DNA from: Burkholderiaceae bacterium
GTDB lineage: Bacteria > Pseudomonadota > Gammaproteobacteria > Burkholderiales > Burkholderiaceae_C
Length of the DNA stretch: 55,081 bases
NCBI GenBank assembly: GCA_004299095.1
Contig: SCQQ01000058.1
Span: forward strand, 1 to 55,081
Direction: 5' to 3'
The number at the start of each line of letters is the position of its first letter. Within the stretch, counting starts at the first letter, position 1. This document shows, one piece after another, positions 1 to 55,081 of this stretch. The translations under genes were made by a program, and so were the position numbers. A model generated the notes under the pieces. It was not told the origin of the DNA, did no database searches, and was given only the letters and a program-made list of their open reading frames with translations.

Positions 1-506
1 CGGCACTGGTGAACACCGACGTGCGCGGGCGCAGCTTCGCTCCCAGGGGCAAGACACCCGTGCTGCCCACCGTAGGCGGCACACGCCAGAAGCTCTCCAT
101 GATCGCCACCGTCACCAACCAGGGCAAGACGCGCTGGATGATCATCGACGAAGCGTTCAATGCCGACAAGCTCATCGAGTTTCTGCAGACCTTGACCCGC
201 GATGCGGGTAGGAAGGTGTTCCTGATTCTGGACAACCTGCGGGTGCATCACAGCAAGATCGTCAAGGCCTGGGTGGCCGAGCACGAGGAACAAATCGAGC
301 TGTTTTATTTGCTCAGCCACAGCCCGCAGCTCAATCCCGAAGAGCGGTTGAACGCGGATTTGAAGCAGGAGATGGGCAAGCGCGTACCGGCACGCACCAA
401 GACCAAGCTACGCAAGGCGGCCAGCGCTCACATGCAGATGCTGGAGAACAATCCTAAGCGTGTGATCAGCTACTTCCAAGACCCTCGCGTGCACTATGCC
501 GCTTGA
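1..506 (+). CDS. IS630-family transposase, 3' part (5' end outside window)
   Basis: This is the C-terminal part of a DDE transposase that cuts and joins DNA for its own insertion sequence. The reading frame is open to the left edge, so the start lies outside the window. The visible part has the motif LDNLRVHHS, which holds the second catalytic Asp, and about 30 residues later the block HSPQLNPEE, which holds the catalytic Glu; this pairing is typical of IS630 elements. The downstream HTH-free tail (KTKLRKAASAH) is also usual for the family. The stop at 504-506 lies about 20 bases before the likely right end of the element. The neighbour on the right runs in the opposite direction and appears to be cut by the insertion. 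Family assignment is firm; whether the copy is intact cannot be seen. Confidence 0.85.
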   Translation, partial: ALVNTDVRGRSFAPRGKTPVLPTVGGTRQKLSMIATVTNQGKTRWMIIDEAFNADKLIEFLQTLTRDAGRKVFLILDNLRVHHSKIVKAWVAEHEEQIELFYLLSHSPQLNPEERLNADLKQEMGKRVPARTKTKLRKAASAHMQMLENNPKRVISYFQDPRVHYAA

Positions 507-529
507 GACTTCATTGGGCCTGATCAATA
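507..529. mobile_element. Probable right end of the IS630-type element with TA target
   Basis: IS630-type elements insert at TA and end shortly after the transposase stop. Here the transposase stops at 506 and a TA dinucleotide sits at 528-529, directly after the bases TGATCAA. The opposing surface-protein frame reads into this stretch and stops at 511-513, as expected for a host gene entering foreign DNA. The exact boundary is inferred, because the left end of the element is not in the window to give the matching inverted repeat. Confidence 0.4.
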
Positions 530-2666
530 AGCACAACGCTGTCGGGCGCAATGCTGGCCGGCAGCAAAAAGTCGTATCGCTGGAAACCATAGGTGTTGAT
601 GGCATTCAGCCCCGTAGAATGGATTTCCAGCACGTTGCCCGTCCCCGGCGCCGCAATAGGCGTCAGTACACCATTTGCGTCGAATTCTCCAATCGCGCCA
701 CCCGCCAGATAGGCGCCTGATAGACTCGGGCTGCCGCTGATTACCACCCGGTTGTCATTGGCGCTGGCAGTTCCCTTATCGCCGATGAGAATCGCGCCAG
801 CCGCCAGCCGCCAGCCGCAAGCCCGCTGACCTGCGCATTCGCGCCGATCGACAGGACATTGCCGTTCGCGCTCGCGTTGCTGCCGCCAATCAGTACGCCG
901 CCGCCTCCGATGACCAGCCCATTGACCTGCGCGCTGCCGTCGACCGTAACGTGGTTGCCGCTGATGTCCGCGCTTTGGTTCGCAACCAACACCGCCGCCC
1001 CGCCGGCAACGAGGCCGTTGATTTGTGCCGCGCCACCCAAAGTAACGGAATTGTTCTGCACCGATGCCTGCGCCGCAGGGAACAGGACGGCGCCACCAGC
1101 CACGATCCCGGAACCCAGGCCGAACCCAAGCCCTATCGGCCCGGAGCCGTCGTTGACCCCCGCGGTGCCATCAGTAATAGCCACCGAGTTGCCCGACGCC
1201 TCGACGTTGGATTGACCGCCAAACACCCAAGGCGCCTGGCTGCTCGTCAAGGTGACCGAATTGCCATTCGCGGAGCTACCGAAAGCGGAGCCGCCGTACA
1301 CCATATTGGCATGGCTGCCCGACAGGTTCACGGCGTTGTTGTCAGCCGCGGTACCCACGCCGCCAAACAGCATGTCCACGGCCTGTTGGCTGTTGCTGAT
1401 TGTCACCGTATTGCCGGATGCGGCGCCACCGTAGGCCTGGCCGCCGGCGACGTCCACACCCGACTGCGCTGCCGCGGGACCCGTGACTTCGACCGTGTTG
1501 TTGGACGCGTTGCCATTGACGCTCAAGCCACCCGTCACGTGCAATGCGGTCGCGCCACCGGACAAAGTGACCTTGTTGCCATCGGCGTTGCCGCTGGCAC
1601 TGTATGCAAGGCCGCCGGTCATGCTGCCAAAGTCCGTTGATGCACCACCACTTGCGATCACGCTGTTGCCGCTCGCATCGCCGGCCGCGGCTGCGCCGTC
1701 GGTGATCGCCTGAATACCGCTACCTCCGGTCACGGTCACCGTGTTGGCTGAGGCGATGCCGCCACTACCACCGGTAATCCCCAGGCCTTGCACGGTGCCG
1801 TTGGTCACCGTGACCACGTTGTTCGAGGCATCGCCGCCTTGCGCCGCATCCCAAATTGCAGCGCCGTAGCTGTTGCCGCCGACGATCTCACCAGTCACGG
1901 CCGAGTCGCTCACTGTGACGTGATTGCCGCTCGCGCTGCCACCGGCGCCCGAATCGCCGCCTGCGCCGCCAGCTCCGGGCGGCACAATAGGACCGCCACT
2001 GCCGCCAGCGCCCTCGTTGCCGCCCAGCACGCCGTCGCCACCGTCGCCGCCATTCCCGCCGAGCGATGCGCCGCCGATGACAGTCCCGGCAACGGGCGAG
2101 CCGCCTTGAATCGTGATCGTGTTACCCGACGCGGCGCCGCCGTCGCCGCCGTCGCCGCCCGCGGCGCCCGCTTGGCCAGGTGTCATCCCCGCCGCGCCAT
2201 TTCCGCCCTGGCTAAAGCCGCCGTTCACGCTGCTGCCGTAGGTGTCCATCAACTGAATCGACCGATTGGTGATCGTCACCTTATTGGTGTCGGCGGAGCC
2301 GCCCGCCACCCCGGGATTGGGGGCGCCCAGTGGGCCAGGATTGAATCCGCCATAGACGGGACCTATAAGCAGCGTATTTCCGGGCGGATTCAGCCCAGTC
2401 CCAGTGAGACCAGTTCCGCCGGTGGCAGTGATTGAGCTTGAGCCAATGGTCAAAACGCTCTGGTTCGCCGTAGTAAAAATTGGCGGGAACGCCATGGTGC
2501 CGACGACCTGCTGCTGAGCTAATGCGGGAACCGACCACCCCACCGCCGCAATCGCCACCGCGATGGCCAGATCCCGCTGCCCGTGACCATGGGTGGGCGT
2601 TGATACCGTTCGAGCCCCGGCCGCAGCGCTATGGAATCCGCTCGTGATTCTCTTGTCTTTTTTCAT
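511..2666 (-). pseudogene. Exported Gly/Asn-rich repeat protein, autotransporter passenger-like; frameshifted and 3'-truncated
   Basis: Start chosen at the ATG at 2664-2666, which follows a strong GAGGAGGG ribosome binding site. A long leader (MKKDKRITSG..., hydrophobic stretch, ALAQQQ cleavage region near residue 50) resembles the extended signal peptides of type V secreted proteins. The mature part carries about sixteen imperfect units built on the motif (S/D/N)(G/N)N-x-V-T-(V/I/L), separated by glycine-rich spacers, as expected of a beta-helical adhesin passenger. The first frame ends at 741. A second frame, 511-747, continues the same repeat style (VISGSPSLSG..., STGLNAINTYGFQRYDFLLP). 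The switch coincides with a heptanucleotide tandem repeat at 796-823. No beta-barrel translocator is present, and the second frame stops where the IS630 element begins, so the C-terminus was probably lost. Specific function unknown; surface adhesion is an inference. Confidence 0.7.
796..823. repeat. Heptanucleotide tandem repeat (GCCAGCC x3 + GCAAGCC)
   Basis: Three exact copies of GCCAGCC followed by one copy with a single change lie inside the surface-protein gene, exactly where its reading frame switches. The unit length is not a multiple of three, so gaining one copy or losing two would join the 741-2666 frame to the 511-747 frame. Such repeats mutate by slipped-strand mispairing. Confidence 0.8.
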
Positions 2667-3107
2667 CAAATTCCCTCCTCGACATGAAACAGTGCCGAAA
2701 TGCCACCTGCGCCTGCGCGCATGGCGCAGACGTTTCACCCCACGGGAACGATTCAAGACTGGCAACCGACGCGTTGTCGCACGACGCGCGGCAAGGTCGC
2801 GACTGCGCATTCACGAGTTGTCGCGCCCACAAAATTGCCTTTGTCGCCGCGCCCATTGACCGCTTTGAGACAGCGGTTTCGCTTCAGATTCGTTCTCGCT
2901 TGGTTCGGCGAGCGATGCGTGCAACACGGCTGCAGGTATCGCGCGAGGAACGGCGGGGTTGGTTCTAGTGCGCCGCATCAGGGCGCCCGATGATCGGCGC
3001 CGAACTGTCCAAGCGTCCAATCCGTTTGCAGCCATGGCAGAGTGGGGCGGCTTTCAACGCCAATGACTCGCTTGACTTTCAATGCAGTATCTGACCGTTT
3101 CGAGGGG
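2667..3107. other. Intergenic region upstream of the surface-protein gene
   Basis: About 440 bases lie between the surface-protein start and the stop of the dienelactone hydrolase; both genes run leftward. It should hold the promoter of the repeat protein. Apart from the GAGGAGGG site next to the start I see no palindrome, terminator with a T-run, or convincing small gene. The open frames here are arginine-rich shadows. Confidence 0.5.
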
Positions 3108-3779
3108 CTAACCCTTCAGATATTTGCCTAGGAACGTCAGGCTGCGCTGCCACGCCAGCGTCGCCGCTTCCCGGTTGTAGTTGGCGCCTTCTTCGTTGCC
3201 GAAGGCGTGACCGGCGTCGTAGCGCCAGCACTCGTGCGTCACGCCGCCTGCTTTTAGTTTCTTTTCGAGCGCGTCGGCGCTGGCGATTTTGAAAAAAGCA
3301 TCCTGGATGCCGAAGTGGCATTGCAGCGGGATCTTGATGGCGCCCGGGTCGCCCGCGGCGTCGGGCGGAATGCCGTACCACGACACCGCCGCGCTGGTTT
3401 CGGGTACGTGCATGGCGGCAAGCACCGAGAGCACGCCGCCCATGCAGAAGCCGATGACGCCGACGTGCGCGCTCCCGGCTTTCAGGTGCTGCACTGCGCC
3501 GCGCACGTCCTGAGTGGCCGCATCGCCGAAATTCAGGCCTTCCATGCCGTGCTGTGCTTCGGCTGCGTCGAGCGCCACCTTGCCGCGATACAGGTCCGGA
3601 ATCAGCACGCGAAAGCCCTGGCCCACCATGCGTTCGCCCACGCTCTTGATCTGATCGTTCACGCCCCACCATTCCTGGATCACGACCAGGCCCGGCGCGC
3701 CGTCGGCCAGCGCGGGCGCCATGTAAATCCCGGGCGCGCTTTTACCGTCGGGACGCTTGAAAGTGATGTGTTCGGCCAT
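3108..3779 (-). CDS. Dienelactone hydrolase family protein
   Basis: A 223-residue cytoplasmic alpha/beta hydrolase. The family hydrolyses dienelactones in chlorocatechol breakdown, but many members act on other esters or lactones. The nucleophile motif is GFCMGG with Cys112, the hallmark that separates dienelactone hydrolases from serine esterases. The rest of the triad is Asp160 (GIQDAFF) and His191 (DAGHAF). Length is normal and there is no signal peptide. The ATG at 3777-3779 has a GGAGATCC sequence just upstream. It is divergent from the nitrate operon and has no aromatic-degradation neighbours, so the physiological substrate is unknown. Confidence 0.9.
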   Translation of the reverse strand: MAEHITFKRPDGKSAPGIYMAPALADGAPGLVVIQEWWGVNDQIKSVGERMVGQGFRVLIPDLYRGKVALDAAEAQHGMEGLNFGDAATQDVRGAVQHLKAGSAHVGVIGFCMGGVLSVLAAMHVPETSAAVSWYGIPPDAAGDPGAIKIPLQCHFGIQDAFFKIASADALEKKLKAGGVTHECWRYDAGHAFGNEEGANYNREAATLAWQRSLTFLGKYLKG

Positions 3780-3954
3780 TCGGATCTCCTGGGTTGTGGG
3801 TTACGTGGTTCATCGTGCCACAGCACCTGTCGGATCGCTGCCGGGCTACGCTGTTCCATGAGGCCAGCCCGATTGCCACGTTGAGAACGTCGGCGCGTGT
3901 GCCCGAACGATGCTGCTTCCGGCTCACATCTCGCTGCCTCTGACCGGGCACCTC

Positions 3955-3972
3955 ATCGTTCTTTCGAACGAT
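3955..3972. promoter_or_regulatory. Perfect inverted repeat upstream of the nitrate operon
   Basis: The sequence ATCGTTC-TTTC-GAACGAT is a perfect 7-bp inverted repeat with a 4-base centre, about 90 bases before the chosen narK1 start in the divergent intergenic region. It could be an operator or a short hairpin. It does not match the FNR consensus (TTGAT-N4-ATCAA), and I see no FNR match in the 3780-4063 interval. Confidence 0.4.
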
Positions 3973-4063
3973 GCCGCCGTCTGCGCCCTCGTTCTTCCGC
4001 TGTCGCAAAACAGTCCGATCGGCGAATAGGCGAGCGCGGCTGCGGGCGCGACCATTGCTGGCG

Positions 4064-5377
4064 ATGGATCAACCCCCGAAGCCGCCCATGACCGCACCGC
4101 TCCCCGCCGCTCAATCGGCCCAGCGCATCGACCGCAAGGCCTGGTCGGTTCTCGTGTCCAGCACGGTGGCGTTCACCGTGTGTTTCATGGTCTGGATGAT
4201 GTTCGCGGTGGTCGGCATTCCGATCAAGCAAATGCTGCACCTGAACGCGACCCAGTTCGGGCTGCTCACTGCCATGCCGGTGTTGAGTGGCTCGCTGGTG
4301 CGCGTGCCGCTCGGCATCTGGACCGACCGGTACGGCGGCCGCATCGTGCTGGCGATCCTGCTGGCGGCCACGGTGCCGGCGATCTGGGCGCTGTCCTGGG
4401 CCACCGAATACTGGCAGTTCCTGGCAATCGGCCTGCTGCTCGGCCTTGCCGGCGGCTCGTTTTCGGTCGGCACGCCGTACGTCGCGCGCTGGTTTCCGAA
4501 GAACCGCCAGGGCATGGCGATGGGTGTGTTCGGCGCCGGCAATTCGGGCGCCGCGGTGAACAAGTTCGTCGCGCCGGTGATTCTGGTGGCGTTCGGCTGG
4601 ACCGCGGTGCCGCACGTGTATGCCGCGATCATGCTGGGCGCGCTCATCTTCTTCTGGTTCTTCAGCTACAGCGATCCGGCGCACAAGGTGCCGGGCCACG
4701 TCACGTTCGTGCAGCAGCTCAAGGTGCTGAAAGACCCCGACGTGCTCAAGTACTGCCAGTACTACAGCATCGTCTTCGGCGGCTACGTCGCGCTCTCGCT
4801 CTGGATGGTGCAGTACTACGTGGGCGAATACGGCCTCGACATTCGCTGGGCGGCGCTGCTGGCGGCCTTCTTCTCGCTGCCGGGCGGCGTGCTGCGCGCC
4901 ATCGGCGGCGTGCTCTCGGACAAGTACGGCGCGCACAAGGTGACCTGGTGGGTGCTGTGGGTGAGCTGGATCTGCCTGTTCCTGCTGTCCTACCCACAGA
5001 CCGATTTCACCATCCAGACCGCGAGCGGCCCGGCCACCTTCCACCTCGGCCTGAACGTCTACGCCTTTACCGCGCTGATGTTCGTGCTCGGCATCGCATT
5101 TGCTTTCGGCAAGGCCAGCGTCTTCAAGTACATCAGCGACGACTACGGCAGCAACATCGGCGCCGTGAGCGGCGTGGTGGGGCTCGCGGGCGGACTGGGC
5201 GGCTTCATCCTGCCAATCCTGTTCGGCGCGCTCATGGACTGGACCGGCATCCGCTCCAGCGCCTTCATGCTGCTCTACGGCGTGGTCTGGGTGTCGCTGA
5301 TCTGGCTGTATTTCACCGAAGTGCGGCGCACCGACGTGATCCACCACGCGCCGTCGTCGCGCGCCGAATCCGCCTGA
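4064..5377 (+). CDS. narK1: Nitrate/nitrite MFS transporter, NarK1 type
   Basis: A major facilitator protein of the NarK/NNP family, about 437 residues from the ATG at 4064; the frame is open from 3971 and another ATG lies at 4088, so the start is uncertain. It has the two family blocks: GLAGGSFSVGTPYVARWFPK and, later, GLAGGLGGFILPILFGALMD. About twelve hydrophobic segments are visible. In this family the shorter NarK1 type is thought to work as a nitrate/proton symporter, which brings nitrate to the cytoplasmic active site of NarG. It is the first gene of the nar operon and is followed 14 bases later by a second NarK, the same order as in pseudomonads. The transport mode is inferred from family and position. 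Confidence 0.9.
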   Translation: MDQPPKPPMTAPLPAAQSAQRIDRKAWSVLVSSTVAFTVCFMVWMMFAVVGIPIKQMLHLNATQFGLLTAMPVLSGSLVRVPLGIWTDRYGGRIVLAILLAATVPAIWALSWATEYWQFLAIGLLLGLAGGSFSVGTPYVARWFPKNRQGMAMGVFGAGNSGAAVNKFVAPVILVAFGWTAVPHVYAAIMLGALIFFWFFSYSDPAHKVPGHVTFVQQLKVLKDPDVLKYCQYYSIVFGGYVALSLWMVQYYVGEYGLDIRWAALLAAFFSLPGGVLRAIGGVLSDKYGAHKVTWWVLWVSWICLFLLSYPQTDFTIQTASGPATFHLGLNVYAFTALMFVLGIAFAFGKASVFKYISDDYGSNIGAVSGVVGLAGGLGGFILPILFGALMDWTGIRSSAFMLLYGVVWVSLIWLYFTEVRRTDVIHHAPSSRAESA

Positions 5378-5391
5378 ACGGAGATCGACTC

Positions 5392-6834
5392 ATGCCACGC
5401 TCCACCACCGCCCGGCCGCGCAGCAACGGACGCACGCTCACGCTCTGGACGCCCGAAGACAAGTCGTTCTGGGAACGCGAAGGCGAGGCGGTCGCGCGCA
5501 TCAACCTGTGGATTTCGGTGCCGGCGCTGTTCCTGGCGTTTGCCATCTGGCAGGTGTGGAGCGTGGTGGCCGTGAGCCTGCCGGCGCTGGGTTTCACGTA
5601 TTCCACCAACCAGCTTTTCTGGCTGGCCGCGGCACCGGCGCTGTCGGGCGCCACGCTGCGCATCTTCTATTCGTTCATGGTGCCGATCTTTGGCGGCCGG
5701 CGCTGGACCTCGATCGTTACCGCATCGCTGTTGATCCCGGCAGTCGGCATCGGTATCGCGGTGCAGGACAACACCACGAGCTACCCGACCATGCTGATCC
5801 TGGCGCTGCTGTGCGGTTTCGGCGGCGGCAATTTCAGCTCCAGCATGGCCAACATCAGCTTCTTCTTCCCGAAGGAGCGCAAGGGTTCGGCGCTGGGCGT
5901 GAACGCCGGCCTGGGCAACCTCGGTGTTTCGGTGGTGCAGTTCCTGAGCCCGCTGGTGATCACCGCCGGCGTTTTCGGCATCTTTGGTGGTGACGCGCAG
6001 ACCATCGTCAAGAACGGCCAGCACGTCCAGGTGTGGGCACAGAACGCCGCCTTCATCTGGGTGCCGTGGATCGCCATCGCGGCGGTGGCCGCGTGGTTCG
6101 GCATGCACGACATCGCCGACGCCAAAGCCAGTTTCTCCGCGCAGGCCGCCATTTTCCGCAGTAAGCACAACTGGATCATGTGCCTGCTCTACCTCGGCAC
6201 CTTCGGCTCGTTCATCGGCTTTGCGGCGGGCTTTCCGCTGCTCATCAAGAGCCAGTTTCCGGCGGTGAATCCGCTCGCCTTCGCCTGGCTCGGACCGCTG
6301 CTCGGGGCGCTCACACGGCCGTTCGGCGGCTGGCTCGCGGACAAGGTGGGCGGCGGCGTGGTGACGTTCTGGAACTTCGCGGTGATGGCACTCGCGGTGC
6401 TCGGTGTGCTCTATTTCCTGCCGCACGGCGCCGGTGGCTACGCCCTGCCGTTCGGTTCGACCGAAGGCAGCTTTGCCGGCTTCTTTCTGATGTTTCTGGT
6501 GCTCTTTTGCACCACCGGCATCGGCAATGGCTCGACCTTCCGCATGATTCCGGTGATTTTCCTGAACCAGCGGCTGCGCGGACTGCGCGAGGGCGACGAG
6601 GCGGCCCGCGCGCAGGCCACCAAGCTCGGCAACACCGAAGGCGCGGCCGCGGTGGGCTTTGCCGGCGCACTCGGCGCCTACGGCGGTTTCTTCATTCCCA
6701 AAAGCTACGGCAGCTCGATCGCCGCCACCGGCGGGCCTGAACTCGCGCTCTGGATCTTCGTGGTGTTCTACCTGGCGTGCGTGGCCGTGACCTGGTGGTT
6801 TTACGCGCGCAGGAACGCCGAAATGCCGTGCTGA
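5392..6834 (+). CDS. narK2: Nitrate/nitrite MFS transporter, NarK2 type
   Basis: A 480-residue inner-membrane transporter. The ATG at 5392 follows an ACGGAG ribosome binding site at the narK1 stop; the open frame extends further left inside narK1, but that extension is an arginine-rich shadow. The nitrate-signature region GGGNFSSSMANISFFFPKER followed by LGVNAGLGNLGVSVVQF is typical of nitrate/nitrite antiporters, which export the nitrite made by NarG. A second conserved block (GNTEGAAAVGFAGALGAYGG) lies near the C-terminus. Some denitrifiers have NarK1 and NarK2 fused; here they are separate, with 14 bases between them. It is followed 34 bases later by narG. Confidence 0.92.
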   Translation: MPRSTTARPRSNGRTLTLWTPEDKSFWEREGEAVARINLWISVPALFLAFAIWQVWSVVAVSLPALGFTYSTNQLFWLAAAPALSGATLRIFYSFMVPIFGGRRWTSIVTASLLIPAVGIGIAVQDNTTSYPTMLILALLCGFGGGNFSSSMANISFFFPKERKGSALGVNAGLGNLGVSVVQFLSPLVITAGVFGIFGGDAQTIVKNGQHVQVWAQNAAFIWVPWIAIAAVAAWFGMHDIADAKASFSAQAAIFRSKHNWIMCLLYLGTFGSFIGFAAGFPLLIKSQFPAVNPLAFAWLGPLLGALTRPFGGWLADKVGGGVVTFWNFAVMALAVLGVLYFLPHGAGGYALPFGSTEGSFAGFFLMFLVLFCTTGIGNGSTFRMIPVIFLNQRLRGLREGDEAARAQATKLGNTEGAAAVGFAGALGAYGGFFIPKSYGSSIAATGGPELALWIFVVFYLACVAVTWWFYARRNAEMPC

Positions 6835-6868
6835 GCCCCGTGCAACCGTTGTCAAGAGGAGTTGAACC

Positions 6869-9800
6869 ATGAGCCATCTGCTCGATCGCCTGACGTACTT
6901 CCAGCAACCGCGCGAAGCGTTTTCCGGCGACCACGGCCGTACCACCGGCGAGGACCGCACCTGGGAGGACGGCTACCGCGGCCGCTGGGCGCACGACAAG
7001 ATCGTGCGCTCGACGCACGGCGTGAACTGCACCGGTTCGTGCTCCTGGAAGATTTACGTGAAAGGCGGCATCGTCACCTGGGAGACGCAGCAGACCGATT
7101 ACCCCCGCACGCGGCCGGACCTGCCGAACCACGAGCCGCGCGGTTGCTCGCGTGGCGCAAGCTATTCGTGGTACCTCTACAGCGCCAGCCGCGTGAAATA
7201 CCCGCTGGTGCGCGGCCGCCTGCTGAAGCACTGGCGCGCGGCGCTGGCCGTGTCCAAGACCCCGGTCGACGCCTGGGCCAGCATCGTCGAGAACGCCGAG
7301 GCGCGGCGCGACTGGCACCGGCAGCGCGGCCTGGGCGGGTTCGTGCGCAGCCACTGGGACGAGGTCAACCAGATGATCGCCGCGGCCAACGTCTACACCA
7401 TCAAGACCCACGGGCCGGACCGCATCGTCGGTTTTTCGCCGATTCCGGCGATGTCGATGATTTCGTACTCGTCGGGCGTGCGCTACCTGAGCCTGATCGG
7501 CGGCGTGGCGTTGAGCTTTTACGATTGGTACTGCGACCTGCCGCCCTCCAGCCCGCAGACCTGGGGCGAGCAGACCGACGTGCCCGAAAGCGCCGATTGG
7601 TACAACTCGACCTTCATCATCGCCTGGGGCTCGAACGTGCCGCAGACGCGCACGCCCGACGCGCACTTCTTCACCGAGGTGCGCTACAAGGGCGCGAAAA
7701 CGGTGGCGGTCACGCCCGACTATTCCGAGGTCGCCAAGCTCTCCGACGTGTGGCTGCATCCCAAGCAGGGGACTGATGCGGCCATGGCCATGGCCATGGG
7801 CCACGTGATCCTGAAGGAGTTTTATTTCGACCAGCGCAGCGCTTACTTCGACGACTACGCGCGGCGCTACACCGACCTGCCGCTGCTGGTGGCGCTGAAG
7901 GAGCGCACGCTGGAAGACGGCCGCACGGTGCTGGTGCCGGACCGCACCCTGCGTGCCGCCGATTTCACGGACCAGCTCGACCAGCCCAACCACCCAGACT
8001 GGAAAACCGTGGCGTTCGACGGCGACGGTCGAGTCGTGGTACCGAACGGTTCCATCGGTTTCCGCTGGGGCGATACCACCGGCCGCTGGAACCTGGAAGC
8101 GAAAGAAGCGCGCAGCGGCCAGGAGGTGCGCCTGACGCTCTCGGTGCTGGAAGACGGCGCGCTGGCGCACGACGTTGCCGACGTTGCTTTTCCGTACTTC
8201 GGCGGCGTGGTCAATCCGCACTTCGAGGGCAACGACCAAGGCAGCGACGTGATGGTGCAGCGCGTGCCCATCACGCACCTCGAACTGGATGGCCATGGCG
8301 TGCGAGGCCGTGTCGCGGTGGCGACGGTGTTCGACTTGCTGGCTGGCAGTTACGGCGTACCGCGCGGCCTGGAGGGCGAGGGCACGTCCGATGGCTACGA
8401 CGCCAACGCGCCTTTCACGCCGGCGTGGCAGGAGCGGATCACCGGCGTGCCGCGCGAGCAGGTGATCGGAATCGCGCGCCAGTTCGCCGACAACGCTGAC
8501 AAGACGCACGGCAAGTCCATGGTGATCATCGGCGCCGGCATGAATCACTGGTACCACTGCGACATGGGCTACCGCGCCATCATCAACATGCTGATGCTGT
8601 GCGGCTGCATCGGGCAATCAGGCGGCGGCTGGTCGCATTACGTGGGGCAGGAAAAGCTGCGGCCGCAGACCGGTTGGACCGCGCTCACGTTTGCGCTTGA
8701 CTGGCTGCGGCCGCCGCGCCAGCAGAACAGCACCAGTTTCTTCTACGCGCACAGTGACCAGTGGCGCTACGAAAAACTGCGCGCGCACGAAATCCTGTCG
8801 CCGCTCGCCAGCCCCGAGCGCCACGGCGAATCCATGATCGACTACAACGTGCGCGCCGAGCGCATGGGCTGGCTGCCGAGCGCGCCGCAGTTGCAGACCA
8901 ATCCGCTGCAGGTGGCAAAGGACGCCGAAAAGGCCGGGCTCGATCCCAAGGATCATGTGGTGCAGGGACTGAAGGACGGCTCGCTCAAGATGAGCTGCGA
9001 AGACCCGGACCACCCCGCCAACTGGCCGCGCAACATGTTCGTCTGGCGCTCGAACCTGATGGGCAGTTCGGGCAAGGGACACGAATACTTCCTCAAGCAC
9101 CTGCTCGGCACCACGCACGGCGTGCAGGGCAAGGATCTGGGAGCGGAAGACACGAAGCCCGAGGAAGTGGCGTGGCACGACCAAGCGCCTGAAGGCAAGC
9201 TGGACCTGCTGGTCACGCTCGATTTCCGCATGAGCACCACCTGCCTGTATTCCGACGTGGTGCTGCCCACCGCCACTTGGTACGAGAAAAACGACCTCAA
9301 CACCAGCGACATGCACCCGTTCATCCACCCGCTCTCGACCGCAGTCGATCCGGCCTGGGAGGCAAGGAGCGACTGGGAAATCTACAAGGGGCTGGCCAAG
9401 ACCTTCAGCGACGTGTGCGCGGGCCACCTGGGCGTGGAAAAAGACGTGGTGCTCACACCGCTGATGCACGACACGCCCGCGGAACTGGCGCAGCCCTACG
9501 GCGCGCAGGAGTGGAAGCGTGGCGAGGCGGAACTGGTTCCTGGCCTGACCGCACCGCAAATCACGGTCGTGGAGCGTGACTACCCGAACACCTACAAGCG
9601 CTTTACCGCGCTCGGGCCGCTCCTGGACAAGCTCGGCAACGGCGGCAAGGGCATCAACTGGGACACGCAGACCGAAATCGAGCAGTTGGGCGACCTGAAC
9701 GGCCGCGTGCGTGAGGAGGGCGTGTCGCAGGGGCGGCCGCGCATCGTGAGCGACATCGACGCCACCGAAGTGGTGATGATGCTCGCGCCCGAGACCAACG

Positions 9801-10663
9801 GCCACGTCGCCGTGAAGGCGTGGGAAGCGCTCTCGGCGCACACCGGCCGCGAGCACGCACATCTGGCGCACCCGCGCGAGCACGAAAAAATCCGCTTCCG
9901 CGACATTCAGGCGCAGCCGCGCAAGATCATTTCGTCGCCCACCTGGTCGGGGCTGGAAAGCGACGAGGTGAGCTACAACGCCGGCTACACCAACGTGCAC
10001 GAGCTGATTCCGTGGCGCACGCTGTCCGGCCGACAGCAGTTCTACCAGGACCACCCGTGGATGCGCGATTTCGGCGAGGGCTTTGCGACCTATCGCCCGC
10101 CGGTGGACCTGAAAACGCTGGCCGCGGTGCAAGGCCTCAAGCCCAACGGCAACACCGAACTGGCGCTCAACTTCATCACGCCGCACCAGAAGTGGGGCAT
10201 CCACAGCACCTACGGTGACAACCTGCTGATGCTTACCATGAACCGCGGCGGACCGGTGGTGTGGATCAGCGAGGAAGACGCGAAGCGCGGCGGCATCCAG
10301 GACAACGACTGGGTCGAGCTCTTCAACGCCAACGGCGCGATCGCGGCGCGCGCGGTCGTGAGCCAGCGCGTCAAGCCCGGCATGGTGATGAAGTACCACG
10401 CGCAGGAAAAGACCATCAACACGCCCGGATCGGAAATCACCGGCACGCGCGGCGGCATCCACAACTCGGTGACGCGCATCGTCTTGAAGCCCACCCACAT
10501 GATCGGCGGCTACGCGCAACTGAGCTGGGGCTTCAACTACTACGGAACCATCGGCACGAACCGCGACGAATTCGTGCTGGTGCGCAAGATGAAACGGGTC
10601 GATTGGCTTGATGGCGAAGGCCATGACGAAATGACGGCGGCTGCGCCGGCCATGACGAAATGA
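6869..10663 (+). CDS. narG: Respiratory nitrate reductase alpha subunit NarG
   Basis: The 1264-residue catalytic subunit reduces nitrate to nitrite at a molybdenum bis-MGD centre on the cytoplasmic side of the membrane. The FS0 iron-sulfur cluster ligands are visible: His50, Cys54, Cys58 (THGVNCTGSC) and Cys93 (PRGCSRG). The molybdenum ligand is Asp223 in the block YCDLPPSSP. The length is that of the membrane-bound NarG type, and there is no Tat signal, as expected for a cytoplasm-facing enzyme. The ATG at 6869 follows GAGGAG. The final residues (EGHDEMTAAAPAMTK) are encoded by a duplicated 14-base sequence that is likely not conserved. NarH, NarJ and NarI follow in the usual order. Confidence 0.98.
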   Translation: MSHLLDRLTYFQQPREAFSGDHGRTTGEDRTWEDGYRGRWAHDKIVRSTHGVNCTGSCSWKIYVKGGIVTWETQQTDYPRTRPDLPNHEPRGCSRGASYSWYLYSASRVKYPLVRGRLLKHWRAALAVSKTPVDAWASIVENAEARRDWHRQRGLGGFVRSHWDEVNQMIAAANVYTIKTHGPDRIVGFSPIPAMSMISYSSGVRYLSLIGGVALSFYDWYCDLPPSSPQTWGEQTDVPESADWYNSTFIIAWGSNVPQTRTPDAHFFTEVRYKGAKTVAVTPDYSEVAKLSDVWLHPKQGTDAAMAMAMGHVILKEFYFDQRSAYFDDYARRYTDLPLLVALKERTLEDGRTVLVPDRTLRAADFTDQLDQPNHPDWKTVAFDGDGRVVVPNGSIGFRWGDTTGRWNLEAKEARSGQEVRLTLSVLEDGALAHDVADVAFPYFGGVVNPHFEGNDQGSDVMVQRVPITHLELDGHGVRGRVAVATVFDLLAGSYGVPRGLEGEGTSDGYDANAPFTPAWQERITGVPREQVIGIARQFADNADKTHGKSMVIIGAGMNHWYHCDMGYRAIINMLMLCGCIGQSGGGWSHYVGQEKLRPQTGWTALTFALDWLRPPRQQNSTSFFYAHSDQWRYEKLRAHEILSPLASPERHGESMIDYNVRAERMGWLPSAPQLQTNPLQVAKDAEKAGLDPKDHVVQGLKDGSLKMSCEDPDHPANWPRNMFVWRSNLMGSSGKGHEYFLKHLLGTTHGVQGKDLGAEDTKPEEVAWHDQAPEGKLDLLVTLDFRMSTTCLYSDVVLPTATWYEKNDLNTSDMHPFIHPLSTAVDPAWEARSDWEIYKGLAKTFSDVCAGHLGVEKDVVLTPLMHDTPAELAQPYGAQEWKRGEAELVPGLTAPQITVVERDYPNTYKRFTALGPLLDKLGNGGKGINWDTQTEIEQLGDLNGRVREEGVSQGRPRIVSDIDATEVVMMLAPETNGHVAVKAWEALSAHTGREHAHLAHPREHEKIRFRDIQAQPRKIISSPTWSGLESDEVSYNAGYTNVHELIPWRTLSGRQQFYQDHPWMRDFGEGFATYRPPVDLKTLAAVQGLKPNGNTELALNFITPHQKWGIHSTYGDNLLMLTMNRGGPVVWISEEDAKRGGIQDNDWVELFNANGAIAARAVVSQRVKPGMVMKYHAQEKTINTPGSEITGTRGGIHNSVTRIVLKPTHMIGGYAQLSWGFNYYGTIGTNRDEFVLVRKMKRVDWLDGEGHDEMTAAAPAMTK

Positions 10664-10726
10664 AAGGGATCACCCGTCGTGCGCAGAGCGCGTCATTGAA
10701 GCGAAGCGAAGTCATTTCGTCATTGG
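10621..10726. repeat. Direct and inverted 14-bp repeats at the narG-narH junction
   Basis: The sequence CCATGACGAAATGA occurs at 10621-10634 and again at 10650-10663, where it forms the narG stop. A near-exact inverted copy, TCATTTCGTCATTGG with one extra T, lies at 10712-10726. The transcript could fold the last narG codons onto the narG-narH gap. The 79-base gap is large for this operon. A role in differential expression or mRNA processing is possible but not shown. Confidence 0.6.
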
Positions 10727-10742
10727 ACAGAAGGAACCCGAC

Positions 10743-12269
10743 ATGAAAATCCGCGCCCAGATCGGCATGGTGCTGAACCTCGACAAGTGCATCGGCTGCC
10801 ATACCTGCTCGGTCACATGCAAGACCACTTGGACCAACCGCGAAGGCATGGAGTACGCGTGGTTCAACAACGTCGAGACCAAGCCCGGCATCGGCTACCC
10901 CAAGGAATGGGAAAACCAGGACAAGTGGCACGGCGGCTGGATGCGCAAAGCCGACGGCTCCATCGTGCCGCGCCAGGGCGGCAAGTGGAAGCTCCTGATG
11001 AAGATCTTCGCCAATCCGCACCTGCCGCAGATCGACGATTACTACGAGCCGTTCACCTACGACTACGCGCACCTGCAAACCGCGCCCGAGTCCAAGGCGC
11101 CACCCACCATGCGGCCGCGCAGCCTGATCAGTGGCGAGCGCATCGAAAAAATCGAATGGGGTCCGAACTGGGAGGAACTGCTGGGCGGCGAATTCGCCAA
11201 GCGCGCCAGGGACGTGAACTTCGACCAGGTGCAGAAGAACATGTACTCGCAGTACGAGAGCACCTTCATGATGTATTTGCCGCGCCTGTGCGAGCACTGC
11301 CTGAACCCGGCGTGCGTGGCGTCGTGCCCGTCGGGCGCGATCTACAAGCGCGAGGAAGACGGCATCGTCTTGATCGACCAGGACAAGTGCCGCGGCTGGC
11401 GCATGTGCGTCTCGGGCTGCCCGTACAAGAAGATCTACTTCAACTGGAAGACCGGCAAGGCCGAGAAGTGCACCTTCTGCTATCCGCGCATCGAGGCCGG
11501 GCTGCCCACGGTGTGCTCGGAAACCTGCGTCGGCCGCATCCGCTATCTCGGCGTGCTGCTGTACGACGCCGATCGCATCCAGGAAGCCGCGAGCGTCGAG
11601 CGCGACCGCGACCTGTACCAGGCACAGCTCGACATCTTTCTCGATCCGAACGACCCGGAAGTGATCGCGCAGGCGAAGAAGGACGGCATTCCCGACGCCT
11701 GGATGGACGCCGCGCGCAACAGCCCGGTCTACAAGATGGCGGTGGAGTGGAAGATCGCTTTCCCGCTGCACCCCGAATACCGCACGCTGCCGATGGTGTG
11801 GTACATCCCGCCGCTCTCACCCATCACGGCGGCGGCCAACGCCGGCCACGTCGGCGTCAACCGCGAGCTGCCCAACGTGGCCGAACTGCGCATTCCGGTG
11901 CAGTACCTCGCCAACCTGCTGACCGCGGGCGACACCCTGCCGGTGGTGCGCGCGCTGGAACGCATGCTGGCGATGCGCGCCTACCAGCGCGGCGTGCACG
12001 TCGAGCAGCGCCAGAACCTGGCGGTGCTGGAGCAGGCCGGGCTCACCGCGCACGAAGTGGAGGACATGTACCAGATCCTTGCCATCGCCAACTACGAAGA
12101 CCGCTTCGTCATCCCCACCAGCCACCGCGAATACGCCGAAAACACGTTCGACATCCGCGGCAGTTGCGGCTTCTCGTTCGGCAACGGCTGCTCGGATGGC
12201 ACGAGTGAACTCAGCATCTTCGGCAGCAAGAAGAAGCGCACGTTCCCGTCGATCACGTTTGCGTCCTAG
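10743..12269 (+). CDS. narH: Respiratory nitrate reductase beta subunit NarH
   Basis: The 508-residue electron-transfer subunit passes electrons from NarI haems to NarG through four iron-sulfur clusters. All cysteine groups are visible: Cys16/19/22/26, Cys183/186/191/195, Cys216/222/226 and Cys243/246/258/262. In the third group a Trp (219, CRGWRMC) replaces one Cys, the classic mark of the [3Fe-4S] cluster of NarH. An AAGGA site precedes the ATG. The C-terminal part (RGSCGFSFGNGCSDG) is normal for the family. It lies 79 bases after narG and 11 bases before narJ. Confidence 0.98.
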   Translation: MKIRAQIGMVLNLDKCIGCHTCSVTCKTTWTNREGMEYAWFNNVETKPGIGYPKEWENQDKWHGGWMRKADGSIVPRQGGKWKLLMKIFANPHLPQIDDYYEPFTYDYAHLQTAPESKAPPTMRPRSLISGERIEKIEWGPNWEELLGGEFAKRARDVNFDQVQKNMYSQYESTFMMYLPRLCEHCLNPACVASCPSGAIYKREEDGIVLIDQDKCRGWRMCVSGCPYKKIYFNWKTGKAEKCTFCYPRIEAGLPTVCSETCVGRIRYLGVLLYDADRIQEAASVERDRDLYQAQLDIFLDPNDPEVIAQAKKDGIPDAWMDAARNSPVYKMAVEWKIAFPLHPEYRTLPMVWYIPPLSPITAAANAGHVGVNRELPNVAELRIPVQYLANLLTAGDTLPVVRALERMLAMRAYQRGVHVEQRQNLAVLEQAGLTAHEVEDMYQILAIANYEDRFVIPTSHREYAENTFDIRGSCGFSFGNGCSDGTSELSIFGSKKKRTFPSITFAS

Positions 12270-12280
12270 GAGGCCCGGTC

Positions 12281-12994
12281 ATGTTCAAGAAACCCGAGAT
12301 TCCCATGCAGTACACGCTGCGCGCTCTGGCGCGGTTGCTGAGCTACCCGGATGCCGAATTGCGCGAGCAGGTGCCGGCGCTGCTGGCCGCGATGCGCGAG
12401 GAGGCTGCGCTGGTACCCGCACGGCTGCAGGAGTTGGCAGCGCTGGCACGCCACATTGCTGCGGCCGATGCTTACGAAGTGGAAGAGCGCTACGTGGGCA
12501 CTTTCGACTGCAGCCGGCGCACGTCGCTGCTGCTGTTCGAGCACGTGCACGGCGATTCGCGCGAGCGCGGCCAGGCGCTGGTGGACCTGCTGCAAACCTA
12601 CGAGCGCGCCGGCTTGCACTACGACGGCAAGGAGTTGCCCGACCACTTGCCGGTGGTGCTGGAGTTCGCGTCCACGCAGCCGCCGGAGCTGGCGCGCCCG
12701 TTCCTCGGGGAAATGGCGCACATCCTGAACGCGCTCTTTACCGCGCTGGTCGCTGTCGAGAGCCCGTACGCCAGCGCCATCGCCGCCGTGCTGGAACTGG
12801 CCGGCGAACAGGCGCAGACCGTGGACATCCCGCCCGAGCCCGATCGCGACGAGGACTGGGGCGAGCCGCCCGCCTTCGACGGCATCGCCATGGCCGGGCA
12901 GCGCCGGCCCGACACCCGGGCACAGCGCAAGCCGCCCGAAATCCGCTTCGTCGAAACCGAAGACGCCGCGCAACTCGAAGGAGCCGTGCAATGA
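12281..12994 (+). CDS. narJ: Nitrate reductase assembly chaperone NarJ
   Basis: NarJ is a cytoplasmic TorD-family chaperone that binds the NarG N-terminus and holds NarGH until the molybdenum cofactor is inserted and NarI is bound; it is not part of the final enzyme. The 237-residue protein has the characteristic RALARLLSYPD start and the SLLLFEHVHGDSRERGQAL block. The start at 12281 follows an AGGAGG site; a second ATG lies eight codons downstream. The acidic C-terminal tail after about residue 180 is variable in the family. The stop overlaps the narI start by 4 bases. Confidence 0.95.
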   Translation: MFKKPEIPMQYTLRALARLLSYPDAELREQVPALLAAMREEAALVPARLQELAALARHIAAADAYEVEERYVGTFDCSRRTSLLLFEHVHGDSRERGQALVDLLQTYERAGLHYDGKELPDHLPVVLEFASTQPPELARPFLGEMAHILNALFTALVAVESPYASAIAAVLELAGEQAQTVDIPPEPDRDEDWGEPPAFDGIAMAGQRRPDTRAQRKPPEIRFVETEDAAQLEGAVQ

Positions 12995-13719
12995 CCGCCT
13001 GGATCGACACCCTGCTGTTTGGCTTCTACCCCTACATCTGCATGACGGTGTTCCTGGTGGGGAGCTGGATCCGCTTCGACCGCGACCAGTACACGTGGAA
13101 AAGCGATACCTCGCAACTGCTGCGCAACGACGCGCGCCTGAAGTGGGGTAGCTATCTATTCCACATCGGCGTGCTGTTCCTGTTCTTCGGCCACTTCGTC
13201 GGCATGCTGACACCGCACGCGCTGTATTCGCCGTTCATCAGCTCGGGTGGCAAGCAGGTGCTGGCGATGGTCTCGGGTGGCATCGCGGGCGTGATGGCGT
13301 TCGTCGGCGTCAGCCTGCTGCTGCACCGGCGTCTCACCGACCGGCGCGTGCGCGCCACGTCGAAAACCAGCGACATCGTGCTGCTCTGGATTTTCTGGGT
13401 GCAGCTCGCGCTGGGACTCGCGACCGTGCCGCTCTCTGGCCAGCACCTGGACGGCTCCATGATGGTGGTGCTCGCCGAGTGGGGCCAGCGCATCGCCACG
13501 TTCCGCTCGGGCGCGGTGGGAATGCTCACGCCCGTGAGCTGGGTGTTCAAGGCGCACCTGTTCCTCGGCATGACGATCTTTTTGATCTTCCCGTTCACGC
13601 GCCTGGTGCACATCTGGAGCGGCTTCGCGTCGCTGGCGTACGTGCTGCGGCCCTACCAACTGGTGCGCTCGCGGCGCCTGAACCTGCCGCGCAAAGCCGT
13701 TGGCGCGGCCGAGGAGTAA
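12991..13719 (+). CDS. narI: Nitrate reductase gamma subunit NarI (cytochrome b)
   Basis: The 242-residue membrane subunit oxidises quinol and passes electrons to NarH through two b haems. Five membrane segments are visible. Candidate haem ligands are His58 and His68 (SYLFHIG, FFGHFVG) and the two histidines of the last segments (FKAHLF and RLVHIWS). The start at 12991 follows AAGGAG within narJ and overlaps the narJ stop as ATGA, so translation is coupled. The frame is open further left inside narJ, but that extension is a shadow. Confidence 0.97.
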   Translation: MTAWIDTLLFGFYPYICMTVFLVGSWIRFDRDQYTWKSDTSQLLRNDARLKWGSYLFHIGVLFLFFGHFVGMLTPHALYSPFISSGGKQVLAMVSGGIAGVMAFVGVSLLLHRRLTDRRVRATSKTSDIVLLWIFWVQLALGLATVPLSGQHLDGSMMVVLAEWGQRIATFRSGAVGMLTPVSWVFKAHLFLGMTIFLIFPFTRLVHIWSGFASLAYVLRPYQLVRSRRLNLPRKAVGAAEE

Positions 13720-13729
13720 GGAGCGATTC

Positions 13730-14527
13730 ATGTCAACTGCCACTCAATCTTTCGAAACCACACCGGCGCCGATGGCTCGCGTGAATGGCATCGCGCTGCA
13801 CGCTGCAGGCGAAGCGCTCGCGCCGACCGAACTGCGCCAGCGCGCCTGCACCGAACTGCTGCGCCAGCGCGCGCAGGAAGCGGGCTTGCTGGCAGCCGGC
13901 GACCTGCCTGATGCCGACGGCGTCATCAGCGACGCCGCCACGCAAGCGATCGAGCAATTGCTGGAGCAGGAACTCGACGTTCCCGAACCTTCGGAAGAAG
14001 CGGGCCGCCGCTATCACGCATCCCACCCCGAGTTGAACAGCCAGGGCGAACGCGTGCACGTGCGCCACATCCTGTTTGCCGTAACGCCTGGCGTCAACGC
14101 CATGCGCCTGGCCCAGCGCGCCGAGCGTGTCCTGCTCGACGTGCGCTGTGCCGACGACGCTGGCGCCTCTTTTGCGGTGGCTGCGCGGGAATGGTCCAAC
14201 TGCCCGAGCAGCGCGGAGGGCGGCGACCTCGGTTGGCTCACGCGCGCCGACTGCGCGCCCGAGTTCGCGCGCGAGCTGTTCGGCACGGCGGAAATCGGCG
14301 TGCTCTCACGCCTGGTGCGAACGCGTTTCGGCCTGCACGTGGTGGATGTCCAGGCGCGCGAGGCGGGGCGTGCCGTGGCGTTCGACGATGTGCGCACCGC
14401 CGTCGCGCAGCAGTTGCGCCAGCAAAGCTGGAGCAACGCGCTGCGCCAGTATCTGCAACTGCTGGCGGGCGCAGCCGAGCTCGAAGGCGTTGCCATGGAC
14501 GCGGCCGCGACGCCGCTGGTGCAGTAG
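13730..14527 (+). CDS. Parvulin-type peptidyl-prolyl isomerase in the nar operon
   Basis: A 265-residue PpiC/NifM-like protein. The parvulin domain spans about residues 110-225 (RVHVRHILFAV ... GGDLGWLTR ... SRLVRTRFGLHVVDV). The N-terminal 100 residues are helical and charged. No signal peptide or membrane segment is visible, so it should act in the cytoplasm, unlike most SurA or PrsA parvulins. The ATG at 13730 follows AAGGAG immediately after the narI stop, so it is very likely the fifth gene of the reductase operon. A role in folding or maturation of NarGH is inferred from context, by analogy with NifM helping nitrogenase. Confidence 0.88.
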   Translation: MSTATQSFETTPAPMARVNGIALHAAGEALAPTELRQRACTELLRQRAQEAGLLAAGDLPDADGVISDAATQAIEQLLEQELDVPEPSEEAGRRYHASHPELNSQGERVHVRHILFAVTPGVNAMRLAQRAERVLLDVRCADDAGASFAVAAREWSNCPSSAEGGDLGWLTRADCAPEFARELFGTAEIGVLSRLVRTRFGLHVVDVQAREAGRAVAFDDVRTAVAQQLRQQSWSNALRQYLQLLAGAAELEGVAMDAAATPLVQ

Positions 14528-14551
14528 CCGGACGACCCAAGGAGCCACCCC

Positions 14552-14986
14552 ATGAACACCGAAATCCATCATTTCGACGACCTGCTGGACATAGCGCGGG
14601 CGCAGCGCGAGCGCCAGCGCCTGCTGTTCGTTTTCGTCGGCACTGAACTGCCGGAGAACGCCACTGCCGAACAGCGCGCCTGCTTCGAAGATGGCGACGG
14701 CGGCGCGCTGGTGCCGCTGATGTGCGCCGACAAACTGCCCGAGGACGTGGCGTCGTTCGACGCGCTGCTGGCAGAGTCGCAGCAGTTCGAGCACCCGAGC
14801 CGGCCGTGGCAACTCGTTTTCACCGCGGCGCTCGGTGGCACCACGACCGACGCGCCGGCCGAAAGCGACGTCGGGCCTGTGCTGGACCGCATGGTCGAAG
14901 CGGTCAAGACCGGCATGCTCGATTCCTACTTGCCGTTCAACCGCAAAGGCGAGCCGGTGCGGTTGCAGGGCCGCAGTGGCGATTGA
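14552..14986 (+). CDS. Conserved hypothetical protein, last gene of the nar operon
   Basis: A 144-residue soluble protein of unknown function. It begins MNTEIHHFDDLLDIARAQ and has the conserved-looking blocks LLFVFVGTELPE, GALVPLMCADK and VEAVKTGMLDSYLPFNR. No metal-binding, nucleotide-binding or membrane motif is evident. A CAAGGAG site precedes the ATG and only 24 bases separate it from the parvulin gene, so it belongs to the nar transcript. Similar short proteins in betaproteobacteria are, as I recall, sometimes labelled ribonucleotide reductase subunit alpha; at this size that label cannot be right. A role in nitrate respiration is only suggested by position. Confidence 0.75.
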   Translation: MNTEIHHFDDLLDIARAQRERQRLLFVFVGTELPENATAEQRACFEDGDGGALVPLMCADKLPEDVASFDALLAESQQFEHPSRPWQLVFTAALGGTTTDAPAESDVGPVLDRMVEAVKTGMLDSYLPFNRKGEPVRLQGRSGD

Positions 14987-15050
14987 GGCACGGGGGCAGA
15001 AGCGCGCTCCACGGACATCAAAAACCGAGGCGACATCGCATCCTTTTGAT

Positions 15051-15160
15051 CATTCCCGCGCAGACCGGAATCCACGCTTGCGTTTCGCTCCGTCCCATCG
15101 CGTTCGCGCCGTCGGGGCGCCGGCGCAACTGGCGAGCTGGATACCCGCCTGCGCGGGCAT
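15051..15160. repeat. Intergenic palindromic repeat block (BIME-like)
   Basis: Two inverted imperfect copies of a motif around ATTCCCGCGCAGACCGGAAT (15052-15071) and its reverse (about 15139-15159, GGATACCCGCCTGCGCGGGC) flank a GC-rich spacer. In translation this type of element gives VDSGLRGND-like strings, known from dispersed intergenic repeats of many Beta- and Gammaproteobacteria. It lies in the otherwise gene-free 14987-15393 interval after the nar operon, where it may terminate or stabilise transcripts. Confidence 0.65.
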
Positions 15161-15393
15161 GGCGGGCTTTTGATTGCGGAAACCGTCCTGACGTTTGTGT
15201 GCAAAGCGTCTTCCTTTGATTTCCGACTCTGGAGTGGCCGGACCCGGGCAGCAAAACGGCGTGCGGCACGCCGCCTTTGGGCCGCTCGCCGAGTACGTGC
15301 CCCGCCAACCGGGTCAGCCCGGTCGATCAAACACGAGCGTCCCGGAGTTGCGCTGTGTATGCTCAACCCGATCCCGCTTCGAACGCACCCGCC

Positions 15394-16080
15394 ATGACAC
15401 TCCAGACCCAACGCATCTCCGCCATCACCGTAGATTCCTACAGCACGCTGCTGGACGTCGACAGCGCCGCCGGCGCCTTGAACGGCATCGTTGCCGACAG
15501 CGCGCGCGTGGCCGCCGCCTGGCGCCAGCAGTCGCTGATTTACGCAACCACGTGCAATTTCATCGGCCACTACCGCACGTTTTACGAACTGAACCGCGCG
15601 GCGCTGGTGTACGCGCTGGCGCGCGAGGGCCTGCGGCCGGCAGCGCCGGACGTCGACCGGGTCCTTGCGATCTACCATGACCTGCAGCCGTTCGGCGATG
15701 TGCGCACGGGCATCGCGAAGTTGCGCGACATGGGCTACCCGGTGTGGGTTGTCTCAAACGGCGACCCGGACATGCTGCAGTCGCTGGTGCGCGACGCGCA
15801 CATCGAAGACGTGGTGAGCGGCATCGTCAGCGCGCACGAAATCCGCCGCTACAAGCCCGCCGCGGAGATCTACCAGCACGCGGCGCGGCGCATCGGCCAA
15901 CCCACCTGGGCGCTCGCGCACGCCAGCGCCGCCTGGTTCGACGTCGCGGGCGCCATGCACGCCGGCATGCAGGGCGTGTGGATGAATCGCAAGGATGAGC
16001 CGGCGGAAGTGTTCGGTCCGTTCCCGCCGCCCGATTTGACCGTGAGCGGGTTCAATCAACTGATTGCCGCGCTGGATTAG
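15394..16080 (+). CDS. HAD-superfamily hydrolase, haloacid dehalogenase type II-like
   Basis: A 228-residue cytoplasmic protein. Motif I is ITVDSYSTLLDV with Asp14 as the expected nucleophile, followed by a helical cap of roughly 80 residues. Motif II is VVSNGD, the conserved lysine lies in RRYKPAAEIY, and the last motif is FDVAGAMHAG. The pattern is closest to (S)-2-haloacid dehalogenases, which remove halide from short carboxylic acids, but the subfamily includes many phosphatases. The frame is open upstream to 15277; ATG 15394 was chosen because the protein then starts at the fold boundary. No linked dehalogenation genes are present. Confidence 0.85.
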   Translation: MTLQTQRISAITVDSYSTLLDVDSAAGALNGIVADSARVAAAWRQQSLIYATTCNFIGHYRTFYELNRAALVYALAREGLRPAAPDVDRVLAIYHDLQPFGDVRTGIAKLRDMGYPVWVVSNGDPDMLQSLVRDAHIEDVVSGIVSAHEIRRYKPAAEIYQHAARRIGQPTWALAHASAAWFDVAGAMHAGMQGVWMNRKDEPAEVFGPFPPPDLTVSGFNQLIAALD

Positions 16081-16148
16081 GCAGCGCCCGTGCCGGACCT
16101 GCCTTCCAACCGCCGGACTGCCGCGCGGACAACCACCAAGGAGCCGTG

Positions 16149-16949
16149 ATGAGCAAAGAATCCATGATCGCGTCGTTCGATGGCACGCGCCTTTTCATGA
16201 AAACAGACGTCGGCATCAACCCGAGGGCCATCGCCATCGTCGTCCATGGCCTGTGCGAGCACCAGGGGCGCTACGACTACCTCACGAAAAAGCTCACTGA
16301 ACGCCATTTCGGCGTCTACCGCTTCGACCACCGCGGCCACGGGCGTTCCGAAGGCCAGCGCATCTACTACCGCGATTTCAACGACATGCTGGACGACGTG
16401 AACGTCGTCGTCGATCTGGCGCACCGGGAAAATCCGGCGCTGCCGGAGTTCCTCGTTGGGCACAGCATGGGCGGCTTTGCCGTCACCACCTATGGCATGA
16501 AGTACCCGGGCAACGTGAAAGGCATCGTCGCGTCGGCTGGCGTCACGCGCATGAACACTGACCTCAGCGCGCCGCCCGGCATGCCGCCGGAAGATTACTT
16601 CGACAACGCGCTTTCGGCCGGCATCTGCAGCGACCCGGCCGTGGTCGCGGCCTACAACGCCGATCCGCTGGTGGAAAAGAAGATTTCCTTCGGCCTCACC
16701 TACGCGCTTGCCGCGGGCGTCAAGTGGAACAAGGAAAACTCAGGCCAGTTCATCGATCCGGTCTTGCTGCTGCACGGTGCCAATGACCCGCTCGTGAGCG
16801 AAAAAGATTCGCGCCAGCTCTTCGGCGACATCGCGTCCAAAGACAAGTCGCTGCGCATCTACGCCCATCTGCTGCACGAAATCTTCAACGAACCGAGCAA
16901 GGACGAGGTGATCGGGGATGCGATCGAGTGGATGGCGCAGCGAGTGTGA
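16149..16949 (+). CDS. Alpha/beta hydrolase, lysophospholipase / monoacylglycerol lipase type
   Basis: A 266-residue serine hydrolase. The oxyanion region is VVHGLCEHQGRY, which with FDHRGHGRSEG is typical of the monoglyceride lipase group. The nucleophile elbow is GHSMGG with Ser106. The acid is the Asp in LLLHGANDPLVS and the base is the His in HLLHEIFNE. No signal peptide is seen. An in-frame GTG lies directly before the ATG; ATG 16149 is preferred because it stands five bases from AAGGAG. It converges on pdxY with 26 bases between the stops. The substrate is not known. Confidence 0.9.
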   Translation: MSKESMIASFDGTRLFMKTDVGINPRAIAIVVHGLCEHQGRYDYLTKKLTERHFGVYRFDHRGHGRSEGQRIYYRDFNDMLDDVNVVVDLAHRENPALPEFLVGHSMGGFAVTTYGMKYPGNVKGIVASAGVTRMNTDLSAPPGMPPEDYFDNALSAGICSDPAVVAAYNADPLVEKKISFGLTYALAAGVKWNKENSGQFIDPVLLLHGANDPLVSEKDSRQLFGDIASKDKSLRIYAHLLHEIFNEPSKDEVIGDAIEWMAQRV

Positions 16950-16975
16950 TTTGATGGCTGCGCCGAGAGGGTTCG

Positions 16976-17863
16976 CTACGTCAGCGCCTCGATCGAAACT
17001 TCCTTGGCCGTCTCCAGCGGCGTTTGCGCTGGCAGCAGCAACTCCGCGCAATGCGCCTCCTGGGTCAGTCGCAGCGCCTGCAGGACATGCGCGCAGGCGC
17101 TTGCCGCAGCCTGCGGCGGCTCCTGACCCGTGAGCCAGTGGCCCGTCAGCGCAGCGCTGAACAGGTCGCCGGTGCCTTTCGGGCAGGCATCGATTTTCGG
17201 GTGCGTGATTGCCCAGGCGTCGCGGCGCATGACCAGCGTGACTTGCATGGTTTCCTTGCCCCCCTGGGCGTGCGGCGTGCTGGTGACGGCGATCCATTGC
17301 AGGCGGCCGGCGAGGATCGTGCGCGCGGCAGCAACGGCGCTTGCCGTATCGGTGACTTCGCGGCCGGTGAGTTGCGCCAGCTCGAAATCGTTGGGCGTGG
17401 CGCCGATGGCGAGCGGCAGTAACTTCTGGCGATAGGCGTCGACCAGGCCGGGATCGACGTAAACGCCGTAGTCATGGTCGCCGATCACCGGATCGATGAC
17501 GATGCCCACGCCGGCCTGCAGCGCCGCACGCGCATCCAGCCAGTCGGCCAGCGCATCGGCCTGCGCCACGCTACCGAGATAGCCGCAGAGCACCGCCTTG
17601 AGGCGCTTGAGGGCGCCGCGCTGCACCAGGTCGTCCAGCCAGCCGCCGAACCAATCAATGGGCGTGGCACCGCCGTGCAGGCTGGCGTAGTGCGGCGTGT
17701 TGCTGAGGGTGACGGTGGGCACCGCGGCGGTCGTCAGGCCGAACGCCTGCAGCGTCGGCAGCGCAACGTTGTTGCCCACGCGGCCGTACACCACTTGCGA
17801 CTGGATCGAGACGACGTCGATCGCGAGCGGCACGGTGCCCGCGGGCGGCCAGCGCGTGCTCAT
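16976..17863 (-). CDS. pdxY: Pyridoxal kinase PdxY
   Basis: A 295-residue ribokinase-fold enzyme that phosphorylates pyridoxal, giving pyridoxal 5'-phosphate in the salvage pathway. Visible features are the start region IDVVSIQSQVVYGRVGNN, the substrate-loop sequence LSNTPHY, the IDPVIGDHDYGVYV block and the anion-hole motif KGTGDLFSAAL with the catalytic Asp. The ATG at 17861-17863 overlaps the stop of the upstream yggS gene by 4 bases, so the two are translationally coupled. The frame remains open upstream inside yggS, but that is a shadow. Length matches the family. Confidence 0.94.
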   Translation of the reverse strand: MSTRWPPAGTVPLAIDVVSIQSQVVYGRVGNNVALPTLQAFGLTTAAVPTVTLSNTPHYASLHGGATPIDWFGGWLDDLVQRGALKRLKAVLCGYLGSVAQADALADWLDARAALQAGVGIVIDPVIGDHDYGVYVDPGLVDAYRQKLLPLAIGATPNDFELAQLTGREVTDTASAVAAARTILAGRLQWIAVTSTPHAQGGKETMQVTLVMRRDAWAITHPKIDACPKGTGDLFSAALTGHWLTGQEPPQAAASACAHVLQALRLTQEAHCAELLLPAQTPLETAKEVSIEALT

Positions 17864-18645
17864 TCGCCGCCCTTGGGCCAGTAGTAGGTATCGGGCAGGG
17901 CGCGCGCGCCGAAGATCGCCTGGCCGACGCGCACGATGGTGGCGCCTTCCTCGATGGCGATTTCGAAATCGCCCGACATGCCCATGGAAAGCGCGTTCAT
18001 TTCGATGCCGGCGGGTGCGTCCTGGCGCAGTTGCTCGCGCAGGTTGCGCAGCAGCACGAAACATTTCCGCACGCGCTCGGCTTCGGCGGAAAAAATCGCC
18101 AAGGTCATCAGGCCGCGCACTTTCAGCGACTTGAACGCCGGCAGCTTTTGTACGAAATCGTGCGCCGCTTCGGGGGCGAGGCCGTATTTGCTCTCTTCCT
18201 GCGAAGTGTTGACCTGCACCAGCACGTCCAGGCCGCGGCCTTCGGCCTGCAGGTGCCGGTCCAGCGTTTCGGCCACATGCAGGCTGTCGAGCGCGTGGAA
18301 TTCGGTCGCGAAGCGCGCCACCAGCTTGGCCTTGTTGCTTTGCAGGTGGCCGATCACGGACCAGTGCAGGTCCTTCAGGTCGGCCATCAGCTCCCACTTG
18401 CGGTAGGCCTCCTGCACCTTGTTTTCGCCCAGTTGCCGGCAGCCGGCGGCGTAGGCCAGGCGGATGCGCTCCTCGGGCACCGTCTTGCTCACCGGCAGCA
18501 GGCGCACGCTGTTCGGATCGCGCCCGGCGCGCTGGCAAGCGGCGTTCATGCGCTGGTGGATGGCAGCCAGATTGTGCTTGAAGTCTTCGACCGTGTTGGC
18601 CGTGCTGTAGTGGCCGTGCAGCGCGTGTTGCGTTTGAGTTTCCAT
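17860..18645 (-). CDS. yggS: PLP homeostasis protein, YggS/PROSC family
   Basis: A 261-residue TIM-barrel protein that binds pyridoxal phosphate but has no known catalytic reaction; members keep the PLP pool balanced. Lys54 in LLPVSKTVP is the PLP-binding lysine. Other family blocks are LGENKVQEA, WSVIGHLQSNKAK, VQVNTSQEESKYG, LMTLAIF and ALSMGMSGDFEIAI, followed by the phosphate-binding end VRVGQAIFGAR. A frame on the same strand is open far upstream but is not used by the aldo/keto reductase. Coupled to pdxY by a 4-base overlap, giving a small PLP-supply operon. Confidence 0.95.
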   Translation of the reverse strand: METQTQHALHGHYSTANTVEDFKHNLAAIHQRMNAACQRAGRDPNSVRLLPVSKTVPEERIRLAYAAGCRQLGENKVQEAYRKWELMADLKDLHWSVIGHLQSNKAKLVARFATEFHALDSLHVAETLDRHLQAEGRGLDVLVQVNTSQEESKYGLAPEAAHDFVQKLPAFKSLKVRGLMTLAIFSAEAERVRKCFVLLRNLREQLRQDAPAGIEMNALSMGMSGDFEIAIEEGATIVRVGQAIFGARALPDTYYWPKGGE

Positions 18646-18710
18646 GACAGCCGATATTACGGTGTCCGCCGCCGCCAGCAGGACGCTCCGGTCGGCTCGA
18701 TCGGGCGCGG

Positions 18711-19583
18711 TCAGTGGCCTTGCTGCGCTGCCGCCGACAGCGCTTCGAATTCCTCGTCCGACAGCTGGATGCCCGCTGCCGCCACGTTTTCTTCCAAGTG
18801 AGCGCGTTTCGATGTGCCCGGAATCGGCAGGATCACGGGACTGCGCTTCAGCAGCCACGCAATCGCCACCTGTGTCGGCGCCGCACCGTGCCGCGCGGCG
18901 ATTTGAGCCAGTGGCGACTTGGGGCCGGCGAGTTTGCCGCCCGAAAGTGGAAACCAAGGGATGAAAGCGATGTGGTGCGCTTCGCAGTAGTCGATGATCG
19001 GGTCTGCGTTGCGGTAGCCGGCGCTGTACTGGTTTTGCACGCTGGCCACCGGGAAGATTTTTTGCGCGGCCTCGATTTCTTCTATCGTCACTTCGCTCAA
19101 CCCGGCAAAGCGGATAAAGCCGTCGTCGATCATCGATTTGATCGCACCGAACTGCTCGTCCAGCGGCACCTTGTGGTCGATGCGGTGCAGTTGCCAGAGC
19201 GTGATTTGCTCCAGGCCCAGCCAGCGCAAGCTCATCTTGACTTGCTGCAGCAGGTAGTCCGGGTTGCCGAGCGGAATCCAGATGTTCGGGCCCGTACGGA
19301 TTTGTCCGCCCTTGGTCGCGATGAACAGGTCTTTCGGGTAAGGGTGCAACGCCTCCTTCAGCATGGGCTCGGAAATCGCCGGGCCGTAGGAATCGGCGGT
19401 GTCGATGAAATTGATGCCAAGTTCGGGGATGCGGCGCAGCGTGGCCAGGCATTCGTTGCGATCGGCCGGCGCCCCCCACACCCCGGGCCCGGTAATGCGC
19501 ATGGCGCCGTACCCCAACCGATGGATCGGGATTTCACCGCCCAGAAGAAAAGTGCCTGATTCGCTTGCGTTCGCTGTCGTCAC
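18711..19583 (-). CDS. Aldo/keto reductase
   Basis: A 290-residue NADPH-dependent oxidoreductase with a TIM barrel. The catalytic tetrad is visible: Asp61 and Tyr66 in FIDTADSYG, Lys91 in IATKGG and His133 in LWQLHRID. The C-terminal cofactor block [16 protein letters not shown] is present. The start is a GTG at 19581-19583 with an AGAGG sequence before it; no better ATG lies nearby. It resembles the general stress/oxidoreductase group. It is transcribed toward yggS with 65 bases between, so a shared transcript is possible. The substrate is unknown. Confidence 0.9.
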
Positions 19584-19742
19584 TGTTGGCCTCTTGTCAT
19601 TTCAATCAGGCCACTTTACTCACGATCGCGCCATTTTTCAGGACGAGCGCCCAGTGCGCAGGACGGCGCCGCAGGCATTGCCGGCCGCAGTCGGGGCGTG
19701 AGCGCTGGCCACTGCACGATGCTTGCGGGAGCCACGGGCGAC

Positions 19743-19767
19743 AAAAAAGGCGCCCATCGGCGCCTTT
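19743..19767 (-). terminator. Rho-independent terminator after the small basic gene
   Basis: Read on the minus strand, the stem AAAGGCGCC pairs perfectly with GGCGCCTTT across a 4-base loop and is followed by a run of T. It lies 18 bases after the stop of the 52-residue gene at 19785-19943, supporting that gene as a real, separately terminated unit. Confidence 0.85.
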
Positions 19768-19784
19768 CGGTGCGTTGCCGCGGC

Positions 19785-19943
19785 TCAGCCTTGGTGCGGA
19801 CGCTTGCCGGGCTGCTTCTTGCTGCGCGTGTGCGCGCCGCGTTCCAGGCTGCGTTTTTGCCCGATGGCCTGTTTGCGAACCGGGGCGCCAGGCAACGGTT
19901 TCGTGGCCTTGCGCATGGCTTCGGTGATGAGTGTGTTCGCCAT
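19785..19943 (-). CDS. Small, strongly basic protein (52 aa), unknown function
   Basis: The ATG at 19941-19943 follows an AAAGGA ribosome binding site and opens a 52-codon frame ending in TGA at 19785-19787. The predicted protein begins MANTLITEAMRKATKPLPG and is full of Lys, Arg and Pro (for example RSKKQPGKRPHQG), with no acidic cluster after the first ten residues. A perfect terminator follows. The charge suggests binding to RNA, DNA or ribosomes, but I do not recognise a family. The leader-gene-terminator arrangement is the main evidence. Confidence 0.65.
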   Translation of the reverse strand: MANTLITEAMRKATKPLPGAPVRKQAIGQKRSLERGAHTRSKKQPGKRPHQG

Positions 19944-20080
19944 GATCGTCCTTTGTTGATCGCGTGTGCGTGTGAAAACGCGCTATTTTCGCTGATTTGC
20001 GGGGCGCGGCTGAAAAAGCCCGCCGGTTGTCGTGCCCTCACCCGATGCGGTCGCGGCACCTATGGCGGTCCGCGCCTCGT

Positions 20081-20605
20081 TCAGGACGCTGGCGTGGGCG
20101 CCGGCAGCGCCGCGCGCGCCACGCGCACGCAATCGCAAATGTGCCGTTCCGCCAGCAGCCGCAGCGTGGTGTAGCCCAGTGCGCCGGCGACCACTTGGCC
20201 CGCGATCGGCACGTATTTGCTGGCCTGCGCCGCCGTCAGGCGCACGCCCAGCATGCGCGCCAGGCGCAGCACCATGGACTCGGTCACGATGCGCCCGACG
20301 GCAACCGAGCCGACCATGGCGATGGCCTTGCGCACGCGTTCTTTTTCCTGCGCTTCCATCTGGTCGATTTGCGAAGCCGCCAAACCAAACTGTTCGCTGA
20401 TGCGCGGCAGCAGGCGGGTGAGCATGGCCGCATCCAGCGCCCAGTCCAGGCCCGGCACCGGCAGTGCGCCGGCCACGCCCGCCGCGACTGCACGGCGCTG
20501 AATCAGCTTGCGGCTGCGCGCGACCGCTGCCAGCAGGTACGGGTTGTCGTTCGCCAGCTCGGTGGCGCTGGGGGCATGTGCCCGGCTGTGGCGCAAACGA
20601 AGCAT
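20081..20605 (-). CDS. EcsC/DUF697-like membrane-associated protein
   Basis: A 174-residue protein of unknown function. Two glycine-rich, moderately hydrophobic segments are visible, around GALPVPGLDWALDAAML (about residues 46-62) and KYVPIAGQVVAGALGYTTLR (about 129-148). Between them lies a charged helix (QMEAQEKERVRKAI). This pattern, with PVPG-LD and VP-IAGQ repeats, resembles the EcsC and DUF697 families; the match is by eye. Its start lies 15 bases after the stop of the GlsB-type gene, so the two are likely cotranscribed. Confidence 0.65.
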   Translation of the reverse strand: MLRLRHSRAHAPSATELANDNPYLLAAVARSRKLIQRRAVAAGVAGALPVPGLDWALDAAMLTRLLPRISEQFGLAASQIDQMEAQEKERVRKAIAMVGSVAVGRIVTESMVLRLARMLGVRLTAAQASKYVPIAGQVVAGALGYTTLRLLAERHICDCVRVARAALPAPTPAS

Positions 20606-20620
20606 TGGCCCTCCGGTCGC

Positions 20621-20869
20621 TCAGGAATGCTTTTTCACCATGCCGTAAATCCACAGCACGATGATGGCGCCGACCACTGAGGCGATCCAACCGGCCGGAT
20701 GGCCTTCCTGGTACAAGCCCAGCGCTTGTCCGCCGTAGGTGGCCACCAGCGCGCCCACGATGCCGAGGAGCGTGGTCATGATGAATCCGAGTTTCTGGTT
20801 GCCCGGCATGAGGGCCCGTGCGATCAGGCCCACGACGAAGCCGACGATGATGGTGACGATGATGCTCAT
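20621..20869 (-). CDS. GlsB/YeaQ/YmgE-family small membrane protein
   Basis: An 82-residue protein with three hydrophobic segments: IIVTIIVGFVVGLIARALMPG, FIMTTLLGIVGALVATYGG and WIASVVGAIIVLWIYGMV. The ARALMPG motif after the first segment and the glycine zipper are typical of the transglycosylase-associated GlsB family. Members are stress-induced inner-membrane proteins of unclear activity. Start ATG at 20867-20869, preceded by GGACATTCGAG. It is the first gene of a probable two-gene unit with the EcsC-like protein. Confidence 0.9.
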   Translation of the reverse strand: MSIIVTIIVGFVVGLIARALMPGNQKLGFIMTTLLGIVGALVATYGGQALGLYQEGHPAGWIASVVGAIIVLWIYGMVKKHS

Positions 20870-20968
20870 GGCTCGAATGTCCTCCGTTGTTCGACGTTTT
20901 GCACTGTAGCGGATGCGTGGCCCAGCGTGCCACTCGCTCCAGGCGCGGCCGCAGCCCGATGGTGCGGG

Positions 20969-23059
20969 TCAAGACGTAACGGTGGATTCCAGTTTTTCAA
21001 GCTGTTCCGAGAGCGTGAGCCAGCGCTCTTCCAATTCGGCGATTGCTTCGCTGACCCGTTTGAACGCGCGCCCGGCGTCCGCCAGATCGGACGGCGCCAA
21101 CGGTTCGAGCAAGCGTTGCTCCAATGCCGTTTTTTCGCCATTGGCGTGTTGCAGGCTTTTCTCGGCTTCCGCCAGTGCCCGCTTGATGGGGCGAGCTTTG
21201 TCGGCCAGTCGCTGGCGTTCTTCGGCTTGCTGTCGGCGCTCTGTCGCCCGGTTTTGCGGGGATCTGGACGCCTCGGCCGGCGCTTGGGCGGGCGTGGCGC
21301 TCGGAATCGAATGCCTGGGTTGCGCGGGCGCGGCGGCTTCCCGAACCTTGGTGTCGACGCGGGCCACGGCGTAGCGTGCCTGCTCCAGCAGGTAGCGGCG
21401 ATAGTCTTCCAGGTCGCCGTCGAAATTGCGCACACCGCCGTCGGCCACCAGCCAGAACTCGTCGCACACGGCGCGCAGCAAGGCGCGGTCGTGGCTCACC
21501 AGAATCAGCGTGCCGTCGAATTCGTTCAGCGCCATGGCGAGCGTTTCGCGCGTGGCCAGGTCGAGGTGATTCGTGGGCTCGTCCAGCAGCAGCAGATTCG
21601 GGCGTTGCCAGACGATGAGCGCCAGCGCCAGGCGCGCTTTTTCGCCGCCCGAGAACTGGCCCACGGGCTGCTTCACCATGTCGCCGGCAAAGTTGAAGTT
21701 GCCCAGAAAATTGCGCAGGCTCTGCTCGCGCGCCGCTTCCGTGTTGGCCTGTCCGGTGGTGCGCGCGAGGTGGATGAAGTGCTCCAGCGCGCTGTCCTGC
21801 GGTTGCAGCACATCCAGCTCGCGCTGGGCGAAGTAGCCGACCGCCAGGCCCTTGCCGCGCGTGACCTTGCCGGAGAGCAACGGCAGCACGCCGGCCACCG
21901 TTTTCACCCAGGTTGACTTGCCTTGGCCGTTGGCGCCCAGGATGCCGATGCGCTGGTGCGCGCGCACGGTGCGCGTGACGCCCGACAGGATCACGTGCGG
22001 CGCAGCAGCACCGATCGCGGTTGACCCCGCTGCGTGAACCGGCGCTGCGTCGTCGACGTCGGGATCGGAATCGCCATCCGCGGCATTCGCCGCATAGCCA
22101 AAAACGCCGTCGCGCATGACCAGCATGGGATCGGGCAGGTCGGCGGGCGGCCTGAATTCGAACTGGAATTCCGCGTCCGCGAGCACCGGCGCGATTTTTT
22201 CCATGCGCTCCAGCGCTTTCACGCGGCTTTGCGCTTGCCGTGCCTTGGTGGCCTTGGCCTTGAAGCGCGTGATGAATTTTTGCAGGTGCGCGATTTGTTC
22301 CTGCTGCTTGGCGTACGCCGCTTGCTGGTTGCTCAACTGCGCCGCGCGCAGCGTTTCGAACGCGCTGTAGTTGCCGCCGTAGCGCTTGAGTTGCTGGCCT
22401 TCGATGTGCAGCGTGGTGCGCGTGACCGCATCCAGGAACTCGCGGTCGTGGCTGATGGTGATGAGCGTGCCCGAGTAGCGCGCCAGCCAGCCTTCCAGCC
22501 AGATCAGGGCGTCCAGGTCCAGGTGGTTGGTGGGTTCGTCCAGCAGCAACAGGTCGCTGGGCGCCATCAGCGCGCGCGCCAGTTGCAGGCGCATGCGCCA
22601 GCCGCCGGAGAAGCTGTTGACCGGGTTTTGCAGCGCGTCGGGCTGGAAACCCAGGCCGAGAATCAATGCCTCGGCGCGCGGTCGGGCGTCGTACGCGCCG
22701 GCGTCGGCCAGTTCCGCGTGCACTTGCGCCATCGCCATGCCGTCACCGGCGCTTTCGGCTTGCTGCAGTCGCGTTTGCAAATGGGCGAGCACGGTGTCGC
22801 CCGCCAGCACGAAATCGGTGGCCGGCTCGTCGCCGCCGGGCATCTCCTGTGCCACTTCGGCCAGCCGCCAGCCCGCCGGAATCGTGACATCGCCCTGGTC
22901 TTCGTGCAGCCCGCCGTCCAGCAAGGCGAACAAGGTGGATTTGCCGGCGCCGTTGCGCCCGACCAGGCCCACTTTCTCGCCGGCATGGATGGTGGCGCTG
23001 GCGTGGTCGAAAAGCACCTTGGTGCCGCGGCGCACGGTGACGTTGTTCAGGACAATCAC
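20969..23059 (-). CDS. ABC-F family ATPase, YheS-like
   Basis: A 696-residue cytoplasmic protein with two ATP-binding cassettes and no membrane domain. The first Walker A is GRNGAGKST near residue 36, with signature NSFSGGWRMRLQLARALM and Walker B LLLLDEPTNHLDLD. The second has GANGQGKST, signature GQFSGGEKARLALALI and LLLLDEPTNHLDLATRE. A charged linker (FKAKATKARQAQSRVKALERME) lies between them, and the C-terminus ends in a coiled coil. ABC-F proteins bind the ribosome E site and rescue or tune translation. The apparent start is GTG at 23057-23059, without a strong ribosome binding site. Confidence 0.93.
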   Translation of the reverse strand: MIVLNNVTVRRGTKVLFDHASATIHAGEKVGLVGRNGAGKSTLFALLDGGLHEDQGDVTIPAGWRLAEVAQEMPGGDEPATDFVLAGDTVLAHLQTRLQQAESAGDGMAMAQVHAELADAGAYDARPRAEALILGLGFQPDALQNPVNSFSGGWRMRLQLARALMAPSDLLLLDEPTNHLDLDALIWLEGWLARYSGTLITISHDREFLDAVTRTTLHIEGQQLKRYGGNYSAFETLRAAQLSNQQAAYAKQQEQIAHLQKFITRFKAKATKARQAQSRVKALERMEKIAPVLADAEFQFEFRPPADLPDPMLVMRDGVFGYAANAADGDSDPDVDDAAPVHAAGSTAIGAAAPHVILSGVTRTVRAHQRIGILGANGQGKSTWVKTVAGVLPLLSGKVTRGKGLAVGYFAQRELDVLQPQDSALEHFIHLARTTGQANTEAAREQSLRNFLGNFNFAGDMVKQPVGQFSGGEKARLALALIVWQRPNLLLLDEPTNHLDLATRETLAMALNEFDGTLILVSHDRALLRAVCDEFWLVADGGVRNFDGDLEDYRRYLLEQARYAVARVDTKVREAAAPAQPRHSIPSATPAQAPAEASRSPQNRATERRQQAEERQRLADKARPIKRALAEAEKSLQHANGEKTALEQRLLEPLAPSDLADAGRAFKRVSEAIAELEERWLTLSEQLEKLESTVTS

Positions 23060-23155
23060 AGGGTTGGATTAGAGTGATGCGCGTTTCACAGGCGCGCACC
23101 GGTGTGGCGCTGGAAAGCACGGGGAGATCGACAGTTGTTCGGGTTTCAAGGCGTG

Positions 23156-23740
23156 ATGGTACCGATGCGCAGCCTGATGGCGGGCGCCTTGCTCGCCGGC
23201 CTGTGTGGAATTTCGGCCCAAGCCGCGACCGGCGGCGTGGTGCAGTGCCGCTCGCACGACTATGGTTACACCGAGTGTCCGGCCAACGGGCTCACGCAGC
23301 CGCAACTGATCTATCAGATTTCCAGCAGCGCCTGCATCGTCAACCGCACCTGGGGTTTCGATCGCAGCCGCGCGCTGCTGTGGGTGGATGACGGCTGCGC
23401 GGGGCGCTTTGGCGACGTGGGCGGTTATCACTATGGCCGCACCGGTCAGTTCGATCCGGGCGCGCGCCGCTACACGGCGCATGGCGAAGACGACGGCCCG
23501 TTCGTCGGCGGTCAAACGCTGGGCGCATTGTTCGAAGGCGCGGGCTCTGCGGGTGCTGGGGTGAAAGAGGGTGGGGCGGCGGCTGCCGCTCCCGCCGGAA
23601 AGAGCGGGGCCGACGAGAGCAAATCAAGCGCGAACACACCGGCGGCTGCCGGCACGGCACCCGCGGCGGTGACGCAAGCACCATCGCCCGGCCATGAAAG
23701 CGAAGAATCGGACAAGGGAGTGAAGGGAGTGCAACGATGA
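23156..23740 (+). CDS. Exported DUF3011 domain protein
   Basis: About 194 residues from the ATG at 23156 (a second ATG at 23165 is also possible). A signal peptide is clear: hydrophobic MAGALLAGLCGI with cleavage after AQA. The next 60 residues form a DUF3011-type module with paired cysteines (VVQCRSHDYGYTEC, SSACIVNRTWGFD, WVDDGCAGRF). The C-terminal third is low-complexity Ala/Gly/Ser and probably disordered. Its last four bases overlap the start of the LprI-like gene, so both envelope proteins are made together. Function is unknown; a role in the periplasm follows from the leader. Confidence 0.85.
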   Translation: MVPMRSLMAGALLAGLCGISAQAATGGVVQCRSHDYGYTECPANGLTQPQLIYQISSSACIVNRTWGFDRSRALLWVDDGCAGRFGDVGGYHYGRTGQFDPGARRYTAHGEDDGPFVGGQTLGALFEGAGSAGAGVKEGGAAAAAPAGKSGADESKSSANTPAAAGTAPAAVTQAPSPGHESEESDKGVKGVQR

Positions 23741-24198
23741 AAGCACGGCGGTTGCCCGCGCTGGTCTTGGGTCTTGCGGCGGCGTGTGGCGCGCTCCCGG
23801 TCTGGGCAGCCAGTGATTCGTGCTATGACAAGGCGCAAACGCAAGCTGATCTGAACGCGTGTTCGGCCGAGAACCTGAAGCGCTCCGACGCCGAATTGAA
23901 CCAGCTCTATCGCCAGATTCTGGTGCGTCTCAGTGGCGATCAGCCGGCCCAGGCCGCACTCACCAAGGCGCAGCGCGCGTGGATGGATTTCCGCGACCAG
24001 GAATGCCGCTTCGTCACGCTCCGAACCGCCGGCGGCAGCATCCATCCGATGATGCTGAACGAATGCCGCGCACGCATCGCGCGCAATCGCGTGAGCGATC
24101 TGCGCGACGACCTGGCGTGTGCCACGTCTGCCACCGACGATCAGATGGCGGCCGAATGCGCCGTGCCGGTCAATCCGAAAGAGGGCGCCACACAGTAA
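23737..24198 (+). CDS. LprI/DUF1311-family exported protein (lysozyme inhibitor-like)
   Basis: A 153-residue protein with a signal peptide (LPALVLGLAAACGALPVWAA). The mature part has the family pattern SCYDKAQTQADLNACS, then AELNQLYRQIL, KAQRAWMDFRDQECRF and a final Cys pair. Mycobacterial LprI inhibits lysozyme, and the DUF1311 family is widely named after it; inhibition here is only inferred. The ATG overlaps the DUF3011 gene stop as ATGA. The stop codon lies inside the left arm of a strong terminator stem. Confidence 0.88.
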   Translation: MKARRLPALVLGLAAACGALPVWAASDSCYDKAQTQADLNACSAENLKRSDAELNQLYRQILVRLSGDQPAQAALTKAQRAWMDFRDQECRFVTLRTAGGSIHPMMLNECRARIARNRVSDLRDDLACATSATDDQMAAECAVPVNPKEGATQ

Positions 24199-24233
24199 AA
24201 AGGCCGCGTGGAAGCGGCCTTTTTACTGTGTGG
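24188..24233. terminator. Bidirectional terminator with a 20-bp perfect stem
   Basis: The arms at 24188-24207 and 24214-24233 are perfectly complementary over 20 bases around a 6-base loop (GTGGAA) and contain A5/T5 runs on both sides of a GC core. It separates the rightward LprI-like gene, whose stop it contains, from the leftward DUF2249 gene. It should stop transcription in both directions. Confidence 0.92.
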
Positions 24234-24282
24234 CGAACGCAATGGCCCGGTCAGGGCCACGTGTGCGCTCGCAGTGCCGCGC

Positions 24283-24561
24283 TCAGCAGCGGTGAAAGTC
24301 GATCACGACCGCGCCCGGCTGGCGGTCGACGTATTCGATTTTCACGCCGTCGCCATAGCGGTTTTCGAGTTGCGCCAGGAGCGGCAGCGGATCGTGGTCA
24401 TTGACGAAACGCATGGTTTCGCCGGCTTGCAGCGCATCGAAAGCGCCAAAAATCGCCGAATGGCGGAAGCGGTGTGCGATGCCGCGCGCGTCGAAGCCGT
24501 AAACGGCCTCGTTCGTCGGGCGGCGGTGTCCCAGTTCCTGGGCGGGTTGTTCGAGAGCCAT
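24283..24561 (-). CDS. DUF2249 domain protein
   Basis: A 92-residue soluble protein. The domain pattern is clear: YGFDARGIAHRFRHSAIFGA, then ETMRFVNDHDPLPLLAQLE, then GAVVIDFH. The paired His residues and the NDHDP motif suggest metal or haem-iron binding, but no activity is established. DUF2249 genes often lie near FNR/NsrR-controlled nitrogen oxide genes, and here the NsrR-like regulator and a ferredoxin are adjacent. It has its own likely promoter, 163 bases after the fdxA stop, and ends before the 20-bp stem terminator. Confidence 0.88.
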   Translation of the reverse strand: MALEQPAQELGHRRPTNEAVYGFDARGIAHRFRHSAIFGAFDALQAGETMRFVNDHDPLPLLAQLENRYGDGVKIEYVDRQPGAVVIDFHRC

Positions 24562-24652
24562 GGTTCAAATCTCCAAGGTTGTGGTGAAACAGTTGCAGCC
24601 CTGTACTCAAGTCCTGCGCTGGCGAGGAGCTTGATTCGGTTGATGGAGGGGT

Positions 24653-24670
24653 CGGTTCGGGATCGAACCG
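24653..24670. promoter_or_regulatory. Perfect inverted repeat between fdxA and the DUF2249 gene
   Basis: CGGTTCG-GGAT-CGAACCG is a perfect 7-bp inverted repeat about 92 bases upstream of the DUF2249 start and 55 bases after the fdxA stop. It may be an operator for the first or part of a terminator for the second; there is no following T-run, which favours an operator. Confidence 0.4.
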
Positions 24671-24724
24671 GCGATCGAATCAACGTACGAGAGTCGACGT
24701 AAATTCAGGAAAAGGAGGGCGCAC

Positions 24725-25072
24725 TCAGCGCTTCAGCAGCGGGCGTTTGTCCCCCACTTCGCCCCAATTGCCTTCGCCCGGAGTGCCCCAGTCGTCGGCA
24801 TCCGGCAACGCCGGAATCTTGCGCGAAATGGTCGGCCACTTGCGGGCCAGCTCGGCGTTGAGCGGAATGAAGTCCTGCTGGTCCGGCGGCACGTCTTCGT
24901 CGGCGTAAATGGCGGCCACCGGGCACTCGGGCACGCACACGCCGCAATCAATGCAATCGTCGGGCTCGATCACCAGGAAATTCTTCCCCTCGCGGAACGC
25001 ATCCGTGGGGCAAACGTCCACGCAATCCGTGTATTTGCACTTGATGCAGGCTTCGGTCACGACAAAGGTCAT
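24725..25072 (-). CDS. fdxA: Seven-iron ferredoxin FdxA
   Basis: A 115-residue electron carrier with one [3Fe-4S] and one [4Fe-4S] cluster. The N-terminal ligands are [14 protein letters not shown] (Cys9, 17, 21, with an extra Cys12) and the second group is [12 protein letters not shown] (Cys40, 43, 46, 50). The C-terminal extension ([19 protein letters not shown]) is typical of FdxA. ATG 25072 gives the family N-terminus [10 protein letters not shown]; the frame is open a few codons further upstream. It is divergent from the NsrR-like regulator and the 126-base space between them should hold both promoters. Confidence 0.95.
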
Positions 25073-25198
25073 GGTGGTTTTCCGATTCCGGCTCAAACCG
25101 GCATAATGAATACTTGTTTACTGTACGCCAACTGTCGAGCGGCTGCAAAGCAAAAACCGCAAAACCGACATGGCGTCCACGTTTCAGGAGACTGCGCC

Positions 25199-25642
25199 AT
25201 GCGCATCACGGGTTTTTCCGATTACGCCTTTCGCGTACTGATGTATCTGGCGCTGCACGAGGAGCGCCGCGCAACTATAGGCGATATCGCCGAGGCCTAT
25301 GAGGTGTCGCAGCACCACCTGACCAAGGTGGTTCAGGTGCTGGCGCACGCCGGCCTGGTGCAGACCCTGCGCGGCAAGGGTGGCGGCTTGTTCCTCGGGC
25401 GCGAGCCGGAGACCATTCATCTGGGCGACGTGGTGCGCATCTGCGAAGGCGATCGACCGGTGCTGGAATGCCTGGAGCCGGGTCCCGTGCGCTGCCGCAT
25501 TGCGCCGGCCTGCCGTCTGGTCGGCCTGATCGACGATGCGTTCGAAGCGTTTTATGCCGAGCTGAATCGCCACACGCTGGCCGATCTGGTGCAGCCCCCG
25601 CGGGCAACGGCGCTGGCGCGCATCCTGATGCTGGACACGTAA
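25199..25642 (+). CDS. nsrR: Rrf2-family regulator, NsrR-like (nitric oxide sensing)
   Basis: A 147-residue winged-helix repressor. The N-terminus MRITGFSDYAFRVLMYLAL and the recognition region YEVSQHHLTKVVQVLAHAG are typical of NsrR. Three cysteines able to hold an iron-sulfur cluster are Cys91, Cys99 and Cys105 (LECLEPGPVRCRIAPAC); the first spacing, seven residues, is longer than in E. coli NsrR. ATG 25199 follows CAGGAG; the frame is open upstream to 25106. NsrR represses nitric oxide defence genes and releases DNA when the cluster is nitrosylated. Linkage to fdxA and DUF2249 in a nitrate-respiring genome fits that role. Confidence 0.85.
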   Translation: MRITGFSDYAFRVLMYLALHEERRATIGDIAEAYEVSQHHLTKVVQVLAHAGLVQTLRGKGGGLFLGREPETIHLGDVVRICEGDRPVLECLEPGPVRCRIAPACRLVGLIDDAFEAFYAELNRHTLADLVQPPRATALARILMLDT

Positions 25643-25720
25643 CCGGGCGAGCGCGACCCGAATCGCGTCGTCCAACTCGTGCATGACGCTGCGCGCTGAC
25701 GTTCGTTTGACGTAATATGA

Positions 25721-25736
25721 CTGTATGCACATACAG
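25721..25736. promoter_or_regulatory. Perfect LexA box covering the start codon of the AlkB-like gene
   Basis: CTGTATGCACATACAG is a complete CTGT-N8-ACAG palindrome of the LexA type. The gene's ATG (25725-25727) is inside the box. A TAATAT sequence at 25713-25718 could be a -10 element placing the transcript start at about 25725, that is, on the start codon. No ribosome binding site precedes the ATG. Confidence 0.85.
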
Positions 25737-26330
25737 TCTCCGCTTTTTACCGAGTCGGCACTCGAGATTGTTCACGATGGCGAGGGCGGTATCGTCTATC
25801 ACCCGGCCTGCGTGGCGACAGACCGAGCCGCGCGCTGGTTTGCCGAGCTGATGGCGGTCATTCCCTGGCGCAGTTTGCGTCGGCCAATGTACGACCGCGT
25901 GGTCGACGTTCCGCGCCTGGTGGCCAGCATCGTGCTGCACGACCCCACGCGGCCAGCCTGCATCGATCGCGCGCTCGCCGCGCTGCACGGCGTGGCACCC
26001 GCGCCCTACAACCGCGTGGGCCTCAATTTGTACCGCGACGGCCGCGACAGCGTGGCGCCACACGGCGACCGCGATGCCGATCTGGTGCCCGGCTGGCCGA
26101 TTGCCATCCTGTCACTGGGGGCAGCGCGCGACATGGTGATTCGCGCCAGAGGCAGTACCCATAGCCAGCGCATCACGCTGCAGCCGGGAAGCGTGCTGGT
26201 GATGAGCCATGCCTGCCAGAGCACGCACGAGCACGCCATTCCGAAGTGCCGCGATGGCTGTGGGCCGCGCATCAGCCTGGCCTTCCGCGTGCGCCGGCGC
26301 TTGCTCGAAGGCGACTGCATAAAGCCGTGA
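25725..26330 (+). CDS. AlkB-like Fe(II)/2-oxoglutarate dioxygenase
   Basis: A 201-residue protein of the AlkB family, which oxidatively removes alkyl groups from damaged bases. The iron ligands are His113 and Asp115 (VAPHGDRDAD) and His170 (THEHAIPK). The 2-oxoglutarate-binding arginines are Arg182 and Arg188 in GPRISLAFR. The substrate-side block YNRVGLNLYRDGRDS is also typical. The start is the ATG inside the LexA box: no other ATG, GTG or TTG occurs in frame before residue 30, which would remove part of the fold. Control by LexA makes it an SOS gene. It converges on mutS with 72 bases between stops. Confidence 0.92.
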   Translation: MHIQSPLFTESALEIVHDGEGGIVYHPACVATDRAARWFAELMAVIPWRSLRRPMYDRVVDVPRLVASIVLHDPTRPACIDRALAALHGVAPAPYNRVGLNLYRDGRDSVAPHGDRDADLVPGWPIAILSLGAARDMVIRARGSTHSQRITLQPGSVLVMSHACQSTHEHAIPKCRDGCGPRISLAFRVRRRLLEGDCIKP

Positions 26331-26402
26331 CGTCATGAATATGGCGGCATGCGTGCGCCGCGGACGTGTATCTGATTCAGTCGAGGTCAGCGTAAGCGCG
26401 CG

Positions 26403-29048
26403 TCAGTCATCGGCGCGCGCCATTTTCTTCAGCCGATACAGCGCATCCAGCGCTTCGCGCGGGCTCAGTTCGTCCGGCTCCAGGTTCTGCAACGCGGCCA
26501 GTGCAGGGTGCGGCAGAGCGTCCTGGGTCACGGGCGCCGCCGCGAACAGATCGGGCTGCGCCTGGTTGGCCAGCGCGCGCTGTTCCAGCCCTTCCAGCTC
26601 CTGGCGCGCATGATTGACCACGGCGATCGGTACGCCCGCGAGGCGCGCGACCTGAATGCCATAGCTGCGGCTGGCCGGACCCGGCTGCAACTCATGCAGA
26701 AAAACAACGTCGGCGCCGCTTTCCGCGGCGGCCACGTGCATGTTGAGCGCCGCGTGGTGCTTGGCCGGCAGCTCGGTCAGCTCGAAATAGTGTGTGGCAA
26801 ACAGCGTGAGTGCCTGCACTTTGTCGTGCAAATACGCCGCGATTGCCCACGCCAGCGCCAGGCCGTCGAAGGTGCTGGTGCCACGCCCGATTTCGTCCAT
26901 CAGCACCAGCGATTGGCGCGTGGCGCCGTGCAGGATTTGTGCAGCCTCGGTCATTTCCAGCATGAAGGTCGATTGCGCGTTGGCCAGGTCGTCGGCCGCG
27001 CCGATGCGGGTGTGGATGGCGTCGATCGGCCCGAGACGACAGCTTTGCGCCGGGACGTGACTGCCCATGCTGGCCAGCAGCACGATCAGCGCCACTTGCC
27101 GCATGTACGTGCTTTTGCCGCCCATGTTGGGGCCGGTGATGATCTGCATGCGTGCTTTCGGCCCGAGCACGGTGTCGTTGGCGATGAACGGCTGGTTCGT
27201 GGTTTCCTGCAAGCGCGCTTCGACCACGGGGTGGCGTCCGCCGCGGATCTCGATGCACGGCTCGGCCACGAATTCCGGCGCACACCAGCCCAGTGTGGTG
27301 GAGCGTTCGGCCAGCGCCGAAAGCGCATCGAAGGTGGCCAGCGCGTGCGCAAAGCGCGTGAGCACCGCGATGTACGGTTGCAATTGCTGCAGCAATTGGT
27401 CGTACAGCACTTTCTCGCGCGCCAGACCGCGTTCCTGCGCCGACAGCGCCTTGTCCTCGAACGCCTTGAGTTCAGGCGTGATGAAGCGCTCGGCGTTCTT
27501 CAGCGTTTGCCGCCGGCGATAGTCATCGGGAACCTTGTCGGCTTGCGCTTTGCTCACTTCGATGTAGAAGCCGTGCACCCGGTTGAATTGCACGCGCAAC
27601 GTGGCGATCCCGCTGCGTGCGCGCTCGCGGGTTTCGAGCTCCAGCAGGAAGGAATCGCAGTGCTCGCCCAAGGTGCGCAACTCATCCAGTTCGGGGTCAA
27701 AGCCCGCCGCGATCACGCCGCCTTCGCGGATCAGCGCCGCGGGCTCTTCCAGCAGCGCGGCTTGCAGCAGGCCGACCACGTCGGCCGGCGGTTCCAGGTC
27801 GCGTGCCAGTTGCTGCAAGAGATCAGGTTCAGCGCGCCCGGCCAGTGCTTGCAGCTCGGGTTTCTGCAATGCGTGGCGCAGGGCCACCAGTTCGCGCGGG
27901 TTGACGCGCTGCAGCGCGATGCGGGCAGTGATGCGCTCGACGTCACTGGTGCCCTTGAGTGCCGTGCGTGCCGGCTCCCACAGGCTTGCGCCGCACAACG
28001 CGCCGATGGCCGCGAGGCGTGCCTTGGCTTCATCGCGGTTGCGCTTGGGACCTTGCAGCCAGTCCTTCAACAAGCGGCTGCCCATGCCGGTTTTGCAGGT
28101 GTCGATCAGCGAGAACAGCGTGGGTGCGTCTTCGCCGCGCAGCGTGCGCGTGAGCTCCAGGTTGCGCCGCGTGCTGGCGGGCAGGTCGATCCGTTCTCCG
28201 GCGCGCTCCACCACCAGATCGCCCGCGTGGCCGAGGGCGCGGCCTTGCGTGTGTTCCACGTAGGCCAGCAGCGCGGCGGCTGCGGCGTGCGCAATCTGCA
28301 GGTCTTCAGCGTTCCATGACGTGAGGCTCGCCGCGCGCATGTGCCCGAGCAACTGGGCGCGCCCGCGTCCCGCATCGAACTGGAATGCCGGTCGGTGGGT
28401 GAGCGTGACTTGGCCTGCACCGCTGGCACGCCAATCACCCAGCTCCTTTTCCAACCCCGTTGGCGCTTCTTGTGAAAACAGCACTTCGCTCGGGCCCACC
28501 CGATCCAGCCATGCGGGCAGCTCGTCGCTCTCGCATTCGGCCAGGTGGATCGTGCCCTGCGTGACCGCAAGCCACGCCAATCCCGTCTGATGGCGCGCGC
28601 CGGGATGAATGGCGAGCAGGGTGGATTCGCTTTTCTCCGGCAGCAGTTCGCTGTCGGTGAGCGTCCCGGGCGTGACCACGCGCACCACCTTGCGCTCCAT
28701 CGGACCCTTGATGCTGCCAGGATCGCCGAGCTGCTCGCAAATCGCCACCGATTCGCCCAGCTTGACCAGCCGCGCCAAGTAACTGTCGACCGCATGAAAC
28801 GGCACGCCCGCCATGGGAACGGGGGCGCCGGCCGACTGGCCGCGCGACGTGAGCGTGATGTTCAGCAGCTCAGCGCCTTTTTCCGCGTCGCCGTAGAACA
28901 TCTCGTAGAAGTCGCCCATGCGATAGAACAGCAGGGTGTCGGGAAACTCCGCTTTCAGGCGCAGGTACTGCACCATCATGGGGGTGTGCTCGGGTGCCGC
29001 CGCATCCGGGCGCCGAGAGGTGGCCTCGACGGGTTGTTCGGTGCTCAT
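26403..29048 (-). CDS. mutS: DNA mismatch repair protein MutS
   Basis: An 881-residue, full-length MutS that recognises mismatches and starts methyl-directed or nick-directed repair. The mismatch-reading motif is GDFYEMF with Phe47 and Glu49. The ATPase domain near the C-terminus has [13 protein letters not shown] (Walker A), [16 protein letters not shown] (Walker B) and the ATHYFELT block. The C-terminal [19 protein letters not shown] tetramer/dimer helix is intact. The family start sequence ([16 protein letters not shown]) lies near residue 21, so the first 20 residues are a short extension. It stands 52 bases after the trans-sulfuration gene on the same strand. Confidence 0.98.
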
Positions 29049-29100
29049 GACGTGTTCAGGCCGCGCGATTCCGCATGCGTCGCGGACAGCGCCTCGATGT

Positions 29101-30276
29101 CTACCGCAGCGCTTGCGTCAAGTCGGCCACCAGATCGGCCGCATCTTCCAGGCCGCACGAAAGCCGCACCAGACCATCGGAAATGCCGCGCCGCGCGCGT
29201 TCTTCCGGCGACAGACCATGGTGGCTGGTGGTGACGGGCTGGGTCACCAGGCTTTCCACGCCACCCAGGCTGGGTGCCAGGGCGATCAGCTTGAGCCGAT
29301 CGACCACGGCGGCGGTGGCCTTGGCATCGCCATCGACCACGAAGCTCAACATGCCGCCAAAACCGTGCATTTGCTTGCGGGCGAGGGCATGCGTGGGGAA
29401 ATCGGTCAGGCCGGGGTAGTTCACCTGCTTGATCCGAGGGTGTTCTGCCAGGAATTCCGCCACGGCCTGCGCATTGGCGTTTTGCTGACGCACGCGCACC
29501 GTGAGGGTGCGCAGGCTGCGCGCCAGCAAGAACGCGACTTGCGGTGCCATGATGAGACCCAGGTTCTTGCGCCATTCGGCAATCGGCGCCAGATGCGCGT
29601 TCGAACCCATGACCGCACCGCCGGTCAGGTCGCTGTGGCCGCCCAGGTATTTGGTGGCGCTGTGGATCACGATGTCGGCGCCCAGCGTGAGCGGCTGCTG
29701 GTTCACGGGCGAACCGAAGGTGCTGTCGACCACGCTGAGCGCGCCGTGCGCGTGCGCCACTTCGGAAATGGCGGCGATGTCCATCACTTCCATGTTTGGA
29801 TTGGTGGGCGTTTCGAAATAAACCAGGCGCGTGCGCGGCGTGATCGCGGCGCCGAGCCGGTCGAACTCGCTGCTCAGCAGGAACGTGGTCTGGATGCCCA
29901 GGTCGCGCAGGTTGCTGCCGAGCAGTTCGAACGTGCCGCCGTAAACGTCGCCGAAACAGACGATGTGGTCGCCGCTCTTGCAGTACGCCAGCAGCGTGGT
30001 CGAAATGGCGGCAATGCCGGCGCCGAAGACCAACGCGCTTTCAGCGCCTTCCAGCAGCGCCAGCTTCCTTTCCACCGCATGAATGGTCGGGTTCATGCCG
30101 TAGCGCGTGTACAGATTGCCTGGCGTGCGCTGGTCGATAGTGTCCAGCAGTGCTTGCGTGGACGGAAAACCGAAAGTGCTCTGGTCGTACAGCGGCGTGG
30201 TAAGCGCCCCTTCGGCGTCGCGCGTCTCGCCGCCGTGGACGCACAGAGTCGAAAGTCCGGAAGTGGATGGTTGCAT
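29101..30276 (-). CDS. Cys/Met metabolism PLP enzyme (trans-sulfuration family)
   Basis: A 391-residue PLP enzyme of the cystathionine gamma-synthase/beta-lyase/gamma-lyase group. The PLP lysine is Lys209 in [12 protein letters not shown]. Other family blocks are [47 protein letters not shown] and, near the end, [12 protein letters not shown] and [15 protein letters not shown]. These residues do not separate cystathionine synthase, lyase and O-succinylhomoserine sulfhydrylase, so the exact reaction is open. It runs in the same direction as mutS, 52 bases upstream of it, and has no sulfur-pathway neighbours. Confidence 0.9.
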
Positions 30277-30471
30277 GGTGGATCGTGATGGAGTCGCGCT
30301 GTGGTGCAGCGCCGCGGGGCTGGAACGCGCCGCCTGGCTGCAGCGCCCGATAGCATAGCGCGCCGGGTTTCTTCACCCCGCATGAGAGGAAGTCGCCGCT
30401 GTCCTGGCTGTCCTCGGCAGCTTGCGATACGCGCGCCCGCAAAATCCCGGCGTTACGCCGCGCGCCGCGGG

Positions 30472-31119
30472 CTACGCCACCGGCTTTTGCGCCACTGCCA
30501 GGAAAATCGAGTACGGCTGCGTGCTGCCGTCTTCCTTCTCGCGTTGCACCGTGTGCGCGGTGGAGAAAGTGATCTCCGTGAAGCCGGCGTCCCGCAGCCA
30601 CCGGCCGAAGGTCTCGCGGTCGAACCCATGGTGCATCACGCCCTTGACGTCGGCGCTGTGGAAATGGCCGTCTTCGGTATCCAGGTCGGCCAGCGCCACG
30701 CGGCCGCCCGGCACCAGATGTTGCGCCAGTTTCTTCAGCAAGCCGGCAACGTCACCCACGTGGTGCAGCGTCAGGGCGCTGCAAATCACGTCGTATTCGA
30801 GATTGGGCAATTGCTCGACAACGTTGCCTTCGATGATCTCGACGTTGTGCAGGCCTTTGCGCTCGCACTTCTGCCGCAGCACGGCCAGCATGCCGGCCGA
30901 GCCGTCCAGCGCCGTCAGATGCGCCACTTTGGGCGCCAGCAACAGCGTCGCGAGCCCAGTTCCCGCGCCGAATTCAAGCACGCGCTCGCTGCCGTCCGGA
31001 TCGAGCGCCGTGCGTATCGCCCGGCCCACTTTCTGTCCCATGAGCACGCGCTGCGGATTGGCGTCCCAGTCGTTGGCGATGTGGTTGAAACGCTCGACGT
31101 TGTCGTGGTGGTTGTCCAT
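30472..31119 (-). CDS. Class I SAM-dependent methyltransferase
   Basis: A 215-residue soluble methyltransferase. Motif I is VLEFGAGTGLAT, motif II is LTALDGSAGML, and the post-motifs CSALTLHHVGD, LVPGGRVALADLD and GFDRETFGRWLRDAGF are typical of Methyltransf_11/25 proteins. ATG 31119 was preferred to the in-frame GTG three codons upstream. The substrate is not recognisable; the resemblance to ubiquinone/tellurite-type small-molecule methyltransferases is general only. It is followed by a 195-base gap with no visible feature, and preceded by 99 bases after the FUSC stop. Confidence 0.87.
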   Translation of the reverse strand: MDNHHDNVERFNHIANDWDANPQRVLMGQKVGRAIRTALDPDGSERVLEFGAGTGLATLLLAPKVAHLTALDGSAGMLAVLRQKCERKGLHNVEIIEGNVVEQLPNLEYDVICSALTLHHVGDVAGLLKKLAQHLVPGGRVALADLDTEDGHFHSADVKGVMHHGFDRETFGRWLRDAGFTEITFSTAHTVQREKEDGSTQPYSIFLAVAQKPVA

Positions 31120-31218
31120 GGCGGCCACTCTACGCGCACTGGGACGCGGTTGTGGCCCGCGGCAGGCAAAACCTCGACCCGCGGCGGGGGCGTCGCGACC
31201 GGCGCCTCCGGCGCGCGC

Positions 31219-33501
31219 TCACGGTTGCGGCACGAGCGGCGTGGCGTCGCGCCCGGTGGGCTGGGAAGGTGGTTGCGGCTCGTCCCGCGGCGTCCGCAAT
31301 TGCGCCAGCACCCGCTCGGCATCTGAACGCAGCGCCCCCGCCAGTTGCACGGCCAGGGCCAGGCGGCGCAGCAGCCACGGACTGGAATCGGGCACCATGG
31401 GATCGGGCAAATCTTCCGGAATGGCGGACAGGTGAGCGGTTTCGTCTGCCGCTTCGGCAGTCGCCGGGGCCGTCTCTGCGGGTTGTGAGAGATCCAGCGT
31501 GCGGCTGATTTGCAGCGCCGCGCCGGCGGTCGGCCCTTCGATCACCGCAAGATCGAGCCGCTCGCGGCGCAACAGCAGCAGCGACTGGATCGCGCTCAAC
31601 TGGCCCAGGAGTTGAAAGCCATGCGCTTGCAGTTGCTTCAGGTCATCCAGCGGCGGCTGCACCGCGCGCGGCTCGACCGGCGCGCGGCCGATGGCTTGCA
31701 CCAGCGCCGACAGCGCGTCGTAGGCTTCGCGCCGTGCCAGGCGCCAGGCCAGTTCGGGTTGCGCCGTGATCTCGTCCAGCGCGGCCAGCGCCAGCGAGCG
31801 CTCTGCGTGTCGGGCGGCGGCTTTGCAAACGCGTTGCACGCGCCCGATCATCTGGTCGCGTTCCCACGACGGCAAAACATAGGAAAACGCCCAGGCGATC
31901 GCGGCCCCCAGCAGCGTGTCGCCCACGCGGTCGGCAAAATCGAACGCCGGGTGGCCGCTGGCGTGCAGCAGGTTGGCGAGCACCAGGCCCAGGACCGAAC
32001 CGGCCATCGCCGTCACCAGGTAGCGGCGTGCGACGAACGCGTGTGCCACCCCCTGCGCCACGATCACCACGACCAGCAGCAGGACCACCGGCGGCTGCGA
32101 CGCCAGGAGCAGGGCGGCCAGCAAGCTGCCAACGAGCGTTCCGAGAACGCGCAGATTGCGCCGCTCCAGCGTTTGCGCCAGGTTGCCGCGCAGCACCACG
32201 ACGATGGTGATGAGCACCCAGTAATCACGCGATCCCCACGGAATGAAGAGGGCAATGGCATAGCCCGCGCCGATGGCGAGTGCGGCGCGCAACGCATGGC
32301 GCATGACCGGCTGACGCCAATGCCAGAGGCGCAGCAACGGTTGCAGCGACCAGTACGTCGGGCTCACGAACAAATGCCAACTGGTGCGCACGGCCGACAA
32401 ATCGGGCTCCGTGTCGCCGCGCGCCAGTGCCGCGAGCTGGCAGGCATCCCGGTTCTGGTCGGAAAAGCGCGTGGTCGCGCTGCGAATCAACGCGGCCTGG
32501 TTGCGCGTGGCCTGCTCGGTCGCCTCGGGATTGATCCCGCTTTGCGCCCGGATGCGCAGGGCTTCCAGCGCCGGGCCGTGGTCCTGCGCCGGCGCCGGTT
32601 TGCGTCCCAGCAGCAGGCTGTCGGCCACGCGCGCGACGTCGTCCGCCATCGCCTGCAGCAGGGCGCCGAAGCGTTGCAGCACATCGGCTGGTCTGCTTTC
32701 CGCGTGACCCAGGCCGAGCTCGCCCACGATCACGTGGTCGCGCATTTCCAGCGCCACCATCAACATGCCGGCCAGCCGTTGTCGCCGGCGCGTGTTCGGG
32801 CGCTCCAGGATCAGGTCGCGCGCCTGCTGCATCTGATCGGCCAACGCCGCCTGCCGTTTCAGTTCCGTACCGTCTGGGTCGGTCACGCCTGCAGTCAGCC
32901 GCAGCGCGTGCGTGCGCATCAGCGCTGCGATGCTGAACAGCAAATCGGCCATGGCCTGCGCCCGGTAGCGCCGGTTCAGGATCCGGCCCGACGCGGTGGC
33001 GTACAGCACATAGAGGAACGCGCCCAGCGCGCAACCGACGGTGCGCAGCAGTGCCTCGTGAATGCTGGTGGCGGGCAGCGGCGCCATGGCCAGCAGCATG
33101 GCAAACATGGCCGCGGCCGCGATCGGCATACCGCGCCGCCCCCAGGCGGTGGCGAGGAAAGCGACGAACGTGGCGGGCACCAGGAACAGGCCCAATTCGA
33201 TCGGATACGGCCGGAGCAACTGGACCACGAGAAAGAGCGGCAGCCCCAGAAGGGGCGCGGCGATCAAATAGCCAAAATGGCCGCGCGTCGGCCGCACGTT
33301 GTCGGGCAGGAGCGCGATGATGGCGCCGACGCTGGCGTTGACGGCCACGGTCTCGCCGAAAGCCAGGTGCGTGCAGGCCGCGACCAGGAAGAAGCCGAAC
33401 GTGGCCGACACGCCGTTGAGCACGTAATCGCTCAACAGTACGCGCCGGAGCGCTGCCGCTCGGGCGGCGAACGGCCACTTCCAATCGCTGTCGTTTTCCA
33501 T
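31219..33501 (-). CDS. FUSC-family inner-membrane exporter (YccS/AaeB-like)
   Basis: A 760-residue membrane protein with two blocks of transmembrane helices (about residues 25-175 and 390-540) separated and followed by cytoplasmic helical domains, the usual FUSC architecture. The second block has DYWVLITIVVVLRGNLAQTLERR and GTLVGSLLAALLL, which are typical of the fusaric acid resistance / aromatic acid exporter group. The start ATG 33501 (MENDSDWKWPF) follows GGAAG; the longer open frame upstream is unlikely. Substrates are probably aromatic acids, but no periplasmic adaptor gene (AaeA-like) is next to it, so the system may be incomplete or act alone. Confidence 0.87.
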   Translation of the reverse strand: MENDSDWKWPFAARAAALRRVLLSDYVLNGVSATFGFFLVAACTHLAFGETVAVNASVGAIIALLPDNVRPTRGHFGYLIAAPLLGLPLFLVVQLLRPYPIELGLFLVPATFVAFLATAWGRRGMPIAAAAMFAMLLAMAPLPATSIHEALLRTVGCALGAFLYVLYATASGRILNRRYRAQAMADLLFSIAALMRTHALRLTAGVTDPDGTELKRQAALADQMQQARDLILERPNTRRRQRLAGMLMVALEMRDHVIVGELGLGHAESRPADVLQRFGALLQAMADDVARVADSLLLGRKPAPAQDHGPALEALRIRAQSGINPEATEQATRNQAALIRSATTRFSDQNRDACQLAALARGDTEPDLSAVRTSWHLFVSPTYWSLQPLLRLWHWRQPVMRHALRAALAIGAGYAIALFIPWGSRDYWVLITIVVVLRGNLAQTLERRNLRVLGTLVGSLLAALLLASQPPVVLLLVVVIVAQGVAHAFVARRYLVTAMAGSVLGLVLANLLHASGHPAFDFADRVGDTLLGAAIAWAFSYVLPSWERDQMIGRVQRVCKAAARHAERSLALAALDEITAQPELAWRLARREAYDALSALVQAIGRAPVEPRAVQPPLDDLKQLQAHGFQLLGQLSAIQSLLLLRRERLDLAVIEGPTAGAALQISRTLDLSQPAETAPATAEAADETAHLSAIPEDLPDPMVPDSSPWLLRRLALAVQLAGALRSDAERVLAQLRTPRDEPQPPSQPTGRDATPLVPQP

Positions 33502-33671
33502 GGGGATTCGTTCTTCCGGCCCGGCTGGCCCGGGCACATCCACGCGGCGCGCCGGCCATGTGGCCGCGTTGCCCGGCATTCTGGCAGAGGGCCCGCGGGC
33601 TTTCGTCACGGGTACCCGGTTGCCAGCGCCTTGGCGTAAAGTGAATCCGGCCCTTGGATGCAAAGCAAACC

Positions 33672-34439
33672 ATGCGTGTTTTTTCCCATACCTGCTCCAA
33701 CACCGAAATCGTGTGCGCGCTGGGCTGCGCGGCGATGCTGGTGGGCGTGGACAAAGACAGCGACTGGCCACCCGAGGTGGTGGCGCCATTGCCCAAACCG
33801 GGGCGCGACCTCGACCTGGACGCCGATGCGGTCAGGGCGCTCAAACCCGACCTGGTATTGACTTCGCTCACGGTGCCGGGGCACGAACGGGTGGTTGCTG
33901 CGCTTGAGGCCGACGGCCTGAAAACGCTGGTGTGCGATCCGACCTCGCTCGCCGACGTTTATGACGACATCCAGCGCATCGCCGAGGCACTGGGCGTGCC
34001 CGAGCGCGGCCGGGAGCTGGCGGCTTCGATGGAGCGTGCGATGCCGGCCGTCGAACCCCGCGGCAAGCGGCCGGCCGTGCTGGTGGAATGGTGGCCCAAG
34101 CCGGTGATCGCCCCTGGCCGCCAGTCGTGGGTGACGGATTTGATCTGGCGTGCCGGCGGACGCAACCCGTGGGGCGAAGAGGCCGTGAAGAGCCGGCCCG
34201 TGACGACCGGGCAGGTCTGTGCCGCGGCGCCCGACGCGGTGGTCATGAGCTGGTGCGGCGTGAAAGTCGAAAAGTACCGCGCCAGCCTGGTGAGTGCACG
34301 CGAGGGCTGGGAGCGGATTCCTGCGCTGGTGGCGAGTCGCATTTACCCCATCAGCGAGCAGTTCATGGGCCGTCCCGGGCCGCGGCTGGTGGCGGGCTAC
34401 CGGGCGTTGCGCGAGATCATCGCGGCCATCGAGTCGTAG
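33672..34439 (+). CDS. BtuF/FecB-like substrate-binding domain protein without signal peptide
   Basis: A 255-residue protein with the bilobal fold of cobalamin/ferric-siderophore binding proteins: it opens MRVFSHTCSNTEIVCALG, then LVGVDKDSDWPPEV, ALKPDLVLTSLTVPGHERVV and, in the second lobe, GRQSWVTDLIWRAGGRN. In the usual family a leader peptide directs the protein to the periplasm; here none is visible from any start (TTG 33654 or ATG 33672). No transporter permease or ATPase is nearby. It may be a cytosolic binding protein, for example for cobalamin. Its promoter must lie in the 170-base space shared with the FUSC gene. Confidence 0.82.
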   Translation: MRVFSHTCSNTEIVCALGCAAMLVGVDKDSDWPPEVVAPLPKPGRDLDLDADAVRALKPDLVLTSLTVPGHERVVAALEADGLKTLVCDPTSLADVYDDIQRIAEALGVPERGRELAASMERAMPAVEPRGKRPAVLVEWWPKPVIAPGRQSWVTDLIWRAGGRNPWGEEAVKSRPVTTGQVCAAAPDAVVMSWCGVKVEKYRASLVSAREGWERIPALVASRIYPISEQFMGRPGPRLVAGYRALREIIAAIES

Positions 34440-34578
34440 CCGCGCGGCTGGACGCGCGTTCGACGTTGATCGCGCTGCCGGATCGATCGCAGGTGCCACG
34501 GTAAGCGCGCCGCGATCACAACGGCGCCCGAGTTTCAGCCCCTCTGTGCAGCACGCACCGCCTTACTATCATCGATCC

Positions 34579-35145
34579 ATGAGCAAGGCATTCATGCGCG
34601 AATCCGACGGCGAGGAGGATGACGATGACGTCGTCCTGCCGCCGCTGCCCACTGGCGGCAAGAACTACATGACGCCGCAGGGCTACGCGCGCCTGCACGC
34701 CGAACTCATGGGCCTGATCGAAGACGAGCGCCCGAAAGTGGTCGAGACGGTCCATTGGGCCGCGAAAAACGGCGATCGCAGCGAAAACGGCGACTACATC
34801 TACGGCAAGAAACGCCTGCGTGAAATCGACCGGCGCATCCGCTTTTTGACCAAGCGGCTGGAAATCGCTGAAGTGACCGACCCGAGCCTGCACCACGGCG
34901 GCGATCAGGTCTTTTTTGGCGCCACGGTCACTTACGTGGACGACGAAGGCACTGAACGCACTGTCACCATCAAGGGCATCGACGAAGTCGAAATCGGCAC
35001 CGGCGACGTGAGCTGGATCAGCCCGATCGCGCGCGTGCTGCTGCGCTCGCACGTGGGCGATTCGCTGCAACTCCGAACCCCGGGCGGCGTTCAGGACATC
35101 GAGGTGCTGGAAGTCGCGTATCCGGGCCCCGACGACGGCGAATGA
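34579..35145 (+). CDS. greB: Transcription elongation factor GreB
   Basis: A 188-residue secondary-channel factor that stimulates RNA polymerase to cleave backtracked transcripts. After an acidic N-terminal tail (ESDGEEDDDD) the family signature GGKNYMTPQGYARLHAEL begins, followed by the coiled coil with the tip sequence AKNGDRSENGDYIYGKKRLREIDRR, where the acidic residues at the turn position the catalytic metal. The C-terminal FKBP-like domain includes GATVTYVDDEGTE and SPIARVLLRSHVGD. The acidic tail is longer than in E. coli GreB. The open frame extends upstream, but ATG 34579 fits the family. Confidence 0.95.
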   Translation: MSKAFMRESDGEEDDDDVVLPPLPTGGKNYMTPQGYARLHAELMGLIEDERPKVVETVHWAAKNGDRSENGDYIYGKKRLREIDRRIRFLTKRLEIAEVTDPSLHHGGDQVFFGATVTYVDDEGTERTVTIKGIDEVEIGTGDVSWISPIARVLLRSHVGDSLQLRTPGGVQDIEVLEVAYPGPDDGE

Positions 35146-35184
35146 ATCGGTTATTTCAGTCCGCCTTTTGGGGCCGTGAATTGC

Positions 35185-36207
35185 TCATGCATCCACGCGC
35201 AGCAAGGTCTTGATGGCGCGGCGTTCGTCCATCGCCCGGTAACCCTCGGCCACCTGCGCGATCGGCAGGACCAGATCGAAGACCTTGCCCGGCCGGATCG
35301 CGCCCTTGAGCACGCGATCCATCAGGTCGGGCAGGAAGCGGCGCACCGGCGCCGGGCCGCCCAGCATGCGGCGCTGTGCGCGAAACAGTTTCTGGCCGTC
35401 GAAGCTGACGCCGTGCGGCACGCCGACGTAGCCGATGGTGCCGCCGGGGCGGCAGACGCCCATGGCCTGGTCCATCGACTCGCCCATGCCGACGCATTCG
35501 AGCACCGATTCCGCGCCGACGCCGCCGGTCAGCTCCATGATGCGAGCGATGCCTTCCGTGCCGCGTTCGGCGACGATGTCGGTGGCGCCGAACGCGCGCG
35601 CAAGCCGTTGGCGATCGGCATGCCGGCTCATGATGATGATGCGCTCCGCCCCCATCTGGCTGGCGGCCAGGACGCCCATCAGCCCGACCGCACCGTCGCC
35701 CACGACGACCACCGTGCTGCCTGCGTGCACCTGTGCCGCGTCGGCCGCATACCAGCCGGTGCCGAGCACGTCGGAAGTGGCCAGCAGGTGCGGGATCATG
35801 GCTGCGTCCGGCAGGTCGGCGGTCGCCACCAGCGTGCCGTCGGCCAGCGGCACGCGGGCGTAGGGCGCCTGCGCGCCGGTCATGAAGCCACCCTGCTGGC
35901 AGGCGGACTGGAAGCCGAAGCGGCAGTGCGGGCAGGTGTTGTCGGACAGGCAGAAGGAGCCAACGACGAACTGGCCGGGTTTCACCGACGTGACCGCGCT
36001 GCCGACCTCGACCACCACGCCGCAATACTCGTGGCCCATGTGCAGCGGCGCGTTGATGTCGTTCAAGCCGCGGTACGGCCACAAGTCCGAGCCGCAGATA
36101 CAGGTGGCGGACAGCCGGATGATGGCATCCGTGGGCTGGACGATTTCGGGCTCCGGGACGTCTTCATAACGGACATCCCGAGGGCCGTAAAGAACGGTGG
36201 CTTTCAT
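35185..36207 (-). CDS. Zinc-dependent alcohol dehydrogenase family protein
   Basis: A 340-residue medium-chain dehydrogenase. Catalytic zinc ligands are Cys38 (CICGSD) and His59-Glu60 (MGHEYCG). The structural zinc lobe has four cysteines, Cys86, 92, 95 and 103 (CLSDNTCPHCRFGFQSAC). The Rossmann motif is VVVGDGAVGLMG, with MSRHADRQRL after it, suggesting NADP preference because a basic residue follows the second strand. The four leftward genes from 37982 to here are probably one operon, controlled by the divergent LysR regulator; this is the last gene, 125 bases after the aldo/keto reductase. The physiological alcohol or aldehyde is unknown. Confidence 0.92.
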   Translation of the reverse strand: MKATVLYGPRDVRYEDVPEPEIVQPTDAIIRLSATCICGSDLWPYRGLNDINAPLHMGHEYCGVVVEVGSAVTSVKPGQFVVGSFCLSDNTCPHCRFGFQSACQQGGFMTGAQAPYARVPLADGTLVATADLPDAAMIPHLLATSDVLGTGWYAADAAQVHAGSTVVVVGDGAVGLMGVLAASQMGAERIIIMSRHADRQRLARAFGATDIVAERGTEGIARIMELTGGVGAESVLECVGMGESMDQAMGVCRPGGTIGYVGVPHGVSFDGQKLFRAQRRMLGGPAPVRRFLPDLMDRVLKGAIRPGKVFDLVLPIAQVAEGYRAMDERRAIKTLLRVDA

Positions 36208-36332
36208 GTGTTTTCTCCTGTTGCGGTTGACTCACTGTTTTGGTTTTGCCATCACCCGGCATATGCGGTTTTCACCCTGCTCGGGATGGGCGTGCCGGTG
36301 GCGATGCTGTTGCCGGTTGGATGACGCGAACT

Positions 36333-37211
36333 TCATGCCTCGGGAATCGGGCGCTTCAGGAACCCGGGCTGAGGCTGCTCGGGATCGGGACCGCCGCGTA
36401 CGCCCTTGTCGAGCGCATCGATGCGCGCGAGTTCGGCGTCGGTGAGCGAGAAATCGAAGATGTCGAAGTTCTCGGCGATCCGCGCCTTGCGCGTCGACTT
36501 GGGAATGACCTGGCGGCCCTGCTGGATGTGCCAGCGCAGCATGACCTGGGCCGGCGTCTTGCCGTACCGTTGACCGATGCCCACGAGGGTTTGGTCGGTG
36601 AATGTGCTGGTCGCCTCCGAACCGCGGTAGTGGGTGATTCCGCCCATGGGCGACCACGCCTGGGTGAGGATGCCGGCGGCGGTATTGGCCGCCGCGTTGG
36701 CGACCTGGGTGAAGTAGGGGTGGAGCTCGATCTGGTTCACGGCCGGGGCGACCGCGACCTCGGGCAGGAAGCGCGCCAGGATCGCGGGCGTGAAGTTGCT
36801 GACGCCGATCGCGCGCACCCGGCCATCGGCGAGCAGTTGCTCCAGCGCTTGGTAGGCCGCGACCGTGAGCGCGAAGTCCTCGACCCGCGGCTGGTGCAGG
36901 AGCAGCAGGTCGATGACGTCGACGCCGAGCTTGCCGGCCGACTTGTCGAAAGCGTGCAGCGCCGCGTCGTAGCCGTAGTCGGTGACCCACAGCTTGGTCT
37001 CGATGATGACCTCGGCACGGGCAATGCCGGAGCGCCGGATGCCCTCGCCCACTTCGCGCTCGTTGCCGTAGGCCGCCGCGGTGTCGATGAGCCGGTAGCC
37101 CACGCGCAAAGCTTCCTGGACCGAGGCTGCCGTCATATCGGGCAGCGTTTGGAAAACACCCAACCCGAGCACGGGCATCTGGACACCGTTGTTTAAAGCG
37201 ACTGTTTGCAC
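36333..37211 (-). CDS. Aldo/keto reductase, 2,5-diketogluconate reductase type
   Basis: A 292-residue NADPH-dependent reductase. The tetrad is Asp43 and Tyr48 (LIDTAAAYGNE), Lys73 (IIETKLW) and His106 (DLLLLHQP). The cofactor block is IPKSTRKARIAENFDIF. The closest pattern is the AKR5 group that reduces 2,5-diketogluconate, methylglyoxal and similar dicarbonyls. It is the third gene of the LysR-linked operon, 40 bases after the cupin gene. The second aldo/keto reductase of the window (18711-19583) belongs to a different subgroup. Confidence 0.92.
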   Translation of the reverse strand: MQTVALNNGVQMPVLGLGVFQTLPDMTAASVQEALRVGYRLIDTAAAYGNEREVGEGIRRSGIARAEVIIETKLWVTDYGYDAALHAFDKSAGKLGVDVIDLLLLHQPRVEDFALTVAAYQALEQLLADGRVRAIGVSNFTPAILARFLPEVAVAPAVNQIELHPYFTQVANAAANTAAGILTQAWSPMGGITHYRGSEATSTFTDQTLVGIGQRYGKTPAQVMLRWHIQQGRQVIPKSTRKARIAENFDIFDFSLTDAELARIDALDKGVRGGPDPEQPQPGFLKRPIPEA

Positions 37212-37251
37212 GGCGGTTTGCTCATGGGTGGCAAGGCGGTCGCAACTGTCG

Positions 37252-37653
37252 TCAGCCGAGGTATTGCGCGTCGCTGACCGGCTCCATCCATTCCACCACC
37301 TTGCCGTCGGCGTCGGCTCCCTGGATGGCGAGATGTGTCATCGCGGTCTTGTCGGTGGCGCCATGCCAATGCCGCTTGCCGGGCGCGCACGTGATCACGT
37401 CGCCCGGCCGGATTTCCTCCTTGACCTCGCCTTCGCATTGATGCCAGCCGAGGCCGGAGATGACGATCAGGGTCTGGCCGAGCGGATGCGTGTGCCAGTT
37501 GCTGCGCGCACCCGGCTCGAACGTGACCCGCGCGCCGCCGGCACGCGCCGGCGCCACCATCTGGAACGGCGCATCGATGCGCACCTTGCCGGTGAAGTGT
37601 TCCGCTGAGCCGTAGACCGAAGCGTGCGATCCGTTGCGTTGGATGGTGCTCAT
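37252..37653 (-). CDS. Cupin-domain protein
   Basis: A 133-residue single-domain cupin. Motif 1 is [23 protein letters not shown], split here as His54, His56 and Gln60, and motif 2 is [18 protein letters not shown] with His97 as the likely third histidine. Such cupins bind a metal; the group next to CMD-domain proteins is often found in small oxidoreductase operons. The enzyme activity, if any, is not known. The start overlaps the stop of the CMD gene by 4 bases, so the two products are coupled and may act together. Confidence 0.9.
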
Positions 37654-37982
37654 GACTTGACTCCTGCTTCTTCAAATACACGCCGGGCGATCGCCAACGC
37701 GGTGCTGGCCGTCGGCCAGCCCGAGTAGAAGGCCAGATGGGTGATGAGCTCGACCAGTTCGTCCCGGCTGATGCCGTTCTCCAGCGCTTTCTTCAGATGG
37801 AAAGGGAGCTCATTGACTCGGTACAGCGACACCAGGCTCGCCACGGTGACCAGGCTGCGGTCGCGCGGCGACAAACCGGGGCGCTCCCAGACTTCGCCGA
37901 ACAAGACCTTGTCGGTGTAGTCAGCCAGCGCCGGCGCGATGTCGCCGAACGCTCGACGGGCCGTATGGGATGCGTTTGCCAT
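37650..37982 (-). CDS. Carboxymuconolactone decarboxylase family protein
   Basis: A 110-residue all-helical protein of the CMD/AhpD superfamily. The blocks [60 protein letters not shown] and [12 protein letters not shown] are typical of 4-carboxymuconolactone decarboxylase-like proteins. There is no Cys-x-x-Cys, so it is not a peroxidase-type AhpD. It is the first gene of the operon and is divergent from the LysR regulator, with two inverted repeats in between. Because no other protocatechuate genes are near, a true decarboxylase role is doubtful. Confidence 0.92.
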
Positions 37983-37995
37983 GGGGAATTCTCCT

Positions 37996-38035
37996 GCGGG
38001 TCATTCAATCGGTACACGGTCAATGTACGACCCGC
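37996..38035. promoter_or_regulatory. Nested palindrome in the CMD-LysR divergent promoter
   Basis: Outer arms GCGGGTC (37996-38002) and GACCCGC (38029-38035) are perfect inverted repeats. Inside them GTAC at 38012-38015 and again at 38025-38028 adds symmetry. It lies just upstream of the CMD start and is a candidate regulator-binding site or promoter-proximal operator for the leftward operon. Confidence 0.45.
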
Positions 38036-38066
38036 GACGCCATTCGATAAGACGGTAAAGTGCGCA

Positions 38067-38087
38067 TGAACTTGTGAATCGAGTTCA
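38067..38087. promoter_or_regulatory. Candidate LysR operator
   Basis: TGAACT-N9-AGTTCA is a perfect 6-bp inverted repeat of 21 bases immediately before the LysR gene start (38091). LysR proteins often bind dyads near their own promoter and repress themselves. The position, touching the start codon, fits autoregulation. Confidence 0.5.
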
Positions 38088-38090
38088 TCA

Positions 38091-39032
38091 ATGCCGCGTG
38101 AAAACCTGAATGACTTGCTCGCGTTCCTCGCGGTTGCGCGGGAGCGCAGCTTCACCAAGGCGGCGGCGAAGCTGGGGGTCTCGCCGTCGGCGCTGAGCCA
38201 CACCCTGGGTGCGCTGGAAGCGCGACTGGGCGTTCGCCTGCTCCATCGCACCACCCGCAGCGTGGCACCCACGCAAGCGGGCGAACGGTTGCGCCGCGGG
38301 ATAGGTCCGCGCTTCGAGGAGATCAAGGCGGAGTTGGCGGCGTTGGGCGCGTTGCGCGACAAGCCCGCGGGCACGATCCGCCTCACGGCCACGGATTACG
38401 CGACCCGCGCGATCCTGCTGCCCACGCTCGCGGAATTCTTGCCGCGCTACCCGGACGTCACGGTCGAAATCGGCATCGACAATCGGCTCGTGGACATCGT
38501 CGCCGAAGGCTTCGACGCCGGCGTGCGCGATGGTGAGCAAATCGCCAGGGACATGATCGCCGTGCGCATCGGGCCGAATTTGCGCATGGCGGTGGTTGGC
38601 GCGCCTGCCTATTTCGCGGAGCGGTCGCGCCCCAAAAAACCGCAGGATCTGACCGAACACAACTGCATCAACCTGCGCTTGCCCACGCGCGGCGGCTTGT
38701 ACGCGTGGGAGTTCCAGAAGGGTACGCGCAAGCTGAACGTGCACGTCGAAGGCCAGTTCGTCTGCAACCATCCGGGCGCCATGCTCGATGCGGCACTGGC
38801 TGGCCTGGGCATCGCTTATGTGTTGGAAGATGCCGCAAAGCCATACGTCGACGACGGGCGCCTCGAGCGCGTGCTGGGAGATTGGTGCCCCGTGCTGCCC
38901 GGTTATCACCTCTACTACCCCAGCCGCCGCCAAACGTCGCCGGCATTCACGTTGCTGGTCGATGCGCTGCGCCGTTCGGGCCATCAACCGGACGCGTCGT
39001 CATCTACCGGGTCAGTCGTCCGACCCGCTTGA
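38091..39032 (+). CDS. LysR-family transcriptional regulator
   Basis: A 313-residue regulator. The N-terminal helix-turn-helix is clear (FLAVARERSFTKAAAKLGVS ... ALEARLGVRLLHRTTRSVAPT). The effector domain begins near residue 90 (GTIRLTATDYATRAIL, then ADPVTVEIGI-like strand DVTVEIGIDNRLVDIV, and GFDAGVRDGE). The sequence resembles the CrgA/PA2206-like subgroup that often controls a divergent oxidoreductase gene. The four genes on the other strand are the likely targets. The effector cannot be read from the sequence. Confidence 0.94.
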   Translation: MPRENLNDLLAFLAVARERSFTKAAAKLGVSPSALSHTLGALEARLGVRLLHRTTRSVAPTQAGERLRRGIGPRFEEIKAELAALGALRDKPAGTIRLTATDYATRAILLPTLAEFLPRYPDVTVEIGIDNRLVDIVAEGFDAGVRDGEQIARDMIAVRIGPNLRMAVVGAPAYFAERSRPKKPQDLTEHNCINLRLPTRGGLYAWEFQKGTRKLNVHVEGQFVCNHPGAMLDAALAGLGIAYVLEDAAKPYVDDGRLERVLGDWCPVLPGYHLYYPSRRQTSPAFTLLVDALRRSGHQPDASSSTGSVVRPA

Positions 39033-39243
39033 GCGCACATCGAGCGTGCAGGTTCGGGCCGCGAAATCACCCGGTGAAATCGTTCCAATGCACGGGTTTT
39101 TATTTGCGAGCGGGCCCCGGGCGTGTGGCTGAATCGCTTCGGGACAGTTCAACCGTGGCTCGCCTTTTCCGTGAGATGGGCCAACCCTGAAAGATCGCGG
39201 AATTCCGAAGTCCGTTGCTGAAGCCTTTGAAATCTGCGAGATA

Positions 39244-39259
39244 CTGTATGCAAATACAG
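39244..39259. promoter_or_regulatory. Perfect LexA box upstream of imuA
   Basis: CTGTATGCAAATACAG is a CTGT-N8-ACAG palindrome that differs from the AlkB-like gene's box at one base only. A TTGAAA at 39227-39232 could serve as the -35 with the -10 region inside the box. It lies 18 bases before the preferred imuA start. Another in-frame ATG lies inside the box itself. Confidence 0.88.
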
Positions 39260-39277
39260 TTAACGGTCAAATTTCAA

Positions 39278-40087
39278 ATGCCTCTTTCTTCTACTTCCCT
39301 GCAGCGTTGGCCCGGTGTCTGGAGGGCTGACGAATTGGCGCCTGCCGCGGGGGGCGTCATTTCCAGCGGTCGTGCGGTTCTGGATGCAGAGCTTCCCGGC
39401 GGCGGCTGGCCCCTGGGCGCGTTCATCGACCTGATGGTGGCCGCGGCCCATGCGCCCTGGCTGGCGTTGCTGGCGCCAGCGCTGTCCGCGCACATGCGCC
39501 ATAACAAAGGCGTACTGGCGCTCGTCGAGCCGCCGCACGAGCCATGCCTGCCGGCGCTGGCTGCTGCCGGCCTGCCGCCCGAGCGGGCGCTGTGGCTGCA
39601 CGCCAAGACGTTGCCTGAGCGGTTGTGGCTGGCCGAACAGGCGCTGGGCTGCGCCGGCGTGGCGGTCGTGCTAGCGTGGCTGCCGGGCGCACGCGAGGCC
39701 GATTGGCGCCGGCTGCACCTGGCCGCGGCGCGGCGCGTGGACGTCCTGTTTTTTGTGCTGCGGCCTTTGAAAGGGACGGGCGCTGCCGCCTGTGCGCCAC
39801 TCGGGCTTGCGTTTGACCTCGCTCCGGGACCGCGTGGGATCGCGGATCGGGCGGACAGCGGTTTGTTGCAGTTGCGCGTCGACATCCTGAAGCGCTGCGG
39901 CCCGCCGTTGGCCGCTCCGCTCTGGCTGCCCGCATGGAACCCGAAACTGAGCCGCTTGCTGGTGCCCGAAGCGGATCGCCGGACTGCTGCGCACATGGAC
40001 GCGACCGTGCTGCCGTTCCAGCCGCGCACGCCGCTCGTGCCTGGGGGCAACGATCATGCGCTGGATCGCCTTGCACTGGCCGTCTGA
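39278..40087 (+). CDS. imuA: SOS mutasome accessory protein ImuA
   Basis: About 269 residues from ATG 39278 (in-frame ATG 39248 lies inside the LexA box). ImuA is a RecA/SulA-like protein that bridges the polymerase subunits of the ImuA-ImuB-ImuC translesion complex and contacts RecA. The typical opening VWRADELAPAAGGVISSGRA and LDAELPGGGWPLGAFIDLMV, in which the ATP-binding P-loop of RecA has decayed, is visible, as is LWLHAKTLPERLWLAEQAL. The stop lies 32 bases inside imuB. With the LexA box it forms the first gene of an SOS operon. Confidence 0.9.
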   Translation: MPLSSTSLQRWPGVWRADELAPAAGGVISSGRAVLDAELPGGGWPLGAFIDLMVAAAHAPWLALLAPALSAHMRHNKGVLALVEPPHEPCLPALAAAGLPPERALWLHAKTLPERLWLAEQALGCAGVAVVLAWLPGAREADWRRLHLAAARRVDVLFFVLRPLKGTGAAACAPLGLAFDLAPGPRGIADRADSGLLQLRVDILKRCGPPLAAPLWLPAWNPKLSRLLVPEADRRTAAHMDATVLPFQPRTPLVPGGNDHALDRLALAV

Positions 40088-41474
40088 GCGCGAGCCGGAA
40101 CTGTCCCGCGAGGCATTGGCCTGGTGGGGCTTGCGCTTCACGCCGCACGTGGCTTGGGTGGACGAGGCGCTGTTGCTCGAAGTGGCCGGCTGCGAACGCT
40201 TGTGGGGCGGGCGGCGCGCCTTGCTGTGCCGGCTGGCCGGCTCCAGTCCAACGGATGCGCTGCCGCCGTGCATGGCGCGGGGCGCCACCAGCCTGGTCGC
40301 GCTGGCGCAATTGCGGTTGCGGGTGGCCGGACAAACGCCGGCGGCGCGGGCGCGCGACTTCCCCTTGTGGACCTTGAGTGCCGCGCGCCCGCACCGGCCT
40401 GTCCTGGAGCGCCTGGGCTGCCGCACCTGGGGCCAGGTCGATGCGCTGCCACGCGCGGGACTCGCACGGCGCTTCGGCACGGAACTGGGCCGCGCGCTGG
40501 ACGTGGCCCTGGGGCGCGCGCCCGACGTGTACCCGTGGACGGCATTGCCCGAGCGTTTCGAGCAAGCGCTGGATCTGCCGCAGCGCGCCGATTCCGCTCC
40601 AGCGCTGCTCTGGACCGGGCGCCGGCTGCTCGCGTTGCTGCAGCAGTGGCTGGCCGCGCGCGGGTGGGGCGTGCTGGCGCTGGAGTTGTCGTGGCGTTTC
40701 GATCAACTGCGCTTGAACGGCCGCGAGCTGCCGCCCGTGCAATCCCTGACATTGCGCACCGCCGAACCGATGCAGACCATGCGGCACATCGAGCGCCTGC
40801 TGGCCGAGCGGCTGGAGCGCACCGCGCTGCTGGCACCCGCGTGTTCCCTCGGCCTGCGCGTGCTGCAAACCGCGCCGTGGCGGCCGCAAACGACAAGCTT
40901 CCTGCCCGAAGACCACCCGCGCGGCGATCCGCTGCACGTTTTCGTCGAGCGCGCCAGCGCGCGCTTCGGCCCGGATTGCGTGCGCGCGGCGGTCGCTCGA
41001 AACGACCATCGCCTGGGTTGCCGGCAAGGCTGGCAAAGCGCGGCGCAGGCGCTGTTGCAGCGCAGGCAAGGGCAGGGCGTCTGCGCCGGTTCCAGACCTG
41101 CGCTTTCACGGGGCCGCGCCATGCCTGCGGCGGCTTCCGATGCCGGGGCATGGTCCGACGCGCTCAGCCCCACGTGGCTGTTGCGCCCGCCGCGCGCCTT
41201 GTCCGTGAAAAGTGGCCGGCTTTGTCACGAAGGACGCCCGCTGCATTGCGTGGCGGGCCCGTGCCGCGTCGAAAGCGGCTGGTGGACGGAGGCAGTGGCC
41301 GCGGCGGAGCCGGGCGGAGCGCCCGTGGCGCGCGACTATTTCGTGGCGCGGGACGCTGCTGGCGGGCTGCTGCTGATCTACCGCGAGCGCCCGGTTTCCG
41401 CTTCGCTCCGCCACGGCGCGGACGGTGCAACGACCGCTTCGTTGCGCTGGTTTCTGGAGGGGCTCTATGCCTGA
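40056..41474 (+). CDS. imuB: Y-family polymerase-like mutasome protein ImuB
   Basis: A 472-residue protein related to DinB/UmuC polymerases. In ImuB the catalytic acidic residues are lost and the protein serves as a hub holding the complex on the sliding clamp. The N-terminal region (MRWIALHWPSEREPELSREAL) and HVAWVDEALLLEVAGCERLWGG are recognisable, followed by the HhH-like LERLGCRTWGQVDALPRAGLARRFG and the little-finger part. It overlaps imuA by 32 bases and imuC by 8 bases, so all three are translated together. Confidence 0.92.
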   Translation: MRWIALHWPSEREPELSREALAWWGLRFTPHVAWVDEALLLEVAGCERLWGGRRALLCRLAGSSPTDALPPCMARGATSLVALAQLRLRVAGQTPAARARDFPLWTLSAARPHRPVLERLGCRTWGQVDALPRAGLARRFGTELGRALDVALGRAPDVYPWTALPERFEQALDLPQRADSAPALLWTGRRLLALLQQWLAARGWGVLALELSWRFDQLRLNGRELPPVQSLTLRTAEPMQTMRHIERLLAERLERTALLAPACSLGLRVLQTAPWRPQTTSFLPEDHPRGDPLHVFVERASARFGPDCVRAAVARNDHRLGCRQGWQSAAQALLQRRQGQGVCAGSRPALSRGRAMPAAASDAGAWSDALSPTWLLRPPRALSVKSGRLCHEGRPLHCVAGPCRVESGWWTEAVAAAEPGGAPVARDYFVARDAAGGLLLIYRERPVSASLRHGADGATTASLRWFLEGLYA

Positions 41475-44400
41475 GCTGTCGCGCAAGGAGGAAACCAAAC
41501 GGGCGGCGCGGCGGCGCGATGCGGCCAAAGTGGTGCGCTTGCCCGTGCGGACGCCGCCACGGCACGGGCCGCCGCAGGCCGCAGGCGTTCCCGCTTATGC
41601 CGAACTGCATTGCCTCACGCACTTCAGTTTCCTGCGCGCTGCTTCCAGTCCGGAAGAGCTGGTGCGGCGCGCCTGGGCGCTGGGCTACGCGGCCCTGGCG
41701 ATCACCGACGAATGCTCGGTTTCCGGCGTGGTGCAGGCGTGGCGTGCGCTGGTCAATCTGAAGGAAGAGCTCGGCTGCGGCGTCGGTTCGGCTGATCCGC
41801 TGCAACTCATCTACGGCAGCGAATTCCGCTTTGCCGGCCAAGGGACGCTGGTGGCGCTGGCGCGGGATCTGGAAAGCTGGGGCGATCTGTGCGCCTTCAT
41901 CAGCGCCTGCCGGCGCGCCGCAGCCAAGGGGCAGTACGCCTTGCCGCCGCTGGCCGATGCGCTGGCCGCGCTGCGGCACTGCGAGCGGCTGTGGGTGCCC
42001 GAGCAGAGAGAGCAGGCAGCGGCTTTACCGCGCGCGGAGGGAATTCGTGATACGCAACCCATCACCTCGGCCGACCCCGGCGCGTCCGCTTGCCGGCACG
42101 ACGCCGCGGCGGCGCAAGGGGCCGTTTTCGCTTCCTTGGCCCCGGAAATCGCGGCAGCCCGCATTCCATTGCTGGTCGAACTGCACGCCCGCATGGACGA
42201 CGCGCTCTGGATCGCCCACTTGCGCGCGGCGGCCGTTGCCAGCGGCTGCCCGCTGGTGGCCGCGGGCGGCGTGCTGATGCACATGCGCCGCGCCAAGCGC
42301 CTGCACGACGTCATAACCGCCATTCGCCTGGGCCGCAGCGTGGCCGACTGCGGTTTTGCGCTGCAGGCCAACGGCGAGCGCCATTTGCGGCCGCGCGAAC
42401 GACTGGCGCGGATTTATCCCGCCGGCACGCTCGCCGCCACCCTGGCCATCGCCGCGCGCTGCCATTTCAGGCTGGACGAAGTGCGCTACGTGTACCCGCA
42501 AGAGACCGTGTTGCCCGGCCTCACGCCCACCGAAACGCTGGCGCAGCTCACGCGCGAGGGCGCGGCCTGGCGCTTTCCGGAGGGCGTGCCGCCGCACATC
42601 CAGGCCTTCATCGCCAAAGAGCTGGCGCTGATCGCCGACTGCCGCTACGAAATGTTCTTCCTCACCGTGCACGACATCGTGCGCGAGGCGCGGCGCCTGG
42701 GCATCCTGTGCCAAGGCAGAGGCTCGGCCGCGAATTCGGTGGTGTGCTACTGCCTCGGCATCACGGCGGCCGACCCGCGCTTTTCGCATCCGCTGCTGGA
42801 GCGCTTCATCAGCCAGGCGCGGCGCAACGAGCCGCCCGACATCGACGTCGATTTCGAGCACGAGCGGCGCGAGGAAATCATCCAGTACATCTATCGCAAA
42901 TACGGCCGCGAGCGCGCCGCACTGGCGGCGAGCGTGATCACGTACCGCACGCGCAGCGCCCTGCGCGACGTTGGCGCCGCGCTCGGCGTGGACGCGCGCC
43001 TGGTGGATGCCGTGGCCGAGGACCACCACGGATTTGAAGAGGGCACGTGCGCACGCGGCATCGCGGAAAAAGCGCTGCAACTGAGCGTTGCGATCACGCC
43101 GAAGCTGATCGGGCTCTGGCTGGAGCTGGCAGCGCAGTTGCGCGGTCGCCCACGCCACCTGAGCCAGCACGTCGGCGGTTTCGTGCTGACGCAAACGCTG
43201 CTCATGCGCCTGGTGCCCATCGAGCCGGCGGCGATGGAGGGCAGTGCCGAAGAGCTGGGTGATGGGCCCTTTCCAGAAGAAGACGATCGCGCGGCACCAA
43301 CGGCCGTGGACGTGGGCGGCACGGATCTGACCCAGTGGCTCCCGCCACGGCCCGCGCTGCGACAGGTGATCCAGTGGGACAAGGACGATCTCGAAGCGCT
43401 TGGCTGGCTCAAGGTCGACATCCTCGCGCTCGGCATGCTGACCGCCATGCGCCGTTGCCTCGATTTGGCGTCCCGGTGGCGCGGCCAGCCGCTCACGCGC
43501 GCCGACATCACACCGGAAGACCCGGCCACCTACGCCATGATCCGGCGCGCCGACACCGTGGGTGTGTTCCAGATCGAAAGCCGCGCGCAAATAAGCATGC
43601 TCCCGCGCTTGAAGCCGACCACGTTCTACGACCTGGTGGTGCAGGTGGCCATCGTGCGCCCCGGCCCGATCACGGGCGGCATGGTGCATCCCTATCTGAA
43701 GGCGCGCGAGCGCCAGCGGCAGGGCTTGCCGATCGAATACCAGCGCTCGCGTTACGACCCACCAGGTCAACCGCCGCGGCTCGCCCAGGCGCTGGAGCGC
43801 ACGTTCGGCATTCCGATTTTTCAGGAGCAGGTGATGGAGTTGTCCATGCTGGCTGCGGGTTTCAGCGCGGCCGACGCCGACCGCCTGCGCCGCGCCATGG
43901 CGGCGTGGAAAAAGAAGGGCGGACTGGAGCCGTTTCGCGACAAGCTCCTGAGCGGCATGTCGGCCCGTGGCTACAGCGCCGAGTTTGCCGAGCACCTGTT
44001 CGCGCAGATCAAGGGCTTTGGCGACTACGGTTTCCCCGAAAGCCACGCCTACAGCTTTGCGCTGATCGCTTACGAAAGCGCGTGGCTCAAGTGCCATTGC
44101 TCCGGGGCGTATCTGGCCGCCATGCTGAATTCGCAACCCATGGGGTTTTATCGCCCGTCGCAACTGGTGCAGGACGCGCGCCGCCACGGCGTGGTGGTGC
44201 GGCCGCCCGACGTGGACGCGAGCGATTGGGACTGCACGCTGGAGCCCGCCGGCGGGGTCGGCTCAACCGCCGTTGCCGCGGGCGATGTTCCCGCCGCGCC
44301 AGCAGCGCGCCCCACAGTTCGCCTGGGCCTGCGCATGGTGCAAGGCCTGGCAGGAGCGGCAGCGGAACGCATCGTCGCGGCACGGGCCGCCGCGCCATTC

Positions 44401-45039
44401 GCCAGCGTGGACGACTTGGCGCGTCGTGCCGCGCTCGACGTGAAGGCGCTGGACCGGCTGGCTGCGGCTGACGCGCTTTCAAGCCTTGCGGGCCATCGTC
44501 GCCAGCAGGTGTGGCAGGCCGCCGCGCTAAAAAAAGCGCCTGAACTGCTGCGCGATGCACCCATTGCCGAGCCCGAGCTGCGCTTCAGCTGCGCACGCGA
44601 AGGTGAAGAAATCGTGTACGACTACGCCGCCCTCGGCCTCACGCTGCGGCGCCATCCGCTCGCGCTGTTGCGTCCGCGGCTGGCCCGCGCGCGCGTCAAA
44701 ACGGCCAGTGAACTGCGCGCCACGCCCAGTGGGCAACGGGTGCGCGCCTGCGGCATCGTCATCGGTCGCCAGCGCCCCAGCACGGCCAAAGGCACGATCT
44801 TCGTCGCGCTGGAAGACGAGACCGGGCAAGTCAACGTGATCGTCTGGAAAAGTGCGCGCACTGACGAACGCCAGCGCAATGCCTTGCTGCGCGCACATTT
44901 GCTGGCGGTCGACGGCCGCTGGGAGCGCGACAAGGACAGCGGTGGCCACGTGTGCCACCTGATCGCGCGGCGCTTCCACGACCTCACGCCCCTCTTGGGG
45001 CGACTCGCGGACTCCACGCAAAGCCGCGACTTCCATTGA
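41467..45039 (+). CDS. imuC: Error-prone DNA polymerase ImuC (DnaE2)
   Basis: A 1190-residue C-family polymerase that performs mutagenic translesion synthesis. The N-terminal PHP domain opens YAELHCLTHFSFLRAASSPEE. The polymerase core has QGRGSAANSVVCYCLGIT, the catalytic PDIDVDFEHERREEIIQYI and VGVFQIESRAQISMLPRLKP. The C-terminal OB fold (GTIFVALEDETGQVNVIVW) is typical of DnaE2. The start at 41467 was chosen because it follows CTGGAGGGG and overlaps the imuB stop by 8 bases; the longer open frame is not used. Loss of the clamp-binding motif is usual in this family. Last gene of the SOS operon. Confidence 0.97.
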   Translation: MPELSRKEETKRAARRRDAAKVVRLPVRTPPRHGPPQAAGVPAYAELHCLTHFSFLRAASSPEELVRRAWALGYAALAITDECSVSGVVQAWRALVNLKEELGCGVGSADPLQLIYGSEFRFAGQGTLVALARDLESWGDLCAFISACRRAAAKGQYALPPLADALAALRHCERLWVPEQREQAAALPRAEGIRDTQPITSADPGASACRHDAAAAQGAVFASLAPEIAAARIPLLVELHARMDDALWIAHLRAAAVASGCPLVAAGGVLMHMRRAKRLHDVITAIRLGRSVADCGFALQANGERHLRPRERLARIYPAGTLAATLAIAARCHFRLDEVRYVYPQETVLPGLTPTETLAQLTREGAAWRFPEGVPPHIQAFIAKELALIADCRYEMFFLTVHDIVREARRLGILCQGRGSAANSVVCYCLGITAADPRFSHPLLERFISQARRNEPPDIDVDFEHERREEIIQYIYRKYGRERAALAASVITYRTRSALRDVGAALGVDARLVDAVAEDHHGFEEGTCARGIAEKALQLSVAITPKLIGLWLELAAQLRGRPRHLSQHVGGFVLTQTLLMRLVPIEPAAMEGSAEELGDGPFPEEDDRAAPTAVDVGGTDLTQWLPPRPALRQVIQWDKDDLEALGWLKVDILALGMLTAMRRCLDLASRWRGQPLTRADITPEDPATYAMIRRADTVGVFQIESRAQISMLPRLKPTTFYDLVVQVAIVRPGPITGGMVHPYLKARERQRQGLPIEYQRSRYDPPGQPPRLAQALERTFGIPIFQEQVMELSMLAAGFSAADADRLRRAMAAWKKKGGLEPFRDKLLSGMSARGYSAEFAEHLFAQIKGFGDYGFPESHAYSFALIAYESAWLKCHCSGAYLAAMLNSQPMGFYRPSQLVQDARRHGVVVRPPDVDASDWDCTLEPAGGVGSTAVAAGDVPAAPAARPTVRLGLRMVQGLAGAAAERIVAARAAAPFASVDDLARRAALDVKALDRLAAADALSSLAGHRRQQVWQAAALKKAPELLRDAPIAEPELRFSCAREGEEIVYDYAALGLTLRRHPLALLRPRLARARVKTASELRATPSGQRVRACGIVIGRQRPSTAKGTIFVALEDETGQVNVIVWKSARTDERQRNALLRAHLLAVDGRWERDKDSGGHVCHLIARRFHDLTPLLGRLADSTQSRDFH

Positions 45040-45196
45040 CGCACGGCGTGATCATCTGCTCCGGTTCGGGATGTGTTCCAAACAGTGGACCGAGAGCCGC
45101 TGCGCTTTTGGTTGCCTCAAGGCGCCAGGGCGGATAACTCGAAGGTGGGTTTGCCGGAGATAAAACGGGGGATGCCGAGGCTCGGAAATAGCGAAA

Positions 45197-45224
45197 AAAG
45201 GCCCGACACAACAAGTCAGGCTTT
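45197..45224 (-). terminator. Terminator-like hairpin before the integrase
   Basis: On the minus strand, AAAGCCTGAC pairs with GTCGGGCCTTT with one mismatch or bulge over a 7-base loop, followed by T6. The orientation points to transcription from the right or to a remnant of a gene that ended at the attachment site. It could also slow transcription leaving imuC. Confidence 0.5.
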
Positions 45225-45353
45225 GCTTCTCCACGTGCCGTAATTATCCGAGTCGGATTTTGTTCTGGCGGAGAGGACGACCGCCAAATATCGGCTTCAC
45301 GAGGACTCATGAAAAATCAAAACAAGCCTCGTAAACCGCATGAAATCTAGTTA

Positions 45354-45384
45354 TTGACAATCGCCCGCTTTTACGCGTTATCAT
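45354..45384 (+). promoter_or_regulatory. Candidate integrase promoter
   Basis: A consensus -35 box TTGACA lies at 45354-45359 and a good -10 match TATCAT at 45379-45384. The 19-base spacer is longer than ideal. It is the best sigma-70-like pair in this AT-richer stretch, about 55 bases before the integrase start. Confidence 0.45.
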
Positions 45385-45439
45385 CCATGCTCATGTTTCG
45401 TGTGGGGCCGGAAGGTGGGCTGAACAGTGTGGGGCTGGC

Positions 45440-46663
45440 ATGGCAAAAGCAATTACAGACAGGCAAGCGAAGGCAATCAAGCCGGGCTGCAAGCCCGTTG
45501 CGGGTGGTGTCACCGGGCTCACGTTGCAACCATCCAGCAGGGCGGGCCGGGGCAAGTGGAACCTTCGCTTTGTTTCACCAGAAACCGGCAAGCGACGCGA
45601 TATGGGACTGGGCGTTTATCCCGATGTGCCGGTTGCCGACGCGCTGGAAAAGGCGAAAGAGGCGCGACAGGCAATAGCCGCCGGGCGTGACCCTATCGGC
45701 GAGCGCGAGCGGCGCGCGGCAGTTCCCACCTTCGAAGAGGCGGCGCGCTTTCGCTGGGAGCAACTGGTTCCGAGCTTCCGCAACGCCAAACACCGGGCGC
45801 AGTGGTTTTCTTCGCTGGCGCACGTCCTACCGGCCATTGGTGCGATTCGGGTTGACGCACTCACGCCGCAACACTTTGCCGACGCCCTGGAGCCGATATG
45901 GCTGCAAATTCCGGAGACTGCGAGCCGTGTGAAGCAACGCTGCGCCGACGTCATGGCGACGTGCTGGGCGCAGGGGCACGTAAAAGGCAACCCGCTTGAC
46001 GTAGTCGATAGGCTGCTGCCCAAGCAATCGGCGCCCGTAGATCAGCACCAACCGGCCATGCCCTGGCGCGACGTGCCCGCCTTTGTCTCTGCGCACCTGG
46101 TCCGCGCACCCATCATCGGCGCACACGCTGCGCTGCTGTTCGCAATACTCACGGCGGCACGTTCCGGCGAAGTGCGCGGCGCGACGTGGGCGGAAATCGA
46201 CTTTACCGAGCGCCTATGGACAGTTCCGGCTGAGCGCATGAAGGCGCATCGCGCCCACCGCGTACCGCTGTCCGATGAAGCCGTGAAGCTGCTAGAGGCG
46301 CAGAAAGCCGCCAGAACGCCGCCGGCGGCCGCGCTGGTGTTTCCAAGCATGAAGGGCACGCCGCTTTCCGATATGGCGCTCACGTCGATTCTGCGCAGCG
46401 CTCACGCCAAGAGCGACACGCCCGGCCGCGTGGCGACGGCGCACGGCTTCCGCGCGAGCTTCAAGAATTGGGCCACCGATTGCGGCTTTGATGGCGAGAC
46501 TTCGGAGCGGGCGCTGGCACACACGATTGCAAACAAAGTGCGCGCGGCCTACGAGCGAACGACGCAACTCGAGGCCCGGCGCGCCATGATGAACCAATGG
46601 GCTGCGCACGTCATGGGACAAGCTGCAAACGTGGTTCCGCTGCGCGGCAAGCGACGGGCATGA
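45440..46663 (+). CDS. Tyrosine integrase, P4/DUF4102 type
   Basis: A 407-residue site-specific recombinase that inserts and excises the element. The N-terminal arm-binding domain has the DUF4102 pattern (ITDRQAKAIKPGCKPV, RRDMGLGVYPDVPVADA). The catalytic residues are Arg241 (LTAARSGEVRG), His335 and Arg338 (TAHGFRASF), His361 (RALAHTI) and Tyr371 (VRAAYERT). All are present, so the enzyme may be active. It is the first gene of the element and reads into it, as in P4-like satellites and related islands. A GC hairpin follows its stop. Confidence 0.95.
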   Translation: MAKAITDRQAKAIKPGCKPVAGGVTGLTLQPSSRAGRGKWNLRFVSPETGKRRDMGLGVYPDVPVADALEKAKEARQAIAAGRDPIGERERRAAVPTFEEAARFRWEQLVPSFRNAKHRAQWFSSLAHVLPAIGAIRVDALTPQHFADALEPIWLQIPETASRVKQRCADVMATCWAQGHVKGNPLDVVDRLLPKQSAPVDQHQPAMPWRDVPAFVSAHLVRAPIIGAHAALLFAILTAARSGEVRGATWAEIDFTERLWTVPAERMKAHRAHRVPLSDEAVKLLEAQKAARTPPAAALVFPSMKGTPLSDMALTSILRSAHAKSDTPGRVATAHGFRASFKNWATDCGFDGETSERALAHTIANKVRAAYERTTQLEARRAMMNQWAAHVMGQAANVVPLRGKRRA

Positions 46664-46673
46664 ATACCGGCAC

Positions 46674-46697
46674 GCCCCGCACCGGTCCTTGCGGGGC
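46674..46697. repeat. GC-rich hairpin after the integrase
   Basis: GCCCCGC (46674-46680) and GCGGGGC (46691-46697) form a perfect 7-bp stem with a 10-base loop, 10 bases after the integrase stop. There is no T-run, so it is a weak or Rho-dependent stop at best, separating the integrase from the cargo genes. Confidence 0.5.
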
Positions 46698-46763
46698 AAA
46701 GGCGACGGCCAAGGCGTAGAAGCGCCCCGACCGTCTGACCATCATCAAAACGGGAGTTTGAAA

Positions 46764-47261
46764 ATGGCTGAAGAGACTGTAACCGCTGAACAGAGCGTCG
46801 CATTGGCGGGGACCAACGTGCCGCTAGGGAAGGGCGCAGCTGAAATCGTGATGCGCCAGTGCCTGAGCTCCATAGCGCAGACGGTCGACTCGTTGATTGC
46901 CGAGTACGAACGAAACAATGACCCGGATGCCCCGTTCGAGGAACAGGACGCAAACGACGATGCGATTAATGCGCTGCTGCTGGTGCACGATGAAATCAGG
47001 CGTGCCGCCGCGTCCGATACCGCTATGGATCGAATCGTCGAGACCTGGTGGCGCATCCGTAGCGTGGTGGGCATGGTAGCGGCCACACACCCGGACGCCA
47101 GCAAGAGCGCCGGATACATAACCGAGGCGCTGCTGCGCGAGTTGCGGACCTATCCGGGTTTATGGTCGCACGTTGAATGGCGTGGAGAACACCTGGAGGC
47201 GCAAGTCGAGCGGGCAGTGGTCAGCGGCAGTGCGCTTGTTGGCACCGTGGCGCAACAGTAG
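46764..47261 (+). CDS. Hypothetical protein, element cargo (165 aa)
   Basis: The ATG at 46764 is preceded by GGGAG. The protein is acidic and mostly helical, beginning MAEETVTAEQSVALAG, with a central segment AEYERNNDPDAPFEEQDAND and WWRIRSVVGMVAATHPDASK. No signal peptide, membrane segment or known motif is visible. It is the first of three unknown genes lying between integrase and AlpA-like regulator, the position where P4-like elements carry variable cargo. It is followed 9 bases later by the next gene, so the pair is cotranscribed. Function unknown. Confidence 0.7.
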   Translation: MAEETVTAEQSVALAGTNVPLGKGAAEIVMRQCLSSIAQTVDSLIAEYERNNDPDAPFEEQDANDDAINALLLVHDEIRRAAASDTAMDRIVETWWRIRSVVGMVAATHPDASKSAGYITEALLRELRTYPGLWSHVEWRGEHLEAQVERAVVSGSALVGTVAQQ

Positions 47262-47270
47262 GAGGCAACC

Positions 47271-47576
47271 ATGCAAGAGCAAACACCGGCAAGCAACACG
47301 CCGCCGACCGCCGATATTCCGTTTGACCGTGAAAGTACGGCACGTGAGGCGCGCGACTTAACCGACCTTGTGCAGTGGATATGCGAGGCGCGCGACTTGA
47401 TAGACAGCATTCGTCAGGTTGCGGAGGTCTCCCCGCACGACGTGGGCGCTGGGCTGGATGCTTGGGATATTCCCATTAATTCGCCCGAATGGAACCCCAG
47501 GAGTGACGGCGGCCCGGCCAGTGGCCTGACGTGGCTACTGATGCACCAATGGCACTTAATCAAGTCGCTGGAATGA
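47271..47576 (+). CDS. Hypothetical protein, element cargo (101 aa)
   Basis: A 101-residue acidic protein with a strong AGGAGG site before its ATG. After a disordered start (EQTPASNTPPTADIPFDRE) it has a helical region AREARDLTDLVQWICEARDLIDSIRQ and a Trp-rich end. The helical region loosely resembles part of the preceding protein in composition, but I do not recognise a family. Short spacing links it to the 165-residue protein, so they may form a complex. Confidence 0.65.
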   Translation: MQEQTPASNTPPTADIPFDRESTAREARDLTDLVQWICEARDLIDSIRQVAEVSPHDVGAGLDAWDIPINSPEWNPRSDGGPASGLTWLLMHQWHLIKSLE

Positions 47577-47686
47577 CGGCGCGCGCTTGATTCAGATTCG
47601 CCAGCGCCTAGGGTAGCTCCCGAAAAGCCGCAAGCCCAGCGGCCCGGCGTTGGCTCCTTTCGCGTGGGCGGTGTTGAGGCGACGCT

Positions 47687-48316
47687 ATGGAAGATTTATC
47701 AGCTTGGGATTTTGCAGAAAACTTTTCGGGTGAAGAAGCTGCCGCCTTGATACTGGGCTTGCAACCTACCGGCCTTGCGCACAAGGGGCAAATCCAAGTT
47801 GTTTTACGCCGGATGGTGGATGATTATCATCGGGCTGTAGACTGCTTTCGCTACTACGGTTACGCGGCACCCGCCAAGCAAGCCCCAACCAACCTACTGA
47901 GTTACATGCTTGACGGCTGTATGACCTTTGCCATGGGTGACGCAAAAGCGGACGCCCAACTCTTGGAAACGCGGGGTTTCGAGGGGCAACGATTCGAGAG
48001 AGAGGAACTCACGCGTTGGTTATCGGCAATCGGTATGGCGTCACGTTATGCGTTCGACCGACCAACCGAGGCCAATGTAAAAACTCGGCCGAGTCCCTGG
48101 CCTTGGGGCGACTATGAAACGGGATTGCTGCGACACCTAGCTGCTGCCGCTGAGCGGTTTTGGATGGCGTATGACCCGGAAGATCCAGCTACGGCGAAAA
48201 CGAATGAAATCGTTGCCGAATGGCTGGAATCGCGAGGCGTTGCGAAGCGCGTAGCCGAAGTGATGGCGCAAATCCTTCGGGCTGACGGCTTGCGTACTGG
48301 CCCGCGTCTGGGCTAA
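47687..48316 (+). CDS. Hypothetical protein, AT-richer element cargo (209 aa)
   Basis: A 209-residue soluble protein. The N-terminus SAWDFAENFSGEEAAALILG is of a kind seen in unknown proteins next to integrases in many proteobacterial islands. A central region (LLSYMLDGCMTFAMGDAKADAQLL) and a charged C-terminal helix follow. By eye its third codon positions contain many more A and T than the surrounding genes, so it was probably gained separately. It has its own 110-base upstream gap. A phage-defence or replication-control role is possible from position only. Confidence 0.72.
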   Translation: MEDLSAWDFAENFSGEEAAALILGLQPTGLAHKGQIQVVLRRMVDDYHRAVDCFRYYGYAAPAKQAPTNLLSYMLDGCMTFAMGDAKADAQLLETRGFEGQRFEREELTRWLSAIGMASRYAFDRPTEANVKTRPSPWPWGDYETGLLRHLAAAAERFWMAYDPEDPATAKTNEIVAEWLESRGVAKRVAEVMAQILRADGLRTGPRLG

Positions 48317-48534
48317 TCATCCGCGCCCAGCAAACCCAGCACCGGCGCGGCTTCCGATGGTTATCCGCGCCCGTTCGCGCATCCGTGGCGCGATTGTCTG
48401 CGCCTATTTTTTCGACGCAACCATCCATAGCCTAAGCATCAAGCCGATTCAGCGCGGCTTGCGACGTAATCGGGGCATTTATTCGGCCTTGTCCACGGTT
48501 GCGCCAGCACCGCGCATTTTGGGAACTTGATGCT
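48317..48534. other. Gap upstream of the AlpA-like operon
   Basis: Two hundred and eighteen bases without a supportable gene. It should carry the promoter of the long overlapping operon that starts at 48535. I see a T6 run near 48411 but no stem convincing enough to call a terminator. Confidence 0.4.
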
Positions 48535-48762
48535 ATGAATGCTGCTGCAATCGAGCCGCGAACCGTTGCGGGTTTCATCCCGCTTCGGGGAGTGTGCAAC
48601 ACCACCACCAAGAGCAAGCCGACGATTTATCGCTGGGTGCGGGAGGGGATATTTCCGGCGCCCGTGAAGATTGGGCCGAACTCCGTTGCGTGGCGAACCG
48701 AAGACGTCCAAGCGTGGGCGCGTGATCCGCAGGCATGGCGGGAAGCGAGGGCCGCCCAATGA
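48535..48762 (+). CDS. AlpA-like DNA-binding regulator / excisionase
   Basis: A 75-residue protein with a MerR-like winged helix. The recognition pattern KSKPTIYRWVREGIFPAPVK followed by NSVAWRTEDVQAWARDP is the AlpA signature. In P4-like elements AlpA family proteins activate or act as directionality factors for the integrase. ATG 48535 was chosen; the frame is open from 48499. Its stop overlaps the next start as ATGA, beginning the chain of overlapping genes. Confidence 0.88.
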   Translation: MNAAAIEPRTVAGFIPLRGVCNTTTKSKPTIYRWVREGIFPAPVKIGPNSVAWRTEDVQAWARDPQAWREARAAQ

Positions 48763-48968
48763 CTGAGCGTTTCGCGCAAGACCACGTGCAAGGCGCCGCT
48801 GATGCGTTCCGCGCGGCAATAGCCGTTATCGCGTTATTCCGCCGCAATGCCGACCCCGCCACGGACTGGCCGGACGGTTTCGAGTTCACGCTGAAGACGC
48901 TCGACCAGTGCATGGAAGTTGCTTCCTACCACTTGGAACAAGCGCTCACAGAGAGGCCGATTCAATGA
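48759..48968 (+). CDS. Small hypothetical protein (69 aa)
   Basis: A 69-residue helical, acidic protein (MTERFAQDHVQGAADAFRAA ... HLEQALTERPIQ). Both ends overlap neighbours by exactly 4 bases, which supports the frame and start. No motif is recognised; a role in replication control or early element functions is inferred only from the operon. Confidence 0.7.
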   Translation: MTERFAQDHVQGAADAFRAAIAVIALFRRNADPATDWPDGFEFTLKTLDQCMEVASYHLEQALTERPIQ

Positions 48969-49297
48969 CCGGCCAAAGAAAAAGCGCCGCCGGCTGGGAA
49001 CCGGAAGGCGCTCTTCAAACTAACGTGCACGCCGATTCTACCTTGAAGAGCCCCAAGCAGGCGCGCGTTCTGGCTGCGCTTGCGTGGCGGCCAATCACCC
49101 GCAAGGAATGCGATGCCATAGCGCGCGCATCCAACGGCCCCGACGTGGTATTCAAGCTGCGCGGGCACGGCTGGCGCGTCGAAACCGAGCTTGTGGACTG
49201 CCGGGACTTTGACGGCCGTCAAAGTCGCTACGCACGGTATTGGCTGCACGATGCGGACAAGCCCCGCGTCCGCGCGCTGTTGCGGGAGGTGGAATGA
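48965..49297 (+). CDS. Small winged-helix-like protein (110 aa)
   Basis: After a disordered start, residues about 25-75 (SPKQARVLAALAWRPITRKECDAIARASNGPDVVFKLR) look like a winged-helix fold of the type found in prophage replication operons, ending GHGWRVETELVDCRDFDGRQ. The match is by pattern and not certain. Start and stop both overlap neighbours by 4 bases. It probably binds DNA and may help the adjacent primase. Confidence 0.68.
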   Translation: MTGQRKSAAGWEPEGALQTNVHADSTLKSPKQARVLAALAWRPITRKECDAIARASNGPDVVFKLRGHGWRVETELVDCRDFDGRQSRYARYWLHDADKPRVRALLREVE

Positions 49298-49560
49298 AAG
49301 ACACCGACGCCGTAGCCGCCGCCGCAATCGAGTGGAACCACACCCGACTGCGCCGCATCGCGGCAGCAAAGCGGGTGCCCGACGGCCTGTTCCACCCGGA
49401 CTACAACCGCGCCACGGCGGCGCGCGCATGGGCTTTGAAGGAAGAGGCCCGCGCCCTGGCCAAGCTGCGCAAGGCGTGCGCCGCCGCTGATCCGGCGCCG
49501 TTCACGATAGAAGCGGAGCTGGTGCCCCAGCGAGCCATCGGCTGGGAGGTGCACCCATGA
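49294..49560 (+). CDS. Small hypothetical protein (88 aa)
   Basis: An 88-residue helical protein rich in Ala and Arg (AAAAIEWNHTRLRRIAAAKR, then ALKEEARALAKLRKACAAAD). No domain is recognised. The GGGAGG sequence before its ATG and the exact 4-base overlaps with both neighbours support it as real. It stands directly before the primase-helicase. Confidence 0.7.
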   Translation: MKDTDAVAAAAIEWNHTRLRRIAAAKRVPDGLFHPDYNRATAARAWALKEEARALAKLRKACAAADPAPFTIEAELVPQRAIGWEVHP

Positions 49561-51764
49561 GCGGCCTGGACCGCGCGCACGCCGCGCTGCAAACCATCCC
49601 GGCCGACTTGCCGCGTGAAGATTGGGTAAGGGTTGGCATGGCCGCCCAGGCTGCAGGGCTTGAGTTCAAGGACTTTGACGATTGGAGCGCAGCAGCCGGC
49701 AGCTATGACGCTCGCGCCGCCCGCGACACGTGGCGCAGCTTCAGGCCCGACAAGGGCATCGGGCCCGGCACGCTCTACCGGCTGGCGGTCGAGCATGGTT
49801 GGAAAGCCGATGCGCCCCAAGCCCCGGCATATCCCCGCAGTACCCGAACGGAACCACGGGAGCCGAAACCACGCCCCGGCATGGCCCCTGCTGACGTGTG
49901 GGCGCGCTGCACACCAGCCACGAATACACACGGCTACATCGAAAAGAAGCGGGCCGCTGGCGTTCCGTTGGACGGCTTGCGGGCAGTGCCTGCGGGTGAC
50001 GTGCTGCGCATCGCTGGGCAGGCCGTGGCGGGCTTCCTGGCCGTCCCTGCGTACTCCGGCGGCGCGCTGCAATCGATCCAGTTCATCCCGCCAGAGGGCA
50101 AGAAACTCAACCTGCCCCGCGCGTCGATGGCGGGCGCATCGTTCACCGTGGGCGAGCCAGAGGCCGGCGCCCCGCTGTACCTGGTGGAAGGCATCGGGCA
50201 GGCGTGGGCAGTCTGGCAAGCAACCGGCCGCGCCGCCGTGGTGTGTTTCGGCTGGGGCAACGTAGGCACCATCGCCCGGCAATTGCGTCAGAAGGACGGA
50301 GCCGGCCGCCTGGTGCTGGTGCCCGACGCCGGCAAGGAGGCACAAGCGGAGCGCATCGCGCAAGAACTCGGCATCGCGACGGTTTCCATGCCAAAGGGTA
50401 GCCCCGCGAATTTCGACGCATGGGACTTGAAAGAGCGTGACGGCCCGGATGCGTTGGCCGCGCTGCTGGGTCAAGCCCAAGGCCCCAGGCCGCTTCTGGT
50501 GCCCGTATCCGTTGCGGACGTACTCACGCACCCAAGCCCGCCGCCGCGCTTCGTGTGGGACGGCTACGCGCCCCGTGGCGTGGTGACCTCACTCGGGGCA
50601 CATGGCGGCGTGGGCAAGTCGACGGTTGCGCTCATGCTGGCCGTGGCCGTAGCAACGGGTCGCCCGCTCTTTGGCGTGGCCACCGAGCGTTGCAATGTGC
50701 TGTTTGCGAGCTTCGAAGACTCGGGTGACGTGGTGCGCCACCGGCTCGGTTTCATTTGCAGGCAGTGGGAGATAGATCCGGCTGCGCTCTGCGCGCTGAG
50801 CATCGTTGACGGCACGGCCAATCCCGAACTGTTCACCGCCGAGCGGCGCGACGCGGGCGACGTGACGGCAAGCTACATCGAGCTGCGCAAGCTGGCCCGG
50901 GGCGCTGGCCTGGTGGTGGTCGACAACGCTTCGGACGCCTACGGGGCCGATGAAATCCAGCGCAGGCAGGTACGCGCGTTCATTCGCACGCTCACTGACA
51001 TCGCGAAGGAAAACGCCGCCGCCGTGCTGTTGCTTGCCCACGTGGACAAGAACACCAGCAAGCAACGCAAGGCAGAGGGTGGCGAGGGCTACTCGGGTTC
51101 GACTGCTTGGAACAACAGCGTGCGCAGTCGCTTGTTCATGACGCGCGACGAATCGGGCACGCTCACGCTGGAGCATCAGAAGAGCAATTTCGGCCCCATG
51201 CGCGAGCCGCTGGCGCTGGAATGGCCGCAGAACGAGCTTCCGCAAGTGTTGGAGTCGTTATCGCCCGTGGTGCAGGGCATCAGCGACAAGAACGATACGC
51301 GGGCGCTGCTGAAGCTGATCCATGAATTCAGCGAGCGGGGCGAATGGGTATCGAGCGGCACCACCGGCACGGCCAATGCAGCGCACTTGCTGGGCAAGGA
51401 ACCGAGCTACCCCAGGCGCAAGCCCGCCGAGACGTTCACGCTGCTGCGCAATGCCGAACGCAGCGGCTACGTGCAGCGCACCGAACACCGCACCAAACAA
51501 CGCAGGTTTCGGGAAGTTTGGCAACTCACGCCAGAGGGGGAAAACTTCGCCGGAATTCCGAGTGCGCCTATTGCGCCCATTGCGCGCCAATTGGTAACTA
51601 GCGCAACCGGCGCAGAGGGGGCGCGGGGTGCGCCCCTTTATTGCGCAGGGGGTATGGGGGAAAGAGCGCGCGCATCAAGTGGCGCGGGAAGTGGCGCACA
51701 AGGGGTGGCCGCTCACCCTGGTGCGGCTTTGGTAACTGGCGCACTTCTGGAGGCCGTCCCATGA
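49557..51764 (+). CDS. Primase-helicase: PriCT-2, Toprim and RepA-like ATPase
   Basis: A 735-residue replication protein. Residues 1-85 form a PriCT_2-like domain (PREDWVRVGMAAQAAGLEFK, GIGPGTLYRLAVEHGW). Residues about 120-305 hold a Toprim-type primase with Glu211 (YLVEGIGQAW), Asp257 (LVLVPDAGKE) and Asp287/Asp290 (NFDAWDL). Residues about 335-560 are a RecA-fold RepA-like helicase with Walker A GAHGGVGKST near 347-356, Walker B LVVVDNASDAYG and the VLLLAHVDKNTSK sensor. The C-terminal part resembles a winged helix followed by a low-complexity tail. It should start element DNA replication. The next gene overlaps it by 4 bases. Confidence 0.88.
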   Translation: MSGLDRAHAALQTIPADLPREDWVRVGMAAQAAGLEFKDFDDWSAAAGSYDARAARDTWRSFRPDKGIGPGTLYRLAVEHGWKADAPQAPAYPRSTRTEPREPKPRPGMAPADVWARCTPATNTHGYIEKKRAAGVPLDGLRAVPAGDVLRIAGQAVAGFLAVPAYSGGALQSIQFIPPEGKKLNLPRASMAGASFTVGEPEAGAPLYLVEGIGQAWAVWQATGRAAVVCFGWGNVGTIARQLRQKDGAGRLVLVPDAGKEAQAERIAQELGIATVSMPKGSPANFDAWDLKERDGPDALAALLGQAQGPRPLLVPVSVADVLTHPSPPPRFVWDGYAPRGVVTSLGAHGGVGKSTVALMLAVAVATGRPLFGVATERCNVLFASFEDSGDVVRHRLGFICRQWEIDPAALCALSIVDGTANPELFTAERRDAGDVTASYIELRKLARGAGLVVVDNASDAYGADEIQRRQVRAFIRTLTDIAKENAAAVLLLAHVDKNTSKQRKAEGGEGYSGSTAWNNSVRSRLFMTRDESGTLTLEHQKSNFGPMREPLALEWPQNELPQVLESLSPVVQGISDKNDTRALLKLIHEFSERGEWVSSGTTGTANAAHLLGKEPSYPRRKPAETFTLLRNAERSGYVQRTEHRTKQRRFREVWQLTPEGENFAGIPSAPIAPIARQLVTSATGAEGARGAPLYCAGGMGERARASSGAGSGAQGVAAHPGAALVTGALLEAVP

Positions 51765-52105
51765 TCGACGCACTCATCGCGGGCAAGCTCTACGCCCGGC
51801 CCCAGCCGCACACCGCCAAGAACGGCAATACCTTTGCAACGGCCAAGCTACGCGCCGCCATCGGCGAAGAGGCGCTGTTCGTCAACGTCATCGCCTTCGA
51901 AACCGGGGCAGTGGCTGCGCTGCTCGCATTGGACGCGGGCGACTCGGTAGCCGTCACCGGCAACCTGACGCCCAAGGTGTGGACCGCCAAGGACGGCCCG
52001 GCCCGGCCCGCCCTGGACGTGGTGGCCGCCCAGGTACTGACGCCGTACCACGTCACCCGCAAACGCGCCGCCGTGGGCGCTTCCACACGGCACCCCGAAG
52101 ACTAA
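51761..52105 (+). CDS. Single-stranded DNA-binding-like protein (OB fold)
   Basis: A 114-residue protein with the OB-fold pattern of phage SSBs: MIDALIAGKLYARPQPHTAK, then TFATAKLRAAIGEEALFVNVIAFE, then ALDAGDSVAVTGNLTPKVW and ALDVVAAQVLTPY. The acidic tail of housekeeping SSB is missing, as is common in element-coded versions. Its start overlaps the primase-helicase stop by 4 bases, and both would work at the element's fork. Here the chain of 4-base overlaps ends. Confidence 0.8.
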   Translation: MIDALIAGKLYARPQPHTAKNGNTFATAKLRAAIGEEALFVNVIAFETGAVAALLALDAGDSVAVTGNLTPKVWTAKDGPARPALDVVAAQVLTPYHVTRKRAAVGASTRHPED

Positions 52106-52116
52106 AGGAATTCGCC

Positions 52117-52980
52117 ATGCAGACATTCACCGAACGATCAATCGACGTCACCATCAATTGGGGCAAGGGCGACTATGGCGCCGAGCCCGGCCCCGACATC
52201 CTGCTGACCGGTCATCGTGTCCTGGCGCAAGTCGTTTACATCAATGGCGCACAGCAAGCGAGTGCCGACCTGCGCATCTATGGCATGACGTTGAACGAAA
52301 TCAACGAGTGCACCGGCACGAAGGTAAACGCCTACGCCGTCACGGGTAGCCGCATCCGTGTATCGGCCAGCACGGCCAAAGGCTCCAAGGCACAGATTTA
52401 CGACGGGCAAATCCTGCGCAGCTTTGGCGAATTCAACTCGCAGCCCGAGCCCTGCCTGCTGGTGTATGCCCAAGGCGCTGTGCTCGGCGCTGCCAAGCCC
52501 GTGGCCGCTCGCAGCTACGTCGGCGCGACGGACGCCGCTACGGTCTGCGCAGACATTGCCAAGAGCATGAATCTGGCCTTTGAAAACGACGGGGTTTCCG
52601 TGATCCTAGACAACCCCTATTTCTCCGGCACCGACTACACGCAACTGGTGGCCTGCACGGACGCGGCGAACATTGATTTTGCGGTCGACCGTGGCGTGCT
52701 GGCCATCTGGCCCAAGGGCAAGGCACGTAAAGCCGAGGTGCCGGTCATTGTGTCGCCGCAGACCGGCATGGTCGGCTACCCCGACATTGGCTCAGACCGG
52801 ATATACCTGCGCACGCTCATGAATCCCGACCTGGCCATCGGCAGATTGATTCGCGTGCAAAGCGACCTGATGCCCGCGTGCGGCGATTGGAAGGTCGTGA
52901 GCGCAATCCACAACGTCGAAAGCGAGCTGCCCGGCGGCGCATGGTTCACCGAAGTGCAGGCCGTAAAGGAGGTTGCGTAA
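52117..52980 (+). CDS. Phage baseplate hub-like protein
   Basis: A 287-residue protein resembling contractile-tail hub proteins (gp27/gpD/Mu P class). The N-terminal beta-rich region (SIDVTINWGKGDYG, LADLRIYGMTLNEINECT) and the module with AAKPVAARSYVGATDAATVC, CADIAKSMNLAFENDGV and VVSAIHNVESELPGGAWFTEVQAV fit the hub pattern. The ATG at 52117 has AAAGGAA before it. Its stop overlaps the spike gene by one base (TAATG). Sheath, tube, wedge and capsid genes are not next to it. Family assignment by eye is moderate. Confidence 0.72.
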   Translation: MQTFTERSIDVTINWGKGDYGAEPGPDILLTGHRVLAQVVYINGAQQASADLRIYGMTLNEINECTGTKVNAYAVTGSRIRVSASTAKGSKAQIYDGQILRSFGEFNSQPEPCLLVYAQGAVLGAAKPVAARSYVGATDAATVCADIAKSMNLAFENDGVSVILDNPYFSGTDYTQLVACTDAANIDFAVDRGVLAIWPKGKARKAEVPVIVSPQTGMVGYPDIGSDRIYLRTLMNPDLAIGRLIRVQSDLMPACGDWKVVSAIHNVESELPGGAWFTEVQAVKEVA

Positions 52981-53678
52981 TGAGCGTCCAAACCTTCCCC
53001 ACATTCGACGAACCGGCCACCGGCCTTGGCGAATACAGCAGGCTGCGCTTTGTGGTGCAACAGATTTTGTCCACGGTAGCCGGGGCCACCCTGGTGCGTG
53101 TGGTCGCTGTAACCAACTCGGGCGGCCTATCGCCCGTGGGCTTCATCGATGCGCAGCCCATGGTGAACCAGACGGACGCAGCGGGCCACGTGATGCCGCA
53201 TGGCGTGTTGCACAAGCTGCCCTACTTCCGGTTGCAAGGGGGTGCCAATGCCGTGATCCTCGACCCGCAACCGGGCGACATTGGGATCGCGGTCTTCGCG
53301 AGCCGTGACCTGTCCAAAGTGAAGGCCACCAAGAGCCAGAACGCACCGGGATCGAGCCGCATGTTCAGCATGTCGGACGGCCTCTACATCGGCGGGGTTT
53401 TGAACGGCACGCCGAGCCAGTACGTGCAGTTCAGCGCGGGCGGAATCACGCTCACGTCACCGGCGGTCATCACGCTGAACGCGCCCGAGTGCACCATCAA
53501 CGCGAACACCACCGTCAACGGCACTTTCTCGCAAGGCATGGGCGCTGCCGGGGGCGCAGCAACGATGCTCGGACCAGTCACCGTCACGGGCGACGTCACG
53601 GCGGGCGGCAAGTCGCTTACCACGCACGTTCATTCCGGCGTGCAGCCGGGCAGCGGCAACAGTGGGGGGCCGGTCTGA
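52980..53678 (+). CDS. Phage spike / baseplate assembly protein, Gp138-type
   Basis: A 232-residue protein. The N-terminal OB-like part has the Gp138 pattern (VNQTDAAGHVMPHGVLHKLP, FRLQGGANAVILDPQPGDIG, FASRDLSKVKATK). Repeating short beta segments follow (SPAVITLNAPECTINANTTVNG, GPVTVTGDVTAGGKSL), as in triangular spike shafts. The end HVHSGVQPGSGNSGGP has the HxHxG apex motif that binds iron in membrane-piercing tips. Start at 52980 shares a base with the hub stop, so hub and spike are made together. Membrane-piercing activity is inferred. Confidence 0.82.
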   Translation: MSVQTFPTFDEPATGLGEYSRLRFVVQQILSTVAGATLVRVVAVTNSGGLSPVGFIDAQPMVNQTDAAGHVMPHGVLHKLPYFRLQGGANAVILDPQPGDIGIAVFASRDLSKVKATKSQNAPGSSRMFSMSDGLYIGGVLNGTPSQYVQFSAGGITLTSPAVITLNAPECTINANTTVNGTFSQGMGAAGGAATMLGPVTVTGDVTAGGKSLTTHVHSGVQPGSGNSGGPV

Positions 53679-53698
53679 TCTATCAGCAGGGAAACACC

Positions 53699-54274
53699 AT
53701 GTCAAAGAAACGCAGCGCCGAGGGCTCCCGCATCTTGGCCGACCTCACAACCCGCTCGCTCGGTTCGGCGGGCACTGCGAAGCTGTACCTGCAGCACGGC
53801 GCCCCAACCAAGGGCACCTATCCCCTGGATGTGCTCGCGATGGAAGTCATCCAAGCTGGCCGGGAAGTGAACCGGGGCGACCTCTCGCGCCCCGAACAAA
53901 TGCTGGTGGCGCAGGCCGTGGCGCTCGATGCCATCTTCAACGAACTGGCCCAGCGCGCCATAGGCAGCGGGCACATGAAGCACCTGAACACCTACCTGAA
54001 GCTGGCGCTCCGGGCCCAAGCGCAAGCGCGGGCGAATGTCGAAGCGCTCGGGCTGCTGAAGAATCCGCAGCCCTACATCCGCCAGGCGAACATCGCCAAT
54101 CAGCAACAGGTCAACAACGGCGTGCCACCTGCGCGCACGGCCCAAATCAAATCCGAGCAATCCGAACTTTTAGGGGCCAGCAATGAACGGTTGGACATTG
54201 GAGCGCCGCAAGCGGCAATCAGAGGCGATTCGGCGCTGGAAACCGTGGGAGCGCTCAACCGGCCCGAGGACTGA
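53699..54274 (+). CDS. Conserved island protein (191 aa), unknown function
   Basis: A 191-residue mostly helical protein. The ordered core is YPLDVLAMEVIQAGREVNRGD, LSRPEQMLVAQAVALDAIFN and LKLALRAQAQARANVEALG, followed by NPQPYIRQANIANQQQVNNG. To my recollection similar proteins occur in many betaproteobacterial islands together with the kind of short gene that follows. CAGGGAA precedes the ATG. Its end overlaps the next gene by 92 bases in another frame. It may be structural or DNA-binding; I cannot assign it. Confidence 0.72.
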   Translation: MSKKRSAEGSRILADLTTRSLGSAGTAKLYLQHGAPTKGTYPLDVLAMEVIQAGREVNRGDLSRPEQMLVAQAVALDAIFNELAQRAIGSGHMKHLNTYLKLALRAQAQARANVEALGLLKNPQPYIRQANIANQQQVNNGVPPARTAQIKSEQSELLGASNERLDIGAPQAAIRGDSALETVGALNRPED

Positions 54275-54404
54275 GGCGGGCAAGGCCAAGACCTCGCGCA
54301 ATGGTTACAAGGGCGGCCAGCGTCAACGGCTGCGCGAGCTGCGCCGCATCATCAATGCCGAGATTCGGGCAGCGCGCGAGCTGGTGGATCGTGTAAACGT
54401 CTGA
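54183..54404 (+). CDS. Small basic protein with STGPRT motif (73 aa)
   Basis: A 73-residue Arg/Lys-rich protein. The string EAIRRWKPWERSTGPRTEAG with KTSRNGYKGG after it is a recurring pattern in small island proteins. It overlaps the 191-residue gene by 92 bases, with TAGGGGC before its ATG, so expression is probably coupled. Basic charge suggests nucleic acid binding. Function unknown. Confidence 0.72.
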   Translation: MNGWTLERRKRQSEAIRRWKPWERSTGPRTEAGKAKTSRNGYKGGQRQRLRELRRIINAEIRAARELVDRVNV

Positions 54405-54418
54405 ACAACGGGGACACC

Positions 54419-54745
54419 ATGAAGAAGCTCACCATCCTGGCGCTTGCACTTGCGTGCGGGAGCGCCTTCGCAAACCCGGCGGGCCATAGGTGCATGGAGC
54501 TTGGGCTGTACGCGCAGGCGGCCGCGTGGAATCGCAATTCCGGCAACACGCCCCATATTGCCTACGCCGCGCTGCGAGGGGTTCCCATTGGCGACTATGG
54601 ACCGATGGACGATCCGGCGCTCAAAAGCCTGATCAACGAGGTGTATTTCTCGCACGCCCTGGAGCGCACCACGCCGCCCCAAGTGTTCGACGCCTACTTT
54701 GGCGTGTGCACGGGACGCATCAAACCGATGATGCCGCTCAAGTAA
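54419..54745 (+). CDS. Small exported protein, unknown function
   Basis: A 108-residue protein with a typical signal peptide (MKKLTILALALACGSAFA, cleavage before NPAG). The 90-residue mature part has two cysteines (HRCMELG and FGVCTGR) that could form one disulfide. CGGGGA precedes the ATG. It is the last recognisable gene of the element and lies 14 bases after the small basic gene. A secreted product at this place could alter the cell envelope against other phages, but this is only a guess. Confidence 0.7.
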   Translation: MKKLTILALALACGSAFANPAGHRCMELGLYAQAAAWNRNSGNTPHIAYAALRGVPIGDYGPMDDPALKSLINEVYFSHALERTTPPQVFDAYFGVCTGRIKPMMPLK

Positions 54746-54800
54746 GCCCCGCGCGCGAACGGGAACCGGCTCAATTTTCAGCCCGTTGACCACGCCCATT

Positions 54801-54822
54801 GTCGGCTGACTTTTGAGCCGAC
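54801..54822 (+). terminator. Hairpin after the last element gene
   Basis: GTCGGCT-N8-AGCCGAC is a perfect 7-bp stem about 55 bases after the small exported gene. A TTTT lies in the loop and not after the stem, so it is a weak terminator candidate. Confidence 0.35.
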
Positions 54823-54970
54823 ATCCATTGCTGCGCACCCTGCGTTTCCGCAGGCTGACAATCGTCTCCTCAAAATTGAGGCGACGCCCAAACTGCGCGA
54901 ATCAACGCAGTTTCCCATTGGGGCCGCTGCAGCCACCTGCCAACGTGGGGAAGAATGTGCGGTTGGCCAA

Positions 54971-55016
54971 CGACAATTATCTTGACCGGTCGGCGACAAC
55001 TATCTTGAGCGGTTGA
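54971..55016. mobile_element. 23-bp tandem repeats, probable terminus of an insertion sequence
   Basis: Two adjacent 23-base copies (54971-54993 and 54994-55016) share 19 positions, with the common core CGACAA-N-TATCTTGA-N-CGGT. Repeated short direct sequences at the tip followed by a transposase reading inward are usual for IS21-type elements. A strong ribosome binding site ends the window, so a transposase may start just outside. The family is inferred from layout only. Confidence 0.4.
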
Positions 55017-55081
55017 TGCCCACGCGCGGGAGGCGTCAGGCGGTCGGGTTCTAGAGTGGCTCGCCTCTGCAGAAGGAGGCA

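Follow-up and report, generated by a model that had tools for sequence, protein, structure and literature searches.

The window, which is the whole 55,081-nucleotide stretch of DNA analyzed and corresponds to the entire contig C47 of a Burkholderiaceae bacterium, carries in its right-hand part an integrated element (element 1) with the gene order integrase, AlpA, primase-helicase, SSB, hub, spike, and small genes. Family scans and structure profiles recovered every gene that the first-pass annotation had named at this locus, including the AlpA-like regulator and the Gp138-type spike. The features are listed below by position, strand, and description.

45266..45279, no strand: left attachment site, a 14-bp copy of the tRNA-Ser(GGA) 3' end; identical 14 bp on contig C103
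45440..46663, +: tyrosine integrase (PF00589, 5.6e-18; phrog_1)
46764..47261, +: 165-aa protein with no assigned function; 43% identical counterpart in element 2
47687..48316, +: 209-aa protein; no family above the cut-off
48499..48762, +: AlpA-type regulator/excisionase (PF05930, 1.4e-10)
49294..49560, +: conserved 88-aa element protein with a 63% identical counterpart in element 2; present in L090 and L221
49557..51764, +: primase-helicase with PriCT_2 and AAA_25 (family scan)
51761..52105, +: single-strand DNA-binding protein, SSB (PF00436, 1.8e-6); overlaps the primase stop
52117..52980, +: baseplate hub of the E217 gp41/phi92 gp137 family (PF22759, phrog_196, PDB profile matches)
52980..53678, +: tail spike of the E217 gp43/phi92 gp138 family with an HxH apex (PF18946, PF18352, PDB profile matches)
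53699..54274, +: 191-aa protein; its family recurs in related elements, in some adjoining tail genes
54183..54404, +: 73-aa ORF (WTLERRKRQ...); resembles ORFs of related elements by eye
54419..54745, +: 108-aa protein that, judging by eye from its N-terminus, looks exported; its counterpart in element 2 is 90% identical
54964..55081, no strand: left end of an insertion-sequence-like repeat, at the contig break; common to the ends of C20, C86, and C11

The element had initially been placed at 45440..54745. Its listed genes do lie there, but the left boundary falls at approximately 45266, and the element very likely continues on C103 up to a tRNA-Ser gene, as judged from matching sequences at the two contigs. 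The right end of C47 falls inside the repeat starting at 54964, and the link is based on a 6-bp target duplication (TGCGGT) common to the repeat end on C47 and to C103, together with the 14-bp repeat, which recurs on C103 (L130:1881) where the tRNA-Ser gene 1881-1970 has its 3' end. On C103, two small genes precede the tRNA-Ser and genes of host-like character. Inspection of the ORFs on C103, together with a Pfam scan of the two small element genes, showed neither head nor tail genes, and the likely rightward extension, proposed as a check, agreed with the original description. In genome G1153, dnaE2 and the tRNA-Ser region in question are ~0.39 Mb apart, which counts against the link, and none of the 13 genus-mate flanks of this tRNA-Ser that were longer than zero matched window positions 1-45440. 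Inspection by eye revealed that tRNA-Ser flanks vary between genomes and, in the search for an empty site of element 1, that dnaE2 in genus mates is followed by other genes, including alaS. Since the dnaE2 neighbors differ and the tRNA-Ser flank is variable, synteny speaks neither for nor against the C47-C103 link.

A complete second element of 12.1 kb (element 2) is present in the same genome at tRNA-Lys, with a 48-bp direct repeat at both ends. Its SSB-hub-spike order is that of element 1, and the block is 84% identical at the DNA level between the two elements, with 88% identity for the hub and 87% for the spike, whereas the integrases and primases are of different kinds (DUF3987 primase in element 2 versus PriCT_2 + AAA_25 in element 1). 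The hub and spike are the only tail genes of element 2. As first described for element 1, no capsid, portal, terminase, sheath, tube, or wedge gene was found in either element, whether by family scans of the listed proteins or by tblastn searches that used the tail and capsid genes of three phages as queries. A tape measure was likewise not matched in either element (family scan of element 1; tblastn of both), and neither contained a tail assembly chaperone in the family scans, the only search able to reveal one. The 191-aa protein (53699-54274) was considered as a small terminase, an assignment to which its gene neighbors lend no support. PADLOC returned no anti-phage defence match among 10 proteins.

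The hub matched E217_GP41 (3.2e-9) and phrog_196 (8.7e-44), and the spike contains the GpV Apex (4.6e-7) and PF18352 N-terminal (4.4e-6) domains. In profile searches against solved structures, the hub was closest to the phi92 gp137 hub (3e-15) and the E217 hub gp41 (4.3e-14), and the spike to the E217 spike gp43 (1.8e-12) and phi92 gp138 (2.1e-6). The spike also matched a gp45 and a baseplate protein V, which we take to be those of phage Mu and P2, respectively. Based on these sequence and profile matches, we assigned both proteins to the E217/phi92 tail-tip families. In E217/phi92-type myophages and in the phage contigs L142, L145, and L220, the hub and spike genes are adjacent as they are here; the hub is up to 47.5% identical to these relatives, and the spike is 44-61% identical in the aligned set. 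The window spike lacks a stretch of 20 alignment columns that are occupied in half or more of its phage relatives. The overlap between the hub and spike genes is 1 base in the window, 4 bases in L003, and also 4 in the phage contigs L137 and L142. Unlike in element 1, additional tail genes flank the hub and spike of these phages, and sheath, tube, wedge, or capsid genes occur near the spike in 79 of 80 viral contigs carrying the same spike family. Searches of viral contigs with the window SSB and with the hub of a related small element, L011, detected no relative.

Both genes are intact and under purifying selection, with dN/dS values between elements 1 and 2 of 0.146 (hub) and 0.122 (spike). 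This observation bears on the plain alternative offered at the outset, a trimmed prophage in which the hub and spike would be remnants of a decayed myophage. The adjacency of hub and spike in phages and a decaying hub in L012 are what such a history would leave behind. However, the same block is under purifying selection in two elements with unlike integrases and primases, the hub starts only 11 bp behind the SSB, and the plan is common to repeat-bounded relatives of 5.8-15.3 kb. The remnant explanation loses weight through recurrence, through the selection on both genes, and through their operon context, and we regard it as improbable. Also suggested had been a lone spike serving as a bacteriocin- or effector-like device. 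The tips of contractile injection systems are hub-spike pairs as well, and the genes could accordingly belong to a contractile device or to T6SS-like secretion cargo; yet no tube, sheath, baseplate wedge, or effector was found in either element, and the sequence relatives are myophage tail tips, leaving this idea with hardly any probability.

The distribution of the gene order was surveyed beyond this genome. A hub with an adjoining spike occurred in 0 of 398 other genomes of the family sample, and in the samples searched, a hub and spike in one such element were demonstrated in this genome only; recurrence of the order was thus borne out by element 2 and not by any other genome. Weak spike matches in G128, G164, G150, and G024 (E 2e-9 to 2e-4) covered the C-terminal part, and the three of these four loci that were retrieved showed neither a hub nor any further tail match to our own queries. 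The SSB alone was discarded as an element marker: for 22 of 43 SSB loci, the element queries detected no match, and by eye these loci are surrounded by host genes. Other small elements carry different parts, with a hub only in L011, a tape measure and hub in L013, and a tape measure alone in L101, while the element-like contig L282 has neck, tape measure, hub-like, and spike-like genes.

Elements 1 and 2 thus combine the features by which we recognized a satellite, namely an integrase, a repeat-bounded site (14 bp at tRNA-Ser and 48 bp at tRNA-Lys), replication genes, and an incomplete virion set. What is observed is integration at tRNA genes, excision and replication genes, and an intact, selected hub-spike pair behind the SSB as the only virion genes found. 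Carriage of its own version of a viral needle tip suggests that the element, which probably travels in the particles of a larger virus, remodels the portion of those particles responsible for entry into a new bacterium. In the reading that we favor and consider probable, element 1 is an integrated phage satellite of ~11.5 kb, with the insertion sequence excluded, and provides tail-tip initiator pieces of its own, with hub and spike going into the tail of a helper. A helper myophage would infect the cell or become induced, upon which the satellite would excise, replicate by means of the primase and SSB that it encodes, and produce the hub and spike along with these two proteins. The satellite hub and spike would then displace those of the helper in the growing tail, and satellite DNA in a helper head would leave in chimeric-tailed particles. 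The gain could be control over crossing the recipient envelope, evasion of defences aimed at the helper's tail, or a reduced number of helper particles. With regard to a resident helper, the genome contains no further hub and, in a search run without a positive control, gave no match to the L027 sheath. In tree tests, a single clade of four satellite hubs was rejected (p-AU 0.011), which counts for the favored reading; a single clade of the window, L003, and L011 hubs was not rejected (p-AU 0.225), which counts against it, and L013 and L011 are long branches.

Replacement of the helper's tail tip, as initially proposed, is the best-supported reading and has an experimental precedent in another satellite family, the PLEs of Vibrio cholerae; the overall interpretation is upheld in part. 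According to the 2026 study (PMC12987554), the helper tape measure and hub are replaced by those of the satellite in PLE11 virions, yielding chimeric tails; no satellite before the PLEs was known to change tail assembly, the known effects having been the remodelling of heads and packaging and the borrowing of tails. Like the elements described here, PLEs are small integrated satellites with a partial tail set including a baseplate hub, but they carry a tape measure, a tail assembly chaperone, and in some cases a hub, whereas here a hub and spike are present and neither of the first two was found, in other hosts and with another replication module. Incorporation into the tail would, unlike in PLEs, depend on the hub and spike alone, because no tape measure or chaperone was found. 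With respect to a hub built into satellite particles, as in PLE11, the hub gene of element 1 is present and under selection. The main text of PMC12987554 does not contain the word 'spike', and as gene content goes, a hub and spike without a tape measure is new relative to the tape measure and hub arrangement of PLEs.

A different use of the same proteins would be sabotage of tail assembly, with the hub and spike as decoys that jam or misdirect helper tails, shield the host population, and are absent from satellite particles. Satellite-borne defences do strike at tail assembly, as available passages report for Tai of PICIs and P4-like elements (PMC11364771) and for Rta of PLE11 (PMC12987554), and the lone hub of L011 could act in this way. 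However, in those passages neither Tai nor Rta is described as a hub or spike copy; moreover, the spike apex domain is retained, both genes are under purifying selection, and the gene set of L282 resembles an assembly kit. We thus consider sabotage unlikely, though less so than a decayed prophage, and favor supply of the tail tip.

In the remaining modules, the elements resemble other satellites. The integrase, AlpA, and primase plan is shared with PICMIs, and the DUF3987 primase of element 2 belongs to a PICMI-model primase family (PMC10803314). The six-gene PICMI prototype described there (int, alpA, prim, and three genes without assigned role) adjoins fis in Vibrionaceae, whereas the present elements lie at tRNA genes and carry tail-tip genes, and the PriCT_2 + AAA_25 primase of element 1 differs from the model primases DUF3987/DUF5906. 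An integrase, AlpA, and an own primase-helicase are also found in P4-like satellites, although the primase here is of another type (PMC8628076). Among the scanned element proteins, psu, sid, and delta had no match, in a scan that took in few of the window's ORFs up to 110 aa and used a library that may not model all three.

If the tail-tip reading is true, a hub-spike satellite outside Vibrio, with kin that carry other delivery parts, would make tail-tip replacement a recurrent satellite strategy, and would offer a simple system for asking what a private tip brings to a particle, be it entry into recipients, a way past anti-tail defence, or damage to the helper. More tentatively, and with rather less confidence, these elements may represent a broad satellite class in this bacterial family in which one slot behind the replication genes holds an interchangeable DNA-delivery kit captured repeatedly from unlike phages. 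The kit would be a hub with a spike, a hub or a tape measure by itself, these two together, or a set of internal virion proteins that bear wall-cutting domains. The satellite would then set the route of DNA entry into the next cell, whichever head and tail tube it borrowed.

The window, which is the entire contig C47 of its genome (55081 bp), closes with an integrated element (element 1) whose genes, from the integrase to the 108-aa protein, all lie on the plus strand. From 45440 the order is integrase, small genes, AlpA, primase-helicase, SSB, hub, spike, a 191-aa protein and a 108-aa protein, the last of which looks exported; the succession of integrase, AlpA-like regulator, primase-helicase, SSB, hub and spike described in the first-pass annotation was borne out. 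The primase and SSB genes overlap, the SSB-hub gap is 11 bp, and the hub and spike genes have one base, 52980, in common.

Features of element 1 in the window
45266: 14-bp repeat, shared with contig C103
45440, plus strand: start of the integrase gene
52117-52980, plus strand: hub
52980-53678, plus strand: spike
54964-55081: repeat shared with other contig ends

A hub profile (41 sequences) and a spike profile (38 sequences) were searched against solved structures and matched tail-tip proteins. The hub profile matched phi92 gp137 (3e-15), the E217 hub gp41 (4.3e-14) and the Pam3 hub, and the spike profile matched E217 gp43 (1.8e-12), phi92 gp138 (2.1e-6), gp45 and baseplate protein V; the phages behind the matched structures we take to include E217, Mu and P2. 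To the left of the element, at 39335-45039, three genes resemble by eye an imuA-imuB-dnaE2 mutagenesis cassette.

The main case is made by a second element of the same genome (element 2, locus L003 on contig C87), and it stands irrespective of how element 1 is closed. Element 2 is surrounded by host genes and bounded by a 48-bp direct repeat at the 3' end of tRNA-Lys(TTT), from 4616 to 16736 (~12.1 kb). Its integrase and its Toprim and DUF3987 replication genes differ in kind from their counterparts in element 1, whereas the two SSB-hub-spike stretches match at 84% of DNA positions and the 108-aa genes at 90%. Between the elements, dN/dS was 0.184 for SSB, 0.146 for the hub, 0.122 for the spike and 0.155 for the 108-aa protein, compared with 0.37 and 0.53 for two faster genes. 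The hub-spike pair, for which the first-pass annotation proposed a search next to primase-SSB in other genomes, recurs in this second element of the same genome; the spike search of the family sample returned the own genome and four weak matches.

Spike patterns matched 507 viral-contig stretches, 489 of which encode a relative, and the neighbours were examined for the best 80 of the 489. Sheath, tube, wedge gp47 or capsid genes were also present in 79 of these 80 contigs; the remaining one is a 4.3-kb piece with a tape measure, one further tail gene, hub and spike. Host genomes with a hub numbered 4/399 in the family, 9/399 in the order, 2/369 in the class and 3/29 in the genus, the own genome being counted each time. 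Sheath, tube, wedge and capsid queries had no match in the five family-search loci (the window, L003, L011, L012 and L013, the L013 contig being just 10.7 kb), while all nine order and class loci (L026-L034) carry at least one of them. In the L012 hub gene, part of the N-terminus is missing and the reading frame is broken. Two further genus loci comprise L220, with hub, spike and wedge genes, and L219, a 6-kb piece with a hub and one other tail gene.

A hub tree (60 sequences) places those of the window and L003 on a long branch amid phage hubs, and the satellite label needs three changes for four satellite hubs. A single clade of all four was rejected (p-AU 0.011), which supports at least two captures of hubs by satellites, with the caveat that L013 and L011 sit on long branches; a clade of the window, L003 and L011 hubs was not rejected (p-AU 0.225). 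The satellite spikes fall within a phage clade in a quick tree, and they are without 20 alignment columns after residue 176 that half or more of the phage relatives fill.

SSB was found at 59 places in 49 of 299 family genomes, and the 43 loci examined span 44 of these places. Integrase, AlpA, primase, Toprim or DUF3987 queries matched 21 of the 43 (element loci) and not the other 22.

Hub, spike and other genes in the 21 element loci
Hub and spike: 2 (window, L003)
Tape measure and hub: 1 (L013; phrog_2276 and phrog_196)
Tape measure: 1 (L101; phrog_28)
Two large genes, one with a wall-cutting family match: 2 (L080, L092; phrog_90)
Capsid-like genes: 1 (L100; by eye)

The other 14 of the 21 had no tail match with the tail queries of this analysis or by eye. 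In L080 (9496-13178) and L092 (11301-15197), the two large genes, one matching an endolysin family, lie after SSB and are accompanied by a DUF5681-like protein; we infer that the large genes may encode internal ejection proteins suited to a helper of the podophage type. Among the 16 loci, L003 included, given a direct-repeat test, repeats of 26-87 bp bound L011, L067, L069, L072, L073, L079, L087, L090 and L103, with a called tRNA gene at seven of the nine, and L092, at tRNA-Thr, is delimited by a 16-bp and an adjoining 20-bp repeat. The repeat in L070 was just 16 bp long and did not lie at a tRNA, and four of the 16 gave none. L087 adjoins genes resembling a phage lysis cassette.

By analogy with the PLE satellites of Vibrio cholerae, hub and spike would most likely be made together with the replication proteins and then be incorporated in the helper's tail, displacing the helper's own. 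Purified PLE11 particles are described as having the satellite tape measure and hub in place of those of ICP1, and deletion of the tape measure gene as lowering transduction by ~99.9% (PLE11), 96% (PLE1) and 99% (PLE4); a figure legend of the same paper mentions cf-PICIs with putative tape measure genes (PMC12987554). The main rival is a decoy role, in which hub and spike spoil helper tails, and tail assembly is reported as a target of the satellite-borne Tai defence systems (PMC11364771). For incorporation in the helper tail, the helper, excision, packaging and incorporation itself are all steps that we infer, the observations ending at integration. Chimeric-tail satellites are already known; PLEs contribute tape measure and hub, the word "spike" is absent from the main text of PMC12987554, and the replication plan differs. 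That paper was the only report of satellite-coded tail parts found in the open-access literature searched (bioRxiv preprints and most subscription papers aside), and the combination of hub and spike, with no tape measure found, would therefore appear to be a new variant of chimeric-tail satellite on another replication plan.

The final 118 bases of C47 (54964-55081) are common to the ends of C20, C86 and C11, and C113, C30 and C103 start with a similar inverted end of this repeat, which looks like a putative insertion sequence breaking the assembly. By eye, 6-base duplications link three of the four left ends each to its own right end (C47-C103 TGCGGT, C86-C113 AGAGCA, C11-C30 TCCCAG); no partner was seen for C20 among the right ends. 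Past the repeat, where remaining head and tail genes would have told against the idea of the first-pass annotation, C103 has two putative element genes (one for a 288-aa protein that no Pfam family matched, one for a DUF1902 protein), then tRNA-Ser and then ordinary-looking host genes. The 3' end of tRNA-Ser (1881) bears the same 14 bp as window 45266, and element 1 would measure 11,467 bp without the insertion if C47 and C103 are joined. Against this link, dnaE2 and the tRNA-Ser region lie ~0.39 Mb apart in the comparison genome G1153. The tRNA-Ser region is present in 25 of 29 genus genomes. Among the 14 genus-mate loci inspected (L286-L299), the flanks vary by eye between genomes, and none of the 13 comparable ones matches window 1-45440; synteny therefore leaves the link undecided, and the 6-base duplication and the attachment repeat are what supports closure. 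Genus mates probably have an integration hotspot on the 3' side of tRNA-Ser. In L291 that side holds a gene resembling a phage head-tail joining gene.

The 191-aa family occurs at 11 viral-contig loci, 10 of which were mapped. L282 and its near-copy L279 encode a helicase and, after it, a neck protein, tape measure, hub-like, spike-like and 191-aa proteins, without a recognisable capsid, sheath or tube ORF in the 16 kb examined; L278, L280 and L281 are pieces of this arrangement, which may represent a fuller tip kit. In L275 an AlpA-like gene precedes a tape measure of 1693 aa, and no tail gene adjoins the 191-aa gene in the other mapped loci. Two Methylobacterium loci that do not belong to this group, a contig (L004: terminase-like, hub, tape measure) and plasmid NZ_CP155002.1 (L009, 12035-18490: spike, gp46, hub and tape measure in altered order), likewise have no sheath, tube, wedge or capsid match. 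One viral contig, IMGVR_UViG_2851299803_000001, holds both a myophage of the hub-spike type (L145) and, near 4628-8219, a satellite-like element (L276) with AlpA-like, primase, SSB-like and 191-aa family genes. In the own genome, a third, truncated element (L221, G000:C104, 1849-5434) comprises an integrase-like gene (by eye), AlpA, an 88-aa protein and an SSB cut short after its first 36 residues.
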